From the NCBI RefSeq assembly GCF_900142845.1, contig NZ_FSRU01000002.1, forward strand, positions 1,674,001 to 1,738,000: a DNA stretch of 64,000 nucleotides, written 5' to 3'. Below, one piece after another: positions 1 through 64,000 of this stretch. The position numbers and the translations under genes are program-made. This DNA comes from Paraburkholderia phenazinium. Lineage in GTDB: Bacteria; Pseudomonadota; Gammaproteobacteria; Burkholderiales; Burkholderiaceae. The notes beneath the pieces were generated by a model that was not told the DNA's origin, did not search any database, and saw only the letters and a program-made list of their open reading frames with translations. How positions within the stretch are numbered: the first letter of the stretch is position 1; each line of letters starts with the position of its first letter.

Positions 1-1
1 A

Positions 2-205
2 GACGCCTACCTCGCCGATCCGGCCAACGCCCAGTTGCGCGGCACGATCGAAGCCGCAGCGTTTCTCGGCGAGCGCACGCGGTTGACCATCGGCGGCGCG
101 GCGCCCGACGCGCTGATCGTCGACGTCGCCGGCCGGGTCGAACTCGCGCGCGGCACGCCGGTGGGCATTTCGATCGCCCCGGAAGCGTTGATTGCGCTAT
201 CGTGA
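2..205 (+). CDS. ABC transporter ATP-binding protein, C-terminal end (partial)
   Basis: Only the last 67 codons lie in the window; the 5' part is off the left edge. The reading frame ends in TGA at 203-205. The visible part looks like the C-terminal TOBE (transport-associated OB) domain of an importer ATPase: it begins DAYLADPANAQLRGTIEAA and alternates short beta strands (TRLTIGG, LIVDVAGRV, VGISIAPEAL). The domain is typical of polyamine, iron and sugar-phosphate importers. The metallophosphoesterase at 286 follows in the same direction and may share its operon. The substrate cannot be told from this fragment. Confidence 0.7.
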   Translation, partial: DAYLADPANAQLRGTIEAAAFLGERTRLTIGGAAPDALIVDVAGRVELARGTPVGISIAPEALIALS

Positions 206-285
206 GCGTGTCGAGCCCGCCGCCCTTCTCTGTCAATTCCTGCGAATTCCCTCGAATTCCCGCGCATCCATAAGGACATGTCCCC

Positions 286-1113
286 ATGTTGCTAGCCCAG
301 ATCAGCGACCTGCATATCAAACGGCCCGGCGCGCTCGCTTACCAGCGGGTCGATACGGGCGCCGCGCTCGCGCATTGCGTCGCGGCGCTCAATGCGCTCG
401 AGCCGCGTCCCGACGTCGTGATCATGACCGGCGATCTCGTCGATCAAGGCGACCCGGAGCAATACGCACACCTCAAGACGCTGCTCGCGCCGCTCGAGAT
501 TCCGTACTACCTGCTGGTCGGCAATCACGACGACCGCACGGCCCTGCGCGAGGCGTTCAGCGACCGGCCCGAGTTGCGCACCGGCGGCGACTTCGTACAC
601 TACGCAGTGGATGTCGGCCCGCTGCGCCTGATCGCGCTCGACTCGATCGTGCCGGGCCAAAGCGCCGGCAATCTCTGCGACGCACGTCTTGCCTGGCTCG
701 AAACACAACTCGACGCCGCACGAGACCAGCCTGTGATCGTCGCCTTGCATCATCCGCCGTTCAAGTGCGGCATCGGACATATGGACGACCTGCGTCTCGA
801 CCCGCATGCAGCCGAACGGCTGGCGGCGTTGATCGCGCGCCATCCGAACGTCGAGCGGGTGATCTGCGGTCATGTGCACCGGCCTATGTTCGTGCGCTTC
901 GGCGGGACGATTGCCTCGGCGGTGCCGGCGCCCGCGCATCAGGTGGCGCTCGATCTGCGCGAGGATGCGCCGTCCGCGTTCACGCTGGAGCCGCCCGCCT
1001 TCGCCCTGCACTGGTACGACGCCGCGAGCGGCCTCGTGACGCATCATGCGTATGTGGACGGCGCCGACGGCCCGTATCCGTTCTACGACGAGGAAGGCGC
1101 GTTGATCGACTGA
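286..1113 (+). CDS. Metallophosphoesterase of the CpdA/Icc cyclic-nucleotide phosphodiesterase class
   Basis: This 275-residue protein carries the full calcineurin-like dinuclear metal motif set: DLH at residues 8-10, GDLVDQG near 48, GNHDDR near 78, ALHHPPF near 153 and GHVHRP near 193. These are the metal ligands and catalytic His of class III cyclic-nucleotide and glycerophosphodiester phosphodiesterases. The protein has no signal peptide, so it should be cytoplasmic. It starts 80 bp after the ABC ATPase fragment on the same strand, which suggests that it acts on an imported phosphodiester. The family match is secure; the true substrate (cAMP or glycerophosphodiester) is not. Confidence 0.85.
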   Translation: MLLAQISDLHIKRPGALAYQRVDTGAALAHCVAALNALEPRPDVVIMTGDLVDQGDPEQYAHLKTLLAPLEIPYYLLVGNHDDRTALREAFSDRPELRTGGDFVHYAVDVGPLRLIALDSIVPGQSAGNLCDARLAWLETQLDAARDQPVIVALHHPPFKCGIGHMDDLRLDPHAAERLAALIARHPNVERVICGHVHRPMFVRFGGTIASAVPAPAHQVALDLREDAPSAFTLEPPAFALHWYDAASGLVTHHAYVDGADGPYPFYDEEGALID

Positions 1114-1160
1114 GGGCGAAGCAGAGAAAGCGTGACCGCGTGCGTTGCCGCCAGCGGGTG

Positions 1161-1646
1161 TCAGCGCGAGAGAAAGGTGTGACGCACGCGCCGCGATTGC
1201 CTGAAATAAGGAATCGCGAGCGCCGCGGCGGCGAGCGCTTCAAGAAGGCCGTCGAATGGAACGGCGATGTCGATCCCGATCGCGTGGGTCATGTGGTCGC
1301 CCAGCAGAAAGGCGATAGTGCGCATCACGACGATGGCGAGCAGCCACGCCTGCACGTGGACCGGAAAGCGCGCCGATCTGCGCCATGCGAGCATCAGCAG
1401 CCACCCCGCACCGGCGACGACGAACGCGCCGATGGCGACATCCATGCCGACCATCGCCAGCACCGTCCGATACCAGCCATGCGTGTCGGGCCGCACGAAC
1501 ACCGCGAACAGTTCCCATTCGAGCATCATCTTGAGCGGATCGCGCATCTCGACGGCCGTGGCGATCACCAGCGCCGCGAGTCCGAGCAGAGCCAGCAGCA
1601 GCCCGCCGCCGAAGCCCTTTGGTTCAAGTCCCGCTGCTGTATCCAT
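1161..1646 (-). CDS. DUF2569-like membrane protein
   Basis: A 161-residue protein with about four hydrophobic segments (near residues 14-32, 60-85, 98-115 and 125-145). It ends with YFRQSRRVRHTF, which resembles the conserved YF-x-x-S-x-R-V-x-x-TF tail of DUF2569 integral membrane proteins. Function is unknown. It is convergent with the phosphoesterase upstream and divergent from the MFS gene at 1894, so it looks monocistronic. Family assignment rests on the C-terminal motif and topology only. Confidence 0.7.
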   Translation of the reverse strand: MDTAAGLEPKGFGGGLLLALLGLAALVIATAVEMRDPLKMMLEWELFAVFVRPDTHGWYRTVLAMVGMDVAIGAFVVAGAGWLLMLAWRRSARFPVHVQAWLLAIVVMRTIAFLLGDHMTHAIGIDIAVPFDGLLEALAAAALAIPYFRQSRRVRHTFLSR

Positions 1647-1893
1647 GATGTTCCGTGTCCAGAATCGTCGATCGCCCCGGAGCGGGGCTGCGCGATTTTA
1701 CGGACCCAAGGCGAACGACCATCTCATTTTTTGACGCGGCGGCACGCATCGCCCCAGGCGCCGCCCTCGCCGCGAGCCGCGAGCCTGAAGCCGCCGGCAC
1801 ACCGGCACCCCCTCAGCACGATTCGCCATGCTCCGGTATCATCGGCTCGCTTGGAGACCGTCCATTCAGGCGGTCCCTCAAACGACCGCGCTC

Positions 1894-3099
1894 ATGTCCA
1901 CTTCCGATTCCGCCTCCCCCGCCGCCTCCGAACGCTCACTGCGCGGACTGCTGCTTCTGCTCGCCACCATCGCGGGCGTCTCCGTCGCGAACATCTACTA
2001 CAACCAGCCGCTGCTCGACAACTTCCGGGCGTCGTTCCCGCAGAGCGCCTCGTGGATCGGCGCAGTGCCGGCCGTCACGCAGCTCGGCTACGCCGCCGGC
2101 ATGCTGCTGCTCGCGCCGCTCGGCGACCGTTTCGACCGGCGCGGGCTGATCCTGCTGCAGATCGCCGGCCTCTGCGTCGCGCTGGTGGTCGCCGCGATGG
2201 CGCCGAGCCTCACGGTCCTGATCGGCGCGAGTCTCGCCATCGGCATCCTCGCCACCATCGCGCAACAGGCCGTGCCGTTCGCCGCCGAACTCGCGCCGCC
2301 ATCGGGCCGTGGCCATGCGGTCGGCACGGTGATGAGCGGGCTGCTGCTGGGGATTCTGCTGGCGCGGACCGCCGCAGGCTTCGTCGCCGAGTATTTCGGC
2401 TGGCGCGCGGTGTTCGGCGCTTCGGTCGTCGCGCTGCTGGTGCTGGCCGTCGTCATCTGGCTGCGCCTGCCCAAAAGCCAGCCGACCTCGACACTGCCCT
2501 ACGGCAAGCTGCTCGCCTCGATGTGGCATCTGATCCTCGAACACCGCGGCTTGCGCGAAGCCTCGCTCACCGGTGCCTGCCTGTTCGCCGGCTTCAGCAT
2601 TTTCTGGTCGGTGCTGGCGCTGCTGCTGGCGGGCGCGCCGTTCCATCTCGGGCCGCAGGCCACGGGGCTATTCGGTATCGTCGGCGCTGCGGGCGCGCTG
2701 GCCGCGCCGCTCGCCGGCAAGTTCTCCGACCGTCGCGGACCGCGCGACATCATCACCGTGGCAATCGCGCTGGTCGCCGTGTCGTTCGTTGTGTTCGGCG
2801 TATCGACCACGAGCATCGCCGGGCTGGTGGTGGGCGTGATCATCCTCGACATTGGCGTGCAAGCCGCACAGATCTCCAACCAGTCGCGCATCTACGCGCT
2901 CTCGCCGCACGCGCGCAGCCGCGTGAATACGGTGTACATGGTGACGTATTTCATCGGCGGCGCGGCGGGTTCGGCCGTCGGCGCGATCGTCTGGCCGCTG
3001 TTCGGGTGGGTGGGTGTGAGCATCGCCGGGCTGGCGTTCGTGGGGCTTGGCGCATGGAACCATCTGCGCAGTCCGGCACAGCCGGTGGCGAACGCCTGA
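1894..3099 (+). CDS. MFS transporter (DHA1-type drug/proton antiporter class)
   Basis: A 401-residue major facilitator with about 12 hydrophobic segments. The motif-A region reads GDRFDRRG after the second helix and is echoed as GKFSDRRGPRD in the second half. NIYYNQPLLDNF in the first helix is common in the DHA1-type MDR subgroup. I chose the ATG at 1894 because it precedes the first helix by a short Ser/Ala-rich tail; an in-frame ATG at 1828 would add 22 untypical residues. Neither has a clear ribosome binding site. The substrate is unknown; efflux of a small molecule is a family inference. Confidence 0.85.
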   Translation: MSTSDSASPAASERSLRGLLLLLATIAGVSVANIYYNQPLLDNFRASFPQSASWIGAVPAVTQLGYAAGMLLLAPLGDRFDRRGLILLQIAGLCVALVVAAMAPSLTVLIGASLAIGILATIAQQAVPFAAELAPPSGRGHAVGTVMSGLLLGILLARTAAGFVAEYFGWRAVFGASVVALLVLAVVIWLRLPKSQPTSTLPYGKLLASMWHLILEHRGLREASLTGACLFAGFSIFWSVLALLLAGAPFHLGPQATGLFGIVGAAGALAAPLAGKFSDRRGPRDIITVAIALVAVSFVVFGVSTTSIAGLVVGVIILDIGVQAAQISNQSRIYALSPHARSRVNTVYMVTYFIGGAAGSAVGAIVWPLFGWVGVSIAGLAFVGLGAWNHLRSPAQPVANA

Positions 3100-3142
3100 G
3101 GGAATCGCATGCTGCAAAGCGCGTGCTGCAGATAAGCCGCGC

Positions 3143-3170
3143 CGTGAGGCACCCCATCCGGCGCCTCACG
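3143..3170. terminator. Stem-loop between convergent MFS and response-regulator genes
   Basis: Arms CGTGAGGC (3143-3150) and GCCTCACG (3163-3170) form a perfect 8-bp stem with a 12-nt loop. It sits between two convergent genes and overlaps the end of the minus-strand gene. No T-tract follows on either strand, so a terminator role is a guess. Confidence 0.35.
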
Positions 3171-3603
3171 CCCGCGGCGGTTGTCCCTGGCTGCGTGCGT
3201 ATGCGTAGTCGTGCAACGCGTCGATGACGCGATCGAATTCGAACGACTTGTCGTAGAAATGACGCACGCCGTATTGCTCGCAACGTTCGCGATAGGCCGG
3301 CAGCGCATGATTGGTCAACACGGCGGCGAAGGTGCGTTCGATCAGCCCTTCGCGCTGCAGGTACGCCAGCACCGGCACGCCGGAGCCGTGCTTGAGTTGC
3401 AGGTCGACGATCACCGCGTCGAAGGTCTCGTCCGTCAGCAGCGCGATCGCCTCGTCCGACGAATCGGCATACGCGGCGACGTGCAATACCCCGGACGCGT
3501 CGATCGCTTCGACGAGACTGCGGCGGATCAACGCCGAATCCTCGATCAGCAGCACCCGCAAAGGCGGCTGACCGGCGTTGGAAAGAGAAGTCGAATCGCT
3601 CAT
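3166..3603 (-). CDS. Stand-alone receiver-domain response regulator
   Basis: A 145-residue protein that is a single REC domain: acidic pair in LLIEDSALIRR, phospho-acceptor Asp in AVIVDLQLKHGSG, switch Thr in AVLTNHALP and the conserved Lys in FYDKSFE. There is no output domain. It lies 17 bp downstream of the NarL-type regulator in the same orientation and is probably cotranscribed with it. It could be a phosphate sink, a diguanylate-free adaptor or an intermediate for the kinase at 5406. The ATG at 3603 is preferred over one five codons upstream because it is closer to family N-termini. Confidence 0.85.
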   Translation of the reverse strand: MSDSTSLSNAGQPPLRVLLIEDSALIRRSLVEAIDASGVLHVAAYADSSDEAIALLTDETFDAVIVDLQLKHGSGVPVLAYLQREGLIERTFAAVLTNHALPAYRERCEQYGVRHFYDKSFEFDRVIDALHDYAYARSQGQPPRA

Positions 3604-3620
3604 TGCATTGGTCCGCACGC

Positions 3621-4253
3621 TTATTCGATCAAGCCGTTCTTGATCGCGTAGTACGTCAGATCCGCATTATTGCCCAGACGCATTTTCTCCAGCACACGCG
3701 CCCGGTAGGTACTCACCGTCTTCACCGACAAATGCAGTTCCTCCGCGATATCCGTGGGAATCTGCCCTGCCGCGAGCTTGCAGAAGATCTGGAATTCCCG
3801 CTCCGATAAGGCCTCGTGCGGACGGCCCGCCGCGGGCTTGTCGAGATTATCGGCGAGCGTGTCGGCCACCGCCTCCGACAGATAGCGATGCCCGCGCGCC
3901 ACCGCGCGGATCGCCCGCACGATTTCGTCGGGCTCGCAATCCTTGTTCAGATAGCCGTTGGCGCCCGCCCTCAGCAGATTGATGGCGTACTGGCTCTCCG
4001 GATAGCCGGACAGGATCAGCACGCCCTGCTCCGGGCGCACCTGCTTGATGATACGCAAGGTGTCGATGCCGTTCTTGTCCGGCATCGCGATGTCGAGCAG
4101 CACCACGTCGAAAGCCTGCTCGCGCACGAGGCTGATGGTTGCGTCGCCGGTCGCGGCTTCCGCCGCCACGCACATATCCGGCTCGTCGGCGACGAACTGC
4201 CTGAAACCGCCTCGGACGATCGCGTGATCGTCGGCTATCAACACTCGAATCAT
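3621..4253 (-). CDS. NarL/FixJ-family response regulator
   Basis: A 210-residue two-domain regulator. The N-terminal REC domain has the acidic pair in IADDHAIVRGG, phospho-acceptor Asp in VVLLDIAMPDKNG and Lys in NKDCEPDE. The C-terminal LuxR-type helix-turn-helix runs from about residue 145 (LSEREFQIFCKLAAG, then LSVKTVSTYRARVLEKM). The ATG at 4253 is set by a strong GGAAGGGAAG ribosome binding site 4-13 nt upstream. It most likely receives phosphate from the HisKA_3 kinase at 5406, which is the partner type for NarL-class regulators. Confidence 0.9.
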   Translation of the reverse strand: MIRVLIADDHAIVRGGFRQFVADEPDMCVAAEAATGDATISLVREQAFDVVLLDIAMPDKNGIDTLRIIKQVRPEQGVLILSGYPESQYAINLLRAGANGYLNKDCEPDEIVRAIRAVARGHRYLSEAVADTLADNLDKPAAGRPHEALSEREFQIFCKLAAGQIPTDIAEELHLSVKTVSTYRARVLEKMRLGNNADLTYYAIKNGLIE

Positions 4254-4356
4254 CGGCTTCCCTTCCGTGCAGTGAAGATCGCGCTCCCAGGCAGACATTG
4301 TAATGACGTCCCGCCCCGCTGTGAGGCGGAACGTGCGTCCCGCGTGCAAGCCCCCC

Positions 4357-4914
4357 TCACTCGCGGCCTTCGAGCAGATCGGCCATGTCGTCGGCATGCT
4401 CTTCCTCGACCGCCAGCACATCCTCGAAAATCCGCCGCGTGGTGACGTCGTGATCGCCCAGATAGCGGATGATCTCGCGATAGGTGTCGATCGCGATCCG
4501 CTCGGCAATCAGGTTCTCGCGGATCATATCGGTCAGGTTGTTGCCTTCCTTGTACTCCGAGTGCGAGCGGGTCTTCAGGCCATCAGGCGCGAAGTCCGGC
4601 TCGCCGCCCAGTTGCACGATGCGCTCGGCAAAGCGGTCGGCGTGCTCCTGTTCCTCGGTGGCGTGCTCGGCGAACTCCGCCGCGACCGCCTCCGAGTTGA
4701 TGCCCTTGGCCATGAAATGATGGCGCTTATAACGCAGCGTACAGACGATTTCCGTTGCAAGCGCATCGTTCAGCAGCTTGAGAACCGTCTGACGGTCGGC
4801 GCCGTAAGTCTGCGTGACCGGGCCATCGGACATATGCTTGCGGGCGTCTTCGCGGATTTTCTTCACATCCATCACGAAGGCATCGTGGGACTGGCTGGCT
4901 GACTTGCTAGACAT
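4357..4914 (-). CDS. Ferritin-like diiron protein (bacterioferritin-like)
   Basis: A 185-residue, four-helix ferritin-like protein. Candidate metal ligands are the Glu in ALATEIVCTLRYKRHHF, the EEQEHADRF motif, ENLIAERIAID and the C-terminal EEEHADDM: two ExxH motifs, each paired with an earlier Glu. No heme-binding Met is evident, so it is called ferritin-like rather than a true bacterioferritin. The protein is cytoplasmic and probably handles iron or peroxide stress. It lies between the response regulators and the DUF1328 gene, all on the minus strand and opposite the histidine kinase. Confidence 0.8.
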   Translation of the reverse strand: MSSKSASQSHDAFVMDVKKIREDARKHMSDGPVTQTYGADRQTVLKLLNDALATEIVCTLRYKRHHFMAKGINSEAVAAEFAEHATEEQEHADRFAERIVQLGGEPDFAPDGLKTRSHSEYKEGNNLTDMIRENLIAERIAIDTYREIIRYLGDHDVTTRRIFEDVLAVEEEHADDMADLLEGRE

Positions 4915-4998
4915 GGTGTTTCTCCTTGATCCGGTAGGGGGAACTGCGCATCCCGCACGAATCGCGCCTGATGCGCCGGGTGGAGAGACAGGCGCCGT

Positions 4999-5160
4999 CT
5001 AGGTTCGGAACACGCCGAGCAGCAGGGTGACCACGAACACGACGAGGAAAATGTAGAACAGGATCTTGGCGATTTCAGCAGCGCCTGCCGCAATGCCGGT
5101 AAAACCGAACACGGCGGCGATGATGGCGATCACGAAGAAAACGATGGCGTAGTGAAGCAC
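4999..5160 (-). CDS. DUF1328 (YtjA-type) small membrane protein
   Basis: A 53-residue protein with two transmembrane helices joined by a Gly/Ala turn ([18 protein letters not shown]), which is the hallmark of DUF1328. The start is a GTG at 5160: an AGGAGG ribosome binding site lies 8-13 nt upstream, and the protein then begins VLHYAIVFF as the family does. Upstream in-frame codons would add 23 unrelated residues. Function is unknown; relatives are stress-induced in proteobacteria. It points away from the kinase gene and towards the ferritin-like gene. Confidence 0.9.
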
Positions 5161-5405
5161 GATGGAGTCCTCCTGAAACAAAGCGTGAACTGACACAGTC
5201 ATCCTAATGATCGGGACGGCGCGCCGCATTCGGGCTCAGGCCGTTTTTCATGTGGGAATCCGCCGACATGGCATTACAGGCGCGTTACAGTCGCGCGGCC
5301 ATGCCGCGTCGATCGCGCGTCGACAGCCGACCGTTCGGACGCCGCGACCGCTACACTGAGAGTTCGGCGAATCAACCAGGCATACGAAAGGTGCGAGATC
5401 CGACT

Positions 5406-6836
5406 GTGGCAACGAGACTCAACGAATGGATGCGTAATCGGAGCTGGGCGATTGCGATGACGGTCGCGATCGTTATCACCGTGGGCGGCCTCGTGATCCT
5501 CGAGACGGCCCGCGAGCGCATCGCCGCCGAGTATGAGAGCGCCCTCGAAGCGCGCGACGTCACGGTGCAGTTGAGCACGCTGGAAAGCCAGCTGGCGCGG
5601 CTGCGCGCCTACCAGAGCGACTTTCTTCTGACGAAGCAGACCGCCAGCGCACAGGCCTATTGCGCGAGCGCAGCCCGTTTGCGCCAGACGGCCCAGCAAC
5701 TGAACCTGTACTACCAACGCCGCGAAGCGGGCAGCGCGGAGCTGGCGAGCTTCACCCAGATCATGGCGCTGATCGACGCGCGCATCGGCGCGGGTGCCGC
5801 TGCGCTGCAGCAGGCCGCGCCGCAGCCGCTCGGACTGGCCGCCTGCGGCACAGCGGGCGACGGCCGACCGGTGGACGCCGCGCTCGTCGACAGCACGCTG
5901 TCGCTGCTGCGCGATAACGAGTCGAACCGGGCGCAACATGCGCTCGACGCGAGCCGCGCCGACCAGCGCATCTCGACGCTGTGTGCCGCGGCGCTGTCGG
6001 CGCTGAATATCGTGCTGTTCATCCTGCTGTTCCGCAATCTCGGCATTCAGATCGACCGCCAGGCGCGCGTGCAGCGTCAACTGATCACCCAGCAGGAAGA
6101 ACTCGACCAGCTCGTCACCGAACGCACCCGCCAGCTCGAAGCGCTCGGCTGGCACCTGCAGGCCGTCAGCGAGAACGAGAAGACCCAGCTCGCCCGCGAA
6201 CTGCACGACGAACTCGGCGCCATTCTGACCGCGAGCAAGATGGATGTCGCGTGGGCCAACCGCAAACTGAAGGACAGCGAACCGGCGATCTCCGAGAAAC
6301 TCGCGCGCGCACTCGCCAATCTCGATCAGGGCATCGCGCTCAAGCGCCGCATCATCGAAGACATGCGGCCCACCGTGCTGGCGAATTTCGGCCTCGTGAC
6401 CGCCCTGCGCACGCTCGCCGACGAAGCTGCGCAGCGCAACAACTGGACGCTCGACCTGCAACTGCCCGCGGACGACATCCAGCTCGACGAGCAGACCGAG
6501 ATTGCGCTCTTCCGCGTCGCGCAGGAATCGTTGACCAATGCGGCGAAGTACGCCCATGCGTCGCGCGTCGCGATCGGCCTGCGGGTCGAGGATACCCAGG
6601 TCGCGCTGTCGATCGCCGATAACGGCGTCGGCATCATGCCGGCGGATCTCAAGCGCACCCATACGCATGGTTTGCTCGGCATGCGCCAGCGCGTGGCGGC
6701 CCGCGGCGGGCATTTCGATATCCACCGCGGCGTGCCGGACGGCACCGATATCCACGTGGTGATGCCCTGCGTCCGATCGGCCGCGCCCTCAGCCGATGCT
6801 CCGCCGCAAACGACCCTGCGCGACCCGGCGCTGTAG
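5406..6836 (+). CDS. Membrane sensor histidine kinase, HisKA_3 type (NarX/DegS class)
   Basis: From the GTG at 5406 the protein has 476 residues. A first transmembrane helix (about 13-32) is followed by a helical sensor segment of about 170 residues (CHASE3-like by appearance), a second helix (about 190-212), and a coiled segment leading to the HisKA_3 box (ARELHDELGAIL, phospho-acceptor His). The HATPase domain has the N box ESLTNAAKYAHASR, G1 DNGVGI and G2 HGLLGMRQR. The start is uncertain: in-frame GTG 5391 and ATG 5430 are possible. It is divergent from the regulators at 3166-4253, its likely partners. Confidence 0.85.
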   Translation: MATRLNEWMRNRSWAIAMTVAIVITVGGLVILETARERIAAEYESALEARDVTVQLSTLESQLARLRAYQSDFLLTKQTASAQAYCASAARLRQTAQQLNLYYQRREAGSAELASFTQIMALIDARIGAGAAALQQAAPQPLGLAACGTAGDGRPVDAALVDSTLSLLRDNESNRAQHALDASRADQRISTLCAAALSALNIVLFILLFRNLGIQIDRQARVQRQLITQQEELDQLVTERTRQLEALGWHLQAVSENEKTQLARELHDELGAILTASKMDVAWANRKLKDSEPAISEKLARALANLDQGIALKRRIIEDMRPTVLANFGLVTALRTLADEAAQRNNWTLDLQLPADDIQLDEQTEIALFRVAQESLTNAAKYAHASRVAIGLRVEDTQVALSIADNGVGIMPADLKRTHTHGLLGMRQRVAARGGHFDIHRGVPDGTDIHVVMPCVRSAAPSADAPPQTTLRDPAL

Positions 6837-7024
6837 GACTGCGCCGACGCGAACAACGGACCACGCCTACAACAAAATCGCAACCAAGCTGACAGCGGCG
6901 CGACGCCCCATTTCTTAAGATGCAATCAGACCGGATCGGCTGGCGTGATGCCCGGTCGGACGACAGGAGCGCGCGCCGGCAGTCGGGCGCGTCTATCGAA
7001 TGCATTCTTCAAAGGGGAACACTC

Positions 7025-7159
7025 ATGACTCGACTCATCGCTTTGCTTCTCATTGCAGGGACTGCAGCACTCGCCGGTTGCAATACCATGGCGGGCGCCG
7101 GTCAGGACATCTCGAACGGCGGTCACGACCTGACCAATTCCGCCGAGCAAGCCAAATAA
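7025..7159 (+). CDS. Entericidin A/B family lipoprotein
   Basis: A 44-residue peptide: signal sequence with lipobox LAGC (Cys at residue 18), then the short NTMAGAGQDISNGGHDL core of the EcnA/EcnB family. The ATG at 7025 follows an AAAGGGGAA ribosome binding site. Family members are small membrane lipoproteins linked to stationary-phase bacteriolysis (EcnB as toxin, EcnA as antidote). Here only one is present, without a partner, and it is closed by a strong terminator. Confidence 0.9.
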   Translation: MTRLIALLLIAGTAALAGCNTMAGAGQDISNGGHDLTNSAEQAK

Positions 7160-7233
7160 CGCATCCCTTGTAGTGCGGTTTGACGATGCCGCTCAGGCGT
7201 CGTCAAACTCGCTTCAAACCGATCGGCAAGATG

Positions 7234-7265
7234 AGCCCGGCGCGTGAACGCGCCGGGCTTTTTTG
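7234..7265 (+). terminator. Rho-independent terminator after the entericidin gene
   Basis: Perfect 11-bp stem AGCCCGGCGCG / CGCGCCGGGCT with loop TGAA, followed directly by a run of T. It ends the entericidin transcript. Confidence 0.9.
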
Positions 7266-7371
7266 CGCCTGATGTTCGATGTCCGAGGGTATGAAGACGG
7301 CGAAGATACCACTCGCCACTGATCAGCATAGCGAACTGATTTGCCGTTTCACGCACGCGTCTCTTCGCGCC

Positions 7372-7410
7372 ATAAACAAAGCGGCGGCCCACCGCCGGTG
7401 GACCGCCGCC
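7372..7410 (-). terminator. Probable terminator of the DUF4397 gene
   Basis: On the minus strand, a GC-rich hairpin (7381-7410, GCGGCGG...CCGCCGC with near-continuous pairing) is followed by a T-rich stretch (TTTGTTT). It lies about 70 bp downstream of the stop codon at 7481. Confidence 0.6.
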
Positions 7411-7447
7411 CTGCCCCTCCCTGCCATAACTTATCTACGTCACCGTC

Positions 7448-7491
7448 TCATTGGCCGCTTATTGACCGCTCATTGACCGCTTATTGGCCCG
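7448..7491. repeat. Four 11-bp tandem repeats at the end of the DUF4397 gene
   Basis: Four consecutive units of consensus T[C/T]ATTG[A/G]CCGC, the last one degenerate, at 7448, 7459, 7470 and 7481. The fourth unit contains the stop codon and last codons of the minus-strand gene. Such arrays can change copy number by slippage; here that would change the 3' untranslated region or the last residues. Confidence 0.85.
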
Positions 7492-8272
7492 TGAGCGTAT
7501 TCGTCAACTCGATCGCCGGCGTCCCCGTATTGCCGCCCTGCGCCACCAGCAGATGGATCTGCCCCGGCAGCAACTGGCTCAACGCGCCGGCGATCGGCAC
7601 CGTCGTCACCAGCCAGTCGGCGTTGTTGGCGAGACTGAAGCCCGCGGACTGGAAGATCGGCGTCTTGCTGCCGGCCGCCGTCGCGATCGCGACATAGGTG
7701 CCGCCCGATAGATACAGCGAGTCCTGGCCGGTCGCCGGCACGGCATTGCTGAACTGCACGCCGGACATGGTCGGGCTCACGGTGTTGATGTTGGTCCCCG
7801 CCGGCACGATGTACAGATCGATGTTGGTCGCGTTCGCCGACGCATTGAACGCGCGCACGCGGGCATCGCTCGAGAGCAGGCCCTTGTCGAACGGATCGTC
7901 GATCAGGCCGATGCCAGGCGAGGTCAGCCCAGGCAAGGCGATTACGGTGTACTCGTGACCATTGGCGACATCGGAGAAGTTGCCGCTCGCGAGTGCCGTG
8001 GTCGTGCCCGTATCGGCATACGCAACCGTCGTGTTACCCGTGCCGATGTTGGTGAAATTCGTCACGCCCAGATAGTTGATATCGGTTTGTCCACCGGGCG
8101 CTTTGCCGTTGACGAGAAAGTCGACGGCGGGCCCGCCTGGAATGGCATGCACGAAATGGATTTCCGGATCGGTGATCCCAAGGGTTTTTGCGGCGTCGCT
8201 GCCGCTGCCACCACATGCCGTCAAAACGGCCGCAGCGCCAGCGAGCGCCACCATGGTTCGGATGAGCTTCAT
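7481..8272 (-). CDS. DUF4397 domain lipoprotein
   Basis: A 263-residue exported protein. The signal peptide ends in lipobox LTAC (Cys near residue 19), followed by a Gly/Ser stretch. The rest is beta-rich with two similar halves that fit DUF4397 (RVRAFNASANATNIDLYI and the earlier IHFVHAIPGGPAVDF). DUF4397 proteins are envelope proteins of unknown function with an immunoglobulin-like look. The ATG at 8272 has an AGGTGG ribosome binding site; longer in-frame readings upstream lack a signal peptide at the right place. It is divergent from fadH. Confidence 0.85.
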   Translation of the reverse strand: MKLIRTMVALAGAAAVLTACGGSGSDAAKTLGITDPEIHFVHAIPGGPAVDFLVNGKAPGGQTDINYLGVTNFTNIGTGNTTVAYADTGTTTALASGNFSDVANGHEYTVIALPGLTSPGIGLIDDPFDKGLLSSDARVRAFNASANATNIDLYIVPAGTNINTVSPTMSGVQFSNAVPATGQDSLYLSGGTYVAIATAAGSKTPIFQSAGFSLANNADWLVTTVPIAGALSQLLPGQIHLLVAQGGNTGTPAIELTNTLTGQ

Positions 8273-10718
<2,446 letters not shown>

Positions 10719-10797
10719 CCACGCCGGGACAGTGGGCCTGATACGCGGGACGGGACGTTTTCAGGCCGGGCGCGGACGCAAGGTTCTGCACCCGCCG

Positions 10798-11715
10798 TCA
10801 AGCCACTCCACGGCGCCGGTAGTCGAACCAGAACGACAAGCCGACGCTCGCGAGAATCACGACCGTCGCGATCACCGTCGCGCTCGTTACCGGCTCGCCC
10901 AGCAGCAGCGCGCCGAGTGCGACGGCCACCACCGGATTCACGTACATGCAACTGCTGGCGATGATCGGGCTCGTATGCCGGATCAGGTACCCATACGCAA
11001 CATAAGCGGCCATGGTGCCCACCAGCATCAGGTAGAGAAACGCCAGCACCGGCAGAAAATGCACGTCGCCCATGCGCTCACCCGAGACCCAGGCGACGAC
11101 CGTCGACATGGCCCCGCCCAGGCCGATCTGCAACGAGGTGGACAGAAACAGGTCCGACGGCAGTTTCAGGCGGCCGGCGAGATGCGCGCCACCGGCCCAG
11201 AACAGCGCGCCGCACAGAATCGCGAGGCTGCCGCCGGCCGAGCCGGTTGCGCCACCGCCATGGCTCAGAATCGCAATGCCGACGAGACCGAGTCCCACCG
11301 CAAACCATTCGCCCCGTCCAATCTTGCGCCCCGCGACAGCAGCGATGACAGTGGCGAACAGCGGCACCGTAGCCACCATCACGGCGGCCGTGCCGGTGCC
11401 GACGGTGCGCATCCCATAGGCCAGCATGCCGCTCGACAGTCCGACCAGCATGGTGCCGACGAGGCCCGCGTTGCGGATTTCGGCGGCACTCGGCCAGACC
11501 GGATCGCGGCGCGCGGCGAACACGAAGAGGCCAATCCCGGCAAACAGGTTGCGCAAGCCCGACATCAACAGCGGCGGAAACGAGCCGAGCGCCACGTGCA
11601 CGGCGAGATACGTGGAGCCCCACACCAGATAGACGACGGCGAGCGCAAGCGCGATGCGCCCGTTACGGGACTGGGGCAGACGGAGTGGAAAACGGCTGGG
11701 AAATGACAGCGCCAT
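10798..11715 (-). CDS. EamA-family (DMT) transporter, YedA-like
   Basis: A 305-residue inner-membrane protein with about ten hydrophobic helices in two EamA repeats. AVVYLVWGSTYLAVHVALG at its start closely resembles YedA-type drug/metabolite exporters. The C-terminal repeat ends with the typical ALGALLLGEPVTSATVIA. It converges on fadH and has no regulator next to it. The exported metabolite is unknown. Confidence 0.85.
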   Translation of the reverse strand: MALSFPSRFPLRLPQSRNGRIALALAVVYLVWGSTYLAVHVALGSFPPLLMSGLRNLFAGIGLFVFAARRDPVWPSAAEIRNAGLVGTMLVGLSSGMLAYGMRTVGTGTAAVMVATVPLFATVIAAVAGRKIGRGEWFAVGLGLVGIAILSHGGGATGSAGGSLAILCGALFWAGGAHLAGRLKLPSDLFLSTSLQIGLGGAMSTVVAWVSGERMGDVHFLPVLAFLYLMLVGTMAAYVAYGYLIRHTSPIIASSCMYVNPVVAVALGALLLGEPVTSATVIATVVILASVGLSFWFDYRRRGVA

Positions 11716-12123
11716 GCGTTCAACCCGCCTCTACCGTTCGAGGCCTTGCGCCCCCGCTGGTGACCCTAAGGCCGGATGGCGGACGCCGCATCGGAAATGC
11801 GGCCTGGCGGGCGAGGCTGAAAGACATGGCGGTAGAACAGGGAGAAGGACGAGGGACGGCAAACACAGGCCCAGCAAGGCGCCCGCGCCGTCACGATGCA
11901 CCGTGCAAGCGGAGCCGCCCGAGAGCGGCGGGCAACCGCGGACAAGCCGGCCAGCGCCCCGTGCGCCAACCGTTCGGCGCACCGCAGCATTATGCAGGAA
12001 CGCCGTCGGGCGTCCATGAAAGAATCGTAAATTCTGTATCCGCAAAGCAGCAGGCCGGGGACTGTGCCCCGGCCCGAGCCTGCCGCACCTGGACGGTGCG
12101 CGTGAACCCGGATCGAACCGGGA
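11716..12123. other. Intergenic region without a supported gene
   Basis: I see no convincing ORF in this 408-bp stretch. A small dyad CCCGG/CCGGG (about 12104-12120) lies just past the stop of the MXKDX gene and may be a weak terminator. The rest should include the promoter of the YedA-like gene. Confidence 0.35.
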
Positions 12124-12387
12124 TCAGTTGGCCATCGCACCCGATGCGTCGTGCTTCATGCCCATTGCATCGTTGCCCTTCTTCATCGTGTCTTTCGACA
12201 TGCCGTCCTTCGACATGCTGTCTTTCTTCATGCTGTCCTTGCCCATCGCGTCTTTCGACATGCTGTCCTTCTTCATGGTGTCGTGCGACATCGCGTCGTT
12301 CGACATGGCTCCGCTTGCCTGCGCGAAGGCGGCCGTTCCGCTCGTCAGAAACGCTACGGCCAGTGCTGCGATTGCGAACTTCTTCAT
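12124..12387 (-). CDS. Pentapeptide MXKDX repeat protein
   Basis: An 87-residue secreted peptide: signal peptide (cleavage near AFAQA, residue 22), then about ten tandem five-residue units of the form M-[S/K/G]-[K/H/N]-D-[A/T/S/G]. The repeat matches the pentapeptide MXKDX family, small exported proteins of unknown role found in Burkholderiales and relatives. The Met/Lys/Asp periodicity would suit metal or oxidant contact, but that is inference. It sits 95 bp beyond the stop of the YedY-like gene. A GGAG ribosome binding site precedes the ATG. Confidence 0.85.
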   Translation of the reverse strand: MKKFAIAALAVAFLTSGTAAFAQASGAMSNDAMSHDTMKKDSMSKDAMGKDSMKKDSMSKDGMSKDTMKKGNDAMGMKHDASGAMAN

Positions 12388-12482
12388 GGGATAACTCCGT
12401 TTGTTGTGGATAGTAAGAGCCGGTCATGCCGGCGTGTTTCCGAAGCTTCTGCCGCTCGAGGGTCGGGCCCAACCCGCGCGCG

Positions 12483-13277
12483 TCAGGAGCCTCCGAACCA
12501 GTTGTAGCCCTGGTCGACCCAATAGCCGCCAGGGAAGGTATTCGTGACGAACATCTCGACGATGTGCTTCGGATTCTTGTAGCCGAGCTTGGTCGGCATG
12601 CGCAGCTTCATCGGGAAGCCGTATTTCGTGGGCAAACGCTCGCCGTCGTATTCGAAGGTGAGAAGCGTCTGCGGATGCAGGGCCGTCGCCATGTCGATGC
12701 TTTCGTAGTAGTCGTCGGCGCATTTGAAGCCGACGTACTTCGCGCTGGTGTCGGCGCCGACGCGGCGCAGGAAACTGGCGAACGGCGTGCCGCCCCAGCG
12801 GCCGATCGCGCTCCAGCCCTCCACGCAGATGTGGCGCGTGATCTGCTCGGCGTGCGGCAGCGCGTACAGCTCGGGCAAGCTCCAGGTGCGCTGGCCGGTG
12901 ACGAGGCCGCTCACTTTCAGCCGGTAGTCCGTGGGATCGACCACGGGCGCGGAATCGACGTCGTAGAACGCGTTGAACGGGAACGGCCGCGTGATCTGCG
13001 CTTCGGTGTAGGTCGGCGCCAGTTGCTGCGGATCGAAGATAAAGGCCTGGGCGCGATCGTTCAGACGCGAGACGGCCGTGAGAAACGCGTTCACCGATTT
13101 GTCGTCGGTGAGCGAGCAGCCGGTCAGCATCGACAGGCCGCCGAGCGTCAGCAACTGCCTGCCGAACAGGCGCCGCGACGGCATCGAGAGTTCACGGCGT
13201 GCGTCGATCAGGATCGACTCGCGGTCAAGCTGGCTCGAGAGCATGCGCCGGGCCGGTTTTTTGTCTGGGGTGTTCAT
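12483..13277 (-). CDS. YedY/MsrP-like molybdopterin-dependent oxidoreductase
   Basis: A 264-residue protein with an N-terminal twin-arginine-type signal (SRRLFGRQLLTLGG, about residues 31-44) and then the sulfite-oxidase-type molybdopterin fold. RHICVEGWSAIGRW (about 135-148) holds the Cys expected to bind molybdenum. Short of a full MsrP (about 330 residues), it belongs to the broader oxidoreductase molybdopterin-binding family. It should act in the periplasm with the cytochrome b encoded 11 bp upstream. An AAGGAAA site precedes the ATG at 13277; a longer reading would run into the cytochrome gene. The substrate is unknown; methionine sulfoxide in damaged envelope proteins is one possibility. 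Confidence 0.85.
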   Translation of the reverse strand: MNTPDKKPARRMLSSQLDRESILIDARRELSMPSRRLFGRQLLTLGGLSMLTGCSLTDDKSVNAFLTAVSRLNDRAQAFIFDPQQLAPTYTEAQITRPFPFNAFYDVDSAPVVDPTDYRLKVSGLVTGQRTWSLPELYALPHAEQITRHICVEGWSAIGRWGGTPFASFLRRVGADTSAKYVGFKCADDYYESIDMATALHPQTLLTFEYDGERLPTKYGFPMKLRMPTKLGYKNPKHIVEMFVTNTFPGGYWVDQGYNWFGGS

Positions 13278-13288
13278 GTTAGGTTTCC

Positions 13289-13927
13289 TTAACGACCACG
13301 CAGCATCGCGAGCAGCGAGCGCGGGACGAGTGCCACCATCGCCAGGTGCACGACGATAAAAGCCGCCATCAACGACATCGCACAGAAGTGCACGATGCGC
13401 GCGTTGTCGTAGCCGCCCATCAGTTCGCGCAGCAGCGGAAACTGCACGGACTTCCAGATCGCAAGACCCGAGAGCACCAGTACGATCAGGTCGCACACCA
13501 CGAACACGTAGGCGAATCGCTGCACCGCGTTGTAGACGCGCAGATCGGCGTGCGACAACTTGCCGGTCAGCGCGGCGACGAAGTCATGCAGGATGGCGCG
13601 CGGCGACAACGGCAGAAACTTGCGAAAGAAACGCCGGCTCGCCAGGTTGAGGGCGAGATAGACGAGGCCGTTGAAGAACAGCAGCCACATCGCCGCGAAG
13701 TGCCATTGCAACGCTCCGCCGAGCCAGCCGCCGAGTGTGAGCGATGGCGGGAAGGTGAAGCCTTTGAAGATCGGCGACGCGTCGTAGATGCGCCAGCCGG
13801 AGAGCATCATCGTGATTGCGGCCAGCGCATTGAGCCAGTGCGTGACGCGAACCCACACCGGGTGAATCGGACCGGTGCGCGGTGCAGCGGGGGGTGCCGT
13901 GCCGGATGAGATGTGAGGGGTAGCCAT
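13289..13927 (-). CDS. Cytochrome b/b6-type membrane subunit (b561-like)
   Basis: A 212-residue protein with four to five helices and His pairs suited to heme b: HPVWVRVTHWLNALA near the N-terminus, LQWHFAAMW near residue 74 and HFCAMSLMAAFIVVHLAM near the C-terminus. This is the di-heme cytochrome b561 / Ni-hydrogenase b-type layout. It is the first gene of a two-gene unit with the molybdoenzyme and probably passes quinol electrons to it, taking the role that YedZ/MsrQ has for MsrP. The ATG at 13927 has GGAG upstream. Confidence 0.85.
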   Translation of the reverse strand: MATPHISSGTAPPAAPRTGPIHPVWVRVTHWLNALAAITMMLSGWRIYDASPIFKGFTFPPSLTLGGWLGGALQWHFAAMWLLFFNGLVYLALNLASRRFFRKFLPLSPRAILHDFVAALTGKLSHADLRVYNAVQRFAYVFVVCDLIVLVLSGLAIWKSVQFPLLRELMGGYDNARIVHFCAMSLMAAFIVVHLAMVALVPRSLLAMLRGR

Positions 13928-14283
13928 GTGAAGCTCCGTGAATCAGGGATATGAGGCGCTGCGGGTAGCGGAGCTCAGCGAATGTCGCCGTGACCGGTCA
14001 ATGACAGGCTCCATCAGGGAATCTGCACGTTTGTCGGCCCACGCCGGCCGTTATGACAACGGAACTGAAATATTTTTTGGGGAGGGAGAAAAAGACACGC
14101 GAAAACGCGTGAGAACATCGCACCGCAGACCAGCCCGCTTCACCTTTCATGCTGCGGCGCATCACGCCGCGTAGCCTAATCGAGACAAGCCTCCCCGGCT
14201 GTAAGCGGGCCAGGGATCGGGCAGCGCCGATTTCAAGACCGGTTGCCAAGCACCGCGCGGCCGGTGTATCGTGTGCGCTGCTA
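13928..14283. other. Intergenic region upstream of the thiC riboswitch
   Basis: This 356-bp stretch lies between the divergent cytochrome b gene and the TPP riboswitch and should hold both promoters. I see no supported ORF. AAATATTTTTTGGGG (near 14068) is the most AT-rich part. Confidence 0.35.
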
Positions 14284-14384
14284 ACGCGGGGGTCCTGCGT
14301 CGCACAGAGGTTGGAGGTCTGTGCTGCGTGGGTGAGAAATACCCTTTGAACCTGATCTGGATAATGCCAGCGCAGGGAAGCGTA
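14284..14384 (+). promoter_or_regulatory. TPP riboswitch (THI element)
   Basis: The conserved 3' half is clear: GTGAGAAATACCC (14332-14344) followed by ACCTGATCTGGATAATGCC and the closing CAGCGCAGGGAAGCG. The first base of the usual CTGAGA core is G here. The GCGGGGG segment at the 5' end pairs near the closing stem. It should fold on thiamine pyrophosphate and repress thiC, about 100 bp downstream. Confidence 0.95.
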
Positions 14385-14468
14385 CGGAATTCGCACCGCA
14401 GCACCGCCTCATCCTCTCGCGAATTCCGACAACTTCCGTCTCGTCTCCTGCTTAGCGGCCCCACATAG

Positions 14469-16418
<1,950 letters not shown>

Positions 16419-16481
16419 GGGCAGCAGGCGGCGCATGCAGCAGGCGCCGCCCGTTCGCTTGCTTGCTTGCGATGCAGCGTC

Positions 16482-16510
16482 GAGCCCGCCACCGGCGGGC
16501 TCTTGCATTT
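16482..16510 (+). terminator. Probable terminator after thiC
   Basis: Perfect 9-bp stem GAGCCCGCC / GGCGGGCTC with loop ACC, followed by TTGCATTT. The T-tract is interrupted, so strength is uncertain. The rest of the 313-bp gap to the next gene shows no ORF. Confidence 0.6.
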
Positions 16511-16731
16511 GCGGACGGACGAGACGACGCTCACCGCGGTCCGACGAGGCTCGCTGAAGAACTGACGGTGTCGGCAGAGGCAAATCATCCTCAATAAGCC
16601 ACTGAAATAAGCGGTAACGACTTTGCAACCTGACGCCCGGCCGCACGGCGTAAGCTAAGTGGAGGTGCCGTTTTGCCCATCCAATCATCACTATCAACTG
16701 TCGCGGCATCCAGACGCATCAGGAGCGTGCC

Positions 16732-17253
16732 ATGAATCTCCTTTCGGTAACCAGCCGCCTCGCCGCCGCGGCTGCGGTGCTTGCTCTCGCGGGCTGTTAC
16801 TACCCGTACGGCTACTATCCCTACGGCGCGAACGGCTATTACGCCACCGTGCCGGCTGCGTCCACCCAGACCGCGGTGCCTGTCACGGCCAGCGGCGAGC
16901 CGGCGCCGGCATTGAACAACCACGATGCGATCCCGGCTCCGCCGCCGCCGTCGGTCACGACCAGGGGAGCGTACGTGGTGCCGTCCGCGTCGTACGCGCC
17001 GACCCAGCAAGCCTATGTGCCGGCTCCGGCGCCGGCTTATTCGACCTATCCGGCCTATCCCGCCACGTACCCCGCTTACTATCCGGCCTATCCGGCCTAC
17101 CCTGCGTACTACGGCTATGGTTACGGCTACCCGGGTTACTGGGGGCCGTCGGTGTCGGTCGGCTTTGCCGGATTCTGGGGCGGCGGTTGCTGCTGGGGCG
17201 GCGGACACTGGGGCGGCGGTTGGGGCGGTGGCTGGCACGGTCACTACCACTAA
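16732..17253 (+). CDS. Tyr/Pro/Gly-rich low-complexity lipoprotein
   Basis: A 173-residue exported protein with lipobox LAGC (Cys near residue 22). The mature part is almost all low complexity: YYPYGYYPYG near the start, a Pro/Ala-rich middle, tandem YPAYPAYP units (about 103-125) and a Gly/Trp/His-rich end (GGGHWGGGWGGGWHGHYH). I do not recognise a defined family. Repeated aromatic and Gly residues suggest a cell-surface or envelope structural role. The ATG at 16732 follows AGGAGCGTGCC. Confidence 0.75.
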   Translation: MNLLSVTSRLAAAAAVLALAGCYYPYGYYPYGANGYYATVPAASTQTAVPVTASGEPAPALNNHDAIPAPPPPSVTTRGAYVVPSASYAPTQQAYVPAPAPAYSTYPAYPATYPAYYPAYPAYPAYYGYGYGYPGYWGPSVSVGFAGFWGGGCCWGGGHWGGGWGGGWHGHYH

Positions 17254-17602
17254 GCCAGGCCTCGCACGTCGCGCCACGGGTGACGGCGTCCAGCGAATGG
17301 ACCGCCGCACCCGCTTCATCCGCTTCACCCCTCCCCAATCTGACCGCTCCGCCAACCCCGCGCCACCTGCTCGTCACCTCCCCGCCATCTGCATCGCAGA
17401 CTGCCGCCGCGCCCGTAGTTTCCCGTCTTGACTGCGTCCATGCGGGCTCTATGCTGCAAACAGCATCCGCACTACCTGTTTAAATACGCGATTCCGGTGC
17501 TGTTTCCACACGCAGCCATACCGTCATCCGTCCAGCCCTATCCGACGCGTCACGCAGCACGCAGTCCGTCGCGCCGATTCGAACAACAACGAAGGAGACG
17601 TG
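17254..17602. other. Intergenic region upstream of the lactate permease gene
   Basis: This 349-bp stretch shows no supported ORF. It should carry the lactate permease promoter. An LldR-type operator was looked for and not found. Confidence 0.35.
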
Positions 17603-19201
17603 ATGTTTCATCAACTGTTGACCCCCATCGGCAATTCGCTCTTGCCGTCGTTTCTCGTCGCCGCGCTGCCGATCCTGGTCGTGCTGGTGCTGCTCGGCTG
17701 GGCTCGCCGCCCCGCCTGGCAGGCTTCGCTCGCCGGGCTGATCGTCGGGCTGCTGGTGGCGATCTTCGGCTGGCAGTATCCGGTCGGGCTCGCCATCGAT
17801 ACGGTGGTCGCGGGCGCCGTGTTCGCGCTCTGGCCGATCATGTGGATCGTGGTCGCCGCCATCCTGCTCTACAACATCGCGCAGCGCTCGGGCCGCTTCA
17901 CCGCGTTTCGCATGTGGATGATCGACAATCTGCCGAACGACCGGCGCATCGTGCTCGTCGTGGTCGGCTTCTCGTTCGGCGCGCTGCTCGAAGGCATCTC
18001 CGGTTTCGGCACGCCGGTCGCCATCACCAGTTCGCTGCTGATCCTGCTCGGCTTCCCGACGCTCGAAGCCCTCACCTTCACGCTGATCTTCGACACCGCG
18101 CCGGTCGCCTTCGGCGCGCTCGGCGTGCCGGTCACCGTACTCGCCGCGGTCACGCACCTGCCCGCCGACAGCCTCGCCCAGATGATCGGCCGCCAGTTGC
18201 CGTTCTTCGCGTTCCTGCTGCCGTTCTACGTGATCGCCGTGTATGCGGGCATCCGCAACATGCTGCGCATCTGGCCGGTGCTGCTGGTGGCCGGCGGCAG
18301 CTTCGCCGTCACCCAGTTCGTCGTCGCGAACTACATCAACTACAGCCTGACCGACGTGCTCTCGTCGCTGATCTCGCTGATCGCGACGGTGGCCTTCCTG
18401 AAGGTCTGGAAGCCCGTGGTGGATCCGAAGTTCGCGGTCAACATCGACCGCATCGGCGAAGTGCGCGGCAAGATCAGCGGCGCGCAGGGCTGGTATCCGT
18501 GGATCATCGTCTCGGTGGTCGTGATCGTCTGGACGATCGCCAAGGTGTTTACGATCGGCGACATCAAGGTGCCGTGGCCGGGCCTCGACAAGGCCGTGTT
18601 CATCACGCTCTACCACACGCCCTACGCCGCCGTCTGGGACTTCCAGCCGCTCGCCACGGGCACCGCGATTCTGGTCGCGGCGATCATCACGGCGTTCCTC
18701 GTGCGCCTCTCCGTGCGCGAATTCGGCGCCGCCATCGTCGACACGTGGGTGCAGACGCGCATCGCCATCCTGACGGTGGCGACCATCGTCGGACTCGCCT
18801 ATCTGATGAACTACTCGGGACTGACCTACACGCTGGGTCTGGGCGTGGCGTCGGTGGGGGCGTTCTTCCCGCTGGTGTCGGCCTTCCTCGGCTGGATCGC
18901 CGTGTTCCTGTCGGGCAGCGATACCTCGGGCAACGCGCTGTTCGGCAACCTGCAGGTGGTGGCGGCCAACCAGCTCAACCTGAACCCGATCCTGATGGCG
19001 GCGACCAACTCGTCGGGCGGCGTGATGGGCAAGATGATCTCGCCGCAGAACATCTCCACGGGCGTCGCCACCACCGATCTCAAGGGCAAGGAAGGCGTCG
19101 TGTTCGCGAAGACGTTCAAGCACTCGCTGATCCTGACGATCGTGCTCGGCATCATCGTGTGGCTGCAGCAGAACTACCTGCAATGGATGATTCCGCATTG
19201 A
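17603..19201 (+). CDS. lldP: L-lactate permease (LctP family)
   Basis: A 532-residue inner-membrane protein with about 12-14 helices. The LctP family signatures are present: GFSFGALLEGISGFGTPVAI (about 120-140), FDTAPVAFGALGVPV, NYSGLTYTLG and GNLQVVAANQLNLNP near the C-terminus. It imports L-lactate (and usually D-lactate and glycolate) with protons. An AAGGAG site fixes the ATG at 17603. No lldD/lldR neighbours are present, so regulation is not visible. Confidence 0.93.
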   Translation: MFHQLLTPIGNSLLPSFLVAALPILVVLVLLGWARRPAWQASLAGLIVGLLVAIFGWQYPVGLAIDTVVAGAVFALWPIMWIVVAAILLYNIAQRSGRFTAFRMWMIDNLPNDRRIVLVVVGFSFGALLEGISGFGTPVAITSSLLILLGFPTLEALTFTLIFDTAPVAFGALGVPVTVLAAVTHLPADSLAQMIGRQLPFFAFLLPFYVIAVYAGIRNMLRIWPVLLVAGGSFAVTQFVVANYINYSLTDVLSSLISLIATVAFLKVWKPVVDPKFAVNIDRIGEVRGKISGAQGWYPWIIVSVVVIVWTIAKVFTIGDIKVPWPGLDKAVFITLYHTPYAAVWDFQPLATGTAILVAAIITAFLVRLSVREFGAAIVDTWVQTRIAILTVATIVGLAYLMNYSGLTYTLGLGVASVGAFFPLVSAFLGWIAVFLSGSDTSGNALFGNLQVVAANQLNLNPILMAATNSSGGVMGKMISPQNISTGVATTDLKGKEGVVFAKTFKHSLILTIVLGIIVWLQQNYLQWMIPH

Positions 19202-19232
19202 GCTGAAGACGCGCTCGCGGTCATGCGAAGAG

Positions 19233-19257
19233 GCACGCCCGAGGGCGTGCTTTTTTT
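19233..19257 (+). terminator. Rho-independent terminator after the lactate permease gene
   Basis: Perfect 8-bp stem GCACGCCC / GGGCGTGC, loop GA, then seven T. Confidence 0.92.
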
Positions 19258-19466
19258 CGCCCCGAGCTTCGGCTTCTGTCAATTTTTCTCACATGTCAGT
19301 GAGAATTGATCGTTTTACGCCGACCGCCACGGCGCTTACGCTTAAGCCCGTCGAACCGGCCGCAGCAAAGAGAATCTTGCTGTTTCATTCCAGCGTGAAA
19401 TATCCGCGAAGTCGCGCTGGTACCATCTTTTCGCGTCTCGACTCAACCGCGCGTGACGCGTCTTCC

Positions 19467-20402
19467 ATGAATTCCAAAAACCTGCTCCAGCTTCTCGTCC
19501 TCGCCGCCCTGTGGGGCGCGTCGTTTCTCTTCATCCGGGTCGGCGTGACCGACTTCGGCGTTGCACCGCTGATGGCCTTGCGGGTCGGCATCGGCGCGCT
19601 GTTCCTCCTGATCGTGCTGTTCGCAAGGCGACCGGTGCGCCAGTCGCTCGCGACCTTGCGCAGCCGTGCGCTGCCGCTTGTCGTGGTCGGCATCCTGAAT
19701 TCGGCGGCGCCGTTCTGCCTGTTTGCGTACGCGGAGCTGACGCTGTCGGCGGGCGTCACGTCGGTGATCAACGCGACCACGCCGCTGTGGGGCGCGCTGG
19801 TCGCCTTCCTGTGGCTCAAGGACCGCCTCAGTGCGCTGCGCAGCGTGGGCCTCGTGATCGGCTTCCTCGGCGTGCTGATGCTCGTGTGGGATCAGATTGC
19901 CACGCCGCACGGCGGCACCGCGACGCCCCTGACCGCCGCGCTGGCCGCCGGCGCCGCGCTCGGCGCCACCCTGCTGTACGGCATTGCCGCCAACTATACG
20001 AAGCGCTATCTGACCGGCGTCGATGCGCTCACGGTCGCCGCCGGCACCATGACCGGCGCCACCGTCGTGCTGCTGCCGCTGGCGGTGATCTTCTGGCCGG
20101 CCGCCCCCGTCTCGCTGCACGCGTGGGGCGCGGTGATCGCGCTGGGCGTCGCCTGCACCGGCGTCGCCTATATGCTGTTCTTCCATCTGCTCGCCACCGT
20201 CGGTCCGGCGCGCGCCATTACCGTGACGTTCGTGATCCCGATCTTCGGCATCCTGTGGGGCGCGCTGTTCCTCGGCGAAAGCGTCTCGCCGGGCATGCTC
20301 GAAGGCTGCGTGGTGATCCTGATCGGCACCGCGCTCGCCACCGGCGTGATCAAGCGGATTCCGTGGGTGGGGCCGCGCCGGCCTAGCCGCGCGGATACCT
20401 GA
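19467..20402 (+). CDS. EamA-family (DMT) transporter
   Basis: A 311-residue, ten-helix DMT superfamily exporter. It starts LLVLAALWGASFLFIRVGV and has the second-repeat signature FVIPIFGILWGALFLGESVS. The ATG at 19467 gives a normal N-terminus directly before the first helix; the longer in-frame reading adds non-family sequence. It is an isolated gene and the exported metabolite is unknown. Confidence 0.88.
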   Translation: MNSKNLLQLLVLAALWGASFLFIRVGVTDFGVAPLMALRVGIGALFLLIVLFARRPVRQSLATLRSRALPLVVVGILNSAAPFCLFAYAELTLSAGVTSVINATTPLWGALVAFLWLKDRLSALRSVGLVIGFLGVLMLVWDQIATPHGGTATPLTAALAAGAALGATLLYGIAANYTKRYLTGVDALTVAAGTMTGATVVLLPLAVIFWPAAPVSLHAWGAVIALGVACTGVAYMLFFHLLATVGPARAITVTFVIPIFGILWGALFLGESVSPGMLEGCVVILIGTALATGVIKRIPWVGPRRPSRADT

Positions 20403-20493
20403 AAGCGTTGAATGCGGCGCTGGCGCCTTCACCCGGCGCCACCTCCACTCGCAACGCCATCTCCAGCATTCCCTTTCGCGAATCCCCCGGGCC

Positions 20494-20527
20494 AAAAAAA
20501 TAGCCCGCGCTCCATGGGAGCGCGGGC
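20494..20527 (-). terminator. Strong minus-strand terminator with no annotated gene
   Basis: On the minus strand an 11-bp perfect stem (GCCCGCGCTCC / GGAGCGCGGGC, loop CAT) is followed by TA and seven T. It is one of the best terminators in the window, yet the nearest ORF on that strand ends almost 370 bp upstream. It marks the 3' end of the candidate small RNA. Confidence 0.9.
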
Positions 20528-20711
20528 GAAACCGTCGCCCTACGAGGATAGGCGACGGGGCCACCAGGGCCGCGCGCCACGCGCGCAGGCCGTCATCGGG
20601 CAAAGCACCGGCTCGTCGACCGGCGCTAACAATCATCTTGTGTCGAGGCGGGTCGAGGTTCGCGTGAGGCAGTCGCCGGAGCGGCTGCCACGCGGCCATC
20701 GGGCCCCATGA
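20494..20711 (-). ncRNA. Candidate sigma-54-dependent small RNA
   Basis: The minus strand from about 20711 to 20494 (roughly 215 nt) lies between a near-perfect sigma-54 promoter and a strong terminator. It encodes no convincing protein: the only early ORF is 27 codons without a ribosome binding site. It can form several compact hairpins: the terminator, CCGTCGCC/GGCGACGG (20532-20558), a GC-rich CGCGC stem near 20570-20590 and a CCGG-closed stem near 20610-20622. The 5' end has UACCUCAU, which could pair with a Shine-Dalgarno. It matches none of the RNase P, tmRNA, SRP or 6S sequences I know. The transcript is a prediction. Confidence 0.55.
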
Positions 20712-20721
20712 GGTAGATAAA

Positions 20722-20738
20722 AGCAGCTTGCGTGCCAA
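20722..20738 (-). promoter_or_regulatory. Sigma-54 (-24/-12) promoter
   Basis: On the minus strand TTGGCACGCAAGCTGCT reads from 20738 to 20722. It matches the YTGGCACG-N4-TTGCW consensus at all but one core position. The GG (20736-20735) and GC (20724-20723) are separated by exactly 10 nt, as sigma-54 polymerase requires. The start site would be near 20711. Confidence 0.7.
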
Positions 20739-20764
20739 GCTGAAATGTCGTTGACACACAATGG

Positions 20765-20777
20765 CAAGCCCTTGATT
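20765..20777 (-). promoter_or_regulatory. IHF-binding consensus
   Basis: AATCAAGGGCTTG on the minus strand is a perfect WATCAANNNNTTR match. It is centred about 60 bp upstream of the predicted sigma-54 start site, where IHF normally bends DNA between enhancer and promoter. The flank is AT-rich, unlike the rest of the window. Confidence 0.6.
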
Positions 20778-20828
20778 TTTATGTTTATTTTTTGGGCGTC
20801 AAGCAGATAGAGGGGATTTGTGCAGCGC

Positions 20829-20851
20829 GTTACGCCGTAACGTCACGTTAC
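20829..20851. promoter_or_regulatory. Overlapping dyads, candidate enhancer for a sigma-54 activator
   Basis: Two perfect overlapping dyads: GTTAC-GCC-GTAAC (20829-20841) and GTAACGT-C-ACGTTAC (20837-20851). They lie about 118-140 bp upstream of the predicted sigma-54 start site, a normal enhancer position. The activator is unknown; no NtrC-type GCACC-N5-GGTGC site is present. Confidence 0.5.
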
Positions 20852-20891
20852 GTGCGGTCCGCACACGCGGTGACAGAGGCCGCGCGCGGGC

Positions 20892-21041
20892 TCACCGCAG
20901 CCACCGTCTGGCGCGCTGCACCGGATGACGCGCACGCATCAAGGTGCGCTCCGACTCCTGTGCCGATAGCGCCGCGCCGCACACGAGCGCAAGAACGAGC
21001 AGGCTGGCTGCCCACATCCAGTAGGGAATGATGTCGAACAT
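20892..21041 (-). CDS. Predicted 49-residue single-pass membrane peptide
   Basis: An ORF of 49 residues that begins MFDIIPYWMWAASLL, with one hydrophobic helix (about residues 7-26), followed by a strongly basic tail rich in Arg (RARHPVQRARRWLR). An AAGGAG ribosome binding site lies 8 nt before the ATG at 21041. Positive-inside logic puts the C-terminus in the cytoplasm. I recognise no family. It lies between the bamC terminator and the candidate sigma-54 unit on the same strand. Confidence 0.55.
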   Translation of the reverse strand: MFDIIPYWMWAASLLVLALVCGAALSAQESERTLMRARHPVQRARRWLR

Positions 21042-21130
21042 GGTGGGTCTCCTTGGTCATGGTTTTAGCCAGACAAGCAAACTCCATGCGAAGGGCATGG
21101 CCGCGAGACCGCACCGGTCAGCCGGCCATA

Positions 21131-21167
21131 AAAAAACCCGCCTGGAAACCATCCCAGGCGGGTTTTT
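21131..21167 (-). terminator. Terminator after bamC (bidirectional)
   Basis: ACCCGCCTGG / CCAGGCGGGT stem flanked by A-tract (21131-21136) and T-tract (21163-21167), so it works in both directions. It closes the bamC transcript. Confidence 0.9.
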
Positions 21168-21185
21168 AACCGAGCTGCCGGCAGA

Positions 21186-22418
21186 TCAGCGCAACTGATC
21201 GACCACGAGGCTCATGATTTCCTTGGCCGGTTGCGACGCGTCGATATTGCCCTTGTCGTCGACCACCGCAACGCGGGTCTGGTCCGGCGTGACCGCGCGC
21301 ACGTTCACGAGGTACTGCTTGGCGACCTTCTCGGTCTTGCCGTGGAACACCTGGCTCCAGAAGCCCTGTTCGGCGGAGGCCAGGTCCTTCGGATCCACAT
21401 AGCGGATCGAATACAGGCCGCGCGTGCGATCGCGGTTGTCCACCGTGAAGTTGCTGCGATCCAGCGCGATGCCCACACGCACCCAGGCGCGGTCATACGG
21501 CTCGCCGAGCGTGAGCTCGGTAGACGTGTATTGCGCCGACGTGTTCGACGTCACGTTCTGGTCCGGCATGGGCGGCTGGGTGGACGCAGCGACGTTTTCG
21601 GCCGCCGCCTTCGCAGCAGCGGAGTTCGCCCCTGCGGTGGCCGCGCCCGGCGCCGTCTGCGTGCCGGCCGGCGACAGCGCCGTGCTCTGCGTGTCGCCCG
21701 CCGCGGCACGTGCGTCGGCCGTTTGCAGCGACGCCATCAGGCGCTTCAGGTACTCCGTTTCGAGACCCGGGTCGTTCGGCTTGGGCTGCCACGTGGTGGA
21801 GTCGTTGTTCGCGCCGGTAAGGACCTCCTGCAGGCCCTTCTGGCTGATGAACACGTACGTGCCGCCGTTAGGCGCCGTTTCGAGGCGGGTGCGGTACTTG
21901 TTGCGCTCGGAGGCCACGTACGAGTTGCCCATGGCCTTCGACAGCGTATCGCGGATCAGGCCGTCGTTGATCTGCGCATGGGTTTCGTTCCAGTCCGTCT
22001 CCATCACGCCCTTGTCGCGCTGATCCACGACCAGCAGGAAGCCCTGCTCCTGCCAGAAGCGGCGGATCTGGGCCCAGGCCTGATCAGGCGTCTTGCCGTC
22101 GATCACGAGCCAGCTCTCGCTGCCGTCGCGCTGAATATGCATGCCCTTGACGGCCGGCACGACGGTGAGGTCGGAAACCGGCGCCTGTGCCTGAACCTGC
22201 TTGAGCGTGGACAACGAAGTCTCGCCGCCCTGCGGCGGAAGCGAGCGCTGATCGGACGTCTCATCGATCATGTTCGGCGGCACGGCCAGCGACACCTGCT
22301 TGGATTTGGAGTCGCTCTTGTAGTCAATCTGGGTCGGCGACGAGGTACCGCAGCCGGCGACCAGCCCGCCTGCCATCAGCAATACTGCATACCGCTTGGT
22401 AAGACGAAGATCAGTCAT
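21186..22418 (-). CDS. bamC: Outer membrane assembly lipoprotein BamC
   Basis: A 410-residue lipoprotein of the BAM complex, which folds beta-barrels into the outer membrane. Lipobox VAGC puts the acylated Cys near residue 23. The N-terminal unstructured segment that contacts BamD includes VPPNMIDETSDQ. Two helix-grip domains follow: SWLVIDGKTPDQAWAQIRRFW to about residue 190, and DRAWVRVGIALDRSNFTVDN to the end. They are joined by an Ala/Thr-rich linker of about 60 residues that makes the protein longer than E. coli BamC (344). The gene is not preceded by dapA here. Confidence 0.9.
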   Translation of the reverse strand: MTDLRLTKRYAVLLMAGGLVAGCGTSSPTQIDYKSDSKSKQVSLAVPPNMIDETSDQRSLPPQGGETSLSTLKQVQAQAPVSDLTVVPAVKGMHIQRDGSESWLVIDGKTPDQAWAQIRRFWQEQGFLLVVDQRDKGVMETDWNETHAQINDGLIRDTLSKAMGNSYVASERNKYRTRLETAPNGGTYVFISQKGLQEVLTGANNDSTTWQPKPNDPGLETEYLKRLMASLQTADARAAAGDTQSTALSPAGTQTAPGAATAGANSAAAKAAAENVAASTQPPMPDQNVTSNTSAQYTSTELTLGEPYDRAWVRVGIALDRSNFTVDNRDRTRGLYSIRYVDPKDLASAEQGFWSQVFHGKTEKVAKQYLVNVRAVTPDQTRVAVVDDKGNIDASQPAKEIMSLVVDQLR

Positions 22419-22864
22419 GTTCAGGGAATCCTTCCGCTACGCCACGGCAAGTTTCCGTGGATCAACCCGTTATTTTACCGATCCCGGACCAACATGTGCA
22501 AAAAGCCGGTTTGGCGCCCGCCTTACGGCATATCAAAGGCGATTTTGAGCGGTCGTGGCGAGGCTTCGCCAGGTGCGGGAAACGTGCGTCGAAAGCGCTT
22601 CGAATCCGACAGAAAATTCGCCGCCGCGAATGCTTTTCTGACCCGTCGCGCCCGCTGGATTTAACAGTTCACAACATTCCCCACAGCGACGTCAGAGTGT
22701 CCTGACAGACGCGCTATCCCCTTGTTTTATCGAGCTATTCCCAGCTTTCATAACTGCCATTTTTGAGATCACGGAGCAGCCCGTTCAGTCCTGCCCGCAT
22801 TGATCAGGAAACCTCAGTGTTATCTTGAATTGAACATCTTGAAAACAATGAAGGGAGGCCGGCC
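22419..22864. other. Divergent intergenic region, bamC / DUF2844 gene
   Basis: A 446-bp stretch without a supported gene; both flanking promoters should be here. No dapA remnant, RNA gene or clear regulator site was recognised. Confidence 0.4.
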
Positions 22865-23350
22865 ATGCGGGTATCGAGGATGATCACTATCCCTATTTGT
22901 GGCGGTGTCGCATTGTCGGCGGCACTGGCTGTATTACTTCCCATGACAGACGCCCAGGCGGCCCTTGGCGACGCCATGGCCGCCGCGCCAGGGGGCCCGG
23001 GCGGCGCGCCGGTCGCCCTGCTGAACGGCGCGGTGCAAAGGCGCACGCACGTCGACGCCGGCGGCACGACGGTCAACGAATACGCCTCCAGCACCGGCCA
23101 GATCTTCGCCTACACCTGGCAGGGGCCGACGGTGCCCGACCTGCCGGCGCTGCTCGGCGCCTACGACGCCTCCTACCGGGCCGGCGCGGCCGCGGGGTTC
23201 GCCGCCGGCGAGAACCAGGACCTGCACGCATCGCGCGTCGCGCAGCCCGACCTGGTCGTGGAGTCCGGCGGCCAGATGCGCAGCTACGTGGGCCGCGCCT
23301 GGCTGCCGGGCGCCCTGCCCGCCGGCGTCACACCGGCCGATCTACCCTGA
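22865..23350 (+). CDS. DUF2844 exported protein
   Basis: A 161-residue protein with a signal peptide ending near DAQAALGDAM (residue 34). The mature part matches the DUF2844 pattern: an invariant ALG start, then VNEYASSTGQIFAYTWQGP and PDLPALLGAY. Function is unknown. GGGAGG precedes the ATG at 22865. It is 12 bp upstream of the DUF3443 gene; these two families are repeatedly neighbours in Burkholderiales and probably work together in the envelope. Confidence 0.85.
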   Translation: MRVSRMITIPICGGVALSAALAVLLPMTDAQAALGDAMAAAPGGPGGAPVALLNGAVQRRTHVDAGGTTVNEYASSTGQIFAYTWQGPTVPDLPALLGAYDASYRAGAAAGFAAGENQDLHASRVAQPDLVVESGGQMRSYVGRAWLPGALPAGVTPADLP

Positions 23351-23362
23351 AGGAGCCCCCTC

Positions 23363-24637
23363 ATGCCGACCCGCATCGTGTCCCTGCTCGTGCTGTCCAG
23401 CGTGCTTGGCAGCTTCCTCGCCGCCTGCGGCGGTGGGGGCGGAAGCAGCGCTACCGCCAACACCACCGGCGCAGCCGCCGCGCCGGCCTCCTCCTCCGGT
23501 GCGGCAAGCGCGCCGCTTGCCGCCAGCCTGCCCAGCAGTCCCGCGGCGATTCCCCAGTCCAGCACGCCGAACATCCAGCCGGTCGCCGTGGCCGCAGCCC
23601 CCGGTCTCACGCGCAACATACTGACCACCAGCGTCACGGTCTGCGAGCCCGGCACCAGCAACTGCGCGACCATCGACGACATTCAGGTCGATACCGGCTC
23701 GCAGGGGCTGCGCATTCTCGCCTCGGCGCTGCCGGCCGCCCTGCAGTTGCCGGCGCTGCCGTCGGGCGGCGGCGCGGCCGGCGAATGCGCGGTGTTCGGC
23801 GGCGGCTACACGTGGGGGGCGGTGCGTAGCGCGGACGTGCGGATGGCCGGCCAGCTCGCCGCCTCGCTGCCGATCCAGTTGATCGCCGACCCCACCGTGC
23901 CCAGCGTGCCGTCCGACTGCGCCGCCTCGGGCCGCGCCATGCAGACCACCGCAGGCTTGCGCAGCAACGGTATCCTGGGTGTCGGCCTGTTCGCGGCGGA
24001 TTGCGGCAGCGCCTGCGCCAATTCCGCCCTGCCGCGCTGGTACTACAGTTGCCCGGCGAGCGGCGCCTGCCAGTCCAGCATCCAGCCGCTCGCCCAGCAG
24101 GTCGCGAATCCGGTCAGCGCATTCGCGCTCGACAACAACGGCGTAGTCATCGACCTGCCCGCCATCGCCGATAGCGGCGCGCCGTCGGTCGAGGGCTCGC
24201 TGATCTTCGGCATCGGCACGCAGGCCAACAACGTGCTCGGCGGCGCGACGGTGCTGCGGGCGAATTCGCAGAGCGGCTATGTGACGACGGTCAGCGGCGG
24301 GCAAACCTACTCGCAAAGCTACCTGGACAGCGGCTCGAATGCGCTCTTCATCGCCAACGCCGCGCTGCCGCAATGCGGACTGTGGTACTGCCCCACCACA
24401 CCGCTCTCGGCGACCGCCAGCATCGCGGGCACGGACGGCACCAGCTCGACCGTGGCGTATTCCATCGGCAATTCGCGAACGCTGTTCAACAGCGCGAATA
24501 ACGCCTTCAACAACCTTGCCGGCATCACCAGCAACAGTTTCGGCTGGGGCCTGCCGTTCTTCTACGGACGCCGCATCTACACCGCGATCGAAGCGCGCCT
24601 GACCTCGGCGGGCGCCGGTCCGTACTACGCGTTCTGA
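23363..24637 (+). CDS. DUF3443 lipoprotein with two D[T/S]GS motifs (pepsin-like?)
   Basis: A 424-residue protein. Lipobox LAAC puts the acylated Cys at residue 22, followed by a low-complexity Ala/Ser linker to about residue 75. The DUF3443 domain holds VDTGSQGLRIL (Asp110) and, in the second half, LDSGSNALFI (Asp322). Each is followed by hydrophobic residues as in the two catalytic loops of pepsin-type aspartic proteases. Eight or more Cys suggest disulfides. DUF3443 has no assigned function that I know of; the protease reading is inference. AGGAG precedes the ATG at 23363. Confidence 0.85.
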   Translation: MPTRIVSLLVLSSVLGSFLAACGGGGGSSATANTTGAAAAPASSSGAASAPLAASLPSSPAAIPQSSTPNIQPVAVAAAPGLTRNILTTSVTVCEPGTSNCATIDDIQVDTGSQGLRILASALPAALQLPALPSGGGAAGECAVFGGGYTWGAVRSADVRMAGQLAASLPIQLIADPTVPSVPSDCAASGRAMQTTAGLRSNGILGVGLFAADCGSACANSALPRWYYSCPASGACQSSIQPLAQQVANPVSAFALDNNGVVIDLPAIADSGAPSVEGSLIFGIGTQANNVLGGATVLRANSQSGYVTTVSGGQTYSQSYLDSGSNALFIANAALPQCGLWYCPTTPLSATASIAGTDGTSSTVAYSIGNSRTLFNSANNAFNNLAGITSNSFGWGLPFFYGRRIYTAIEARLTSAGAGPYYAF

Positions 24638-24683
24638 ACACCCGGCGGGTTTATCGGCCCTGGGCGCGCGGCGGCGGGAGGCT

Positions 24684-24725
24684 GATTCCTGGTCAAGGTC
24701 CGACGGCAGACTCTGACCAGGAATC
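24684..24725. repeat. Perfect 12-bp inverted repeat downstream of the DUF3443 gene
   Basis: GATTCCTGGTCA (24684-24695) and TGACCAGGAATC (24714-24725) are separated by 18 nt. No T-tract follows. It may stabilise the 3' end of the DUF2844-DUF3443 transcript or be a protein-binding site. Confidence 0.7.
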
Positions 24726-24904
24726 TCCACGCCCCTTCACCTCACCCTCACAGAGTCCCACAAACCTCATCCGACGCCCCTACACAGAAATTTCCCAAAT
24801 TCCCGGGCCAGGCATATTTGATACGAACCGGCTGTAATAATTCGATTCTGGGCCGACGCCATCTCAATATAGTTAGTCCTGCCTATCTTTAAAGAATCGA
24901 CATC

Positions 24905-26791
24905 ATGGCCTTCACCTTTTCGCTCGACGAGTTCGAGCAGCTCGTCTACACCCGCGCCTACGATCAAGCCGCAAGCCAGTTCATCGCGTTTCTGGTGCTC
25001 CTGCACGGCAAACGCGGCGAACTGGATGGCGATTTTCGCGCGTCGGGCATGATCGACCTGCCGCCGGACGAGCAACACGAACGCTTTTGCACGCGCCTCG
25101 CGTGTGCGGTCTCGAGCTTGTTCGCCGACCCGGCGTTTCGTCCGTCTACCGAATGCTTCCGGTTGATGCTGACGCTGCACGAGTGGATCGGCGTGCTGTT
25201 TTCGGCCACGGCGCTCGGCAACGCCGACCCCGTCACCCGCCATCTGAATCCGCGCGGTCCGGCCAACCCGGCGTTCCTGCCCGGCGACCGCTTTGTCGAA
25301 AAGCTGTGCGCGCTCTATTCGAGCGAGTCCGAACAGGAGCTCGATTTCGCCGCCCTGTGGGCGCACGACAAAACCCTCGCGGCCTGCCTCGCGCTCGTCC
25401 TGATGGCGCCGCTCTTCCATGGTTCCGCCAGCGCGCACGGCAAGCGCGAAGCATTGCTGCAATGGCTGCCGGGCAAGCTGCAGCAGATCGACGATCTGGA
25501 CGACCTGCCCTCGGCTGTCCTGCACAACGCCTATATGTTCTGCAGCTACGCCGACACGCCCGCGCGTCACGCCATCAAGCGGGATATCAACGTCCTCGTG
25601 CGCCGCAAGCTGAAGCAACTGGGCCTGACCGACCTGCCCGCGCCCACAGCGGCGCCGGCCGGCGAGCGCGGAAGGCGCCGCAAAAAGCCGTTGATGGTCG
25701 TGGTAACGGAATGGTTCAACGGCGCCCATTCGATCTATCGCACGCACTCAAGGACGATCGAGGCTGCGCGCGAGCATTTCGAGGTGGTAGGGTTCGGCTT
25801 CGGCTACGCGATCGACGAGGCCGGACGCGCGGTGTTCGACCGCTTTATCGAACTCGAGCGGCCCGAATATATCGGCGAGTGCCTGAAGACCCTCCGCGAT
25901 TTCGCTGAAGCCGAGCGGCCGGACGTGCTGTATATGCCGAGCGTCGGTATGTTCGTGCTGACCGTGTTCCTGTCGAACCTGCGCATCGCGCCGCTGCAGA
26001 TCGCCGCGCTCGGCCATCCGGCCACGACCCATTCCGACAAGATCGACTACATCAGCGTCGAGGAAGACTACATCGGCGATCCGGCCTGTTTCAGCGAGCG
26101 CCTGCTCGCGCTGCCCAAAAACGGCCAGCCGTATCGCGCCTCGCGTGCGCTGCCGGACGTCGCCCCACGCGTGCCGGCGCGGCGCGAGACGATCCAGATC
26201 ATCGTCACGGCCAGCCCGATGAAGCTCAACCCCGCCTTCCTCGACGCCTGCCGTCAGATTCAGGCGCGCGCGGGCCTGCCCGTGCAGTTCCATTTCATGA
26301 CCGGCAACAACAACGGCTTGCCGCTCAGGCACATGCAGCGCGTCATCGGCGAGGCCGTTCCGGGCGCCGTGACGCATGGCTTTCATCAGTACAGCGCCTA
26401 TCTGGCGCGTGTCGACGACTCGGACCTGTTTCTGAGTCCGTTCCCGTTCGGCAACACCAATGGGATCGTGGACGCCTTCACGCTCGGCTTGCCGGGCGTC
26501 TGCAAGACGGGTCCGGAAGTCTTCGAGCATATCGACGGCGCGCTGTTCACGCGCGCCGGCATGCCCGCCTGGACCACGGCCGATACAGTCGAAAGCTATA
26601 TCGAAGCTGCCGTGCGCATGATCACCCAGCACGACGAACGCGAGGCGCTGCGCCGCCAGTTGATCGAAACCAGGGCGGTCGAGCGGTTCTTCGAGGGACA
26701 TCCAGAGGCGTTCGGCGAGCGCGTCTTGCGACTCGTGCGCGACACCGGGGAGCGTCACGCGCAAGCGGCGCTCGATCTCACCAGCGCTTGA
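24905..26791 (+). CDS. HMW1C-like N-glycosyltransferase (GT41)
   Basis: A 628-residue cytoplasmic enzyme, nearly the length of Actinobacillus HMW1C (620). It has an N-terminal all-alpha domain (1-260) and a GT-B fold with family landmarks: HSIYRTHSRTIEAAREHF, LGHPATTHSDKIDYI, the UDP-binding Lys in SPMKLNPAFLDA and PFPFGNTNGIVDAFTLGLP. Characterised members move glucose or galactose from UDP-sugars onto Asn in N-x-S/T of two-partner-secretion adhesins or autotransporters. No adhesin or TpsB gene is nearby, so the target is unknown. The ATG is the first plausible start; its ribosome binding site is weak. Confidence 0.9.
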   Translation: MAFTFSLDEFEQLVYTRAYDQAASQFIAFLVLLHGKRGELDGDFRASGMIDLPPDEQHERFCTRLACAVSSLFADPAFRPSTECFRLMLTLHEWIGVLFSATALGNADPVTRHLNPRGPANPAFLPGDRFVEKLCALYSSESEQELDFAALWAHDKTLAACLALVLMAPLFHGSASAHGKREALLQWLPGKLQQIDDLDDLPSAVLHNAYMFCSYADTPARHAIKRDINVLVRRKLKQLGLTDLPAPTAAPAGERGRRRKKPLMVVVTEWFNGAHSIYRTHSRTIEAAREHFEVVGFGFGYAIDEAGRAVFDRFIELERPEYIGECLKTLRDFAEAERPDVLYMPSVGMFVLTVFLSNLRIAPLQIAALGHPATTHSDKIDYISVEEDYIGDPACFSERLLALPKNGQPYRASRALPDVAPRVPARRETIQIIVTASPMKLNPAFLDACRQIQARAGLPVQFHFMTGNNNGLPLRHMQRVIGEAVPGAVTHGFHQYSAYLARVDDSDLFLSPFPFGNTNGIVDAFTLGLPGVCKTGPEVFEHIDGALFTRAGMPAWTTADTVESYIEAAVRMITQHDEREALRRQLIETRAVERFFEGHPEAFGERVLRLVRDTGERHAQAALDLTSA

Positions 26792-26871
26792 GATTCAGGG
26801 GCGAGCGCCCCTGGGCATTCGGCGCAACCGCCGCCAGGCGCGGCGGGGCGCGGTAAAACAAGGCAAGGAAG

Positions 26872-27381
26872 TTATTCCGCGCTTTCGCTGGCAGCGGTGT
26901 CGTCGGTCTGCACGAGTTCCTTCGGCGCCAGCCAACGGAACGACGCCAGGTTCAGACCGGTGAACGTGCATTCGACGGCGACGGCCTTCACCAGCTTCTT
27001 GGGTTTGGCAGGTTTCACATTTGCCACCGTCGCGGAAGCGCCCGACGCAGCCGCGGCCACCGTGGCGGACGCAGCGGCCGGAGCGGAAGCCGCCGCCGGC
27101 GCCGACGCCGCCTTGACGGCCGAGGCGGCCGCTTCCGCAGCGGTCTGCATCCGCGACAGCGAAGCTTCGACCACGACCCGCGTGCCGTCGATGGCGGTGC
27201 CGCGGTGATCGACGGACAGCTTGCTGGTCTTCGCCTCGGGCAACTGCTCAGGCGACACGTCAGCCAGCTTGCTGCGCATCATCTGTTCACACGCGTCAGG
27301 GTTCTTGTAGACGGCCGTGCAGCCCACCAGCAGGACGGCGGCGGTCGTGACGCATGCGAGACATAGAGTGCGGATCTTCAT
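26872..27381 (-). CDS. Ala-rich lipoprotein of unknown function
   Basis: A 169-residue lipoprotein with lipobox LVGC (Cys near residue 19). A conserved-looking N-terminal part (about 25-75) is followed by an Ala/Ser/Val low-complexity linker, a basic KPAKPKK patch and a short C-terminal block (CTFTGLNLASFRWLAPKEL). I do not recognise a family. GGAAT precedes the ATG at 27381. It is convergent with the HMW1C gene. Confidence 0.75.
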   Translation of the reverse strand: MKIRTLCLACVTTAAVLLVGCTAVYKNPDACEQMMRSKLADVSPEQLPEAKTSKLSVDHRGTAIDGTRVVVEASLSRMQTAAEAAASAVKAASAPAAASAPAAASATVAAAASGASATVANVKPAKPKKLVKAVAVECTFTGLNLASFRWLAPKELVQTDDTAASESAE

Positions 27382-27527
27382 TGATATTCCGTTTTTCAGG
27401 CTGTCGGCATTGTAGCGTAAGGGCCAGGACGCGCGCACCGCCGCACCCGCACGCGCAAACCCGCCGGCTGCTGGCAGAATGGCGGCTCGCCCGTCCCGTC
27501 ACACCATTCCCGCCCCCATCCGCCCGC

Positions 27528-28136
27528 ATGCTCAGCCTCGTCGCCCTCGCCATCGGCGCCTTCGCCGCCACCAACATCGACAACCTGTTTGTGCTGCTCG
27601 CCTTCGTCGCCGAGGCGCACGGCTCGAAACGGCGCGTGATCGCCGGCCAGTACGCGGGCTCGCTGGCGCTGATCGCCATCGCGATCGGCCTCGCCGAGAT
27701 GCTGCGCAGTCTTCCGCACGGGTACGTCGGCGTGCTGGGCGTGCTGCCGATCGCAGTGGGCCTCGCAAAAGCATGGGCGCGCTTCGGTCCGCGCCGCGCA
27801 TCCGGGGGCGACACGGCCGAAGCCGCGCAGCCCGTGCAGCCGGGCTCGTCGTGGTGGACCGTGGCCGGCGTCGCCATCGCCAACGGTTCGGACAATATCG
27901 CCGTCTATGTGCCGATTTACGCGGCGCACTCGCGAGTCGACGGCGTGTGGGTGTCGCTCGTGTTCGTCGCGATGATCGGTATCTGGTGCGCCGGCGCTAT
28001 CTGGCTGGTCAACCATCCCCTGCTGGGCGCGCCGATCCGTCGCTACGGCACGGCGCTGCTGCCGTTCATCCTGCTCGTGATCGGCGTCTCGGTGATCGTG
28101 CAAAACGAGACGCTGCGCGTCCTGTTCGGGATTTGA
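27528..28136 (+). CDS. CadD-family cadmium/cation resistance transporter
   Basis: A 202-residue inner-membrane protein with about five to six helices, the length of Staphylococcus CadD (205). The paired family motifs are present: AFAATNIDNLFVLLAF in the first helix and AIANGSDNIAVYVPIY at about 113-128. The Asp-Asn pairs are likely cation-contact residues. Members give low-level Cd resistance or move other cations. No metalloregulator is adjacent. Confidence 0.85.
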   Translation: MLSLVALAIGAFAATNIDNLFVLLAFVAEAHGSKRRVIAGQYAGSLALIAIAIGLAEMLRSLPHGYVGVLGVLPIAVGLAKAWARFGPRRASGGDTAEAAQPVQPGSSWWTVAGVAIANGSDNIAVYVPIYAAHSRVDGVWVSLVFVAMIGIWCAGAIWLVNHPLLGAPIRRYGTALLPFILLVIGVSVIVQNETLRVLFGI

Positions 28137-28280
28137 GCCGGGCCAACGCCCAGCGACGCTGCCCGACGAAACAATGTATCCGATCGCAGCGCGCGAAGAA
28201 GCGAGTCTCGGCGATGTCTGGCCGGCTTGCCTGCATGAAGACGTGCGCGACCGCGCTGACCGACAGGCGCGCGGCTTCGA

Positions 28281-28598
28281 TCAGTTCGACGGGGCCGGTT
28301 GCACAGCAGTACGCACTCCCGCGAGCGGCGAACCATAGCCACCCGCCTCTTCATTGTTCGGCAATCCGTTGACAAGCTGCGCGCGCGGATCGGTTGGGTT
28401 GAGGTTCATTTCCCCCGCCTGCTGGTTGCCGTGCGACGGGTATTCACTACCGAGCGCGGCATTCGGCATCAACTGCTTGCCGTTTTGCGGCGCATTCACA
28501 TCGTCCTGCGGGGAGAGACCCTGCGCCCCCGCGTGAGCGGCAACCGCGAGCGTTGCTGCACACAGGACGGCTTGCCATAGTTTCGATGTTCCCTTCAT
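28281..28598 (-). CDS. Small secreted protein of unknown function
   Basis: A 105-residue protein with a signal peptide (cleavage near AHAGAQG, residue 26) and a mature part rich in Pro, Asn and Gly without predicted domains. It has features of a periplasmic or secreted disordered protein. A GGAGG ribosome binding site precedes the ATG at 28598. I recognise no family. It lies downstream of the LLM monooxygenase on the same strand, with a gap of about 255 bp in between. Confidence 0.7.
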   Translation of the reverse strand: MKGTSKLWQAVLCAATLAVAAHAGAQGLSPQDDVNAPQNGKQLMPNAALGSEYPSHGNQQAGEMNLNPTDPRAQLVNGLPNNEEAGGYGSPLAGVRTAVQPAPSN

Positions 28599-28853
28599 GT
28601 TGCCTCCGACAAAGTGAGTGCGGTCACGCACGATCTGCACCTTTAGCCGACCGGAAATCGGCCGGATCCTGATTTACCAGCATAGACGAGCAAAGCCGCT
28701 CTTGCCGAGCATGACGGCGTTGCTCTCAAAGCCTATACGCGGCGCGACGCCGACTGGTTGCAAAGACTTCGACCGGCAACCGGCTTCCGTTACGAGACAC
28801 CTCGCGGCTGACGTTTCATCTCCGTTTCAGGGGCGCCATCCACGACGCTGCGC

Positions 28854-30185
28854 TCATGCGCGAAAAAATCGGTTCTCCGGGCGCGGCAGGCCCAGGTTTT
28901 CGCGCAGCGTCGCGCCTTCATACTCGCGCCGGAAAATCCCTCGGCGCTGCAGCTCGGGCACCACCTTGTCGACGAAGTCATCGAGGCCGCCCGGCAGATA
29001 CGGGAACATCACGTTGAAGCCATCCGAGCCCTCGCCGACAAGCCACGCTTCCATCTGATCGGCGATCATCGTGGGCGTGCCGACCATTTCCAGTCCCGAG
29101 TAACCGCCGATGCGCTGCGCCAGTTGGCGAATCGTCAGCTTGTCGCGCTCCGCCCACTCGATCACGCGCTGCCGGCTGGTGCGGCTTGCGTTGCTCTCCG
29201 GGATCTCGGGTAGCGGACCGTCCGGGTCGAAGCCCGACACATCGTGTCCGAGCGCGATGGAAAGCGAGGCGATACCGCTGTCGTAATGCACGAACGTGTC
29301 CAGACGGGCGCGCTTTTCCAGCGCTTCATCGAGCGTATCGCCCACCACCACGAACGCAGCCGGCAAGATCTTCATATGGTCGCGCGGGCGCCCGAGTTTT
29401 TCCATGCGGCCTTTCACGTCGGCGTAAAAACTTTGGCCTTGCTCTAGCGTGGTCTGCGCAGTGAAAACGGCCTCGGCGGTTTCGGCGGCGATCTGCCTGC
29501 CCGCTTCGGACGACCCCGCCTGCACGATCACCGGCCAGCCCTGCACCGGACGCGCGATGTTGAGCGGCCCGCGCACCGAATAATATTTGCCCTTGTGATC
29601 GAGCACATGCAGCTTGTCCGGATCGAAGAAGATGCCGGACTCGACGTCGCGGATCAGCGCGTCGTCGGCCCAGCTATCCCACAGGCCGGTGACCACATCG
29701 AAGAACTCGCGTGCGCGGCGATATCGTTCGTCATGCTCAACATGTTCTTCGAGACCGAAGTTAAGCGCGGCGTCGGGGTTCGAGGTCGTCACCAGATTCC
29801 AGCCTGCGCGGCCGCCGCTAATGTGATCGAGCGAGGCGAAACGGCGCGCGACGTGATACGGCGCGTCGAATGTGGTGGACGCCGTCGCGATCAGGCCGAG
29901 GTGTTCGGTCACGGCGGCGAGCGCCGGCAGCAAGGTCATCGGTTCAAACGAGGTGACCGTGTGACTGCGCTTTAACGACGCTACCGGCATGTTGAGCACG
30001 GCAAGGTGATCGGCCATGAAGAAGGCGTCGAAGCGGCCGCGCTCGAGCGTCTGCGCGAAGCGCTTCATATGCGCGAAATTGAAGTTGGCGTCCGGGTAGG
30101 CGCCCGGATAGCGCCATGCGCCGGTGTGAATCGTCACGGGGCGCATGAAAGCGCCGAGGCGCAACTGCCGTGGCTGGGTCGACAT
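28854..30185 (-). CDS. LLM flavin-dependent monooxygenase, NtaA/SnaA/DszA class (1)
   Basis: A 443-residue TIM-barrel, two-component monooxygenase that uses reduced FMN supplied by a separate reductase. Family blocks: RLGAFMRPVTIHTGAWR at the N-terminus, ADHLAVLN, HISGGRAGWNLVTTSNPD, GWPVIVQAGSSEAGR and the C-terminal FNVMFPYLPGGLDDFVD. Relatives cleave C-S or C-N bonds of organosulfur and chelator compounds (DszA, sulfone and nitrilotriacetate oxygenases). Setting among sulfonate-type importers favours a sulfur substrate. GGAG precedes the ATG at 30185. Confidence 0.88.
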   Translation of the reverse strand: MSTQPRQLRLGAFMRPVTIHTGAWRYPGAYPDANFNFAHMKRFAQTLERGRFDAFFMADHLAVLNMPVASLKRSHTVTSFEPMTLLPALAAVTEHLGLIATASTTFDAPYHVARRFASLDHISGGRAGWNLVTTSNPDAALNFGLEEHVEHDERYRRAREFFDVVTGLWDSWADDALIRDVESGIFFDPDKLHVLDHKGKYYSVRGPLNIARPVQGWPVIVQAGSSEAGRQIAAETAEAVFTAQTTLEQGQSFYADVKGRMEKLGRPRDHMKILPAAFVVVGDTLDEALEKRARLDTFVHYDSGIASLSIALGHDVSGFDPDGPLPEIPESNASRTSRQRVIEWAERDKLTIRQLAQRIGGYSGLEMVGTPTMIADQMEAWLVGEGSDGFNVMFPYLPGGLDDFVDKVVPELQRRGIFRREYEGATLRENLGLPRPENRFFRA

Positions 30186-30472
30186 AAAGGCAATCTCCAC
30201 TTGATTCGGCAACCGCGTATCGCCCTGGCGGCGACGCGGGATTTGAGAGGGTTCTGCCAGCTCATCTGCACCGCGGGCGTTGGGCCCGCGTGGCTTCTGG
30301 TTAGCGGCCGTCAGAGGCCAACAACGAACCGCAGCGAACTCGCGAAATAACATACGCTGAATCCGCCGCGCCTGCAGGGCGCGTGCAAAGCGCGCCGCAA
30401 ACGCTTATCGTTAGGCCTGTCGCCGCTTTGGCCGAGCCTCGCCGCGGCCCACTCGAACCCATACCAGGTGCC

Positions 30473-31321
30473 ATGATCCACCACTCCACTCCGCGCTTTC
30501 GCACACTGCGTTACACACTCGCCGGCCTAAGCGCCGCGCTGCTGCTGGCGGCCTGCGCCGCGACCCCGTCCGGCCCGGACTCGCTTGCCGCCGCCGTCGC
30601 CGGGCCGCAGCGCAGCGACGCCGCGAAGGCCCGCGACGTCTATCGCCATCCGCAAGACACGCTGCAGTTCTTCGAGATCGCGCCGACGCAAACCGTGCTG
30701 GAAATCGCACCGGGCGGCGGCTGGTACACGGATATTCTGGCGCCCTACCTGCACGATCGCGGCACGCTCTACGAGGCCGAATACGAGAGCCCATCGCCCG
30801 CCGCCGCTGCGGAAGAGAAGGCCGGCGACGCCGCATTCGCCCGCAAGCTCGCGGCGACACCGGCCGTCTACGGCAACGTGGTGGTCGGCACGCTGCAAGC
30901 GGGACAGTTCAGCGGCTTCGCGGCGAACGGCAATGTCGATCGCGTCTTCACGTTCCGCAATATCCATAACTGGATCAAGGACGGCCAGCTCGATGCGAAC
31001 CTGCAGGCGTTCTACCGCGCGCTGAAACCGGGCGGCCTGCTCGGCGTGGAAGAACATCGCGCGGCGCCGGGCACCTCGCTGCAGCAGATGATCGACAGCG
31101 GCTATGTGACGGAAGCCTATGTGATCGAGCATGCTCGCGCCGCGGGCTTCGAGCTCGCCGGCAGCAGCGAAGTCAACAGCAACCCGCGCGACACCAGGGA
31201 CTATCCGCACGGCGTGTGGTCGCTGCCGCCCACGTACGAAGGCGGCAGCGTCGACAAGGCGCGCTTTGCCGCGATTGGCGAATCGGACCGGATGACGTTG
31301 CGGTTCGTAAAGCCGCAATGA
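30473..31321 (+). CDS. Exported SAM-dependent methyltransferase-fold lipoprotein
   Basis: A 282-residue protein. A signal peptide with lipobox LAAC puts the acylated Cys near residue 24. The rest is a class I methyltransferase fold: motif I VLEIAPGGGWYTDIL (about 77-91), acidic loop LYEAEYES, motif-IV region VFTFRNIHNWIKDG and post-I GLLGVEEHRA. The glycine loop fits SAM binding, yet SAM is not normally found in the periplasm. It may bind another ligand, or be retained in the cytoplasm. AGGTG precedes the ATG at 30473. The gene is divergent from the LLM monooxygenase. Confidence 0.8.
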   Translation: MIHHSTPRFRTLRYTLAGLSAALLLAACAATPSGPDSLAAAVAGPQRSDAAKARDVYRHPQDTLQFFEIAPTQTVLEIAPGGGWYTDILAPYLHDRGTLYEAEYESPSPAAAAEEKAGDAAFARKLAATPAVYGNVVVGTLQAGQFSGFAANGNVDRVFTFRNIHNWIKDGQLDANLQAFYRALKPGGLLGVEEHRAAPGTSLQQMIDSGYVTEAYVIEHARAAGFELAGSSEVNSNPRDTRDYPHGVWSLPPTYEGGSVDKARFAAIGESDRMTLRFVKPQ

Positions 31322-31328
31322 CGAAGAC

Positions 31329-31356
31329 GCGATGACGTCGCGAGCGACGTCATCGC
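31329..31356. repeat. 12-bp perfect stem-loop after the methyltransferase gene
   Basis: GCGATGACGTCG (31329-31340) and CGACGTCATCGC (31345-31356) with loop CGAG. No T-tract follows, so it may be a rho-dependent or mRNA-stabilising hairpin. Confidence 0.65.
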
Positions 31357-31503
31357 GCCGCCAAACGCCGCTGCCGCTCCGGCACGCATGCAATATCGCT
31401 GCCACGGGTTTCCTTGTGATCTTTCGTTAGTTACCGAACGCAGCGTCTTTCTTTACATTAGCCGGTCTACTCATACCCATCTCTGGACCCTGGGAGACCA
31501 ACC

Positions 31504-32496
31504 ATGAAGCGGTTCTTCAATCGTGCGCTGGGCCGGCTGGCCGTGCTGGCGGCGGGCCTTGCAACGATGGCGGCGGCGCATGCCGCGACACCGCCCGAGA
31601 TCCGCGTCGACTACGCGTACTACTCGCCGGAAAGCCTGGTGATCAAACGCTATGGCTGGCTCGAAGACGAATTCAAGCCCGATCATGCGCAGATCAAGTG
31701 GGTCCTGAGTCTCGGCAGCAATCGCGCGCTCGAATATCTGAACAGCGGCGCAATCGACATCGGTTCGACCGCGGGCCTCGCCGCGGTGCTCGGCAAGGCG
31801 AACGGCAATCCGATCCGAACCGTGTATATCTTCTCGCGTCCCGAATGGACCGCGCTGGTGGTGCGCAAGGATTCGCCCATCAAGACGCTCGCCGATCTGA
31901 AGGGCAAGAAAATCGCCGCCACCAAGGGCACCGATCCGTTCCTGTTCACCTTGCGGGCGCTGCATACGGTGGGCCTGACGCGCGACGACGTCGAACTCGT
32001 GAATCTGCAGCATCCGGATGGCCGCACGGCGCTCGCCAATGGCCAGGTGGATGCATGGGCGGGTCTCGATCCGCACATGGCCGCCGCGCAGATCGACGAC
32101 GGCGACCGCCTCCTGTACCGCAACGTCGACTTCAATACCTACGGATTCCTTAACGCCCGCGAAGCGTTTCTCCAGCAATATCCCGAGACGGTGGCGCGCG
32201 TGCTGAAGGTCTACGAGAAGGCACGCCTGTGGATCGTCGCGCATCCGGACGACGCTGCGAAGATCGTGGCCGAGGAATCGAAGGTCTCGCTGCCTGTCGC
32301 GAAGCTGCAATTGCAGCGCAACGACTTTAGCCAGCCGGTGCCGGGCGCGCAGCAGATTGCCGCGCTCAAGGCCGCCGCGCCGATTCTGGTGCAGGAGCAA
32401 CTGGTCAAGCCGGGCACCGATCTGCCGCAGGTGATCGACGCGCTGGTCGATTCGCAGGTCGCCCAGCCGGTCGTGACGGCGGCACAAGGCCAGTGA
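31504..32496 (+). CDS. Sulfonate/taurine-type ABC importer, substrate-binding protein (1)
   Basis: A 330-residue periplasmic protein of the SsuA/TauA (NMT1) class. The signal peptide is cleaved near AAAHAATPPE (residue 28). Family features include RVDYAYYSPESLVIK, LSLGSNRALEYLNSGAIDIG, the switch segment DLKGKKIAATKGTD and GQVDAWAGLDPH. It should deliver an alkanesulfonate or related anion to the permease at 32493. GGGAGA precedes the ATG. The next gene overlaps its stop codon. Confidence 0.85.
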   Translation: MKRFFNRALGRLAVLAAGLATMAAAHAATPPEIRVDYAYYSPESLVIKRYGWLEDEFKPDHAQIKWVLSLGSNRALEYLNSGAIDIGSTAGLAAVLGKANGNPIRTVYIFSRPEWTALVVRKDSPIKTLADLKGKKIAATKGTDPFLFTLRALHTVGLTRDDVELVNLQHPDGRTALANGQVDAWAGLDPHMAAAQIDDGDRLLYRNVDFNTYGFLNAREAFLQQYPETVARVLKVYEKARLWIVAHPDDAAKIVAEESKVSLPVAKLQLQRNDFSQPVPGAQQIAALKAAAPILVQEQLVKPGTDLPQVIDALVDSQVAQPVVTAAQGQ

Positions 32497-33446
32497 GCGC
32501 GGCGATGGCCTCTGCTCCTGACGAGTCGTTACCGTTCGATGTGAGCGAAGCGGCGGCGGATCACACGCCGCATGCGGCGGCAGCGCACGCTGCCCGCCAT
32601 GCCCACATCAATGCTGACGGCGCCGCCGGCACCTCTGCGCAGCAACCGCATGGCACCCTGCGCCGCTGGCATATCGCCGGCCTCGCGCTACCCGTTGCAC
32701 TGCTCGCGCTGATCGAAGTACTGGTGCGCACCAACGTCGTGCCCGATCATCTGCTACCCGCACCCAGCACCATCGCGCAGACGCTCTGGCAAATGGGCGC
32801 CACGCGCCTGGGACGCCATATCGCGGCCAGTACGCTGCGGGTGGCAGTGGGCTTCGGCATTGGCGCCGCGCTGGCACTCGCACTGGGCGCCGCGATGGGC
32901 CTGAGCCGCCGTCTCGATGCCCTGCTCGAGCCTTGCTTTCAGGCGCTGCGTTCGATTCCCTCGCTTGCATGGGTGCCCGTGCTGCTGCTGTGGATGGGCA
33001 TCGACGAAGCCCCCAAAATTACGCTGATCGCGATAGGCGCGTTCTTCCCCGTGCATTTGAGCGTCGTGGCCGGGATACGCGGCGTCGACCGCAAGCTGGT
33101 CGAACTGGGTGCGATTTACCGGCTCAAACCGGTTGCACTGTTTGCGCGCATCCTCTTGCCCGCCGCGTTGCCGCAGATTTTCACCGGCCTGCGCACAGGA
33201 CTCAGCCTTGCGTGGATGTTCATGGTCGCGGCGGAACTGATCGCCGCCACGCGCGGCCTCGGCTACATGCTGAGCGACGGGCGCGAGACCGGCCGCCCCG
33301 ATCTGGTGTTCGGCGCCATCATCCTGCTCGCCGTACTCGGCAAGCTGAGCGACGGCGCCATGCGCTGGCTCGAACACCGCGTGCTGAACTGGCGCGATGC
33401 GTTCGATGCGTTCAGCGAGCAATCGCGCACAGGGGAGCAACGATGA
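32493..33446 (+). CDS. Sulfonate-type ABC importer permease (1)
   Basis: A 317-residue SsuC/TauC-type inner-membrane permease with six helices. It has a hydrophilic N-terminal tail of about 55 residues. The coupling (EAA-type) loop reads ELGAIYRLKPVALFARILLP. The start is taken as the GTG at 32493, which overlaps the upstream stop (GTGA); an ATG four codons later is also possible. The gene overlaps the ATPase start by 4 bp (ATGA), so translation is coupled. Confidence 0.88.
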   Translation: MSAAMASAPDESLPFDVSEAAADHTPHAAAAHAARHAHINADGAAGTSAQQPHGTLRRWHIAGLALPVALLALIEVLVRTNVVPDHLLPAPSTIAQTLWQMGATRLGRHIAASTLRVAVGFGIGAALALALGAAMGLSRRLDALLEPCFQALRSIPSLAWVPVLLLWMGIDEAPKITLIAIGAFFPVHLSVVAGIRGVDRKLVELGAIYRLKPVALFARILLPAALPQIFTGLRTGLSLAWMFMVAAELIAATRGLGYMLSDGRETGRPDLVFGAIILLAVLGKLSDGAMRWLEHRVLNWRDAFDAFSEQSRTGEQR

Positions 33447-34192
33447 GCGCATCCGCTCAAGCGGCGCTGCTCGATGTGCGCGTCGAGGCCAAGCACTACG
33501 CGGCCCGCACCGTACTCGATCACCTGTCGTTGCGTATCGCGCCTGGCGAGATCGTCAGTCTGGTTGGCCCAAGCGGCTGCGGCAAGAGCACGCTATTGCG
33601 GATCGTGGCCGGACTGGACCGCCAGTATCACGGCGAAGTGCGGGTGAACGGCGTGCCGCAACACGGGCCTTCACCGCGGATCGGCGTGATCTTCCAGGAG
33701 CCGCGTCTGTTGCCGTGGTTGACGGTGGCCGATAACGTCGGCTTCGAAGCGGGCCGTCACGGCGGGCGCGATCCGCGCGTAGCGCACCTGCTTGCCGAAG
33801 TGGGACTGGCAGGCCAGCAGCATGCCTTGCCCAAGGCTCTCTCCGGCGGCATGGCGCAGCGCGTTGCGATCGCCCGTGGACTCTTCTCGCAACCGGATCT
33901 GCTGTTGCTCGACGAACCGTTCAGCGCCGTCGACGCAATGACGCGCATGCGCTTGCAGGCCCTGCTGCTGTCGGTGACACGCGCGCACGGCACGGCCGCC
34001 CTGCTCGTCACCCACGATCTCGACGAGGCCCTGTATCTGAGCGACCGTGTGCTGCTGATGGCCGCGGCGCCTGGACGCATCGACCGCGAATATCGCGTCG
34101 CCCGTCCGCGGCCGCGGGACCGGCGCGATCCTGTACTGGCCGATCTGCGCGTGCAGGTGCTCGAGCGGCTCGACGCGTTCGAAGCGGTGTGA
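33443..34192 (+). CDS. Sulfonate-type ABC importer ATPase (1)
   Basis: A 249-residue SsuB/TauB-type ATPase. Walker A is GPSGCGKST (about 36-44), the Q-loop is FQEPRLLPW, the signature is LSGGMAQRVAIARGL and Walker B is LLLLDEPFSAVD, followed by THDLDEALYLSDRV. It powers import with the permease at 32493 and binding protein at 31504; the three form one overlapping operon. The ATG lies within an ATGA overlap. Confidence 0.9.
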   Translation: MSASAQAALLDVRVEAKHYAARTVLDHLSLRIAPGEIVSLVGPSGCGKSTLLRIVAGLDRQYHGEVRVNGVPQHGPSPRIGVIFQEPRLLPWLTVADNVGFEAGRHGGRDPRVAHLLAEVGLAGQQHALPKALSGGMAQRVAIARGLFSQPDLLLLDEPFSAVDAMTRMRLQALLLSVTRAHGTAALLVTHDLDEALYLSDRVLLMAAAPGRIDREYRVARPRPRDRRDPVLADLRVQVLERLDAFEAV

Positions 34193-34504
34193 ACCAAGGT
34201 GTGAACCGGGGCGGGATTCGCTGCTGCGGCATCGAACCTCGCGGAGTCGGCATCACGCTCCACACCCAGACAACGACGCTAAAACAGCGATATCCACGTC
34301 TCAACGCCCACCCCGTCTGCACAAATGCGCGAATCAGATAACGGTATGAAAAAACGTTGGTTCTGGATTGTGCGTCGCTTGCCGAGAATAGCCCATCACG
34401 CTGCCCGTTCGCGCGCGTAACGCGTCTCATGCCCAGCGTACGTCCCGCACAAGCAAGCCGCAAATGAGCGTACTGCCATCCACACGATTGACCGACCATC
34501 CCTT
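34193..34504. other. Intergenic region between two ABC importer operons
   Basis: A 312-bp stretch without a supported gene. It should contain the promoter of the amino-acid-type importer. GATAACGGTATGAAAAAACG (from about 34337) is the AT-rich part and a possible activator or promoter site; nothing firmer can be said. Confidence 0.35.
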
Positions 34505-35380
34505 ATGTCTATCCGCCTGACTCGCAACGCCCTTCAACACCGTTCCAAAGGCCACTGGCTCGGCGCGCTCGCAGGTGCCGCGCTAGCACTCGCCACCGCC
34601 TTCGCTGCAAGCACCGCTCATGCCGACAGCACGCTCGATCGCATTCACGAGCGCCACAAGCTCGTCGTCGGCGTGATCCTGTCGGGGCCGCCGTTTGGCT
34701 CCCTCGATCCGGCCACGCAAAAGCCGGTCGGCTTTAACGTCGACCTCGCCGAAAACCTGGCGAAGCATCTCGGCGTCGACATCGAAATGATCCCGGTGCA
34801 GCCGTCCAATCGCGTGCAGTTTCTGCAGCAGGGCAAGGTCGACGCGCTGATCGCCAACATGGAAGTGACCGAGGAACGCGCGCAGATTCTCGCGTACCCG
34901 CCAACGCCCTTCGAGGAAATCGGCGGCGCCCTGATCACCCGCAAGGACAGCGGCATCAAGACATGGAACGACGTGCGCGGCAAAGCCGTCTGCGTCTCGC
35001 AAGGCAGCAACTACGCGAAGCCGCTCGCCGAACAATACGGCGCACAGGTCAAGGCATTCCGCGGCCAGCCCGAATCGCTGCTGGCATTGCGCGGCAATAA
35101 TTGCGTCGCCGCCGTGCACGTGGCGCCGACGCTGCGCCTGCTGGTCGCGCGCAATCCGGACTGGAAGGACTACACGATCCCGGTATCGAACGATCTGATT
35201 CCCTCGCCTTCGGTGATCTGGGTCCGCAAGGGCGAGACGGATACGCAGAATGCGTTCGAGAAAGTGGTCGAGGACTGGCACCGCTCGGGCTGGCTGATCG
35301 ACACGGAACGCAAGAACGGCATGCAGCCTTCGCAAGCGGTACTCGACCTGCACGCCAAATTCAAGGCGCAACCGGCATGA
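34505..35380 (+). CDS. Polar-amino-acid-type ABC importer, substrate-binding protein
   Basis: A 291-residue periplasmic binding protein of the SBP_bac_3 family, with a long signal peptide cleaved near AHADSTLD (residue 42). Typical blocks are KLVVGVILSGPPFG, GFNVDLAENLAKHLGVDIEM, DALIANMEVTEERA and KAVCVSQGSNYAKPL. Members bind amino acids and, in this context, could bind a sulfur-containing amino acid such as a djenkolate- or lanthionine-type compound; that is inference from location only. Translationally coupled to the permease at 35377. Confidence 0.87.
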   Translation: MSIRLTRNALQHRSKGHWLGALAGAALALATAFAASTAHADSTLDRIHERHKLVVGVILSGPPFGSLDPATQKPVGFNVDLAENLAKHLGVDIEMIPVQPSNRVQFLQQGKVDALIANMEVTEERAQILAYPPTPFEEIGGALITRKDSGIKTWNDVRGKAVCVSQGSNYAKPLAEQYGAQVKAFRGQPESLLALRGNNCVAAVHVAPTLRLLVARNPDWKDYTIPVSNDLIPSPSVIWVRKGETDTQNAFEKVVEDWHRSGWLIDTERKNGMQPSQAVLDLHAKFKAQPA

Positions 35381-36120
35381 GCCAGGGGCTGCCCGAAACG
35401 GCGGTGGCCGCGCTCAACAAGCTTGGGCTCGATTACAGCTTCGTGCTCGCCGCCGACGAACGCGCGTCGTTCATCCACGGCATGCTCGTGACCATCGAGC
35501 TCTCGGTGGTCACCGCTTTTTTCAGCCTGATTGCCGGCGTGCTGCTGGCCGCCATGCTGACTTCGCCGCGCATGACACTGGCGCGGCCGGCTCGCATCTT
35601 CGTCGAGGTCACCCGCAACACGCCCACGCTGGTGCAACTCTTTTGCGCGTTCCTCGTGCTCAACATGTTGCTTAGCGAGGCGCTGCGCGGACTGGGCGGC
35701 AACCCGTTGACACCGTTCATCTGGAGCGTGATTGTGATCGCGCTGCACAAGGGCGCGTTTCACGCGGAAGCGTTGCGCGCCGGTATCGAGGCGGTGCCGC
35801 GCGCCACGCTCGAAGCCGCGCAATCGCTCGGCTACAGCCGCCGCCAGCGCCTGTGGGGCGTGCAATTGCCGCTCGCGGTGCGCTTTGCGTTGCCGGCGCT
35901 CGTCAACAACATGGTCGATCTGGTGAAGATGACCACCATCGCCTCGGCCATCGCGGTGGGCGACGTCACGTATGCATCGATCATGATCTGGACCCAGCGC
36001 GACAACGTGCTGGAACTGATGATCCTGATCCTGCTGTTCTTCGGCGCGCTGACCTTCGTGGTCAACCGCGCGGGCCGCTGGCTCGAGAACCGTTTGAGGA
36101 TGCCCGGCTATGGCCACTGA
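35377..36120 (+). CDS. Polar-amino-acid-type ABC importer permease A
   Basis: A 247-residue HisM/GlnP-type permease with about five helices. Its EAA coupling loop reads EALRAGIEAVPRATLEAAQSLG. It overlaps the binding-protein gene by 4 bp (ATGA) and the second permease by 11 bp. With the gene at 36110 it should form a heterodimeric channel. Confidence 0.88.
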   Translation: MSQGLPETAVAALNKLGLDYSFVLAADERASFIHGMLVTIELSVVTAFFSLIAGVLLAAMLTSPRMTLARPARIFVEVTRNTPTLVQLFCAFLVLNMLLSEALRGLGGNPLTPFIWSVIVIALHKGAFHAEALRAGIEAVPRATLEAAQSLGYSRRQRLWGVQLPLAVRFALPALVNNMVDLVKMTTIASAIAVGDVTYASIMIWTQRDNVLELMILILLFFGALTFVVNRAGRWLENRLRMPGYGH

Positions 36121-36916
36121 GCCGCTCTCCTTCGGCGCTGCCCGAGCGCGCCGCCGCCAACCGGGCACGGTGATCGCCGTCATCGCGGTGGGCGTCGTGC
36201 TGGCGCTGCTCGAACGCGAGATAGCCAGCCACGCGCACAACGTCACGCTCGCCGCGCTGATCACCTGGGCGCCTGCGCTCGGCAAGGCCTTGTGGGTCAA
36301 CATCGAAATCAGCCTGCTGGCGATTGCGATCGGCACGCTGGCGGGACTCGCGCTCGGGCCGCTGTTGCTCTCGCCGTTGCGGCTTGTGCGCGTGACGACA
36401 CGTACCTACGTGCAGGTGTTTCGCAACGCGCCGCTGCTCGTGCTGATCTACTTTTCGACGTACGTATTTCCCTTCGAAATTCCGATCGGTCATCACGTGC
36501 TGCCCTTTCCCGACTGGTTCAAGGTGACGCTCGGCCTCGCCTTGCCTGCCAGCGCCAACGTCGCCGAGATTTTTCGCGGCGCGATCCAGTCGATTCCGCA
36601 TGCACAGTGGGATGCCGCACGTTCGCTCGCGTTCAGCCGCGCCCAGGTGTTTCGCTGGATCATCCTGCCGCAGTGCGTGAAGCGCATGCTGCCGCCGTGG
36701 ATGAACCTCTACGCGAGCATCACGATGGGCACCGCGCTGGCGTCGCTGGTCGGCGTGCACGATCTGCTCGATACCGCGCAGGTGGCGAGCAACACCGTGG
36801 CGCGCGCCGACTTCACGGTCCTCGTCTACTTCACCGTGCTGGGCCTCTTCTTCGTCTACTGCTACCCGATTGCGCGCTTCACGCGACACCTCGAAAAACG
36901 CTATGCCTTCAGTTGA
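36110..36916 (+). CDS. Polar-amino-acid-type ABC importer permease B
   Basis: A 268-residue HisQ-type permease. The first helix (about 20-37) is followed by the family segment VNIEISLLAIAIGTLAGL, then TYVQVFRNAPLLVLIYF and the EAA loop IFRGAIQSIPHAQWDAARSL. The ATG at 36110 has GAGG upstream and lies inside the preceding gene. It overlaps the ATPase start by 14 bp. Confidence 0.88.
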   Translation: MATEPLSFGAARARRRQPGTVIAVIAVGVVLALLEREIASHAHNVTLAALITWAPALGKALWVNIEISLLAIAIGTLAGLALGPLLLSPLRLVRVTTRTYVQVFRNAPLLVLIYFSTYVFPFEIPIGHHVLPFPDWFKVTLGLALPASANVAEIFRGAIQSIPHAQWDAARSLAFSRAQVFRWIILPQCVKRMLPPWMNLYASITMGTALASLVGVHDLLDTAQVASNTVARADFTVLVYFTVLGLFFVYCYPIARFTRHLEKRYAFS

Positions 36917-37763
36917 ACCGCTCCTAGCATCCCACTCCCCCGTGCGTCCGCTCGTGAGCCTGCGCGACGTGCATCTGTCGTTCGGCGCGAACGCCGTGCT
37001 CAACGGGATCGACCTCGACGTCTTTCGCGGCCAGGCTGTTTCGATCATCGGCCCGTCGGGGTCCGGCAAGTCGACTATCCTGCGCTGCATCACGGGCCTG
37101 CTCAAACCGCAGAGCGGCACCATCGAAGTGGACGGCACCCGGGTCGATCAGCTCACGTCGGAACGCGACGAGATCGAACTGCGCAAGCGGGTCGGTTTCG
37201 TGTTTCAGCAATACAATCTGTTTCCGCATCTGAGCGTGCTGGACAATCTGGTGGTGGCGCCCGTGCGCATTCTGGGCCGCGACAAGGAAAGCGCGACACG
37301 TACGGCCTATGAACTGCTCAAGAAGGTGCGGCTCGCCGACAAGGCGCACGCGTATCCCGGCGAACTGTCCGGTGGTCAGCAACAGCGGGTGGCGATTGCA
37401 CGGGCGTTAGCCATGCAGCCGGATCTGATCCTGTTCGACGAAGTGACCTCGGCGCTCGATCCGGAAACAGTCGGCGAAGTGCTAACCGTGATCCGCGATC
37501 TCGTCAGGGACGGCATGACCTGCGTGCTGGTGACACACGAGATGCGCTTTGCGGAAGAAGTCAGCGACGCGGTGTATTTCACCGAGGCGGGTGTGATCGT
37601 GGAGCACGGTCCCGCCGCGCGTCTCTTCCGTGAACCGGCGAGTCCGCGTACGCGGGCATTCCTCACGCGTTCGCTTGCGGCGGCTAACGACGAACGCAAC
37701 GATGCGCGACACGATGCTGCACGTGTGACGATCCCGCTCGATCTAAGCAAGTTTGCTATCTGA
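36903..37763 (+). CDS. Polar-amino-acid-type ABC importer ATPase
   Basis: A 286-residue GlnQ/HisP-type ATPase: Walker A GPSGSGKST, Q-loop FQQYNLFPHL, signature LSGGQQQRVAIARAL, Walker B LILFDEVTSALDPE and H-loop LVTHEMRFAEEV. The usual Glu-Pro after the Walker B Asp reads DEVTS here, a frequent variant. The C-terminal 35 residues are an extra polar tail. It completes the four-gene importer operon that starts at 34505. Confidence 0.9.
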   Translation: MPSVEPLLASHSPVRPLVSLRDVHLSFGANAVLNGIDLDVFRGQAVSIIGPSGSGKSTILRCITGLLKPQSGTIEVDGTRVDQLTSERDEIELRKRVGFVFQQYNLFPHLSVLDNLVVAPVRILGRDKESATRTAYELLKKVRLADKAHAYPGELSGGQQQRVAIARALAMQPDLILFDEVTSALDPETVGEVLTVIRDLVRDGMTCVLVTHEMRFAEEVSDAVYFTEAGVIVEHGPAARLFREPASPRTRAFLTRSLAAANDERNDARHDAARVTIPLDLSKFAI

Positions 37764-37826
37764 AGGTGAAGGTGAAGAGGCGATGCCGCGCAGAGGGGAC
37801 GCGGCGCGCACTGGCATCAGCGCGCT

Positions 37827-39167
37827 CTACCGCTCCACGTAACGGCTCGCCGGCCGCGGCAGCCCCAGGTGGTCGCGCAGCGTCGTGCCCGAATATTCCG
37901 TGCGGAACAAACCGCGCCGCTGCAACTCCGGCACCACCAGTTCGACGAAGTCATCCAGACCGCCCGGAAAGTACGGCGGCATGATGTTGAACCCGTCCGC
38001 GCCCTCACCCACGAACCATTCCTCCAGCGCATCCGCGACCTGGGTCGGCGTGCCCCACACGATCCGATGCCCGCGCGCGCCCGCCACGAGGTGATACAGT
38101 TCGCGCAAGGTCAGGTTCTCGCGGCGCGCCAGATCGGTAAGCAGCTTCGCACGGCTTTTCAGTTGCTCCGATTCGGGCAGTTCCGGCAAGGGGCCGTCGA
38201 GCGGAAACTTCGATACGTCATGGCCCAAACGATCGGACAGGAGCGTCAAGGCACCCGACGTATCGGTCCACTGCTGCAATTGCGCGTACTTGTCCTTCGC
38301 TTCCTGCTCGGTGCGGCCGATCACCGGGAACACGCCCGGCATCACATGCAGTTGCTCGCCGTCACGGCCGAACTTCGCCAGCCGGCCTTTGAGGTCGCGA
38401 TAGAAGATGCGTGCTTCGTCGAGCGTCTGCTGCGCGGTGAACACCACTTCCGCCGTGCGTGCGGCCAGATCCTGCCCCGGCCCTGACGAACCCGCCTGAA
38501 TCACCACGGGATGCCCCTGCGGCGGCCGCGACGCGTTCAACGGGCCCTTCACCGAAAAGAAGCGCCCCTCGTGCCCGAGCGTATGCACCTTGGCGGGATC
38601 GAAGTAGACGCCGCTTGCCTTGTCGCGCACGAGTGCATCGTCGTCCCAGCTATCCCACAGGCCTTTGACGACATCGACGAACTCTCCCGCCATCTCGTAG
38701 CGCAAGGCGTGATCCGGATGATTGCCGCGCGTGAAGTTCGCGGCGGTGCGGTCGTACGAGGTGGTGACGACATTCCATGCGGCACGTCCCTGGCTCAGAT
38801 GATCGAGCGATGCGAACGCGCGGGCCACGTGATACGGCTCGCTATAGGTCGTCGATGCCGTGGCGGCGAGGCCGATGTGGCGCGTGCCCATCGCGAGCGC
38901 CGACAGCAGGCACAGCGGCTCGAGACGCATCGCCATCGACGGATGCGCGTCCGGGCCGCTTGTGAGGCCATCGGCGAGGAACACCATGTCGAACTTCGCG
39001 CGCTCGGCGGTCTGGGTGATCCGCTGCATCAGCGCGAGGTTCTCGCTGCCGGCCTGAGCATCGGGATGACGCCAGCCGGCGACGTGATGCCCCGCGCCCT
39101 GGATGAACAGCCCGAGGCGCATTTGCCGCGGCGTTTTTTGGCTTGCAGCCGTTTGAACAGTACTCAT
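37827..39167 (-). CDS. LLM flavin-dependent monooxygenase, NtaA/SnaA/DszA class (2)
   Basis: A 446-residue reduced-FMN-dependent monooxygenase. Landmarks: RLGLFIQGAGHHVAGWRHP, HLSQGRAAWNVVTTSYD, GHPVVIQAGSSGPGQ and FNIMPPYFPGGLDDFVEL. It is close in layout to those at 28854 and 53204 but has a different active-site rim (FIQGAGHHVAGW). Its start overlaps the stop of the MmgE/PrpD gene by 4 bp, so the two are cotranslated. It faces the amino-acid-type importer tail to tail. Likely substrate: an organosulfur or related compound; not determined. Confidence 0.88.
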   Translation of the reverse strand: MSTVQTAASQKTPRQMRLGLFIQGAGHHVAGWRHPDAQAGSENLALMQRITQTAERAKFDMVFLADGLTSGPDAHPSMAMRLEPLCLLSALAMGTRHIGLAATASTTYSEPYHVARAFASLDHLSQGRAAWNVVTTSYDRTAANFTRGNHPDHALRYEMAGEFVDVVKGLWDSWDDDALVRDKASGVYFDPAKVHTLGHEGRFFSVKGPLNASRPPQGHPVVIQAGSSGPGQDLAARTAEVVFTAQQTLDEARIFYRDLKGRLAKFGRDGEQLHVMPGVFPVIGRTEQEAKDKYAQLQQWTDTSGALTLLSDRLGHDVSKFPLDGPLPELPESEQLKSRAKLLTDLARRENLTLRELYHLVAGARGHRIVWGTPTQVADALEEWFVGEGADGFNIMPPYFPGGLDDFVELVVPELQRRGLFRTEYSGTTLRDHLGLPRPASRYVER

Positions 39168-40537
39168 GCTTTGATCTTTGCGAAGGCTTGGAAAATTAAG
39201 GCGAGATCGTCGGCGCTCTCCATCGTGCTGACGACGGCGGGCAAGGTCGCGAAGGCGGCGTCATGCTCGACCGCGTCGGCGAACTTGGCCTGCAGATCGT
39301 CGGCGCTATGAAGGCGGTCGGTTTTATGGCTCAGCACAGTGCCGTTTTTCAACGTGATGGCGACGGTGGAGAAGCGCGTCGCCGGATCGGTCGAGGCACG
39401 CGGCGCGGTTTCGTCGTGGTCGCGCGACACGCGTGTAGCCAGCGCCGCCAGGTCCGCACGCACCGGCACGTCGGCGAAGGTGGCGACACCTGCCGCGCCG
39501 TCCGTCAAAGCGGCGGCCAGCGCGTATTCGACGCTGAAGCGGCCTTCGAGTCCGGTCGCCGGTGCGCGACTCGCGAGCGGCGTATCGCCGCCCGGCGGAA
39601 ACGTTACGGTTACCTGATCGATATCGTGCGGTGTCAGCCGATGCGCCTGACGCAAGGTCAGCGCCGCATGCACGGCGTAGTGGGTGGCCGTGCAGCACGG
39701 CCACGGCTTGAAGTACAGGCCTGGTGTCACGATTTGCCAGGGCGCGCCCCAGCCTTCGAGCACGCGCTCCGGTTGTGCCGCGCCCGCGCCGAATACAGCG
39801 AAAAAGCCGGTCGGGCCATCGAGGGCCGCAGGCGAACCCTGTAGGCCGCCTGCCGCGAGTTGCGCGGCCAGCAGTCCGGCGCGCGCAGCCTGCCCGGCGT
39901 GAAGCGGCTTGGCTTCGCTGCCGAACTGCAGGCGTAGCCCCGACGATTGCGTTGCCGCGAGGCCCAGTGCGTTTTCGATTGCAGCCGCATCCAGTTTCAG
40001 CAGGAATGACGCAGCGGTAGCGGCCCCCAGCGTGCCGAGCGTCGCGGTGTTGTGAAAGCCCTGCTCGTAGTGACGGCTACCCAGTGCAAGACCCAGACGC
40101 GCCATGGTCTCGACGCCCACGACATACGCGGCCAGCAATTCGCTCGCGCTACTGCGCTGCGTCTGGGCGAGTGCGAGCAGCGCCGGCAACACCACCGTAC
40201 TCGGATGACCGCGCACGCTGCTGTGGACATCGTCGTAGTCGAGCGCGTGGCCCGCGTAGCCGTTGAGCAATGCGGCGTCGAGCGCGTTCACGCTACCGGG
40301 GTGGCCGATCGCCGCGGCCTCGCCACGGCTGCCCGCGCCGATCACGGCAAGCAGCTTGCGATAACCGGCGTCATCGGCGCCTGCGAAAGATGCGGAAAGG
40401 AAATCGAGCACCCCGTCGCGTGCAGCGGCGAGCGCGGCGGCATCGTCGAGCGGCTTCGCGCCGGCGATGGCAAATGCGAGGCGGCGCGTCACGCCGCTGG
40501 CGGGTTCGGGAATGGCGGATACGGGCAGGCTGGACAT
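39164..40537 (-). CDS. MmgE/PrpD family protein
   Basis: A 457-residue member of the MmgE/PrpD family (2-methylcitrate dehydratase, cis-aconitate decarboxylase, iminodisuccinate epimerase relatives). Typical blocks: LLNGYAGHALDYDDVHSSVR (about 92-112), RGHPSTVVLPALLALA, GFHNTATLGTLGAAT and KPLHAGQAARAG. PrpD itself sits with prpBC, which are absent here. Cotranscription with an LLM monooxygenase suggests a catabolic or sulfur-release pathway instead of the methylcitrate cycle. Confidence 0.87.
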   Translation of the reverse strand: MSSLPVSAIPEPASGVTRRLAFAIAGAKPLDDAAALAAARDGVLDFLSASFAGADDAGYRKLLAVIGAGSRGEAAAIGHPGSVNALDAALLNGYAGHALDYDDVHSSVRGHPSTVVLPALLALAQTQRSSASELLAAYVVGVETMARLGLALGSRHYEQGFHNTATLGTLGAATAASFLLKLDAAAIENALGLAATQSSGLRLQFGSEAKPLHAGQAARAGLLAAQLAAGGLQGSPAALDGPTGFFAVFGAGAAQPERVLEGWGAPWQIVTPGLYFKPWPCCTATHYAVHAALTLRQAHRLTPHDIDQVTVTFPPGGDTPLASRAPATGLEGRFSVEYALAAALTDGAAGVATFADVPVRADLAALATRVSRDHDETAPRASTDPATRFSTVAITLKNGTVLSHKTDRLHSADDLQAKFADAVEHDAAFATLPAVVSTMESADDLALIFQAFAKIKA

Positions 40538-41009
40538 GTCGGGTGATGAAATTCCTGCAGTGCGCGCGAGTTATCCAACGTGGTTTCGGTGGGCGAAAAC
40601 GTGGCGGGATACGCGCGGCCAGAGATGAACGGTATGCGGGCGCACGCCTTCAGACGCGGCATCCACACGGCTACCTGCCGCATGCTAGCGAAGCGCCGCG
40701 CCGCTCACAAACAAGATTTCCCGCTTTCGATATCGCGTTTGCAGCGATGCTGGAACAGAGGCGTCTGCCGCGCCGTGGACCTGCTGCATGCGCGAGCGTC
40801 GTGCCGACACGCGGATGCTTTGCGTCGCCTCACAAGGGTTCGCGACGCTCCCGCCATGTGGCGCTACAACGTCGAATACGTTGCTAACGCATCCATAAGC
40901 AGCGCTACGCAAATGCTTATCACGATTCGTCGCTTCTGCCATATATGCCCGGCCACTACCATTTCCGTCGATCCGGCGTACGCCGCCGCAGCTTTCACAG
41001 GAGAACAGC
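40538..41009. other. Divergent intergenic region, MmgE/PrpD gene / FAD oxidoreductase
   Basis: A 472-bp stretch with no supported gene. It should hold both promoters and contains the inverted repeat at 40895-40920. Long readings through it in other frames look like composition artefacts. Confidence 0.4.
40895..40920. promoter_or_regulatory. Inverted repeat ATAAGCA-N12-TGCTTAT
   Basis: A perfect 7-bp dyad with 12-nt spacing, about 90 bp before the FAD oxidoreductase gene and about 360 bp from the MmgE/PrpD gene. Length and spacing suit a dimeric activator such as a LysR-type (CysB/SsuR-like) protein; the protein is not encoded in this window. Confidence 0.45.
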
Positions 41010-42512
41010 ATGGTCGCTCATCACGGCGGGCCGCAACAGATCGTCATCGTCGGCGGTGGGCTATCGGGAACCACGCTTGCCATCAAGCTGCTGCGCGAGG
41101 CGAGGCAGGCGCTGGCGGTCCGCCTCGTCGACCCCGCCGCGCAAGCTGGCCGCGGCCTCGCGTATTCGACCGAGGAGCCCGGCCACCTGCTCAACGGTCC
41201 CGCGCTGATGTTTACGCTCTACCCCGAGCAGCCGGACCATTTTGTCGACTGGCTCGCGGCGCAGCCCGAGTTTGCCGGCCAGCCGCGCGAAGCCGTCGCG
41301 CAGGCCTTCGCCCCGCGCTGGCGCTACGGCGACTACGTCAACGAGGAATTGCGGCGCGCCCAGCTCGCGGCCACGCGGGGCGTGACGTTCGAACATGTCC
41401 GGGCGCGTGTCGAAGACCTCGATGTGGCCGGACGCGGCATCACGCTCGCGCTCGACGCCGGCCGCGTGCTGCTCGCCGATCAGGTGGTGCTCGCACTCGG
41501 CGTGTTCCAGTCGCGGCCGCGCTTCGACGCCGACGGCAGTCTCGCGCAGGCGGGCCGGTATGTGGCCAACACATGGGATCGCACGCGGCTTGCGGCGCTC
41601 GTCGATGCACAAGAGGTGGTGCTGGTGGGCGCGAGCCTGACCATGATCGATACCGTGGTGTCGCTCGAAAAGCTCGGCTATCGCGGCACCTATCGGGTGT
41701 TGGCGCGGCATGGCCTGACACCGGTCGAACGGAGCGACGCCGCGCCGGCGACCGAGCCGTTCGGTAGAGAGGGGCCGCCGGGCACGTTGCGACGCGTGGT
41801 GCGTGAACTGCGCGCCAAGGCACGGGCCATCGTCGCGCACGGCGGCGACTGGCAATCGCTGCCGGGCGCGCTCAGGCCATATATGGCCGACTGGTGGCGC
41901 AGTGCCGCGCTGACGGACCGGCGCCGCTTCTTCCGTCACGTGCGGCCGCATTGGGACGTGTTCCTGCATCGCGCGCCGCCGGTCAGCGCAGCGCTGGTCG
42001 CCGCGCTGCGCGCCAGCGGACGCTTGAGCATCGAGGCAGCCAGCGTCAACGGTCTGGCCGAAGCGCCGGGCGGCCGCGTGAGCGTGAGCTATCGCCCGCG
42101 CGGCGGCGACGACGTACGCACGCTCGTCGCCGGGGGCGTGGTCAACTGCACCGGGCCGGACTATCGCTGGCATGCCGCCAGTGAGCAGCCTCTGGTGCGC
42201 AATCTGTTCGCACGCGGACTCGTGCAAACGGGACCGGTGGGTTTAGGGATCGCGGTCGATCCGTCGCTGGCTGCGGTGGCCGCGAACGGCAGCGTTTCGC
42301 CGCAGTTGTCAGTGCTGGGCGCCGCCTTGCGCGGCACGATCATCGAACCCGGCACGATCTCCGAAATCGCCAGCCAGACGAGTGCGTTGAGTACGCGCCT
42401 GCTCGAGAAATTACGCGCTTCGCAAGATGCAGCCGCGGCCTCGCTCCCCACGGAGAATCGCAACCACGACGCGGTTCCCTCAGAAGCCCTCGCCGCAACG
42501 TCGACCCAATGA
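41010..42512 (+). CDS. FAD/NAD(P)-binding oxidoreductase
   Basis: A 500-residue flavoprotein of the NAD_binding_9 / HI0933-like group. The Rossmann motif IVIVGGGLSGTTLA lies at 11-24 and a second dinucleotide loop VVLVGASLTMID near 212. The YGDYVNEELRRAQ region is typical of the family. There is no signal peptide. The substrate is not known. It lies between the monooxygenase/PrpD pair and the encapsulin operon and is convergent with the latter. AGGAG lies about 6-10 nt upstream of the ATG at 41010. Confidence 0.8.
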   Translation: MVAHHGGPQQIVIVGGGLSGTTLAIKLLREARQALAVRLVDPAAQAGRGLAYSTEEPGHLLNGPALMFTLYPEQPDHFVDWLAAQPEFAGQPREAVAQAFAPRWRYGDYVNEELRRAQLAATRGVTFEHVRARVEDLDVAGRGITLALDAGRVLLADQVVLALGVFQSRPRFDADGSLAQAGRYVANTWDRTRLAALVDAQEVVLVGASLTMIDTVVSLEKLGYRGTYRVLARHGLTPVERSDAAPATEPFGREGPPGTLRRVVRELRAKARAIVAHGGDWQSLPGALRPYMADWWRSAALTDRRRFFRHVRPHWDVFLHRAPPVSAALVAALRASGRLSIEAASVNGLAEAPGGRVSVSYRPRGGDDVRTLVAGGVVNCTGPDYRWHAASEQPLVRNLFARGLVQTGPVGLGIAVDPSLAAVAANGSVSPQLSVLGAALRGTIIEPGTISEIASQTSALSTRLLEKLRASQDAAAASLPTENRNHDAVPSEALAATSTQ

Positions 42513-42556
42513 AAAAAGCCCTCGCGCAGTGGACGTAAAAGTCCATGCGCGAGGGC
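42512..42556 (-). terminator. Terminator of the encapsulin operon
   Basis: On the minus strand GCCCTCGCGCATGGAC / GTCCACTGCGCGAGGGC forms a long stem (one bulge, loop TTTTAC), followed by six T. It lies 62 bp past the cysteine desulfurase stop and closes the operon, just after the convergent FAD oxidoreductase gene. Confidence 0.9.
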
Positions 42557-42618
42557 CCTGCTCCTGCTAGCCGTTTTCCGCAGCGATGCCGGTAAGCCCC
42601 GACTAAACCTGGCTCACC

Positions 42619-44694
42619 TTAACGCCGCGTCGACAAACGCCGCACCACCGACACCAGCGCATCGACTTCATCGCAGGTGTTGTAGAACGCGAGCGACGGC
42701 CGCACGGTTGCCTCGACGCCGAAACGCCTCAGGATAGGCTGCGCGCAGTGATGCCCTGAGCGTACCGCAATGCCCTCTTCGTTCAGCGCCTGCCCGACCT
42801 CTTCCGTCTCGTAGCCCTTCAGCACGAACGACAACACACTCGCCTTGTCCTTCGCCGTGCCGATCAGCCGCACGCCCGGCACCGGTTGCAGCACGCTCGT
42901 CGCATAGGCCAGCAGATCGTGCTCGTAGCGCGCAATGTTCTCGATGCCAATGCGCGTCACGTAGTCGAGCGCCGCACCCAGTCCCACCGCATCCGCGATG
43001 TTGCCCGTGCCCGCTTCGAAACGGTTCGGCGGCGGCTGGAACACGGTGCGCTCGAAGGTCACGTCGGCAATCATGTTGCCGCCGCCCTGCCAGGGCGGCA
43101 TGTCCTCGAGAATCGCGCGCTTGCCGTACACCACGCCGATCCCCGTCGGCCCGAACACCTTGTGGCCCGAGAACACGAAGAAGTCCGCATCGATCGCCTG
43201 CACGTCGACCCGCATGTGCGACACCGACTGCGCGCCGTCGACCAGCGCCTTCGCGCCGGCACGATGCGCCATCTCGACGATCTCCTTGACCGGCACCACC
43301 GTGCCGAGCGCATTCGAAACCTGGGTGACCGAAACGATCCTGGTGCGGTCGTTGAGCAGCTTGCGATACTCGTCGAGCAGCACCTGACCGGAATCGTCGA
43401 CGGGGATCACGCGCAGTTTCGCACCGGTTTGCGCGGCAAGCTGCTGCCACGGCACGATGTTCGCGTGATGCTCGAGGTTCGAGACGATGATTTCGTCGCC
43501 TTCGCCGACGTTCTGCACACCCCAGGACTTCGCAATCAGATTGATCGCCTCGGTGGTGCCGCGCACGAAGACGATTTCATCCGGCGAGGCCGCGCCGATA
43601 AAACGCTGCACCTTGCTGCGCGCCGCCTCATACGCATCCGTCGCACGCCCCGCCAGTGCATGGGCCGCACGGTGGATGTTCGAGTTCTCGTGCGCGTAGA
43701 AGTACGCCAGGCGGTCGATCACGGACTGCGGCTTGTGCGTCGTCGCCGCGTTGTCGAACCATACCAGTTGACGGCCGTTCACCCGCTCCGAGAGGATCGG
43801 GAAATCGCGCCGGATAGCGTTGACATCGAACGGCGGGTGCGCCGATGCCGCGGCATTCGGCACAGCGTGCGCGGCTCGCGACGGCCCAGCGGATGCCTGC
43901 GCTTCGTCGACGAAGTAGCGTGAAACACCGCTACGATCCGTCGTGGCTGCGTCTCGCGACGGCGCATCGTACGGAAAGCGCTGTACCGACAACAACGAGC
44001 GCAACTCCGCTTCGCCTGGCAGCCCGAACGATTGCGCGGTGACGGTGTCGCTCGACGGCACGACGATATCCCGGCTACCCGAGGGGCCGTTGCCCGGCGT
44101 CCCGGCCTGCTCGTTAAGAAAGTAATACGGCGACGCAGCAGCAGGCGCCCCCGAAGCACCACCCGCCGACGGACGTTGCGCGCCCAGTCCCTCCGGCACG
44201 CCCAACGCAGCGCCACCGAAACGCGGCTCAAGCGCCGGAGCGATCGTCACCGCACTATCCGGCAAGCCGTTCTGCGCAGCGGCATGCGGCACGAGCGCAG
44301 GCGCACGATTACCGAGCGACAGCACATGCGTCGGCGCCGACGGCAGCAGATTTGCGCCCGCCACCTTCCCCTGCGGCAACGCGGCGCCCGGCACGCCTGT
44401 GCCGAAGCCACCGGGCCCCGCGAGCGGCGAACCTGGCGGAGCCGGATTGCTGACCGACGACAACCCAGGCGCGGCCACCGGCAAGGCCGAAGCGAACGAG
44501 GCCGACGACGCCGCATCCGTCAGGCTACCGCCAGGCGCCGCCGAAGACACCCCACCACCCGGCAAGGCGGCGAAGAATTCCGTCGCGAGCCGCGCGAGCG
44601 TCGCCGGATCGGGCAAGCCGGCCGGCAGCGTCTGCGGGACGTCGTGCGGCACGCCTCCTGCCAGCGGATTACTTGTAGGTGTCTGGATAGTCAT
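42619..44694 (-). CDS. Family 2A encapsulin cargo: cysteine desulfurase with N-terminal loading domain
   Basis: A 691-residue protein. Residues 289-691 are a SufS-type PLP cysteine desulfurase: VWFDNAATTHKP, PLP Lys512 in FSGHKVFGPTG and catalytic Cys650 in RSGHHCAQP. It converts cysteine to alanine and a persulfide. The first 285 residues are Pro/Ala/Gly-rich and look disordered, with short conserved-looking islands LARLATEFFAALPG (33-46), SPYYFLNE (188-195), FGLPGEAELRSLL (223-235) and SRYFVDE (258-264). Such an extension directs desulfurase into family 2A encapsulins. ATG 44694 lies 26 bp inside the shell gene, so the pair is coupled. An ATG eight codons earlier is possible. Confidence 0.95.
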   Translation of the reverse strand: MTIQTPTSNPLAGGVPHDVPQTLPAGLPDPATLARLATEFFAALPGGGVSSAAPGGSLTDAASSASFASALPVAAPGLSSVSNPAPPGSPLAGPGGFGTGVPGAALPQGKVAGANLLPSAPTHVLSLGNRAPALVPHAAAQNGLPDSAVTIAPALEPRFGGAALGVPEGLGAQRPSAGGASGAPAAASPYYFLNEQAGTPGNGPSGSRDIVVPSSDTVTAQSFGLPGEAELRSLLSVQRFPYDAPSRDAATTDRSGVSRYFVDEAQASAGPSRAAHAVPNAAASAHPPFDVNAIRRDFPILSERVNGRQLVWFDNAATTHKPQSVIDRLAYFYAHENSNIHRAAHALAGRATDAYEAARSKVQRFIGAASPDEIVFVRGTTEAINLIAKSWGVQNVGEGDEIIVSNLEHHANIVPWQQLAAQTGAKLRVIPVDDSGQVLLDEYRKLLNDRTRIVSVTQVSNALGTVVPVKEIVEMAHRAGAKALVDGAQSVSHMRVDVQAIDADFFVFSGHKVFGPTGIGVVYGKRAILEDMPPWQGGGNMIADVTFERTVFQPPPNRFEAGTGNIADAVGLGAALDYVTRIGIENIARYEHDLLAYATSVLQPVPGVRLIGTAKDKASVLSFVLKGYETEEVGQALNEEGIAVRSGHHCAQPILRRFGVEATVRPSLAFYNTCDEVDALVSVVRRLSTRR

Positions 44695-45601
44695 GGTACT
44701 TACCGATCTCCACGTCATCGAGAACCGCCAGCGCGTCCGGCGAATGCACCGCCAGCGAGCAGTACAGGGAAATCAGATAGGAGGCGATCGCATGGCTGTT
44801 GATGCCCATGAAACGCACCGACAGCCCCGGACCCTGTTCGCCCGCGACGCCCGGCTGGAACAGGCCGACTACGCCCTGGCGCTTGTCGCCCACGCGCAGC
44901 AGCAGGATCTTGGTCTTGCCGTCGGCCACCGGCACCTTGTCGGACGGCACCAGCGGAATGCCGCGCCACGTCAGGAACTGCGAACCGAACAGGCTGATGG
45001 TGGGCGGCGGCACGCCACGACGCGTGCATTCGCGGCCAAACGCGGCAATCGCGGCCGGATGGGTCAGGAAAAACGCCGGCTCTTTCCACACCCGGGTCAG
45101 CAACTCATCCAGATCGTCGGGCGTCGGCGCGCCGGTCAGCGGAAACACGCGCTGTTCTTCGGCGACGTTCGCCAGCAGACCGTAATCCGGATTGTTGATC
45201 AGTTGGCTCTCCTGCAATTCCTTGATCGTTTCGATCGTCAGGCGCAACTGTTCCTTGATCTGGTCGTGCGGGCTGCTGTACAGATCGGAGATGCGCGTAT
45301 GCACGTCGAGCACGGTGCTCACGGCATTCAGGAAATATTCGCGCGGCTCTTCTTCGTAGGGCACGAAGGTGCGCGGCAGCACGGTTTCGTCTTCGCGCTG
45401 CGTGCAGGCCACCTTCACCGCATCCGGATTCTTGACCTGGTTCAGACGGTAGATACCCGCTTCGACCGGCACCCATTGCAACAGATGCGTCAACCAGCGC
45501 GGCGTGATCGTCGCAAGTTGGGGAACGGTCTTGGTGGCATTGGCTAGTTGCCGTGCGGCGTTATCGCTAAGCGCCGTATGGCCGCTCGCTAGGGTCGACA
45601 T
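44669..45601 (-). CDS. Family 2A encapsulin shell protein (SrpI / MMP-I type)
   Basis: A 310-residue HK97-fold shell protein of the SrpI / mycobacterial major membrane protein I family; these proteins assemble into hollow icosahedral nanocompartments. Recognisable blocks: LTHLLQWVPVEAGIYRLN (about 38-55), EEPREYFLNAVSTVLDVHTR, FPLTGAPTPDDLDELLTRVW, THPAAIAAFGRECTRRG and the C-terminal DDVEIGKYHDYP. There is no cyclic-nucleotide-binding insertion, which separates family 2A from 2B. CGGAG precedes the ATG at 45601. It has its own promoter and operator (45643-45685) and is followed by its desulfurase cargo. Confidence 0.95.
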   Translation of the reverse strand: MSTLASGHTALSDNAARQLANATKTVPQLATITPRWLTHLLQWVPVEAGIYRLNQVKNPDAVKVACTQREDETVLPRTFVPYEEEPREYFLNAVSTVLDVHTRISDLYSSPHDQIKEQLRLTIETIKELQESQLINNPDYGLLANVAEEQRVFPLTGAPTPDDLDELLTRVWKEPAFFLTHPAAIAAFGRECTRRGVPPPTISLFGSQFLTWRGIPLVPSDKVPVADGKTKILLLRVGDKRQGVVGLFQPGVAGEQGPGLSVRFMGINSHAIASYLISLYCSLAVHSPDALAVLDDVEIGKYHDYPDTYK

Positions 45602-45642
45602 GTGTGGCTCCGGGGTTCTATAGATGAAAAACGGGAAAGCTT

Positions 45643-45657
45643 ATGACGCAGCGTCAT
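45643..45657. promoter_or_regulatory. Perfect 15-bp dyad over the shell-gene start site, likely operator
   Basis: ATGACGC-A-GCGTCAT is a perfect dyad that overlaps the last bases of the -10 box and the predicted start site. A protein bound here would block transcription of the shell and desulfurase genes. The XRE regulator encoded just upstream is the obvious candidate. Confidence 0.6.
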
Positions 45658-45685
45658 TATCAAGACCGAGCCGGACCCTGCTCAA
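45656..45685 (-). promoter_or_regulatory. Promoter of the encapsulin-desulfurase genes
   Basis: Minus-strand -35 TTGAGC (45685-45680) and -10 GATAAT (45661-45656), separated by 18 nt. The -10 matches the consensus in five of six positions. It gives a 5' leader of about 48 nt before the shell ATG. Confidence 0.6.
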
Positions 45686-45693
45686 CATGCTAT

Positions 45694-45712
45694 AGACGTC
45701 AGTTGGACGTCT
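45694..45712 (-). terminator. Short stem-loop at the end of the XRE gene
   Basis: AGACGTC (45694-45700) and GACGTCT (45706-45712), loop of 5 nt, spanning the XRE stop codon. No T-tract follows. It may lower read-through from the rhodanese-SAT-XRE part into the shell gene. Confidence 0.35.
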
Positions 45713-45995
45713 TCAGCACATTGGACAGGGTGGGCGCAGGCGCAGGCGGTGCGGTCTGCGTCGCAGAAACGACGCTGCCGCTGAACGACGAGCGCAGCAA
45801 ACTGGAGATCGGCTCGTTGAGCGCACGCGCGAGCTTGTCGACCGTGACGATCGAGGCAATCGCACTGCCGCGTTCGATCTCGCCGACATAGGACCGGTTT
45901 AAACCGGCATGCTCGGCGAGCTGTTCCTGCGACCAGGCGCGTGCCTCGCGCAACTCGCGCACCGCGGCGCCGAAGTTTTTCACGAGCGTGCTCAT
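45699..45995 (-). CDS. XRE-family helix-turn-helix regulator
   Basis: A 98-residue regulator. Residues 8-65 form an HTH_3 domain: VRELREARAWSQEQLAEHAGL, recognition region NRSYVGEIERGSA and then LARALNEPISSLL. The C-terminal 30 residues are Ala/Pro/Thr-rich. The gene overlaps the acetyltransferase stop by 4 bp (ATGA) and lies 97 bp upstream of the shell gene. It probably controls the promoter with the 15-bp dyad in front of that gene. Confidence 0.88.
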   Translation of the reverse strand: MSTLVKNFGAAVRELREARAWSQEQLAEHAGLNRSYVGEIERGSAIASIVTVDKLARALNEPISSLLRSSFSGSVVSATQTAPPAPAPTLSNVLKTSN

Positions 45996-47032
45996 GACGC
46001 GGTACTCGCTACGGGGTTAGCGGCATGAAGCGGCTGGGGCGCGTGCGGGGCTTGTGGAAGTTGCGGAGGTTGCGCGACCGGCGTCGCGGCCGGTGCATGC
46101 GGCGCCTGCGATGCCGCTGCGGCCTGCCCCTGGGTGGCTTCGTTACGCGAGACGGCCTGCGTCACATGACTGCCCGGCGCCACATCCTGGGTGAGCCACA
46201 CGTTACCGCCGATCACCGAGCCGCGCCCGAGCGTCACGCGGCCCAGAATGGTTGCGCCCGCATAGATCACCACGTCGTCCTCGACGATCGGATGGCGCGC
46301 AAGCCCCTTCTCCAGATGGCCCGCGGCATTGCGCGGAAACCGCTTGGCGCCGAGCGTCACGGCCTGATAGACGCGTACCCGCTGGCCGATCACGGCGGTT
46401 TCGCCGATCACCACCCCCGTGCCGTGATCGATAAAGAACCCAGCGCCGATCTGCGCGCCCGGGTGAATGTCGATCCCGGTCGCGGCATGCGCATGTTCGG
46501 CGACGATGCGTGCGAGCAGAGGCAATTCGAGCCGGTAGAGCTCATGCGCGAGACGGTGATGAATCATCGCGAGAATGCCGGGATAGCACAGCAGCACTTC
46601 GTCGACGCTGCCCGCCGCGGGATCGCCGTGAAAGGCGGCCAGCACGTCGCTGTCGAGCAGGCTGCGAATCTCCGGCAGCCGCGCGGCAAACTGGCGGACC
46701 GCGTGACTCGCCTGCGCCTCGATGAACTCGTCGGCGCGCGCATGATGGCGCGCCTTGTAGTTCAACTCGAGACGCGCCTGGCCAAGCAGCGCATGCAGCG
46801 CGGAATCCAGCGCATTCGCCACATAGAAGTTTTCGCTTTCCTGGCGCAGATCGGGCGGCCCAAGGCGCATCGGAAACAGCACGCCCTTGAGCGTATCGAC
46901 GATCCCGGCTAGCGCCTCGCGCGCCGGCAGGTCGCGCCCGCCGGGTTCGAGGGAGCGCTTTTGCACTTCGCGCCAGCTTTGGCGCACTGTTTGAAGCGAT
47001 TGAACGATATCGTCAATGTCGAATACAGCCAC
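45992..47032 (-). CDS. Serine O-acetyltransferase (EpsC/CysE type) with Pro/Ala tail
   Basis: A 346-residue enzyme that makes O-acetylserine, the acceptor for sulfide in cysteine synthesis. An N-terminal helical domain runs to about residue 190. The left-handed beta-helix follows: HPGAQIGAGFFIDHGTGVV holds the active-site His, then GETAVIGQRVRVYQ and GATILGRVTLGRGSVIG. The last 45 or so residues form a Pro/Ala/Gln-rich tail with two copies of QAPHAP, unusual for the family. It is the second gene of the operon, 33 bp after the rhodanese gene. Its product can refill the cysteine pool used by the encapsulated desulfurase. Confidence 0.92.
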   Translation of the reverse strand: MAVFDIDDIVQSLQTVRQSWREVQKRSLEPGGRDLPAREALAGIVDTLKGVLFPMRLGPPDLRQESENFYVANALDSALHALLGQARLELNYKARHHARADEFIEAQASHAVRQFAARLPEIRSLLDSDVLAAFHGDPAAGSVDEVLLCYPGILAMIHHRLAHELYRLELPLLARIVAEHAHAATGIDIHPGAQIGAGFFIDHGTGVVIGETAVIGQRVRVYQAVTLGAKRFPRNAAGHLEKGLARHPIVEDDVVIYAGATILGRVTLGRGSVIGGNVWLTQDVAPGSHVTQAVSRNEATQGQAAAASQAPHAPAATPVAQPPQLPQAPHAPQPLHAANPVASTAS

Positions 47033-47065
47033 AGTCAGTGCTCCCCGTCCTGATGATGAAACCAG

Positions 47066-47533
47066 CTAGTCCTGCTGCCACGGCAAGCCGTGGAAACGCC
47101 AGCCGTTCTGGCGGCCGCGCTGTTGCTGCGCGTCCAGTTCGCCTTCGAATCCTTCCAGCACGTTGAAGACCTGCGTGAGACCGGCCTTCGCGGCCGCCTC
47201 GGCGGCCAGCGCCGAACGGTTGCCGCTGCGGCACAGCAGCAGCACCACGGCCTCCTTGCCGGTCTTCGCTTCGAGTTCGCGGGCAAAGCGCGGATTGCGG
47301 GTCAAGCTCGTGCCGGTCGCCCAGGCCACGTGCAGACTGTCAGGCACATAACCCACGAACTTGCGCTCTTCGGCCGTGCGCACGTCGACCAGCAACGCCT
47401 CGCCCGCTGAAAACAACGCCCACGCGTCCTGCGGGGAAATCCCGCCCGCGTAGGGCAAACCCGCCGCTGCCGCGGCTTCGCGCGCCGTTGCCAGCGCCGC
47501 GTGTGTGCTTCGTTCTGCCAATGCAACCGTCAT
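47066..47533 (-). CDS. Single-domain rhodanese-like sulfurtransferase
   Basis: A 155-residue cytoplasmic rhodanese domain. The catalytic Cys101 lies in the six-residue loop CRSGNRS; LLVDVRTAEERKFVGYVPDS (about 47-66) is the usual CH2A-like segment. Single-domain rhodaneses carry persulfide sulfur between enzymes or to acceptors. It is the first gene of the encapsulin operon, with an AAGGAG ribosome binding site before the ATG at 47533. It may accept sulfur from the desulfurase or mobilise stored sulfur. Confidence 0.93.
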   Translation of the reverse strand: MTVALAERSTHAALATAREAAAAAGLPYAGGISPQDAWALFSAGEALLVDVRTAEERKFVGYVPDSLHVAWATGTSLTRNPRFARELEAKTGKEAVVLLLCRSGNRSALAAEAAAKAGLTQVFNVLEGFEGELDAQQQRGRQNGWRFHGLPWQQD

Positions 47534-47559
47534 GACGTCTCCTTGCTCATCCGTCTTGC

Positions 47560-47583
47560 CCGTCCGGTTTCCACACCGGACGG
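47560..47583. repeat. Inverted repeat in the leader of the rhodanese gene
   Basis: CCGTCCGG (47560-47567) and CCGGACGG (47576-47583), 8-bp perfect dyad, 8-nt loop, about 27 bp before the rhodanese start codon. It may be a leader hairpin, an operator, or the terminator remnant of the SfnB-like gene. Confidence 0.5.
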
Positions 47584-47711
47584 AGGGGCTGGCCAGGCAC
47601 TGCGAACGCTTGAGCGTCGCCGCCTATAGCCATCAAAACGTACTATGCGAGCGCGCCATCGAAAGCAGAACCAATAAAATCTGATTTCTAAAGAAGCACG
47701 ATGATGGATGC

Positions 47712-48986
47712 TCAAGCAGCTAAAGGCGTATCCGCACCCTGCCCCTCGATTTCCACGCTGGTGTGCGCGAGGCTGAAACGCTCGTTCGGCGGCGTGCCGT
47801 TCAGGTGGAAAGCGCCGATCGCGGCTTCGCGCTGAATCGCCGGGTTATGCGAGGCGATCACGCGGGCATTGCGCCAGTGGCGATCGAGCCGCAGCGTCTC
47901 GCTGGTGGCCGATGCACCGCCCACTTCGAACAGGAGCGTGGCGGCCTCCAGCGCCTGACCGATCACCACCTGCTGCGCCTGCCACGCTTCGATGTCGAGC
48001 GCGAAGTAGTCCTGCGTTTGCGCGCGCCCGGCCAAACGGTCCTGATAGATCCTCTCGAGCGAGCGCGCCACCGCTTCCACGACGCTTTCAGCGGCGTAAG
48101 CCAGACTCGCGAGACGGCCTATCACGCGCTGGGTTAACGGGTTGTCGCGCGGGCTCGAACGGCCCGGTACGCCGAAGGTGCGCGTGCGGCCCTGCGCAAA
48201 CGCCACACCGTCGCGCAATACCGCGCGTGCGACGCCGGCGAGCGTCGCCAGATGCACGGTCTGATAGAACGCGGGTTGCGAAGTATTGCGTTTTGGCTCC
48301 GAGCCCTTGTAGCGCAGCAGGAACTGCTCGTCTGGCACCTCGACCTGATCGAAGCGCGTCGTGCCGCTCGCAGTAAGGCGCTGGCCGAAACCGTCCCAGT
48401 CGTCCAGACGCGTGACGCCTCGCGCGTCGCCTCGTACCAGCACGCGCACGTCGTCGGTGCCGTCGTGCGCCGCCACGTCGATCCAGTCGGCGTACAGGCT
48501 GCCGGTGCTGTAGTACTTCTCGCCATTCAGGCGCCAGCCTTCGGCCGCCCGTTGCAGGGTCACCGAGTTGTGCGTGGCGCCGGTACGCTCCGAGATCGCC
48601 GCGCCGACCAGTTCGCCCGCTGCGATCTTCGTGAGCCAGCGTTCGCGCGCGGCTTCGTCGTCGCGTTCGAGACTGCCTTCGATAAAGCCGAAATTCAGCC
48701 GCAGGATCTGCGGCAGATTCGAGTCCGCTTCGCCGAGGCGCGTGAGGAGCCGGAAGAACTGCGGCAACGTCGCGCCGCCTCCACCGTAACGGCGCGGCAC
48801 ACGCAATGCGGTAAAGCCCGCATCCTTTAACCATTGCACCGGCTCGTGCGCCAGTTCGCGCTTCTGCTCGCGCTCGACGCTGCCCGCCGCGATGCGCTCG
48901 AACACCGGCGCGAAACGCGCGTCGAGTTCGGCATCCGTAGGTGCCGTGTGCGCCGCGTCGTCGGCTGGGGTGTGCTGGGTTGTCAT
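47712..48986 (-). CDS. SfnB/DszC-like flavin monooxygenase (acyl-CoA dehydrogenase fold)
   Basis: A 424-residue protein with the acyl-CoA dehydrogenase fold but the signature of sulfur-acquisition monooxygenases (SfnB, DszC). Helical N-domain with RVPRRYGGGGATLPQFF; beta domain with SERTGATHNSVTLQR and LNGEKYYSTGSLYADWI; C-terminal helices with GGASATSETLRLDRHWRNAR. These enzymes use reduced flavin and oxygen on sulfides or sulfones instead of acyl-CoA. The ATG at 48986 has GGTGGAGC upstream. The gene is 178 bp upstream of the rhodanese gene, same strand; read-through into the encapsulin operon is possible. Confidence 0.85.
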   Translation of the reverse strand: MTTQHTPADDAAHTAPTDAELDARFAPVFERIAAGSVEREQKRELAHEPVQWLKDAGFTALRVPRRYGGGGATLPQFFRLLTRLGEADSNLPQILRLNFGFIEGSLERDDEAARERWLTKIAAGELVGAAISERTGATHNSVTLQRAAEGWRLNGEKYYSTGSLYADWIDVAAHDGTDDVRVLVRGDARGVTRLDDWDGFGQRLTASGTTRFDQVEVPDEQFLLRYKGSEPKRNTSQPAFYQTVHLATLAGVARAVLRDGVAFAQGRTRTFGVPGRSSPRDNPLTQRVIGRLASLAYAAESVVEAVARSLERIYQDRLAGRAQTQDYFALDIEAWQAQQVVIGQALEAATLLFEVGGASATSETLRLDRHWRNARVIASHNPAIQREAAIGAFHLNGTPPNERFSLAHTSVEIEGQGADTPLAA

Positions 48987-49052
48987 GCGGGTGCTCCACC
49001 GGAAACGTAACAGCTCGTCAGCATAGATTTTCTGAACTGCGTCGCACAACAA

Positions 49053-49355
49053 AGAAAACTAGCTATCGATATGCGGATCGCCTGACCCGTCTTTCTCACG
49101 CATCGGCGACATCCTCCGCTGCTGCGACACGCAAATACACATCGAAACAGAATTCGCGTCGCACATCGACGATGTGGCAACACGCCGGCAAAAACACCTC
49201 AGGCAATATGCATAGCTCAAATCCTTTCTTGTCCTCACTAGTTTCGTCGACAAGAATGTCTGAGCCTCCCGTTTGCCCGGCAAAACGAAACCGCGCCGAC
49301 AGCGTCGACCGCGCACCGTTCCGGCGCGCCCTTCTCTTTAGCCCAACTCGAATCG
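49053..49355. other. Divergent intergenic region, SfnB-like gene / sulfonate importer
   Basis: About 300 bp with no supported gene. It must hold the promoters of both flanking units and contains the inverted repeat at 49226-49256. Confidence 0.4.
49226..49256. promoter_or_regulatory. Inverted repeat TTCTTGTC-N15-GACAAGAA
   Basis: A perfect 8-bp dyad with 15-nt spacing, 100 bp before the importer gene at 49356. Spacing fits a dimeric activator bound on two turns of one helix face. No matching regulator is in the window. Confidence 0.5.
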
Positions 49356-50423
49356 ATGCGATATCTTCGTTTGCTCAAGTCAGTCCTGGCGGCCGCCACG
49401 TTGTCGATAGCGGCCCTGCATGCGTATGCCGACAAGCCCACGGTCATCCGGATCGGCGTGGCGGAACAGGGCACGGGCGATCCACCGACCTTCGGCGGTT
49501 CGCCGGCGGCCACGGTGCAGATCCAGCAACTGCTCGAGAAGGAGTTCGCTGCCGACGGCATCAAGGTCGAGTGGCTGTTCTTCAAAGGTGCGGGACCTGC
49601 GGTCAACGAGGCGATCGCCGACAAGTCGCTCGACTTCGCCTTCCAGGGCGATTTGCCCGCCGTGCTGGCACGCGCCAATGGTCTGAAGACACGCATCCTG
49701 CTCGAGTCGGGCGTGCGGGTGGGCGTGAAAGTGGCCGTGCCCTCCGACTCCGACATCCACTCGATCAAGGATCTCAAGGACCGCCGCGTTTCGATCTTTC
49801 GCGGCACCAACCTGCAACTCGTCGCCGACAACGCGCTCGCCGCCAATCGCCTCGACGAGCGCGACCTGCACGTGATCAACCTCGACACCGCCAGCGCGCT
49901 TGCAGCACTCGCCTCCAAAGGCATCGACGCCTCGTTCAGCGACTATCACCTCTACAAGCTGCGCGATCAGGGTCTGGTCAGAATCGTCTACGAGTCGCAA
50001 AACGACGGACCGCAGTTCACGCGGCAATCGCATCTGCTCGTGGTCGACGATTTCGACCGCGCGCATCCGGACATCGTGCAGCGTGTCGTAACCACCTTCG
50101 TCAAAGGCGCGCTGTGGTCCTCCGATGAAGCGAACCGCGACGCCCTGTTCAAGCTGTGGGCGAGGACCGGTGTTCCGTACGCGTCGTGGCAGGCCGAGTT
50201 TGCGAATCAGCCGTTGAAATCGCGCAATTCGCCGCTCATCGATCCGTTCATCGTCGCCCGCTACAAGACGGTCGCGCAGAATGCGCTCAACCTCAAACTG
50301 ATCCGCCAGCCCATCGACGTCGACACCTGGTTCGAGCCCAGCTATCTGGACAATGCCCTGCGCACGCTGCAGCTCGATCACTACTGGACGCGCTACGACG
50401 CGGCAGGCAAGCCGCTCAGCTAA
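49356..50423 (+). CDS. Sulfonate-type ABC importer, substrate-binding protein (2)
   Basis: A 355-residue SsuA-like periplasmic protein. Signal peptide is cleaved near ALHAYADKP (residue 25). Family features: VIRIGVAEQGTGDPPTFGGSP (ligand mouth), EWLFFKGAGPAVNEAIADK, DFAFQGDLPAVLA and SIKDLKDRRVSIFRGT. It starts a five-gene set (binding protein, two permeases, ATPase, monooxygenase) that probably imports and cleaves one organosulfur compound. No clear ribosome binding site precedes the ATG. Confidence 0.87.
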   Translation: MRYLRLLKSVLAAATLSIAALHAYADKPTVIRIGVAEQGTGDPPTFGGSPAATVQIQQLLEKEFAADGIKVEWLFFKGAGPAVNEAIADKSLDFAFQGDLPAVLARANGLKTRILLESGVRVGVKVAVPSDSDIHSIKDLKDRRVSIFRGTNLQLVADNALAANRLDERDLHVINLDTASALAALASKGIDASFSDYHLYKLRDQGLVRIVYESQNDGPQFTRQSHLLVVDDFDRAHPDIVQRVVTTFVKGALWSSDEANRDALFKLWARTGVPYASWQAEFANQPLKSRNSPLIDPFIVARYKTVAQNALNLKLIRQPIDVDTWFEPSYLDNALRTLQLDHYWTRYDAAGKPLS

Positions 50424-50438
50424 CCACGGAGCGCCATC

Positions 50439-51317
50439 ATGAGCGAAACCGCGATCCCGCTTCACGGCAAAAGCGGTGAATCTGCCGAAGCCGCTGAGCG
50501 CGACGGCCACCCTGTCGCCGCACTCGCAGCGCTACGCAGGCGCGAACGTCTGCGTGCCGTGGCCTGGCACCTTGCGCCGTGGCTGCTGCCGGCGCTGCTG
50601 TTCGGACTATGGAGCATCGGCTGCGAGCGCGGCTGGATCGCACCGCAGATCTTGCCGCCGCCCGAGCGCGTCTACGAGACCTTCGTGGATCTGGCGCGCA
50701 GCGGCGACCTCCTGCATAACACGCTGGTCAGCCTGCAACGGGTGCTGGTGGGTTTCGGCATCGGGACAGTACTGGGTTTCGCGATCGGCGCCGCGCTTGG
50801 GCTATCGCCCACCCTGGAAGCGTACGTGCTGCCGAGTTTCAACGCGGTCGTCCAGGTCCCCGTGCTGGGCTGGTTGCCGTTTCTGCTCTTGCTGGTGGGC
50901 GTCGGCGAGCCGCTCAAGTACATCCTGATCGCGCATGCGGCGCTGGTGCCGGTCACGCTCAGCACGCTACAGGGCTTTCGCCAGACGCCCGCCGCACTCG
51001 ACGAAGTGGCGCGCGTCTTCGCCTATAACCGCTGGCAACGTATCGCCTATATCGTGCTGCCCGCCGCCGTGCCGACACTAGCCACCGGCGTGCGGCTCGC
51101 CTTCACCAAGGCGTGGCTTGCACTGGTGGTGGTGGAGCTGGTGGCGTCGTCGGAAGGACTCGGCTATCTGATCGTCTACGGACGGCAACTGTTCCAGCTC
51201 GATCTGGTGATGGCTGCGGTGGTCGTGGTCGGCGCCATCGGTCTGACGATGAACCGGCTGCTCGATGCGCTCGAAGCGCGTCTGCGTCGCGGACAGCCGT
51301 CCGCGTTTCGTGAGTGA
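50439..51317 (+). CDS. Sulfonate-type ABC importer permease (2A)
   Basis: A 292-residue SsuC-type permease with six helices after an N-terminal cytoplasmic tail of about 45 residues. The coupling loop reads DEVARVFAYNRWQRIAYIVLP. CGGAG precedes the ATG. It is followed by a second, diverged permease, so the transporter could be a heterodimer; related sulfonate importers use one permease gene. Confidence 0.88.
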   Translation: MSETAIPLHGKSGESAEAAERDGHPVAALAALRRRERLRAVAWHLAPWLLPALLFGLWSIGCERGWIAPQILPPPERVYETFVDLARSGDLLHNTLVSLQRVLVGFGIGTVLGFAIGAALGLSPTLEAYVLPSFNAVVQVPVLGWLPFLLLLVGVGEPLKYILIAHAALVPVTLSTLQGFRQTPAALDEVARVFAYNRWQRIAYIVLPAAVPTLATGVRLAFTKAWLALVVVELVASSEGLGYLIVYGRQLFQLDLVMAAVVVVGAIGLTMNRLLDALEARLRRGQPSAFRE

Positions 51318-51383
51318 GTGTGTGAGTGTGATCCGCGCGTGACCCGCGCCCGATCAAGCGGCCGCTATGCCAGGGAGTCCCAC

Positions 51384-52274
51384 ATGAGTCGAATTACTCC
51401 GTCGTTTCTACAGCGTGCTACCGGCAGCAAACGCCAGGGTCCACCGCCGTGTGACTGCGAAGTGCCGGTCAAACGGGAAACTACGATACGCAAACAGGCC
51501 GCCGAACCCGGCAAGCGCCGCTTCGACGCCCGCGGTCTCGTCCTGCCTATTGCGGTCATCGCACTGTGGTGGGCGATCTCCCAGGCGCATCTCGTCAAGA
51601 GCGGTCTGCTGGTAAGCCCCGGTCAGGTGCTGCAAACCGCCTGGGAGCAGATCACGAGCGGCGCGTTGCTGCGCGCGCTATCGGCCTCGCTCGCGCGCGA
51701 AGCAAGCGGCTTCGTCATCGGTACGGTAGGCGGCCTGTTGCTTGGCAGCGTACTCGGCCTGTCACGCATCGCGACGCGCCTGATCGGCCCAAGCTTCGAC
51801 ACCTTCAAGCAGATCTCGCTGTTCGCGTGGATCCCACTGATCTCCGTGTGGTTCGGCCTCGGCGACGCGGCGAAGATCGTGTTTCTCTCGCTCGCTGCGT
51901 TGCTGCCGGTCACCGCGCACACCTTCGACGGCATTCACGCGGTGCCGCGTGCGTATATCGAAGTGGCGCGCGCCTTCCGCTATTCGCGCCTGCAGATGAT
52001 CGGCTACGTCATTCTGCCCGCCGCGCTGCCTTCGATTTTCACCGGCATCTATCTCGCGTTGATCTATTCATGGCTCGCCACGCTCGGCGCTGAATATTTG
52101 CTGGTGGCCGGCAGCGGCATCGGCAATACGCTGATCGACGGCAGCGAGCAGTTCCGCATGGATCTGGTGCTGTTCGGGATCATCGTCATCGGCCTCACGG
52201 GCTGGGCGCTCAATGCTTTGGCGCGCGCAGTCGAACGCGCGGTGCTGGCGCGACGTCTGCCGGCTTCGAACTGA
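51384..52274 (+). CDS. Sulfonate-type ABC importer permease (2B)
   Basis: A 296-residue SsuC-type permease. Its coupling loop is IEVARAFRYSRLQMIGYVILP. The N-terminal 55 residues are polar and basic with a CDC pair, and precede the first helix. The ATG at 51384 is chosen for its GGGAG site; a later start (GTG about 28 codons on) would remove much of that tail and is possible. Located between permease 2A and the ATPase. Confidence 0.85.
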   Translation: MSRITPSFLQRATGSKRQGPPPCDCEVPVKRETTIRKQAAEPGKRRFDARGLVLPIAVIALWWAISQAHLVKSGLLVSPGQVLQTAWEQITSGALLRALSASLAREASGFVIGTVGGLLLGSVLGLSRIATRLIGPSFDTFKQISLFAWIPLISVWFGLGDAAKIVFLSLAALLPVTAHTFDGIHAVPRAYIEVARAFRYSRLQMIGYVILPAALPSIFTGIYLALIYSWLATLGAEYLLVAGSGIGNTLIDGSEQFRMDLVLFGIIVIGLTGWALNALARAVERAVLARRLPASN

Positions 52275-52308
52275 GCGCGCTTGCGACGCTAACATCAGGA
52301 TCTCGTTC

Positions 52309-53157
52309 ATGACCACCCCTCTCCCCGACACCATCGACATTCTGCACGTCAGCAAGCACTACGCCCAGCGCGGTGCGGCCCTGGCGGTTCTCGACGACAT
52401 TACGCTGCGGGTACGCCCCGGCGAATTCGTCAGCGTGCTCGGCTCGAGCGGATGCGGCAAGTCCACGCTGCTGCGGCTGATTGCCGGACTCGACACCGAC
52501 TACGGCGGCGAGATCCGGGTCGCCGGCGAACCGGTGCGCGACACCTCGCTGGAACGCGGCATCGTGTTTCAGGACCACCGGCTGTTTCCGTGGCTGACGG
52601 CTTCGCAGAACATCCTCGCCGCGTTGAGGAATGCGCCGCTTTCGGCGAAGGAGAAACGCGAAGCGGTGGCGGAACACATTGAACTGGTAGGCCTCGCCGG
52701 CTTCGAGCAGGCCTACCCGCATCAACTCTCAGGCGGGATGGCGCAACGCGTCGCGATTGCCCGCGGCCTCGTCAACCGGCCACGCGTGCTGCTGCTCGAC
52801 GAACCGTTCGGCGCGCTGGATGCACTCACTCGCGGCCGTCTGCAGAACGAATTACAGCGCATCTGGGAACGCGAGCGCATCACCATGATTCTGGTCACGC
52901 ACGACGTCGACGAGGCGCTTTATCTCGGCGATCGCGTGGTCACCATGGCGCCGCGTCCAGGACGCATCAAACGCGTCGTCGAGGTCGCGCTGCCGCGACC
53001 GCGCGAGCGCAGCGATCCGCGCTTCATCCGTCTGCGCGAAGAAGTCCTGGCCGATTTCGCCGAGGACGGCACGACGGCGCACCACGAAGCGGATGGCCCA
53101 CCTCCGGGCGGCCACCCGCCCAACCCGCCGATCACCGAATGGCGGCTCGCATGGTGA
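52309..53157 (+). CDS. Sulfonate-type ABC importer ATPase (2)
   Basis: A 282-residue SsuB/TauB-type ATPase: Walker A GSSGCGKST, Q-loop FQDHRLFPW, signature LSGGMAQRVAIARGL, Walker B VLLLDEPFGALD and H-loop LVTHDVDEALYLGD. A His/Pro-rich C-terminal tail of about 30 residues is unusual. It completes the transporter that starts at 49356 and lies 46 bp before the monooxygenase gene. Confidence 0.9.
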   Translation: MTTPLPDTIDILHVSKHYAQRGAALAVLDDITLRVRPGEFVSVLGSSGCGKSTLLRLIAGLDTDYGGEIRVAGEPVRDTSLERGIVFQDHRLFPWLTASQNILAALRNAPLSAKEKREAVAEHIELVGLAGFEQAYPHQLSGGMAQRVAIARGLVNRPRVLLLDEPFGALDALTRGRLQNELQRIWERERITMILVTHDVDEALYLGDRVVTMAPRPGRIKRVVEVALPRPRERSDPRFIRLREEVLADFAEDGTTAHHEADGPPPGGHPPNPPITEWRLAW

Positions 53158-53203
53158 CGCCACGCGTACCGAACCACCCCGCCTCTCATTCACGGAGCAA
53201 ACG

Positions 53204-54556
53204 ATGAGCGAACACAAGCGGCAAATCAGGCTAGGCGCATTCCTGATGGAAACCGGCCACCACATCGCCGCATGGCGTCATCCGGATACGCACGCGAGCG
53301 GCGGCCTCGATTTCGCGCACTATGCGCAACTCGCGCAGATCGCCGAGCGCGCCAGGTTCGATGCGATCTTCTTCGCCGACAGCGTCAGCGTGCGCGACAC
53401 CAACCTGCCTTCGCTCTCGCGCACCGCCCGCGCCGATCACTTCGAGCCATTGACGCTGCTGTCGGCGCTCTCGGTGGTGACGCAGCATATCGGCCTGATT
53501 GCGACTGTCTCGACCACCTTCAACGAGCCCTATAATCTCGCCCGCAAATTCGCGTCGCTCGATCATCTGAGCGGCGGCCGTTCGGGCTGGAATCTCGTCA
53601 CATCCAGTACGGAATCCGAAGCACACAATTTCAGCTTCGAACAGCACCCGGACCATGCCGTGCGCTATGAACGCGCCCGCGAGTTCTACGACGTCGTGGC
53701 CGGCCTCTGGGATAGCTGGGAAGACGATGCGTTTCTGCGCGACAAGGAGAGCGGCGTCTACTTCGATGCGGACAAGCTGCATGTGCTCAATCATCGTGGC
53801 AAGCACTTCAAGGTGCGTGGGCCGCTGAACGTCGCGCGTTCGCCGCAGGGCTGGCCGGTGGTCGTGCAGGCCGGGGCTTCCGACGCAGGCAAGGAACTCG
53901 CCGCGCAAACCGCTGAAGTCATTTTCGTCGCGCACCAGACGCTCGAAGAAGCGCAGGCGTTCTATCGCGACGTCAAGGGACGACTCGCGAAATATGGGCG
54001 CCAGCCCGAGCATCTGAAGATCATGCCGGGCATCTTTCCGGTGATTGGCCGCACCCAGGAAGAAGCGCAGGAAAAGTTCGACGCGCTGCAGGCGTTGATT
54101 CACCCCACCGTGGGCCTGTCGCTGCTGTCGAACATGTCCGGCGGTGTCGACCTTTCCCAGTATCCGGTGGACGGTCCTTTGCCTGAGCTGCCTGAGACCA
54201 ACGGCGGCAAGAGCCGTCAGCGGCTGCTGTTCGATCTCGCGCGCCGCGAGAACCTGACCATCCGCGACCTGTATCTGCGCATTGCCGGCGCTCGTGGTCA
54301 TCAACAGGTGGTAGGCACGCCGCAGAGCATTGCGGATCAGTTACAGCAGTGGTTCGAGGAAGAAGGCGCCGACGGCTTCAACATCATGTCGCCGTGGCTG
54401 CCGGGTGGACTGAGCGAGTTTGCCGAGCTCGTCGTGCCCGAACTGCAGCGGCGCGGCCTCTTCAGAACCGAGTACGAGGGACGTACGCTGCGTGACAATC
54501 TGGGGCTGCCGCGGCCGCAGAATCGTTATACGCAGCAGGCTGCCAAACAGGCCTAG
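53204..54556 (+). CDS. LLM flavin-dependent monooxygenase, NtaA/SnaA/DszA class (3)
   Basis: A 450-residue reduced-FMN monooxygenase: RLGAFLMETGHHIAAWRHP at the N-terminus, HLSGGRSGWNLVTSST, GWPVVVQAGASDAGKEL and FNIMSPWLPGGLSEFAEL. It is the last gene of the importer set that starts at 49356, so it probably acts on the imported compound and frees sulfite or another sulfur species. CGGAG precedes the ATG at 53204. It is convergent with the cystine-type importer. Confidence 0.9.
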   Translation: MSEHKRQIRLGAFLMETGHHIAAWRHPDTHASGGLDFAHYAQLAQIAERARFDAIFFADSVSVRDTNLPSLSRTARADHFEPLTLLSALSVVTQHIGLIATVSTTFNEPYNLARKFASLDHLSGGRSGWNLVTSSTESEAHNFSFEQHPDHAVRYERAREFYDVVAGLWDSWEDDAFLRDKESGVYFDADKLHVLNHRGKHFKVRGPLNVARSPQGWPVVVQAGASDAGKELAAQTAEVIFVAHQTLEEAQAFYRDVKGRLAKYGRQPEHLKIMPGIFPVIGRTQEEAQEKFDALQALIHPTVGLSLLSNMSGGVDLSQYPVDGPLPELPETNGGKSRQRLLFDLARRENLTIRDLYLRIAGARGHQQVVGTPQSIADQLQQWFEEEGADGFNIMSPWLPGGLSEFAELVVPELQRRGLFRTEYEGRTLRDNLGLPRPQNRYTQQAAKQA

Positions 54557-54590
54557 TCAATGGCCTCAGCGCGCTACACCAATTGCAGGC

Positions 54591-55358
54591 TCATTCGGCC
54601 CATGCCTCCGGCAAGGTCTGCGTGAGCGTCGACACGAAACGCGCAGTCTCGGCTTGCCGAGGCTGCGTAAAAATCTGCCGCGAAGCGCCCGCCTCCACCA
54701 CCACGCCGTTGTTCAGGAACACAACGTCGCGTGCAATCGACGCTGCCAGACGCAGGTCGTGCGTCGCCATCAGCATCGTCATGCCTTCCTTCGCGAGTTG
54801 CTTGAGGACTTCCACCACCTCCGCAGCCAGGCCCGGATCGAGCGCCGAGGTTGGCTCGTCGCACAGCAACACCTCCGGCGAAGGCGCCAACGCCCGCGCA
54901 ATCGCCACCCGCTGCTGCTGGCCGCCGGACAGCGTCGCGGGCCATGCATCCGCCTTGTGCGCGATGCCCACCTTGGTCAGCAATTCATGCGCACGTTCCC
55001 GTGCCCGTGCCTTGTCCCACTTCAGAACCGTCAGGAGACCTTCCATCACGTTCTGCTGCACCGTCAGATGCGGGAACAACTGGAAGTTCTGGAACACCAT
55101 GCCGGTGCGGCGCCGGATCGCGAGCACGGCATCGCGCCGAGGCTGATGCTCGCGGCTGAATTCGAGGCGCTGCTCGCCCAGTTCGAGCGAGCCGCCCTCG
55201 GGAATCTCGAGCAGGTTCACGCAGCGCAATAGCGTGCTCTTGCCGCTGCCCGACGGGCCGATCAATGCGGTGACATTGCCCGGGGCCAGCGTGAGGTCCA
55301 CCGAGCTCAACACCCGATGTTCGCCAAAGAACTTCTCGATGTTTTCCAGTTTGATCAT
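54591..55358 (-). CDS. Cystine/amino-acid-type ABC importer ATPase
   Basis: A 255-residue GlnQ/TcyN-type ATPase: Walker A GPSGSGKST, Q-loop FQNFQLFPHL, signature LSGGQQQRVAIARAL, Walker B VLLCDEPTSALDP and H-loop MATHDLRLA. It starts in a TGATG overlap with the permease stop, so the two are translationally coupled. Together with 55358 and 56065 it forms a three-gene importer resembling TcyABC. Confidence 0.9.
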   Translation of the reverse strand: MIKLENIEKFFGEHRVLSSVDLTLAPGNVTALIGPSGSGKSTLLRCVNLLEIPEGGSLELGEQRLEFSREHQPRRDAVLAIRRRTGMVFQNFQLFPHLTVQQNVMEGLLTVLKWDKARARERAHELLTKVGIAHKADAWPATLSGGQQQRVAIARALAPSPEVLLCDEPTSALDPGLAAEVVEVLKQLAKEGMTMLMATHDLRLAASIARDVVFLNNGVVVEAGASRQIFTQPRQAETARFVSTLTQTLPEAWAE

Positions 55359-56035
55359 CACTGTCCTGCCTGGAAAAGCGCGTGCCGGCCGAAGCGCTGT
55401 TCGAGCTTCACCTGTGCCGACGACAACACGGAACTGAACACCAGATAGACCAGCGCCGCTTCCGAATACAGGATCAGCGGTTCGTACGTCACCGAGGCAA
55501 TCCGTTGCGCCGCCTGAAACACCTCGGGCACGGTCAGCACCGCGGCGAGCGAGGTGTCCTTGACGAGCGAGATAAACGAGTTGGACAGCGGCGGCAACGC
55601 GACGCGCGCCGCCTGCGGCAGGATCGCGCGACGCAGTGCCTGGCCGCGCGTCATCCCCATCGAATAGGCGGCTTCCCACTGCCCTTTCGGAATCGACTCG
55701 ATGACGCCGCGGATCACCTCGGAGTTATACGCGCCGACGTTCAGCGAGAAACCGATGATGGCCGCCGTCAATGGGTCGAGCACGATCCCCACGTTCGGCA
55801 AGCCATAGAAGATCACAAATAGTTGCACCAGCAACGGCGAGCCGCGAATCAGCCAGACGTAGAAGCGGACGATCGCCACCGCCCAGCGCGGGCCAAACAG
55901 GCGGATCAGCGCGGCGGCGAACGCCAGCGCCAGGCCGAGCGCAAACGACGCGAGCGTGAGCGGCACAGTGAACACGAGCCCCGCGTACAGCAGGGGCCAC
56001 AGCGACTGCGCCATCAGATGCAACCAGGCTGGCAT
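55358..56035 (-). CDS. Cystine/amino-acid-type ABC importer permease
   Basis: A 225-residue permease with five helices, like TcyB/YecS. LIRGSPLLVQLFVIFYGLP and the EAA loop EVIRGVIESIPKGQWEAAYS are typical. A single permease gene implies a homodimer. It is 29 bp downstream of the binding-protein gene. Confidence 0.9.
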   Translation of the reverse strand: MPAWLHLMAQSLWPLLYAGLVFTVPLTLASFALGLALAFAAALIRLFGPRWAVAIVRFYVWLIRGSPLLVQLFVIFYGLPNVGIVLDPLTAAIIGFSLNVGAYNSEVIRGVIESIPKGQWEAAYSMGMTRGQALRRAILPQAARVALPPLSNSFISLVKDTSLAAVLTVPEVFQAAQRIASVTYEPLILYSEAALVYLVFSSVLSSAQVKLEQRFGRHALFQAGQ

Positions 56036-56064
56036 GATTCAGACCCTTCGGAGCCGAGCGGCGC

Positions 56065-56844
56065 TTACTGGGAGACGTCCTTGCCGAAATACTTCTGCGA
56101 AATCTTTTCGTAGGTGCCGTCCGCCTTGATGTCGGCGAGCGCCTTGTCGACCGCCTCGACCAGCGCCGGGTCGCCCTTGCGCAGCAGCACTGCCGAGTGG
56201 TCGCTATCGCTGGAAGCGTCGACCGCGGCAATCTTCACCTGGGCGTCCGGCTTGTGCTTCTTGAAGTCGAGGAACGACAGCGAATCGTTGACCGTCGCAT
56301 CGACACGCCCCGAGGTCAGCAGGTCGATCGATTCGTTAAAGCCCTGCACGCCCACCACATCCGCACCGTGGTCTTTCGCAATCCTGCCGAAGTTGCTGGT
56401 CAGCGTATTGGCCGACTTCTTGCCCTTCAGGTCGTCGAAGGTCTTGATGGTCGTGTTGTCCGAACGCACGATCAGCACCGCGTGCGAGGTGATGTACGGG
56501 GTCGAGAAGTCGTATTTGACCTTGCGCGCATCGGTGACGGCGACCTCGTTGATCACGGCGTCGTAGCGGTTCACGTCGAGGCCGGCAATCAGGCCGTCCC
56601 ACTTGCCTTCGACGAACTCCGGCTTCACGCCGAGACGTTTCGCGATTTCGGTGGCGATCTCCACGTCGAAGCCGGTCAGCTTGCCCGATTCGTCGTGGTA
56701 AGTGAACGGTGCATAAGTGCCTTCGGTGCCGACCTTGAAGACACCCGCTGCCTTGATCTGCGCGAGTTCGTCGGCGGCGAATGCCGAGGTTGCGGCCGCC
56801 GCCTGCAGCAGCGCAATCAACAGAATGGAACGAATCGATTTCAT
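56065..56844 (-). CDS. Cystine/amino-acid-type ABC importer, substrate-binding protein
   Basis: A 259-residue SBP_bac_3 protein with a signal peptide cleaved near AFAADELA (residue 23). VGTEGTYAPFTYHDESG, GFDVEIATEIAKRLG and EGKWDGLIAGLDVNRYDAV resemble cystine-binding TcyA/FliY. Cystine or a related disulfide is therefore the likely substrate, which would supply cysteine directly to the desulfurase operon. It is preceded by a promoter with an internal dyad (56917-56945). Confidence 0.85.
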   Translation of the reverse strand: MKSIRSILLIALLQAAAATSAFAADELAQIKAAGVFKVGTEGTYAPFTYHDESGKLTGFDVEIATEIAKRLGVKPEFVEGKWDGLIAGLDVNRYDAVINEVAVTDARKVKYDFSTPYITSHAVLIVRSDNTTIKTFDDLKGKKSANTLTSNFGRIAKDHGADVVGVQGFNESIDLLTSGRVDATVNDSLSFLDFKKHKPDAQVKIAAVDASSDSDHSAVLLRKGDPALVEAVDKALADIKADGTYEKISQKYFGKDVSQ

Positions 56845-56916
56845 GAGAGTGTGCTCCGTAGGTATTGGTATGGAGATTCCGTGCTGCCCGGCTAGCCGCC
56901 CCGGCAGAGTGGGCGG

Positions 56917-56945
56917 ACTGTAGCAAACGGTCTCCGTTTCTACAA
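56917..56945 (-). promoter_or_regulatory. Promoter of the cystine-type importer with a dyad in its spacer
   Basis: Minus-strand -35 TTGTAG (56945-56940) and -10 TACAGT (56922-56917), spacing 17 nt. The spacer contains the perfect dyad AAACGG-AGA-CCGTTT (56939-56925), placed where a repressor would block polymerase. The 5' leader is about 66 nt. Confidence 0.5.
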
Positions 56946-57080
56946 AGCATCAAGTTTTCGAAGAATATGCGCGGGGCTGATAAGCCCGCGTGGCGTGGGT
57001 TTGCGTGCTATCGGAAAGACTCCCGGGAATGCGGGCGGCTCGCCGTTACAATAGGGCATGAGGCACCGAGGCGAGGCGCT

Positions 57081-58277
57081 ATGTTCGGCGGCATCTTCCA
57101 CATCGTGACGGACCGCGACGGCAACCGTCATTTCTACGCCTATACCGACAGCGCCGTCGTCGCCACGCTGCTCGTCATCGCGCTGCTGCTGTTCATCCTG
57201 CTGACCAGCGCGCTCTGCTACTACCTCACCCGCCTCATCATGCTGTGGATCGTCGGCCGGCTCGCGCGCGGCGAACGCCGCAAGTGGCTGCAGGCCGCCG
57301 TGAAGCACAAGGTGTTCGACCGCCTCGCGCCGCTCGTGCCCGCGTACTTCGTGTATCTGTCCGCCCCGCTGCTCTCGGGGCTGTCGTTTCCGGTGATCTA
57401 CCTGCTGGGGCCGCCGCTCGAAACGCTCGCCGCGTGCTACATGGTGCTGACAACACTGCGCGCGGCCTTCGCGTTCCTCGCCAGCATTGAAGATCGCTAC
57501 AGCCACTTTCCGCACGCCGCCGAGCGGCCGATCAAAAGCTTCCTGCAGGTCACCACCATCGTCCTGTATCTCGCGGTCCTGATCGCGCTTATCTCCCTGC
57601 TGCTGCATCGCTCGCCCGCGTATTTCCTCACCGGCGTGAGCGCGATGACCGCGCTCCTGATCATCATCTTCCGCGATTCGCTGCTGGGCTTTGTCGCCAG
57701 CATCCAGCTCGCCGCCTACGACATGCTGCGCGTGGGCGACTGGATCGAAGTGCCGGGCTTCGTCGCGGACGGCACCGTTATCGACATCGCGCTAAACACG
57801 ATCAAGGTGCGCAATTTCGACAACTCCATTGTCACGATCCCCAGCTACGTATTGCTAAGCAATGGCGTCAAGAACTGGCGGGGCATGGTCGAATCCGGCG
57901 GGCGGCGTCTCAAGCATGAGATTCATCTGGACACGGATAGCATCCGCTTCGGCGATGACGAACTGCTCGCGAAACTGCTGACGAGCACGGATTTGCAGAC
58001 AGCCCCGAGCGCGACGAACGACGGCCAGCGGTTGACCAATCTCGGCATGTTTCGCCGCTATCTGCTGGCGTATTTTCGTCAGCATCCCGCGATTCGCACC
58101 GATATGCCGCTGGTGGTCCGGCTGTTGCAATCGACCGAACGCGGCCTGCCGCTGGAGGTGTTCGTGTTCATCAACGACACCGATTGGGAGTCGTTCGAAC
58201 ACATCCAGTCGGACATGCTGGACCATGTTTATGGCGTTCTGCCGCAGTTCGGATTGCGCGTCTGGCAAAAGCGCTAA
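57081..58277 (+). CDS. Mechanosensitive ion channel, YbdG-like MscS family
   Basis: A 398-residue MscS-family channel close in layout to E. coli YbdG (415). Five helices cover residues 20-210; the pore-lining helix region is GVSAMTALLIIIFRDSLLGF. The beta domain follows with DWIEVPGFVADGTVIDI and NTIKVRNFDNSIVTIPSYVLLS, then NWRGMVESGGRR, a YbdG signature. It releases solutes on hypo-osmotic shock. The ATG at 57081 has GAGG upstream. It converges with the hydrolase gene and overlaps it by 4 bp. Confidence 0.9.
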   Translation: MFGGIFHIVTDRDGNRHFYAYTDSAVVATLLVIALLLFILLTSALCYYLTRLIMLWIVGRLARGERRKWLQAAVKHKVFDRLAPLVPAYFVYLSAPLLSGLSFPVIYLLGPPLETLAACYMVLTTLRAAFAFLASIEDRYSHFPHAAERPIKSFLQVTTIVLYLAVLIALISLLLHRSPAYFLTGVSAMTALLIIIFRDSLLGFVASIQLAAYDMLRVGDWIEVPGFVADGTVIDIALNTIKVRNFDNSIVTIPSYVLLSNGVKNWRGMVESGGRRLKHEIHLDTDSIRFGDDELLAKLLTSTDLQTAPSATNDGQRLTNLGMFRRYLLAYFRQHPAIRTDMPLVVRLLQSTERGLPLEVFVFINDTDWESFEHIQSDMLDHVYGVLPQFGLRVWQKR

Positions 58278-59677
58278 CGCACCCACACCACGTCGCGGTT
58301 CACCGCGTACAGCCGGCAACCGCTATGGCCGCTGCTGCAGGCCACCAGCGCATCGTTGATCGGATCGACGCCCGATCCCGCTCCCCATGCGCCGTCCGGC
58401 GCAATCGCAAAGGCACGCGGATAGCGCGTACCCAGGAATCGTGTGTAGGCCTGACGACCTTGTGCATTCAGATAAGGCACGGCCGTGCTGTCGGCCAGCG
58501 CGGCGAACTTCGTCGCCGGCGGCTGACCGTCGAGCCGCGGCCAGACGACGGTGTTATCGACCGCATAGAGCTGGCAGTAACGCGTCAGCTTCCAGCAGTG
58601 GTCCAGCACGCTCTGCCCCGGATCGAACCCGCCCGAACTCCAGACAGCACTCGTCGCCCCGATCGCAATCGCACGCGGCAGCGGTGCCGCCAGAAAGCCG
58701 CGATAGAGCGTATCGCGCTGCTTGTCGCTCAGGTACGGCACGGCGTCGAGGTCGTTGATATCCGCATAGGCGCTCGCCGCGCGCGCCCGCTGCGGCAGAT
58801 ATTCCGGGTCCATCTCCTGGCTCGGCATGCCGATGCCGGCGAGAAACGTATCGGCCCGCTGCACCCAGAGCGGCAGACCCGCCGCCGAAGCCGTCATCGC
58901 GTGGGCGTCCTTCTGGAACACGCCATAGTCGACCAGTTCGGCATGAGCGCCCGCGGCGGTGTACTGCCTGAACATCGCCTGCCAGGTCGGCGCGGCAAAG
59001 ATCTGATCGTTGTCGCCGAAGAACCAGATCGAGCGCAGCTTCGTATGCGCGCCGAGCTGTTGTGCGCCGCTAATCAGGCTCGCGTCCGGGCTGCGGCAAT
59101 CGGATTCTTTCACGCCGCCCGCGAAGCTCATGAGTCCCTTGACGTCATCCGGACCGAGCGCGCCGAATGCCAGCGTGTTCCACCCGCCCATGCTCTTGCC
59201 GGCCACGACGATACGCGAAGCGTCGATGCCGGGCTGCTGCTTGACGTAGTCGAGCACCTTGCGAATGTCGTGGGCCGCATCGAGACCCAGCGCGACGATG
59301 TCGCAGCCATGCGGGCGCATCTGCCCGTCCGAGCCGGCGTAGCCGCGCATCATCGGCATGGCGACCGCGTAACCGCGCGAGAGGAAATAGTAGGGAATGA
59401 AGTTGTCGCCGACGCGCGGTGCGTTGGCCGGCACCGGCGACGTGCCGTGATTCACGATGACAAGCGGAAACGGTCCGCCGCGCGAGGGCATGAACAACGT
59501 CACCTTCAGGCGCACCAGCGGGGCAGTCGCCACAGGTACGTCGAGAACCTGCTCATTGAGCGGCGCGCGCGGCGCGTCCTCGGCGGGAATCGCCGGAGCG
59601 GCCAGGCTGGGCCGCGACAACCCGATCAGCGGCACCACGAGAAGAAGCAAAACGATTCGCAAGATCGAGCGCGACAT
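58274..59677 (-). CDS. Exported alpha/beta hydrolase
   Basis: A 467-residue secreted protein with a signal peptide cleaved near PSLAAPAIP (residue 28). The alpha/beta hydrolase core has PLVIVNHGTSP and nucleophile Ser in AGKSMGGW (about residue 163). The acid and His are likely in WFFGDNDQIF and KDAHAM. The extra C-terminal 180 residues hold two similar segments (DKQRDTLYRGFLAAPLPRAIAIG and GRQAYTRFLGTRYPRAFAI) and four Cys, suggesting a duplicated binding or cap domain. Substrate is unknown; dienelactone-hydrolase-like. Confidence 0.82.
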   Translation of the reverse strand: MSRSILRIVLLLLVVPLIGLSRPSLAAPAIPAEDAPRAPLNEQVLDVPVATAPLVRLKVTLFMPSRGGPFPLVIVNHGTSPVPANAPRVGDNFIPYYFLSRGYAVAMPMMRGYAGSDGQMRPHGCDIVALGLDAAHDIRKVLDYVKQQPGIDASRIVVAGKSMGGWNTLAFGALGPDDVKGLMSFAGGVKESDCRSPDASLISGAQQLGAHTKLRSIWFFGDNDQIFAAPTWQAMFRQYTAAGAHAELVDYGVFQKDAHAMTASAAGLPLWVQRADTFLAGIGMPSQEMDPEYLPQRARAASAYADINDLDAVPYLSDKQRDTLYRGFLAAPLPRAIAIGATSAVWSSGGFDPGQSVLDHCWKLTRYCQLYAVDNTVVWPRLDGQPPATKFAALADSTAVPYLNAQGRQAYTRFLGTRYPRAFAIAPDGAWGAGSGVDPINDALVACSSGHSGCRLYAVNRDVVWVR

Positions 59678-59879
59678 GTGCGGCTTTTTGCGGTTGGCGC
59701 GAAGTAGTGTGAAAGGGGGTGGAAGGAATGGAAAGCGGATGCAGGCGGCAGGACACGCCTGCATTCGTTTAACGGCAGGCGGAGCGAAAACTGAAGACTG
59801 CCTGGCGTAACGGCGCGCGTCGTTATGGTTCTGTAAGCGCGCTAGCCGCATATGCGTTGACGATGCCGGGCTGGCAAGT

Positions 59880-59918
59880 CAAAAGAAACCGGCCCGTCGA
59901 CACAACGTCACGGGCCGG
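59880..59918 (-). terminator. Terminator after the dihydropyrimidinase gene
   Basis: On the minus strand, 9-bp stem CCGGCCCGT / ACGGGCCGG (59889-59918), followed by TTTCTTTT. It closes the pyrimidine operon 12 bp past the stop codon at 59930. Confidence 0.8.
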
Positions 59919-59929
59919 CGTCACACTCG

Positions 59930-61393
<1,464 letters not shown>

Positions 61394-61473
61394 TCATTGA
61401 CTGCAACGTATTCATTGCCGCTGACACTGCATCGAACCGGCGGTGTGCCTCACCCGCCCGTTCGACGCGCACC

Positions 61474-62985
61474 TCATGCGCTGGCAACCCGCGCACTCGG
61501 GCCTTTACTGAACTTCATCCAGGCGCTGTAGACGATGGATGCGAGCGCGAGGCCGACGAACCACGCATACGTGTAGAGCGTATTGAAGAATGCCGGCACG
61601 TTCGGGAACGCCGCTGGAAACGCGGTATGCAAAAAGCCCGGCAGATTCGGCAACACCCCCACCAGCAACGCCACCACGGCGCCGATATTCCAGCCGCCCG
61701 TATAACTGTACTCGCCGTTTTCGTCGAACAGTTCGCGCGGATCGAGCCGCGTGCCGCGAATCAGGAAGTAATCGACCATCAGAATGCCCGCAACGGGGCC
61801 AAGCAAGGCCGAATAGCCCACCAGCCACGTGAAGATATAGCCTTGCGTCGTGGCCAGAATCTTCCACGGCATCATCACGATCGCAATGGTCGCGGTGATC
61901 ATGCCGCCCACGCGATACGAAATGCCCTTCGGCCACAGGCTCGAAAAATCATAAGCAGGCCCGACGAGATTGGCCGCGAGGTTGCAGCACATCGTGTCGA
62001 GCGTCAGGATCACCAGGGCAACGCCAACGCCGATGCCGGTCATGCGGCTGGTGAGATCGATAGGATCCCAGATGGCCTTGCCGTAGATCACCACGGTGGC
62101 CGAGGTCACCACCACGGAGATCACCGAGAGCAAGGCCATCGGCGCCGGCAGGCCGATCGACTGGCCGATGATCTGATCGCGCTGCGAACGGGCAAAGCGC
62201 GTGAAGTCAGGAATGTTCAGCGCGAGCGTGGCCCAGAAGCCGACCATCGCGGTCAGCCCAGGCCAGAAGGTCACCCAGAACAGCCCCTCCTTCTTGCCGC
62301 CGGCCACGAACTGCGACGGCGCCGACAGCATCGAACCGATCCCGCCGGCCTTCGAGGTGGCCCACCAGACGAGCGCGATACACATCACCACCTTGATCGG
62401 CGCGGACCAGCTTTCGAGCCAGCGGATCGAATCCGTGCCGTGCACGATGAAGTAAATCTGCAGGGCCCAGAAGACGAGAAAGCACGCCAGTTGTCCGAGC
62501 GAAATATCGAGGAGCGGCAACGCGTCGCCATGCAGCGCATTGCCGGTGAGGATATTGAGCAGCGTGTAGATGGCGCTGCCGCCGAGCCAGGTTTGAATCC
62601 CATACCAGCCGCACGCCACGATCGCCCGCAGCATGGCGGGCAGTTTGGCCCCCTGGGTGCCGAACGAAGAGCGCACCAGCACCGCATACGGAATGCCGTG
62701 CTTGGCGCCCGCATGGCCGATCAGCAGCATCGGCACCAGCACGATCAGGTTGCCGAGCAGCACGGTCACCACCGCCTGCCACGGCGACATGCCCTGCTCC
62801 GTCAAGCCGGCCGCAAGCATGTAGGACGCGATATTCATGACCATCCCCACCCACAGCGCCGCGAAGTGATACCACTTCCACGTGCGCTGCGCGACACCGG
62901 TTGGAGCCAGGTCGTCGTTGTAAAGACTACTGCTTTGCGCGCCGGCCGCTAGCTGCGGATCGACGGGTTGCGCGGTCTGCTTCAT
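61474..62985 (-). CDS. NCS1-family nucleobase:cation symporter
   Basis: A 503-residue inner-membrane protein with about 12 helices. NCS1 landmarks: WKWYHFAALWVGMVMNIASY (first helix), RSSFGTQGAKLPAMLRAIV, WYGIQTWLGGSA, NIPDFTRFARSQRDQ and LVGYSALLGPVAGILMVDYF. By context it imports uracil, allantoin or a hydantoin for the enzymes on either side. It lies between preA and hydA in the same direction with gaps of 58 and 92 bp. Confidence 0.92.
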   Translation of the reverse strand: MKQTAQPVDPQLAAGAQSSSLYNDDLAPTGVAQRTWKWYHFAALWVGMVMNIASYMLAAGLTEQGMSPWQAVVTVLLGNLIVLVPMLLIGHAGAKHGIPYAVLVRSSFGTQGAKLPAMLRAIVACGWYGIQTWLGGSAIYTLLNILTGNALHGDALPLLDISLGQLACFLVFWALQIYFIVHGTDSIRWLESWSAPIKVVMCIALVWWATSKAGGIGSMLSAPSQFVAGGKKEGLFWVTFWPGLTAMVGFWATLALNIPDFTRFARSQRDQIIGQSIGLPAPMALLSVISVVVTSATVVIYGKAIWDPIDLTSRMTGIGVGVALVILTLDTMCCNLAANLVGPAYDFSSLWPKGISYRVGGMITATIAIVMMPWKILATTQGYIFTWLVGYSALLGPVAGILMVDYFLIRGTRLDPRELFDENGEYSYTGGWNIGAVVALLVGVLPNLPGFLHTAFPAAFPNVPAFFNTLYTYAWFVGLALASIVYSAWMKFSKGPSARVASA

Positions 62986-63043
62986 TGAATGATCTCCAAG
63001 TCGTCGTTGCTTCGCTTAGGCCTGCGCATCTTCTGGGAATGCG

Positions 63044-64000
63044 TCAGGCCGCCTTTGCAGTGGCCTGCGGTGCCGCTTCCGGCGCGCCTGCATCCACGCG
63101 CGCCGGGTTGTTCGGATGAGTGGTCCAGTTCGCGTACTCGCCGGCGTCGACACGTTCCATCGTGATGCACTGCTCGACCGGGCAGACGTGCATGCATAAG
63201 TTACACCCGACACATTCGGAGTCCACCACTTCAAAATGCCGGACGCCATCCTTTTCGCGCGTAATGGCCTGGTGCGAGGTGTCTTCGCAGGCGATATGGC
63301 ACAGCCCGCACTGGATGCACTTGTCCTGATCGATGCGCGCCTTGATGTCGTACTTGAGATTCAGGTACTTCCAGTCCGTGACGTTGGGTACGGCGCGGCC
63401 GCGAATCTCGTCGAGCGTGGCGTAGCCTTTCTCGTCCATCCAGTTCGACAGGCCGTCGGTCAGGTCCGAGACGATCCGAAAGCCGTAGTGCATCGCCGCC
63501 GTACAGACCTGCACGCTACCCGCACCCAGCACGATGAATTCCGCCGCATCGCGCCATGTCGAAATGCCGCCGATGCCGGAGATCGGCAGCCCCGGCGTTT
63601 CGACGTCGCGCGCGATTTCCGCCACCATGTTCAGCGCAATCGGCTTGACGGCCGGGCCGCAGTAGCCTCCGTGCGTGCCCTTGCCATCCACGATCGGCAT
63701 GGGCGCCATCACATCCAGATCCACGCCGACGATCGAGTTGATCGTGTTGATCAGCGACACGCCATCGGCGCCGCCCTTATAGGCCGCGCGCGAGCCTGTG
63801 CGGATATCGCTGATGTTGGGCGTGAGCTTGACGAGGCACGGCAGCTTCGTGCCCTCCTTGACCCAGCGCGTGACCATCTCCACGTATTCGGGCACCTGTC
63901 CCACTGCGGCGCCCATGCCGCGCTCGCTCATGCCGTGCGGGCAACCGAAGTTCAGTTCCACCGCATCGGCGCCGGTGTCTTCGACGAGCGGCAGGATCCA
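63044..64000 (-). CDS. preA: NAD-dependent dihydropyrimidine dehydrogenase subunit PreA (partial)
   Basis: The last 318 residues of PreA; the N-terminal part lies beyond the right edge. The FMN-type TIM barrel shows DAVELNFGCPHGMSERGMG, KGGADGVSLINTIN and ISGIGGISTWRDAAEF. Two 4Fe-4S motifs follow near the C-terminus: CIQCGLCHIAC and CVGCNLCMHVCPVEQC. PreA works with PreT to reduce uracil and thymine to their dihydro forms, the substrate of the enzyme encoded at 59930. Confidence 0.93.
   Translation of the reverse strand, partial: WILPLVEDTGADAVELNFGCPHGMSERGMGAAVGQVPEYVEMVTRWVKEGTKLPCLVKLTPNISDIRTGSRAAYKGGADGVSLINTINSIVGVDLDVMAPMPIVDGKGTHGGYCGPAVKPIALNMVAEIARDVETPGLPISGIGGISTWRDAAEFIVLGAGSVQVCTAAMHYGFRIVSDLTDGLSNWMDEKGYATLDEIRGRAVPNVTDWKYLNLKYDIKARIDQDKCIQCGLCHIACEDTSHQAITREKDGVRHFEVVDSECVGCNLCMHVCPVEQCITMERVDAGEYANWTTHPNNPARVDAGAPEAAPQATAKAA

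Follow-up and report, generated by a model that had tools for sequence, protein, structure and literature searches.

What does the five-gene locus on the minus strand of Paraburkholderia phenazinium at 42619–47533 encode, and what controls it? Positions refer to the window, the whole stretch of 64,000 nt that was analysed. The initial annotation read the locus as a complete family 2A encapsulin operon and called its regulation unknown.

The operon and its products

Five intact ORFs are present, in the positions and the order originally described: rhodanese, serine O-acetyltransferase (SAT), XRE regulator, shell and cysteine desulfurase. From the coordinates, a gap of 33 bp separates rhodanese from SAT, SAT and XRE overlap by 4 bp, XRE and shell are 97 bp apart, and shell and desulfurase overlap by 26 bp. 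Of the 58 fetched relatives with a whole shell gene, 46 keep the full five-gene order (L113, a shell fragment, was dropped; L085 and L112 are loci that end at contig ends). This conservation, together with the HMM scores below, excludes a chance origin of the operon.

The shell protein (44669–45601, minus strand; 310 aa) is a family 2A encapsulin of the SrpI/MMP-I type. It matches the curated model NF041162 (encap_f2a), the encapsulin HMM search that had been set as a check, with 526 bits against a cut-off of 380, and PF19307 with 335 bits against 22.8. Its solved homologues include 8t6r (561 bits) and SrpI, 6x8m (490 bits). The protein also exceeds the cut-off of the 2B model NF041163 (412 versus 400 bits), yet it scores higher on 2A; the cyclic-nucleotide-binding domain that marks family 2B is absent from the 310 aa, SrpI-like being the sole Pfam match.

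The cargo is a SufS-type cysteine desulfurase (42619–44694, minus strand; 691 aa), with 967 bits to NF041166 (f2_encap_cargo1, cut-off 800) and 565 bits to TIGR01979 (cut-off 475). Lys512 and Cys650 are present as annotated. The SufS model match begins at residue 293, and the N-terminal extension of about 285 residues that had been proposed is therefore right. This putatively disordered extension carries LARLATEFFA at residue 33 and AASPYYFLNE at residue 186, each identical by eye at 8 of 10 positions to the loading motifs given in the available text of PMC8049743. Curated models, solved homologues and close matches to both loading motifs agree on family 2A.

The rhodanese (47066–47533, minus strand; 155 aa) is a single-domain rhodanese-like sulfurtransferase (PF00581, E 1e-12) with the predicted Cys101 in CRSGNRS; its closest solved chain is 8w14, ‘Rhodanese’ (206 bits). 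The SAT (45992–47032, minus strand; 346 aa) is probably of the EpsC/long type: it scores 159 bits on NF041874, above the cut-off of 150, and 165.5 bits on TIGR01172 (cysE), below the cut-off of 210.65. Its closest solved chain is 3f1x (250 bits). The catalytic motifs DIHPG at 188, DHGTG at 202 and RHPIV at 246 are kept, in line with the active-site His claimed earlier. Compared among relatives, the C-terminal tail of the SAT is Ala/Pro-rich and variable; no common loading motif was found by eye in the XRE or SAT tails of relatives. From its altered C-terminus, neither feedback inhibition of the SAT by cysteine nor an interaction with CysK would be predicted. The ‘closed loop’ of cysteine refilling and desulfuration first suggested for the gene set is only partly encoded, as SAT would yield only O-acetylserine and the operon contains no cysteine synthase.

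On these comparisons the locus has every part of an already known type of operon, the family 2A encapsulin operon with a desulfurase cargo. The desulfurase encapsulin of Acinetobacter baumannii, which reportedly serves sulfur storage, is likewise said to combine a family 2A shell with a desulfurase. In the portion of PMC8346489 available, rhodanese and SAT are the most enriched accessory genes of desulfurase encapsulin operons, as here, and 813 of 1281 family 2A desulfurase operons lie in Proteobacteria, Burkholderia being named; the term ‘XRE’ is absent from the main text of that survey. The SrpI system of Synechococcus, as far as the available text of PMC8049743 describes it, resembles the present operon in its shell, its SufS-type cargo and both motifs, and by our own count on the alignment the present shell agrees with SrpI at pore residues Gly194 and Pro196. 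Published levels of a family 2A shell and its desulfurase increase when sulfur is withheld, and Synechococcus knock-outs had no growth phenotype (PMC8049743, available text); the word ‘rhodanese’ is absent from the main text of that paper. The systems differ in control: a title cited in PMC8049743 places plasmid genes under sulfur availability and CysR, whereas the present operon is apparently controlled by XRE and an activator-type site.

The cage could also act as a sulfur relay and not a store, passing persulfide only to the operon rhodanese and on to chosen thio-cofactor or Fe-S targets. This reading, already put forward in PMC8346489 (available text), is a serious possibility, though held with clearly less confidence than the explanation preferred below. 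The rhodanese belongs to the order conserved in 46 of 58 relatives, and SufE has no match in the genome, which would leave a SufS-type enzyme without its usual acceptor. Against it, four two-gene loci (L060, L074, L082 and L084) consist of shell and desulfurase with no rhodanese nearby, though a full operon is found elsewhere in the same genomes.

Two predicted promoters and a shared box

The XRE (Cro/C1-type) regulator (45699–45995, minus strand; 98 aa) matches HTH_3 with E 1.3e-14 and reaches no NCBIfam model cut-off. Two promoters are predicted by eye on the minus strand. P1, upstream of the rhodanese gene, has the −10-like hexamer CATAGT (47642–47647), kept in most relatives. P2, upstream of the shell gene, reads TTGAGC, an 18 bp spacer and GATAAT (45656–45685) and is also kept in relatives; a CATAAGC block (45639–45645), again found by eye, lies downstream of its −10. 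Each promoter is accompanied by a candidate XRE operator: GATGGCTATAGGCGG at P1 (47620–47634, minus strand; genome pattern match at 47623–47634), and GACGTCTATAGCATGTTGA before the shell gene (45682–45700, minus strand), recognized by comparison of relatives. The P2 box reaches into the XRE stop codon, sharing its last two bases, and also overlaps the −35-like hexamer, so its position could explain part of its conservation.

Across relatives, the box follows the regulator. Counting family and order levels together, all 92 loci with an adjacent XRE gene have a CTATAG-type box upstream of the shell gene, against 1 of the 35 without, XRE absence being judged within the fetched flank (for L200, 236 bp upstream of the shell). 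At the family level the counts are 83/83 versus 1/14, in 97 distinct loci after identical loci were collapsed and the window itself (L017) excluded. At the order level a looser box, picked after those sequences had been seen, is present in 9/9 XRE loci (exact CTATAG in 4 of the 9) versus 0/21 others; these 30 loci come from 30 of 41 places, the remaining 11 including three family members (G000 among them) and one below the cut-off. The single family-level exception, L172 of G276, has the box, and its XRE gene is found next to rhodanese and SAT on a different contig; the promoter of this relocated set keeps both elements by eye.

A shell tree of 127 rows yields, on starred branches, seven independent pairs in which one member has an adjacent XRE gene and the other has none. 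The box tracks XRE in six of them, opposes it in none and is unchanged in one (sign test, p 0.031). The rhodanese promoter gives a similar picture, with CTA[TA]AG in 48 of 49 XRE loci that have a rhodanese gene (L108 is an XRE locus without this box) versus none of four loci lacking XRE. In the Variovorax sp. PBL-E5 record, an annotated helix-turn-helix gene and the shell box are both present, and the promoter before the rhodanese shows no more than a weak GGCTATCGCC.

It is unlikely, but conceivable, that the box instead belongs to the promoter itself or is bound by a global regulator, and that it tracks XRE only through a common ancestral version of the operon. The position of the shell box, which overlaps both the stop codon of XRE and a −35-like hexamer, would fit such a role, as would the common history of related loci, with a sign test on seven pairs, and the 17 further pattern matches in the genome. 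However, the box also precedes the rhodanese gene, far from the XRE gene, and it is retained in G276 despite the moved XRE. Additionally, L060 and L084, both without XRE, retain other promoter parts, including the ATAAGC of the CATAAGC block, while the CTATAG box is gone. The comparison of relatives therefore suggests that the in-operon XRE controls the operon through a short box at both P1 and P2, probably a dedicated operator, giving a specific hypothesis for the XRE control that had been left without one.

Several other candidates were rejected. The whole genome holds 19 matches (at 18 places) to the CTATAG-type pattern, 17 of them outside the operon, against 97 for the reversed control. 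A wider CTATAG regulon was discarded: in a rough frame test based on GC3, 12 of the 19 matches fall inside frames, and of the seven outside only the operon's two have a passing start no more than 250 bp away. A 15 bp palindrome, ATGACGC-T-GCGTCAT (45643–45657), was considered as operator; its core occurs only in the window's own locus among L006–L059. Within the family, all 16 loci whose XRE recognition helix has Thr carry G at one base of the shell box, and all 67 with Ser carry T or C there; starred branches require the Thr label to have changed at least twice. As evidence of contact this covariation failed in L217 and L222, outside the family, and in G276.

A putative activator-type element and the sulfur context

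Upstream of the P1 hexamer, before the rhodanese gene, lies the element TTTAGAAATCAGATTTTATTGGTTCT (47667–47692, minus strand; 45.7 bits), presumed to be the site of a CysB/SsuR-like activator, though a different regulator may act there. The matrix that scores it was built from 47 rhodanese promoters of other genomes. The window holds four matches of at least 10 bits, that of the operon included, versus a mean of 0.017 in 60 order-2 Markov shuffles; of the three further matches, the one at 37739 lies at least partly in a coding frame and does not point towards the start of any gene. In this genome, activator-like matches precede a TauD-like gene, two SsuA genes, an SfnB-like gene and a DszB/SsuA-like gene. 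Among 14 sulfonate-type loci, the best 14 of 26 SsuA-type matches, 10 have no activator-like match of at least 8 bits; two of the 14 lie in the window, and the match of L147 is the site at 49046. With moderate confidence, the CysB/SsuR-like element resembles sites before some organosulfur genes of the same genome.

Two pattern searches were set aside. A rigid activator pattern matched the genome only at the operon. A looser one gave seven matches and its reversed control none, but it was derived from four of its own matches, so that only L167, L169 and L170 are independent; L167 lies before a TauD-like gene, and no sulfur gene was seen at L169 or L170. Because the looser pattern is partly self-derived, the matrix from other genomes was relied on instead.

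The operon is neighboured by genes for sulfonate-type uptake, NtaA/DmoA monooxygenases and a cystine-type ABC transporter (54591–56844; scores below equivalog cut-offs). These organosulfur and cystine-type uptake neighbours, along with the missing SufE match, point to a role under sulfur scarcity. That the caged desulfurase is mainly a safety valve, degrading excess cysteine brought in by the nearby cystine-type transporter without free sulfide, with XRE sensing cysteine or persulfide excess and not starvation, is quite improbable: the cystine-type transporter genes would suit it, but their scores fall short of the equivalog cut-offs, published family 2A shell and desulfurase go up on sulfur starvation (PMC8049743, available text), and SAT would increase cysteine, not remove it.

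A proposed timed sulfur cage

The preferred explanation, a desulfurase-loaded family 2A cage with an activator at P1 and XRE at both P1 and P2, is considered probable as a whole. Shell subunits would assemble into an HK97-type cage that packs the desulfurase by way of its putatively disordered N-terminal extension. Cysteine would enter through the pores and be stripped of its sulfur by the desulfurase, and the sulfur would either stay inside the shell, as persulfide or zero-valent sulfur, or be handed to the co-encoded rhodanese. SAT would provide O-acetylserine, to be turned into cysteine by an enzyme whose gene lies outside the operon. When sulfur is limiting, P1 would be driven by a CysB/SsuR-like activator acting through the element at 47667–47692. 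The XRE protein, product of the third gene, would bind both CTATAG boxes, the one in P1 and the one that covers the P2 −35, most likely repressing both promoters, and this repression would set the timing of shell and cargo production.

As a family 2A operon the locus is unremarkable; what the present analysis adds is the control hypothesis. The locus may represent a Burkholderiales version with its own two-promoter switch, in which an autoregulated XRE, its gene placed between those of the sulfur enzymes and the shell, acts on CTATAG operators at a level below an activator that responds to sulfur starvation. Production of the cage would then be timed, perhaps by something that the compartment's chemistry itself generates, such as persulfide or O-acetylserine, a proposal on which the balance of confidence is about even. 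Since the proposed control involves a single small regulator and two short boxes that are conserved, it is directly testable.

Operon products, distribution and surroundings

The five minus-strand genes at 47533–42619 are intact and lie where the initial annotation had placed them. The claimed shell passes the curated family 2A encapsulin model NF041162 (526 bits, cut-off 380), and the cargo cysteine desulfurase scores 967 bits against the curated model NF041166 (cut-off 800). The active-site residues proposed for the desulfurase (Lys512, Cys650) and the rhodanese (Cys101) are also at the correct positions. The remaining products are the rhodanese itself, a serine O-acetyltransferase (SAT) of the EpsC/long type and an XRE regulator of 98 residues. 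Among solved structures, the shell is closest to 8t6r and SrpI 6x8m, the desulfurase domain to 8kg1, the SAT to 3f1x and the rhodanese to 8w14. Both LARLATEFFA and AASPYYFLNE occur in the desulfurase extension and resemble cargo motifs of family 2A encapsulins, given as LARLANEFFS and AASPYYFLDG in PMC8049743. The operon is an intact, further example of an already known system type.

Family 2A shells were found in 55 of 144 genomes of the host genus, 73 of 299 of the host family (72 above cut-off) and 40 of 399 of the order (39 above cut-off). The nearest plasmid-collection records are from Burkholderia (four), Variovorax, Paraburkholderia, Caballeronia and Cupriavidus (one each). The complete five-gene order is conserved in 46 of 58 relatives. 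Four loci (L060, L074, L082 and L084) are second copies consisting of shell and desulfurase alone, with no rhodanese, SAT or XRE match near the shell; their genomes (G101, G062, G008 and G073, respectively), all of the same genus, each also carry an XRE-type operon. Genome G061 has three shell copies, and locus L113 (G397) is a remnant in which just 41 residues of the shell and two fragments of the desulfurase match.

The operon is flanked by genes for an MmgE/PrpD protein and, convergently, a FAD-NAD(P)-binding protein (41010–42512); of the fetched relatives, only L061 and L064 have the latter gene next to the operon. The surroundings also encode SsuA (31504–32496, 266 bits, above cut-off), an NtaA/DmoA-type monooxygenase (37827–39167), an SfnB-like oxidoreductase (47712–49052, 254 bits, below the cut-off of 431), one SsuA-like and two SsuC-like proteins with an ATPase (49356–53157; the ATPase, 52213–53157, named by eye) and a second NtaA/DmoA monooxygenase (53207–54556, 626 bits). 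About 10 kb from the operon lies a cystine-type ABC transporter comprising ATPase, permease and binding protein (54591–56844; 221 to 273 bits, below equivalog cut-offs). Operon flanks differ among relatives; weak-to-moderate SsuA, SsuC or NtaA matches are found near many.

The CTATAG box and the adjacent XRE gene

A CTATAG box, the candidate XRE operator, precedes both the rhodanese gene (promoter P1) and the shell gene (promoter P2, between the XRE and shell genes). Before the shell it forms part of a block, CTATAGCATGTTGA, located approximately 80–100 bp upstream of most shells with an XRE gene and overlapping a -35-like TTGAGC, which in the window is 18 bp from GATAAT. Among the first 59 loci, window included, the shell box is present in 50/50 with an adjacent XRE gene versus 0/9 without; at family level (97 distinct loci) the counts are 83/83 versus 1/14. 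In the single exception, G276, the operon is split: shell and box stand at L172 with no XRE gene adjoining, and rhodanese, SAT and XRE genes are on another contig (L197), where the promoter retains both elements, as judged by eye, and an NtaA-type gene is nearby. For the 34 loci lacking both adjacent XRE gene and box, an XRE gene elsewhere was sought in some genomes only; G166, G183 and G292 gave no match at 1e-8, and G246 and G274 gave distant matches (39 and 43 percent identity).

Across 30 loci of other families in the order, a looser box, NNATAGNNNNTYGA, picked after inspection of these same sequences, occurs in 9/9 loci with XRE versus 0/21 without, with exact CTATAG in four of the nine. 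On a 127-shell tree, the presence of an adjacent XRE gene differs within seven independent pairs on starred branches; the box is concordant with XRE in six, opposite in none and without difference in one (p 0.031). A named plasmid record from another family, that of Variovorax sp. PBL-E5, has an annotated helix-turn-helix gene together with GGCGGCTATAGCCCGTTGA before the shell; its rhodanese promoter contains just a weak GGCTATCGCC.

Before the rhodanese, the box is found at -48 to -97 in 48/49 XRE loci (four as CTAAAG) versus 0/4 without XRE. Across the whole genome, 19 sites match the box pattern, two of them within the operon, versus 97 for the reversed control.

Several other features were observed around P2. 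A perfect 15-bp palindrome between the XRE and shell genes (45643–45657) is unconserved in relatives. Near the P2 start (45639–45645), the block CATAAGC is widely conserved, and ATAAGC is retained even in two loci with neither XRE nor CTATAG box. At L213 (G632), a diverged box, CGATAGCATATCGAG, lies next to the gene for an XRE homologue whose recognition helix looks decayed.

A putative activator-type element ahead of the rhodanese gene

The rhodanese promoters have in common TTTAGAAATNNNNNTTNATTGGTTC and a -10-like hexamer, CATAGT. In P1, TTGGTT is 21 bp from CATAGT, too far for a good -35, which would fit an activator-dependent promoter. The window's own element (47667–47692, minus strand) scores 45.7 bits against a matrix built from 47 rhodanese promoters, none of them from this genome. 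Three further window matches reach at least 10 bits, the mean in 60 Markov shuffles being 0.017. The match at 49046 (minus strand) is about 60 bp upstream of an ATG in frame with the SfnB-like gene, and that at 34339 about 165 bp upstream of a polar-amino-acid or cystine-type binding protein gene; that at 37739, probably due to chance, overlaps a coding frame and does not point towards any gene start. Elsewhere in the host genome, matches of 22.7 and 14.2 bits precede two SsuA genes, and one of 20.9 bits precedes a TauD-like gene, whose product reaches 239 bits, below cut-off, against the taurine dioxygenase model. Matches of at least 8 bits occur in 4 of 14 sulfonate-type loci, being absent in 10, and in none of 20 control loci. 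With moderate confidence, the pattern of matches points to a CysB/SsuR-type site; no published Burkholderia CysB/SsuR site was recognised in the literature searched. The strongest match outside the operon (L154 on C1, host genome; 23.6 bits) is between divergent NIPSNAP-like and DszB/SsuA-like genes, both named by eye.

Sulfur chemistry and control

The ‘closed loop’ proposed initially holds in part: SAT, desulfurase and rhodanese are encoded, but cysteine synthase is absent from the operon, so the loop could be closed only through genes elsewhere. No SufE match was found in the host genome, the same search being positive in 5 of 14 control genomes; this leaves a SufS-type cargo without its usual acceptor, with the rhodanese or the lumen itself as remaining candidates. 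The SAT tail is Ala/Pro-rich and variable among relatives, and lacks the C-terminal Ile of the CysE ending. An SAT of this kind would be expected not to dock with CysK and to respond only weakly to cysteine feedback. O-acetylserine also gives N-acetylserine, the CysB co-inducer in enteric bacteria; thus the SAT product might, via N-acetylserine, provide a positive input to the promoter.

In the open-access literature searched, of 219 papers found, none of the 15 listed deals, judging by its title, with how a family 2A operon is regulated, and no paper joining encapsulin with CysB was found. Encapsulin and XRE co-occur in a single paper, which mentions encapsulin twice. ‘XRE’ is absent from the main text of PMC8346489, as are ‘regulator’, ‘CysB’ and ‘helix-turn-helix’ from that of PMC8049743. 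Within these limits, XRE/activator control of a family 2A operon appears to be unreported. The regulator/operator pair, rather than the operon alone, is the part deserving follow-up.
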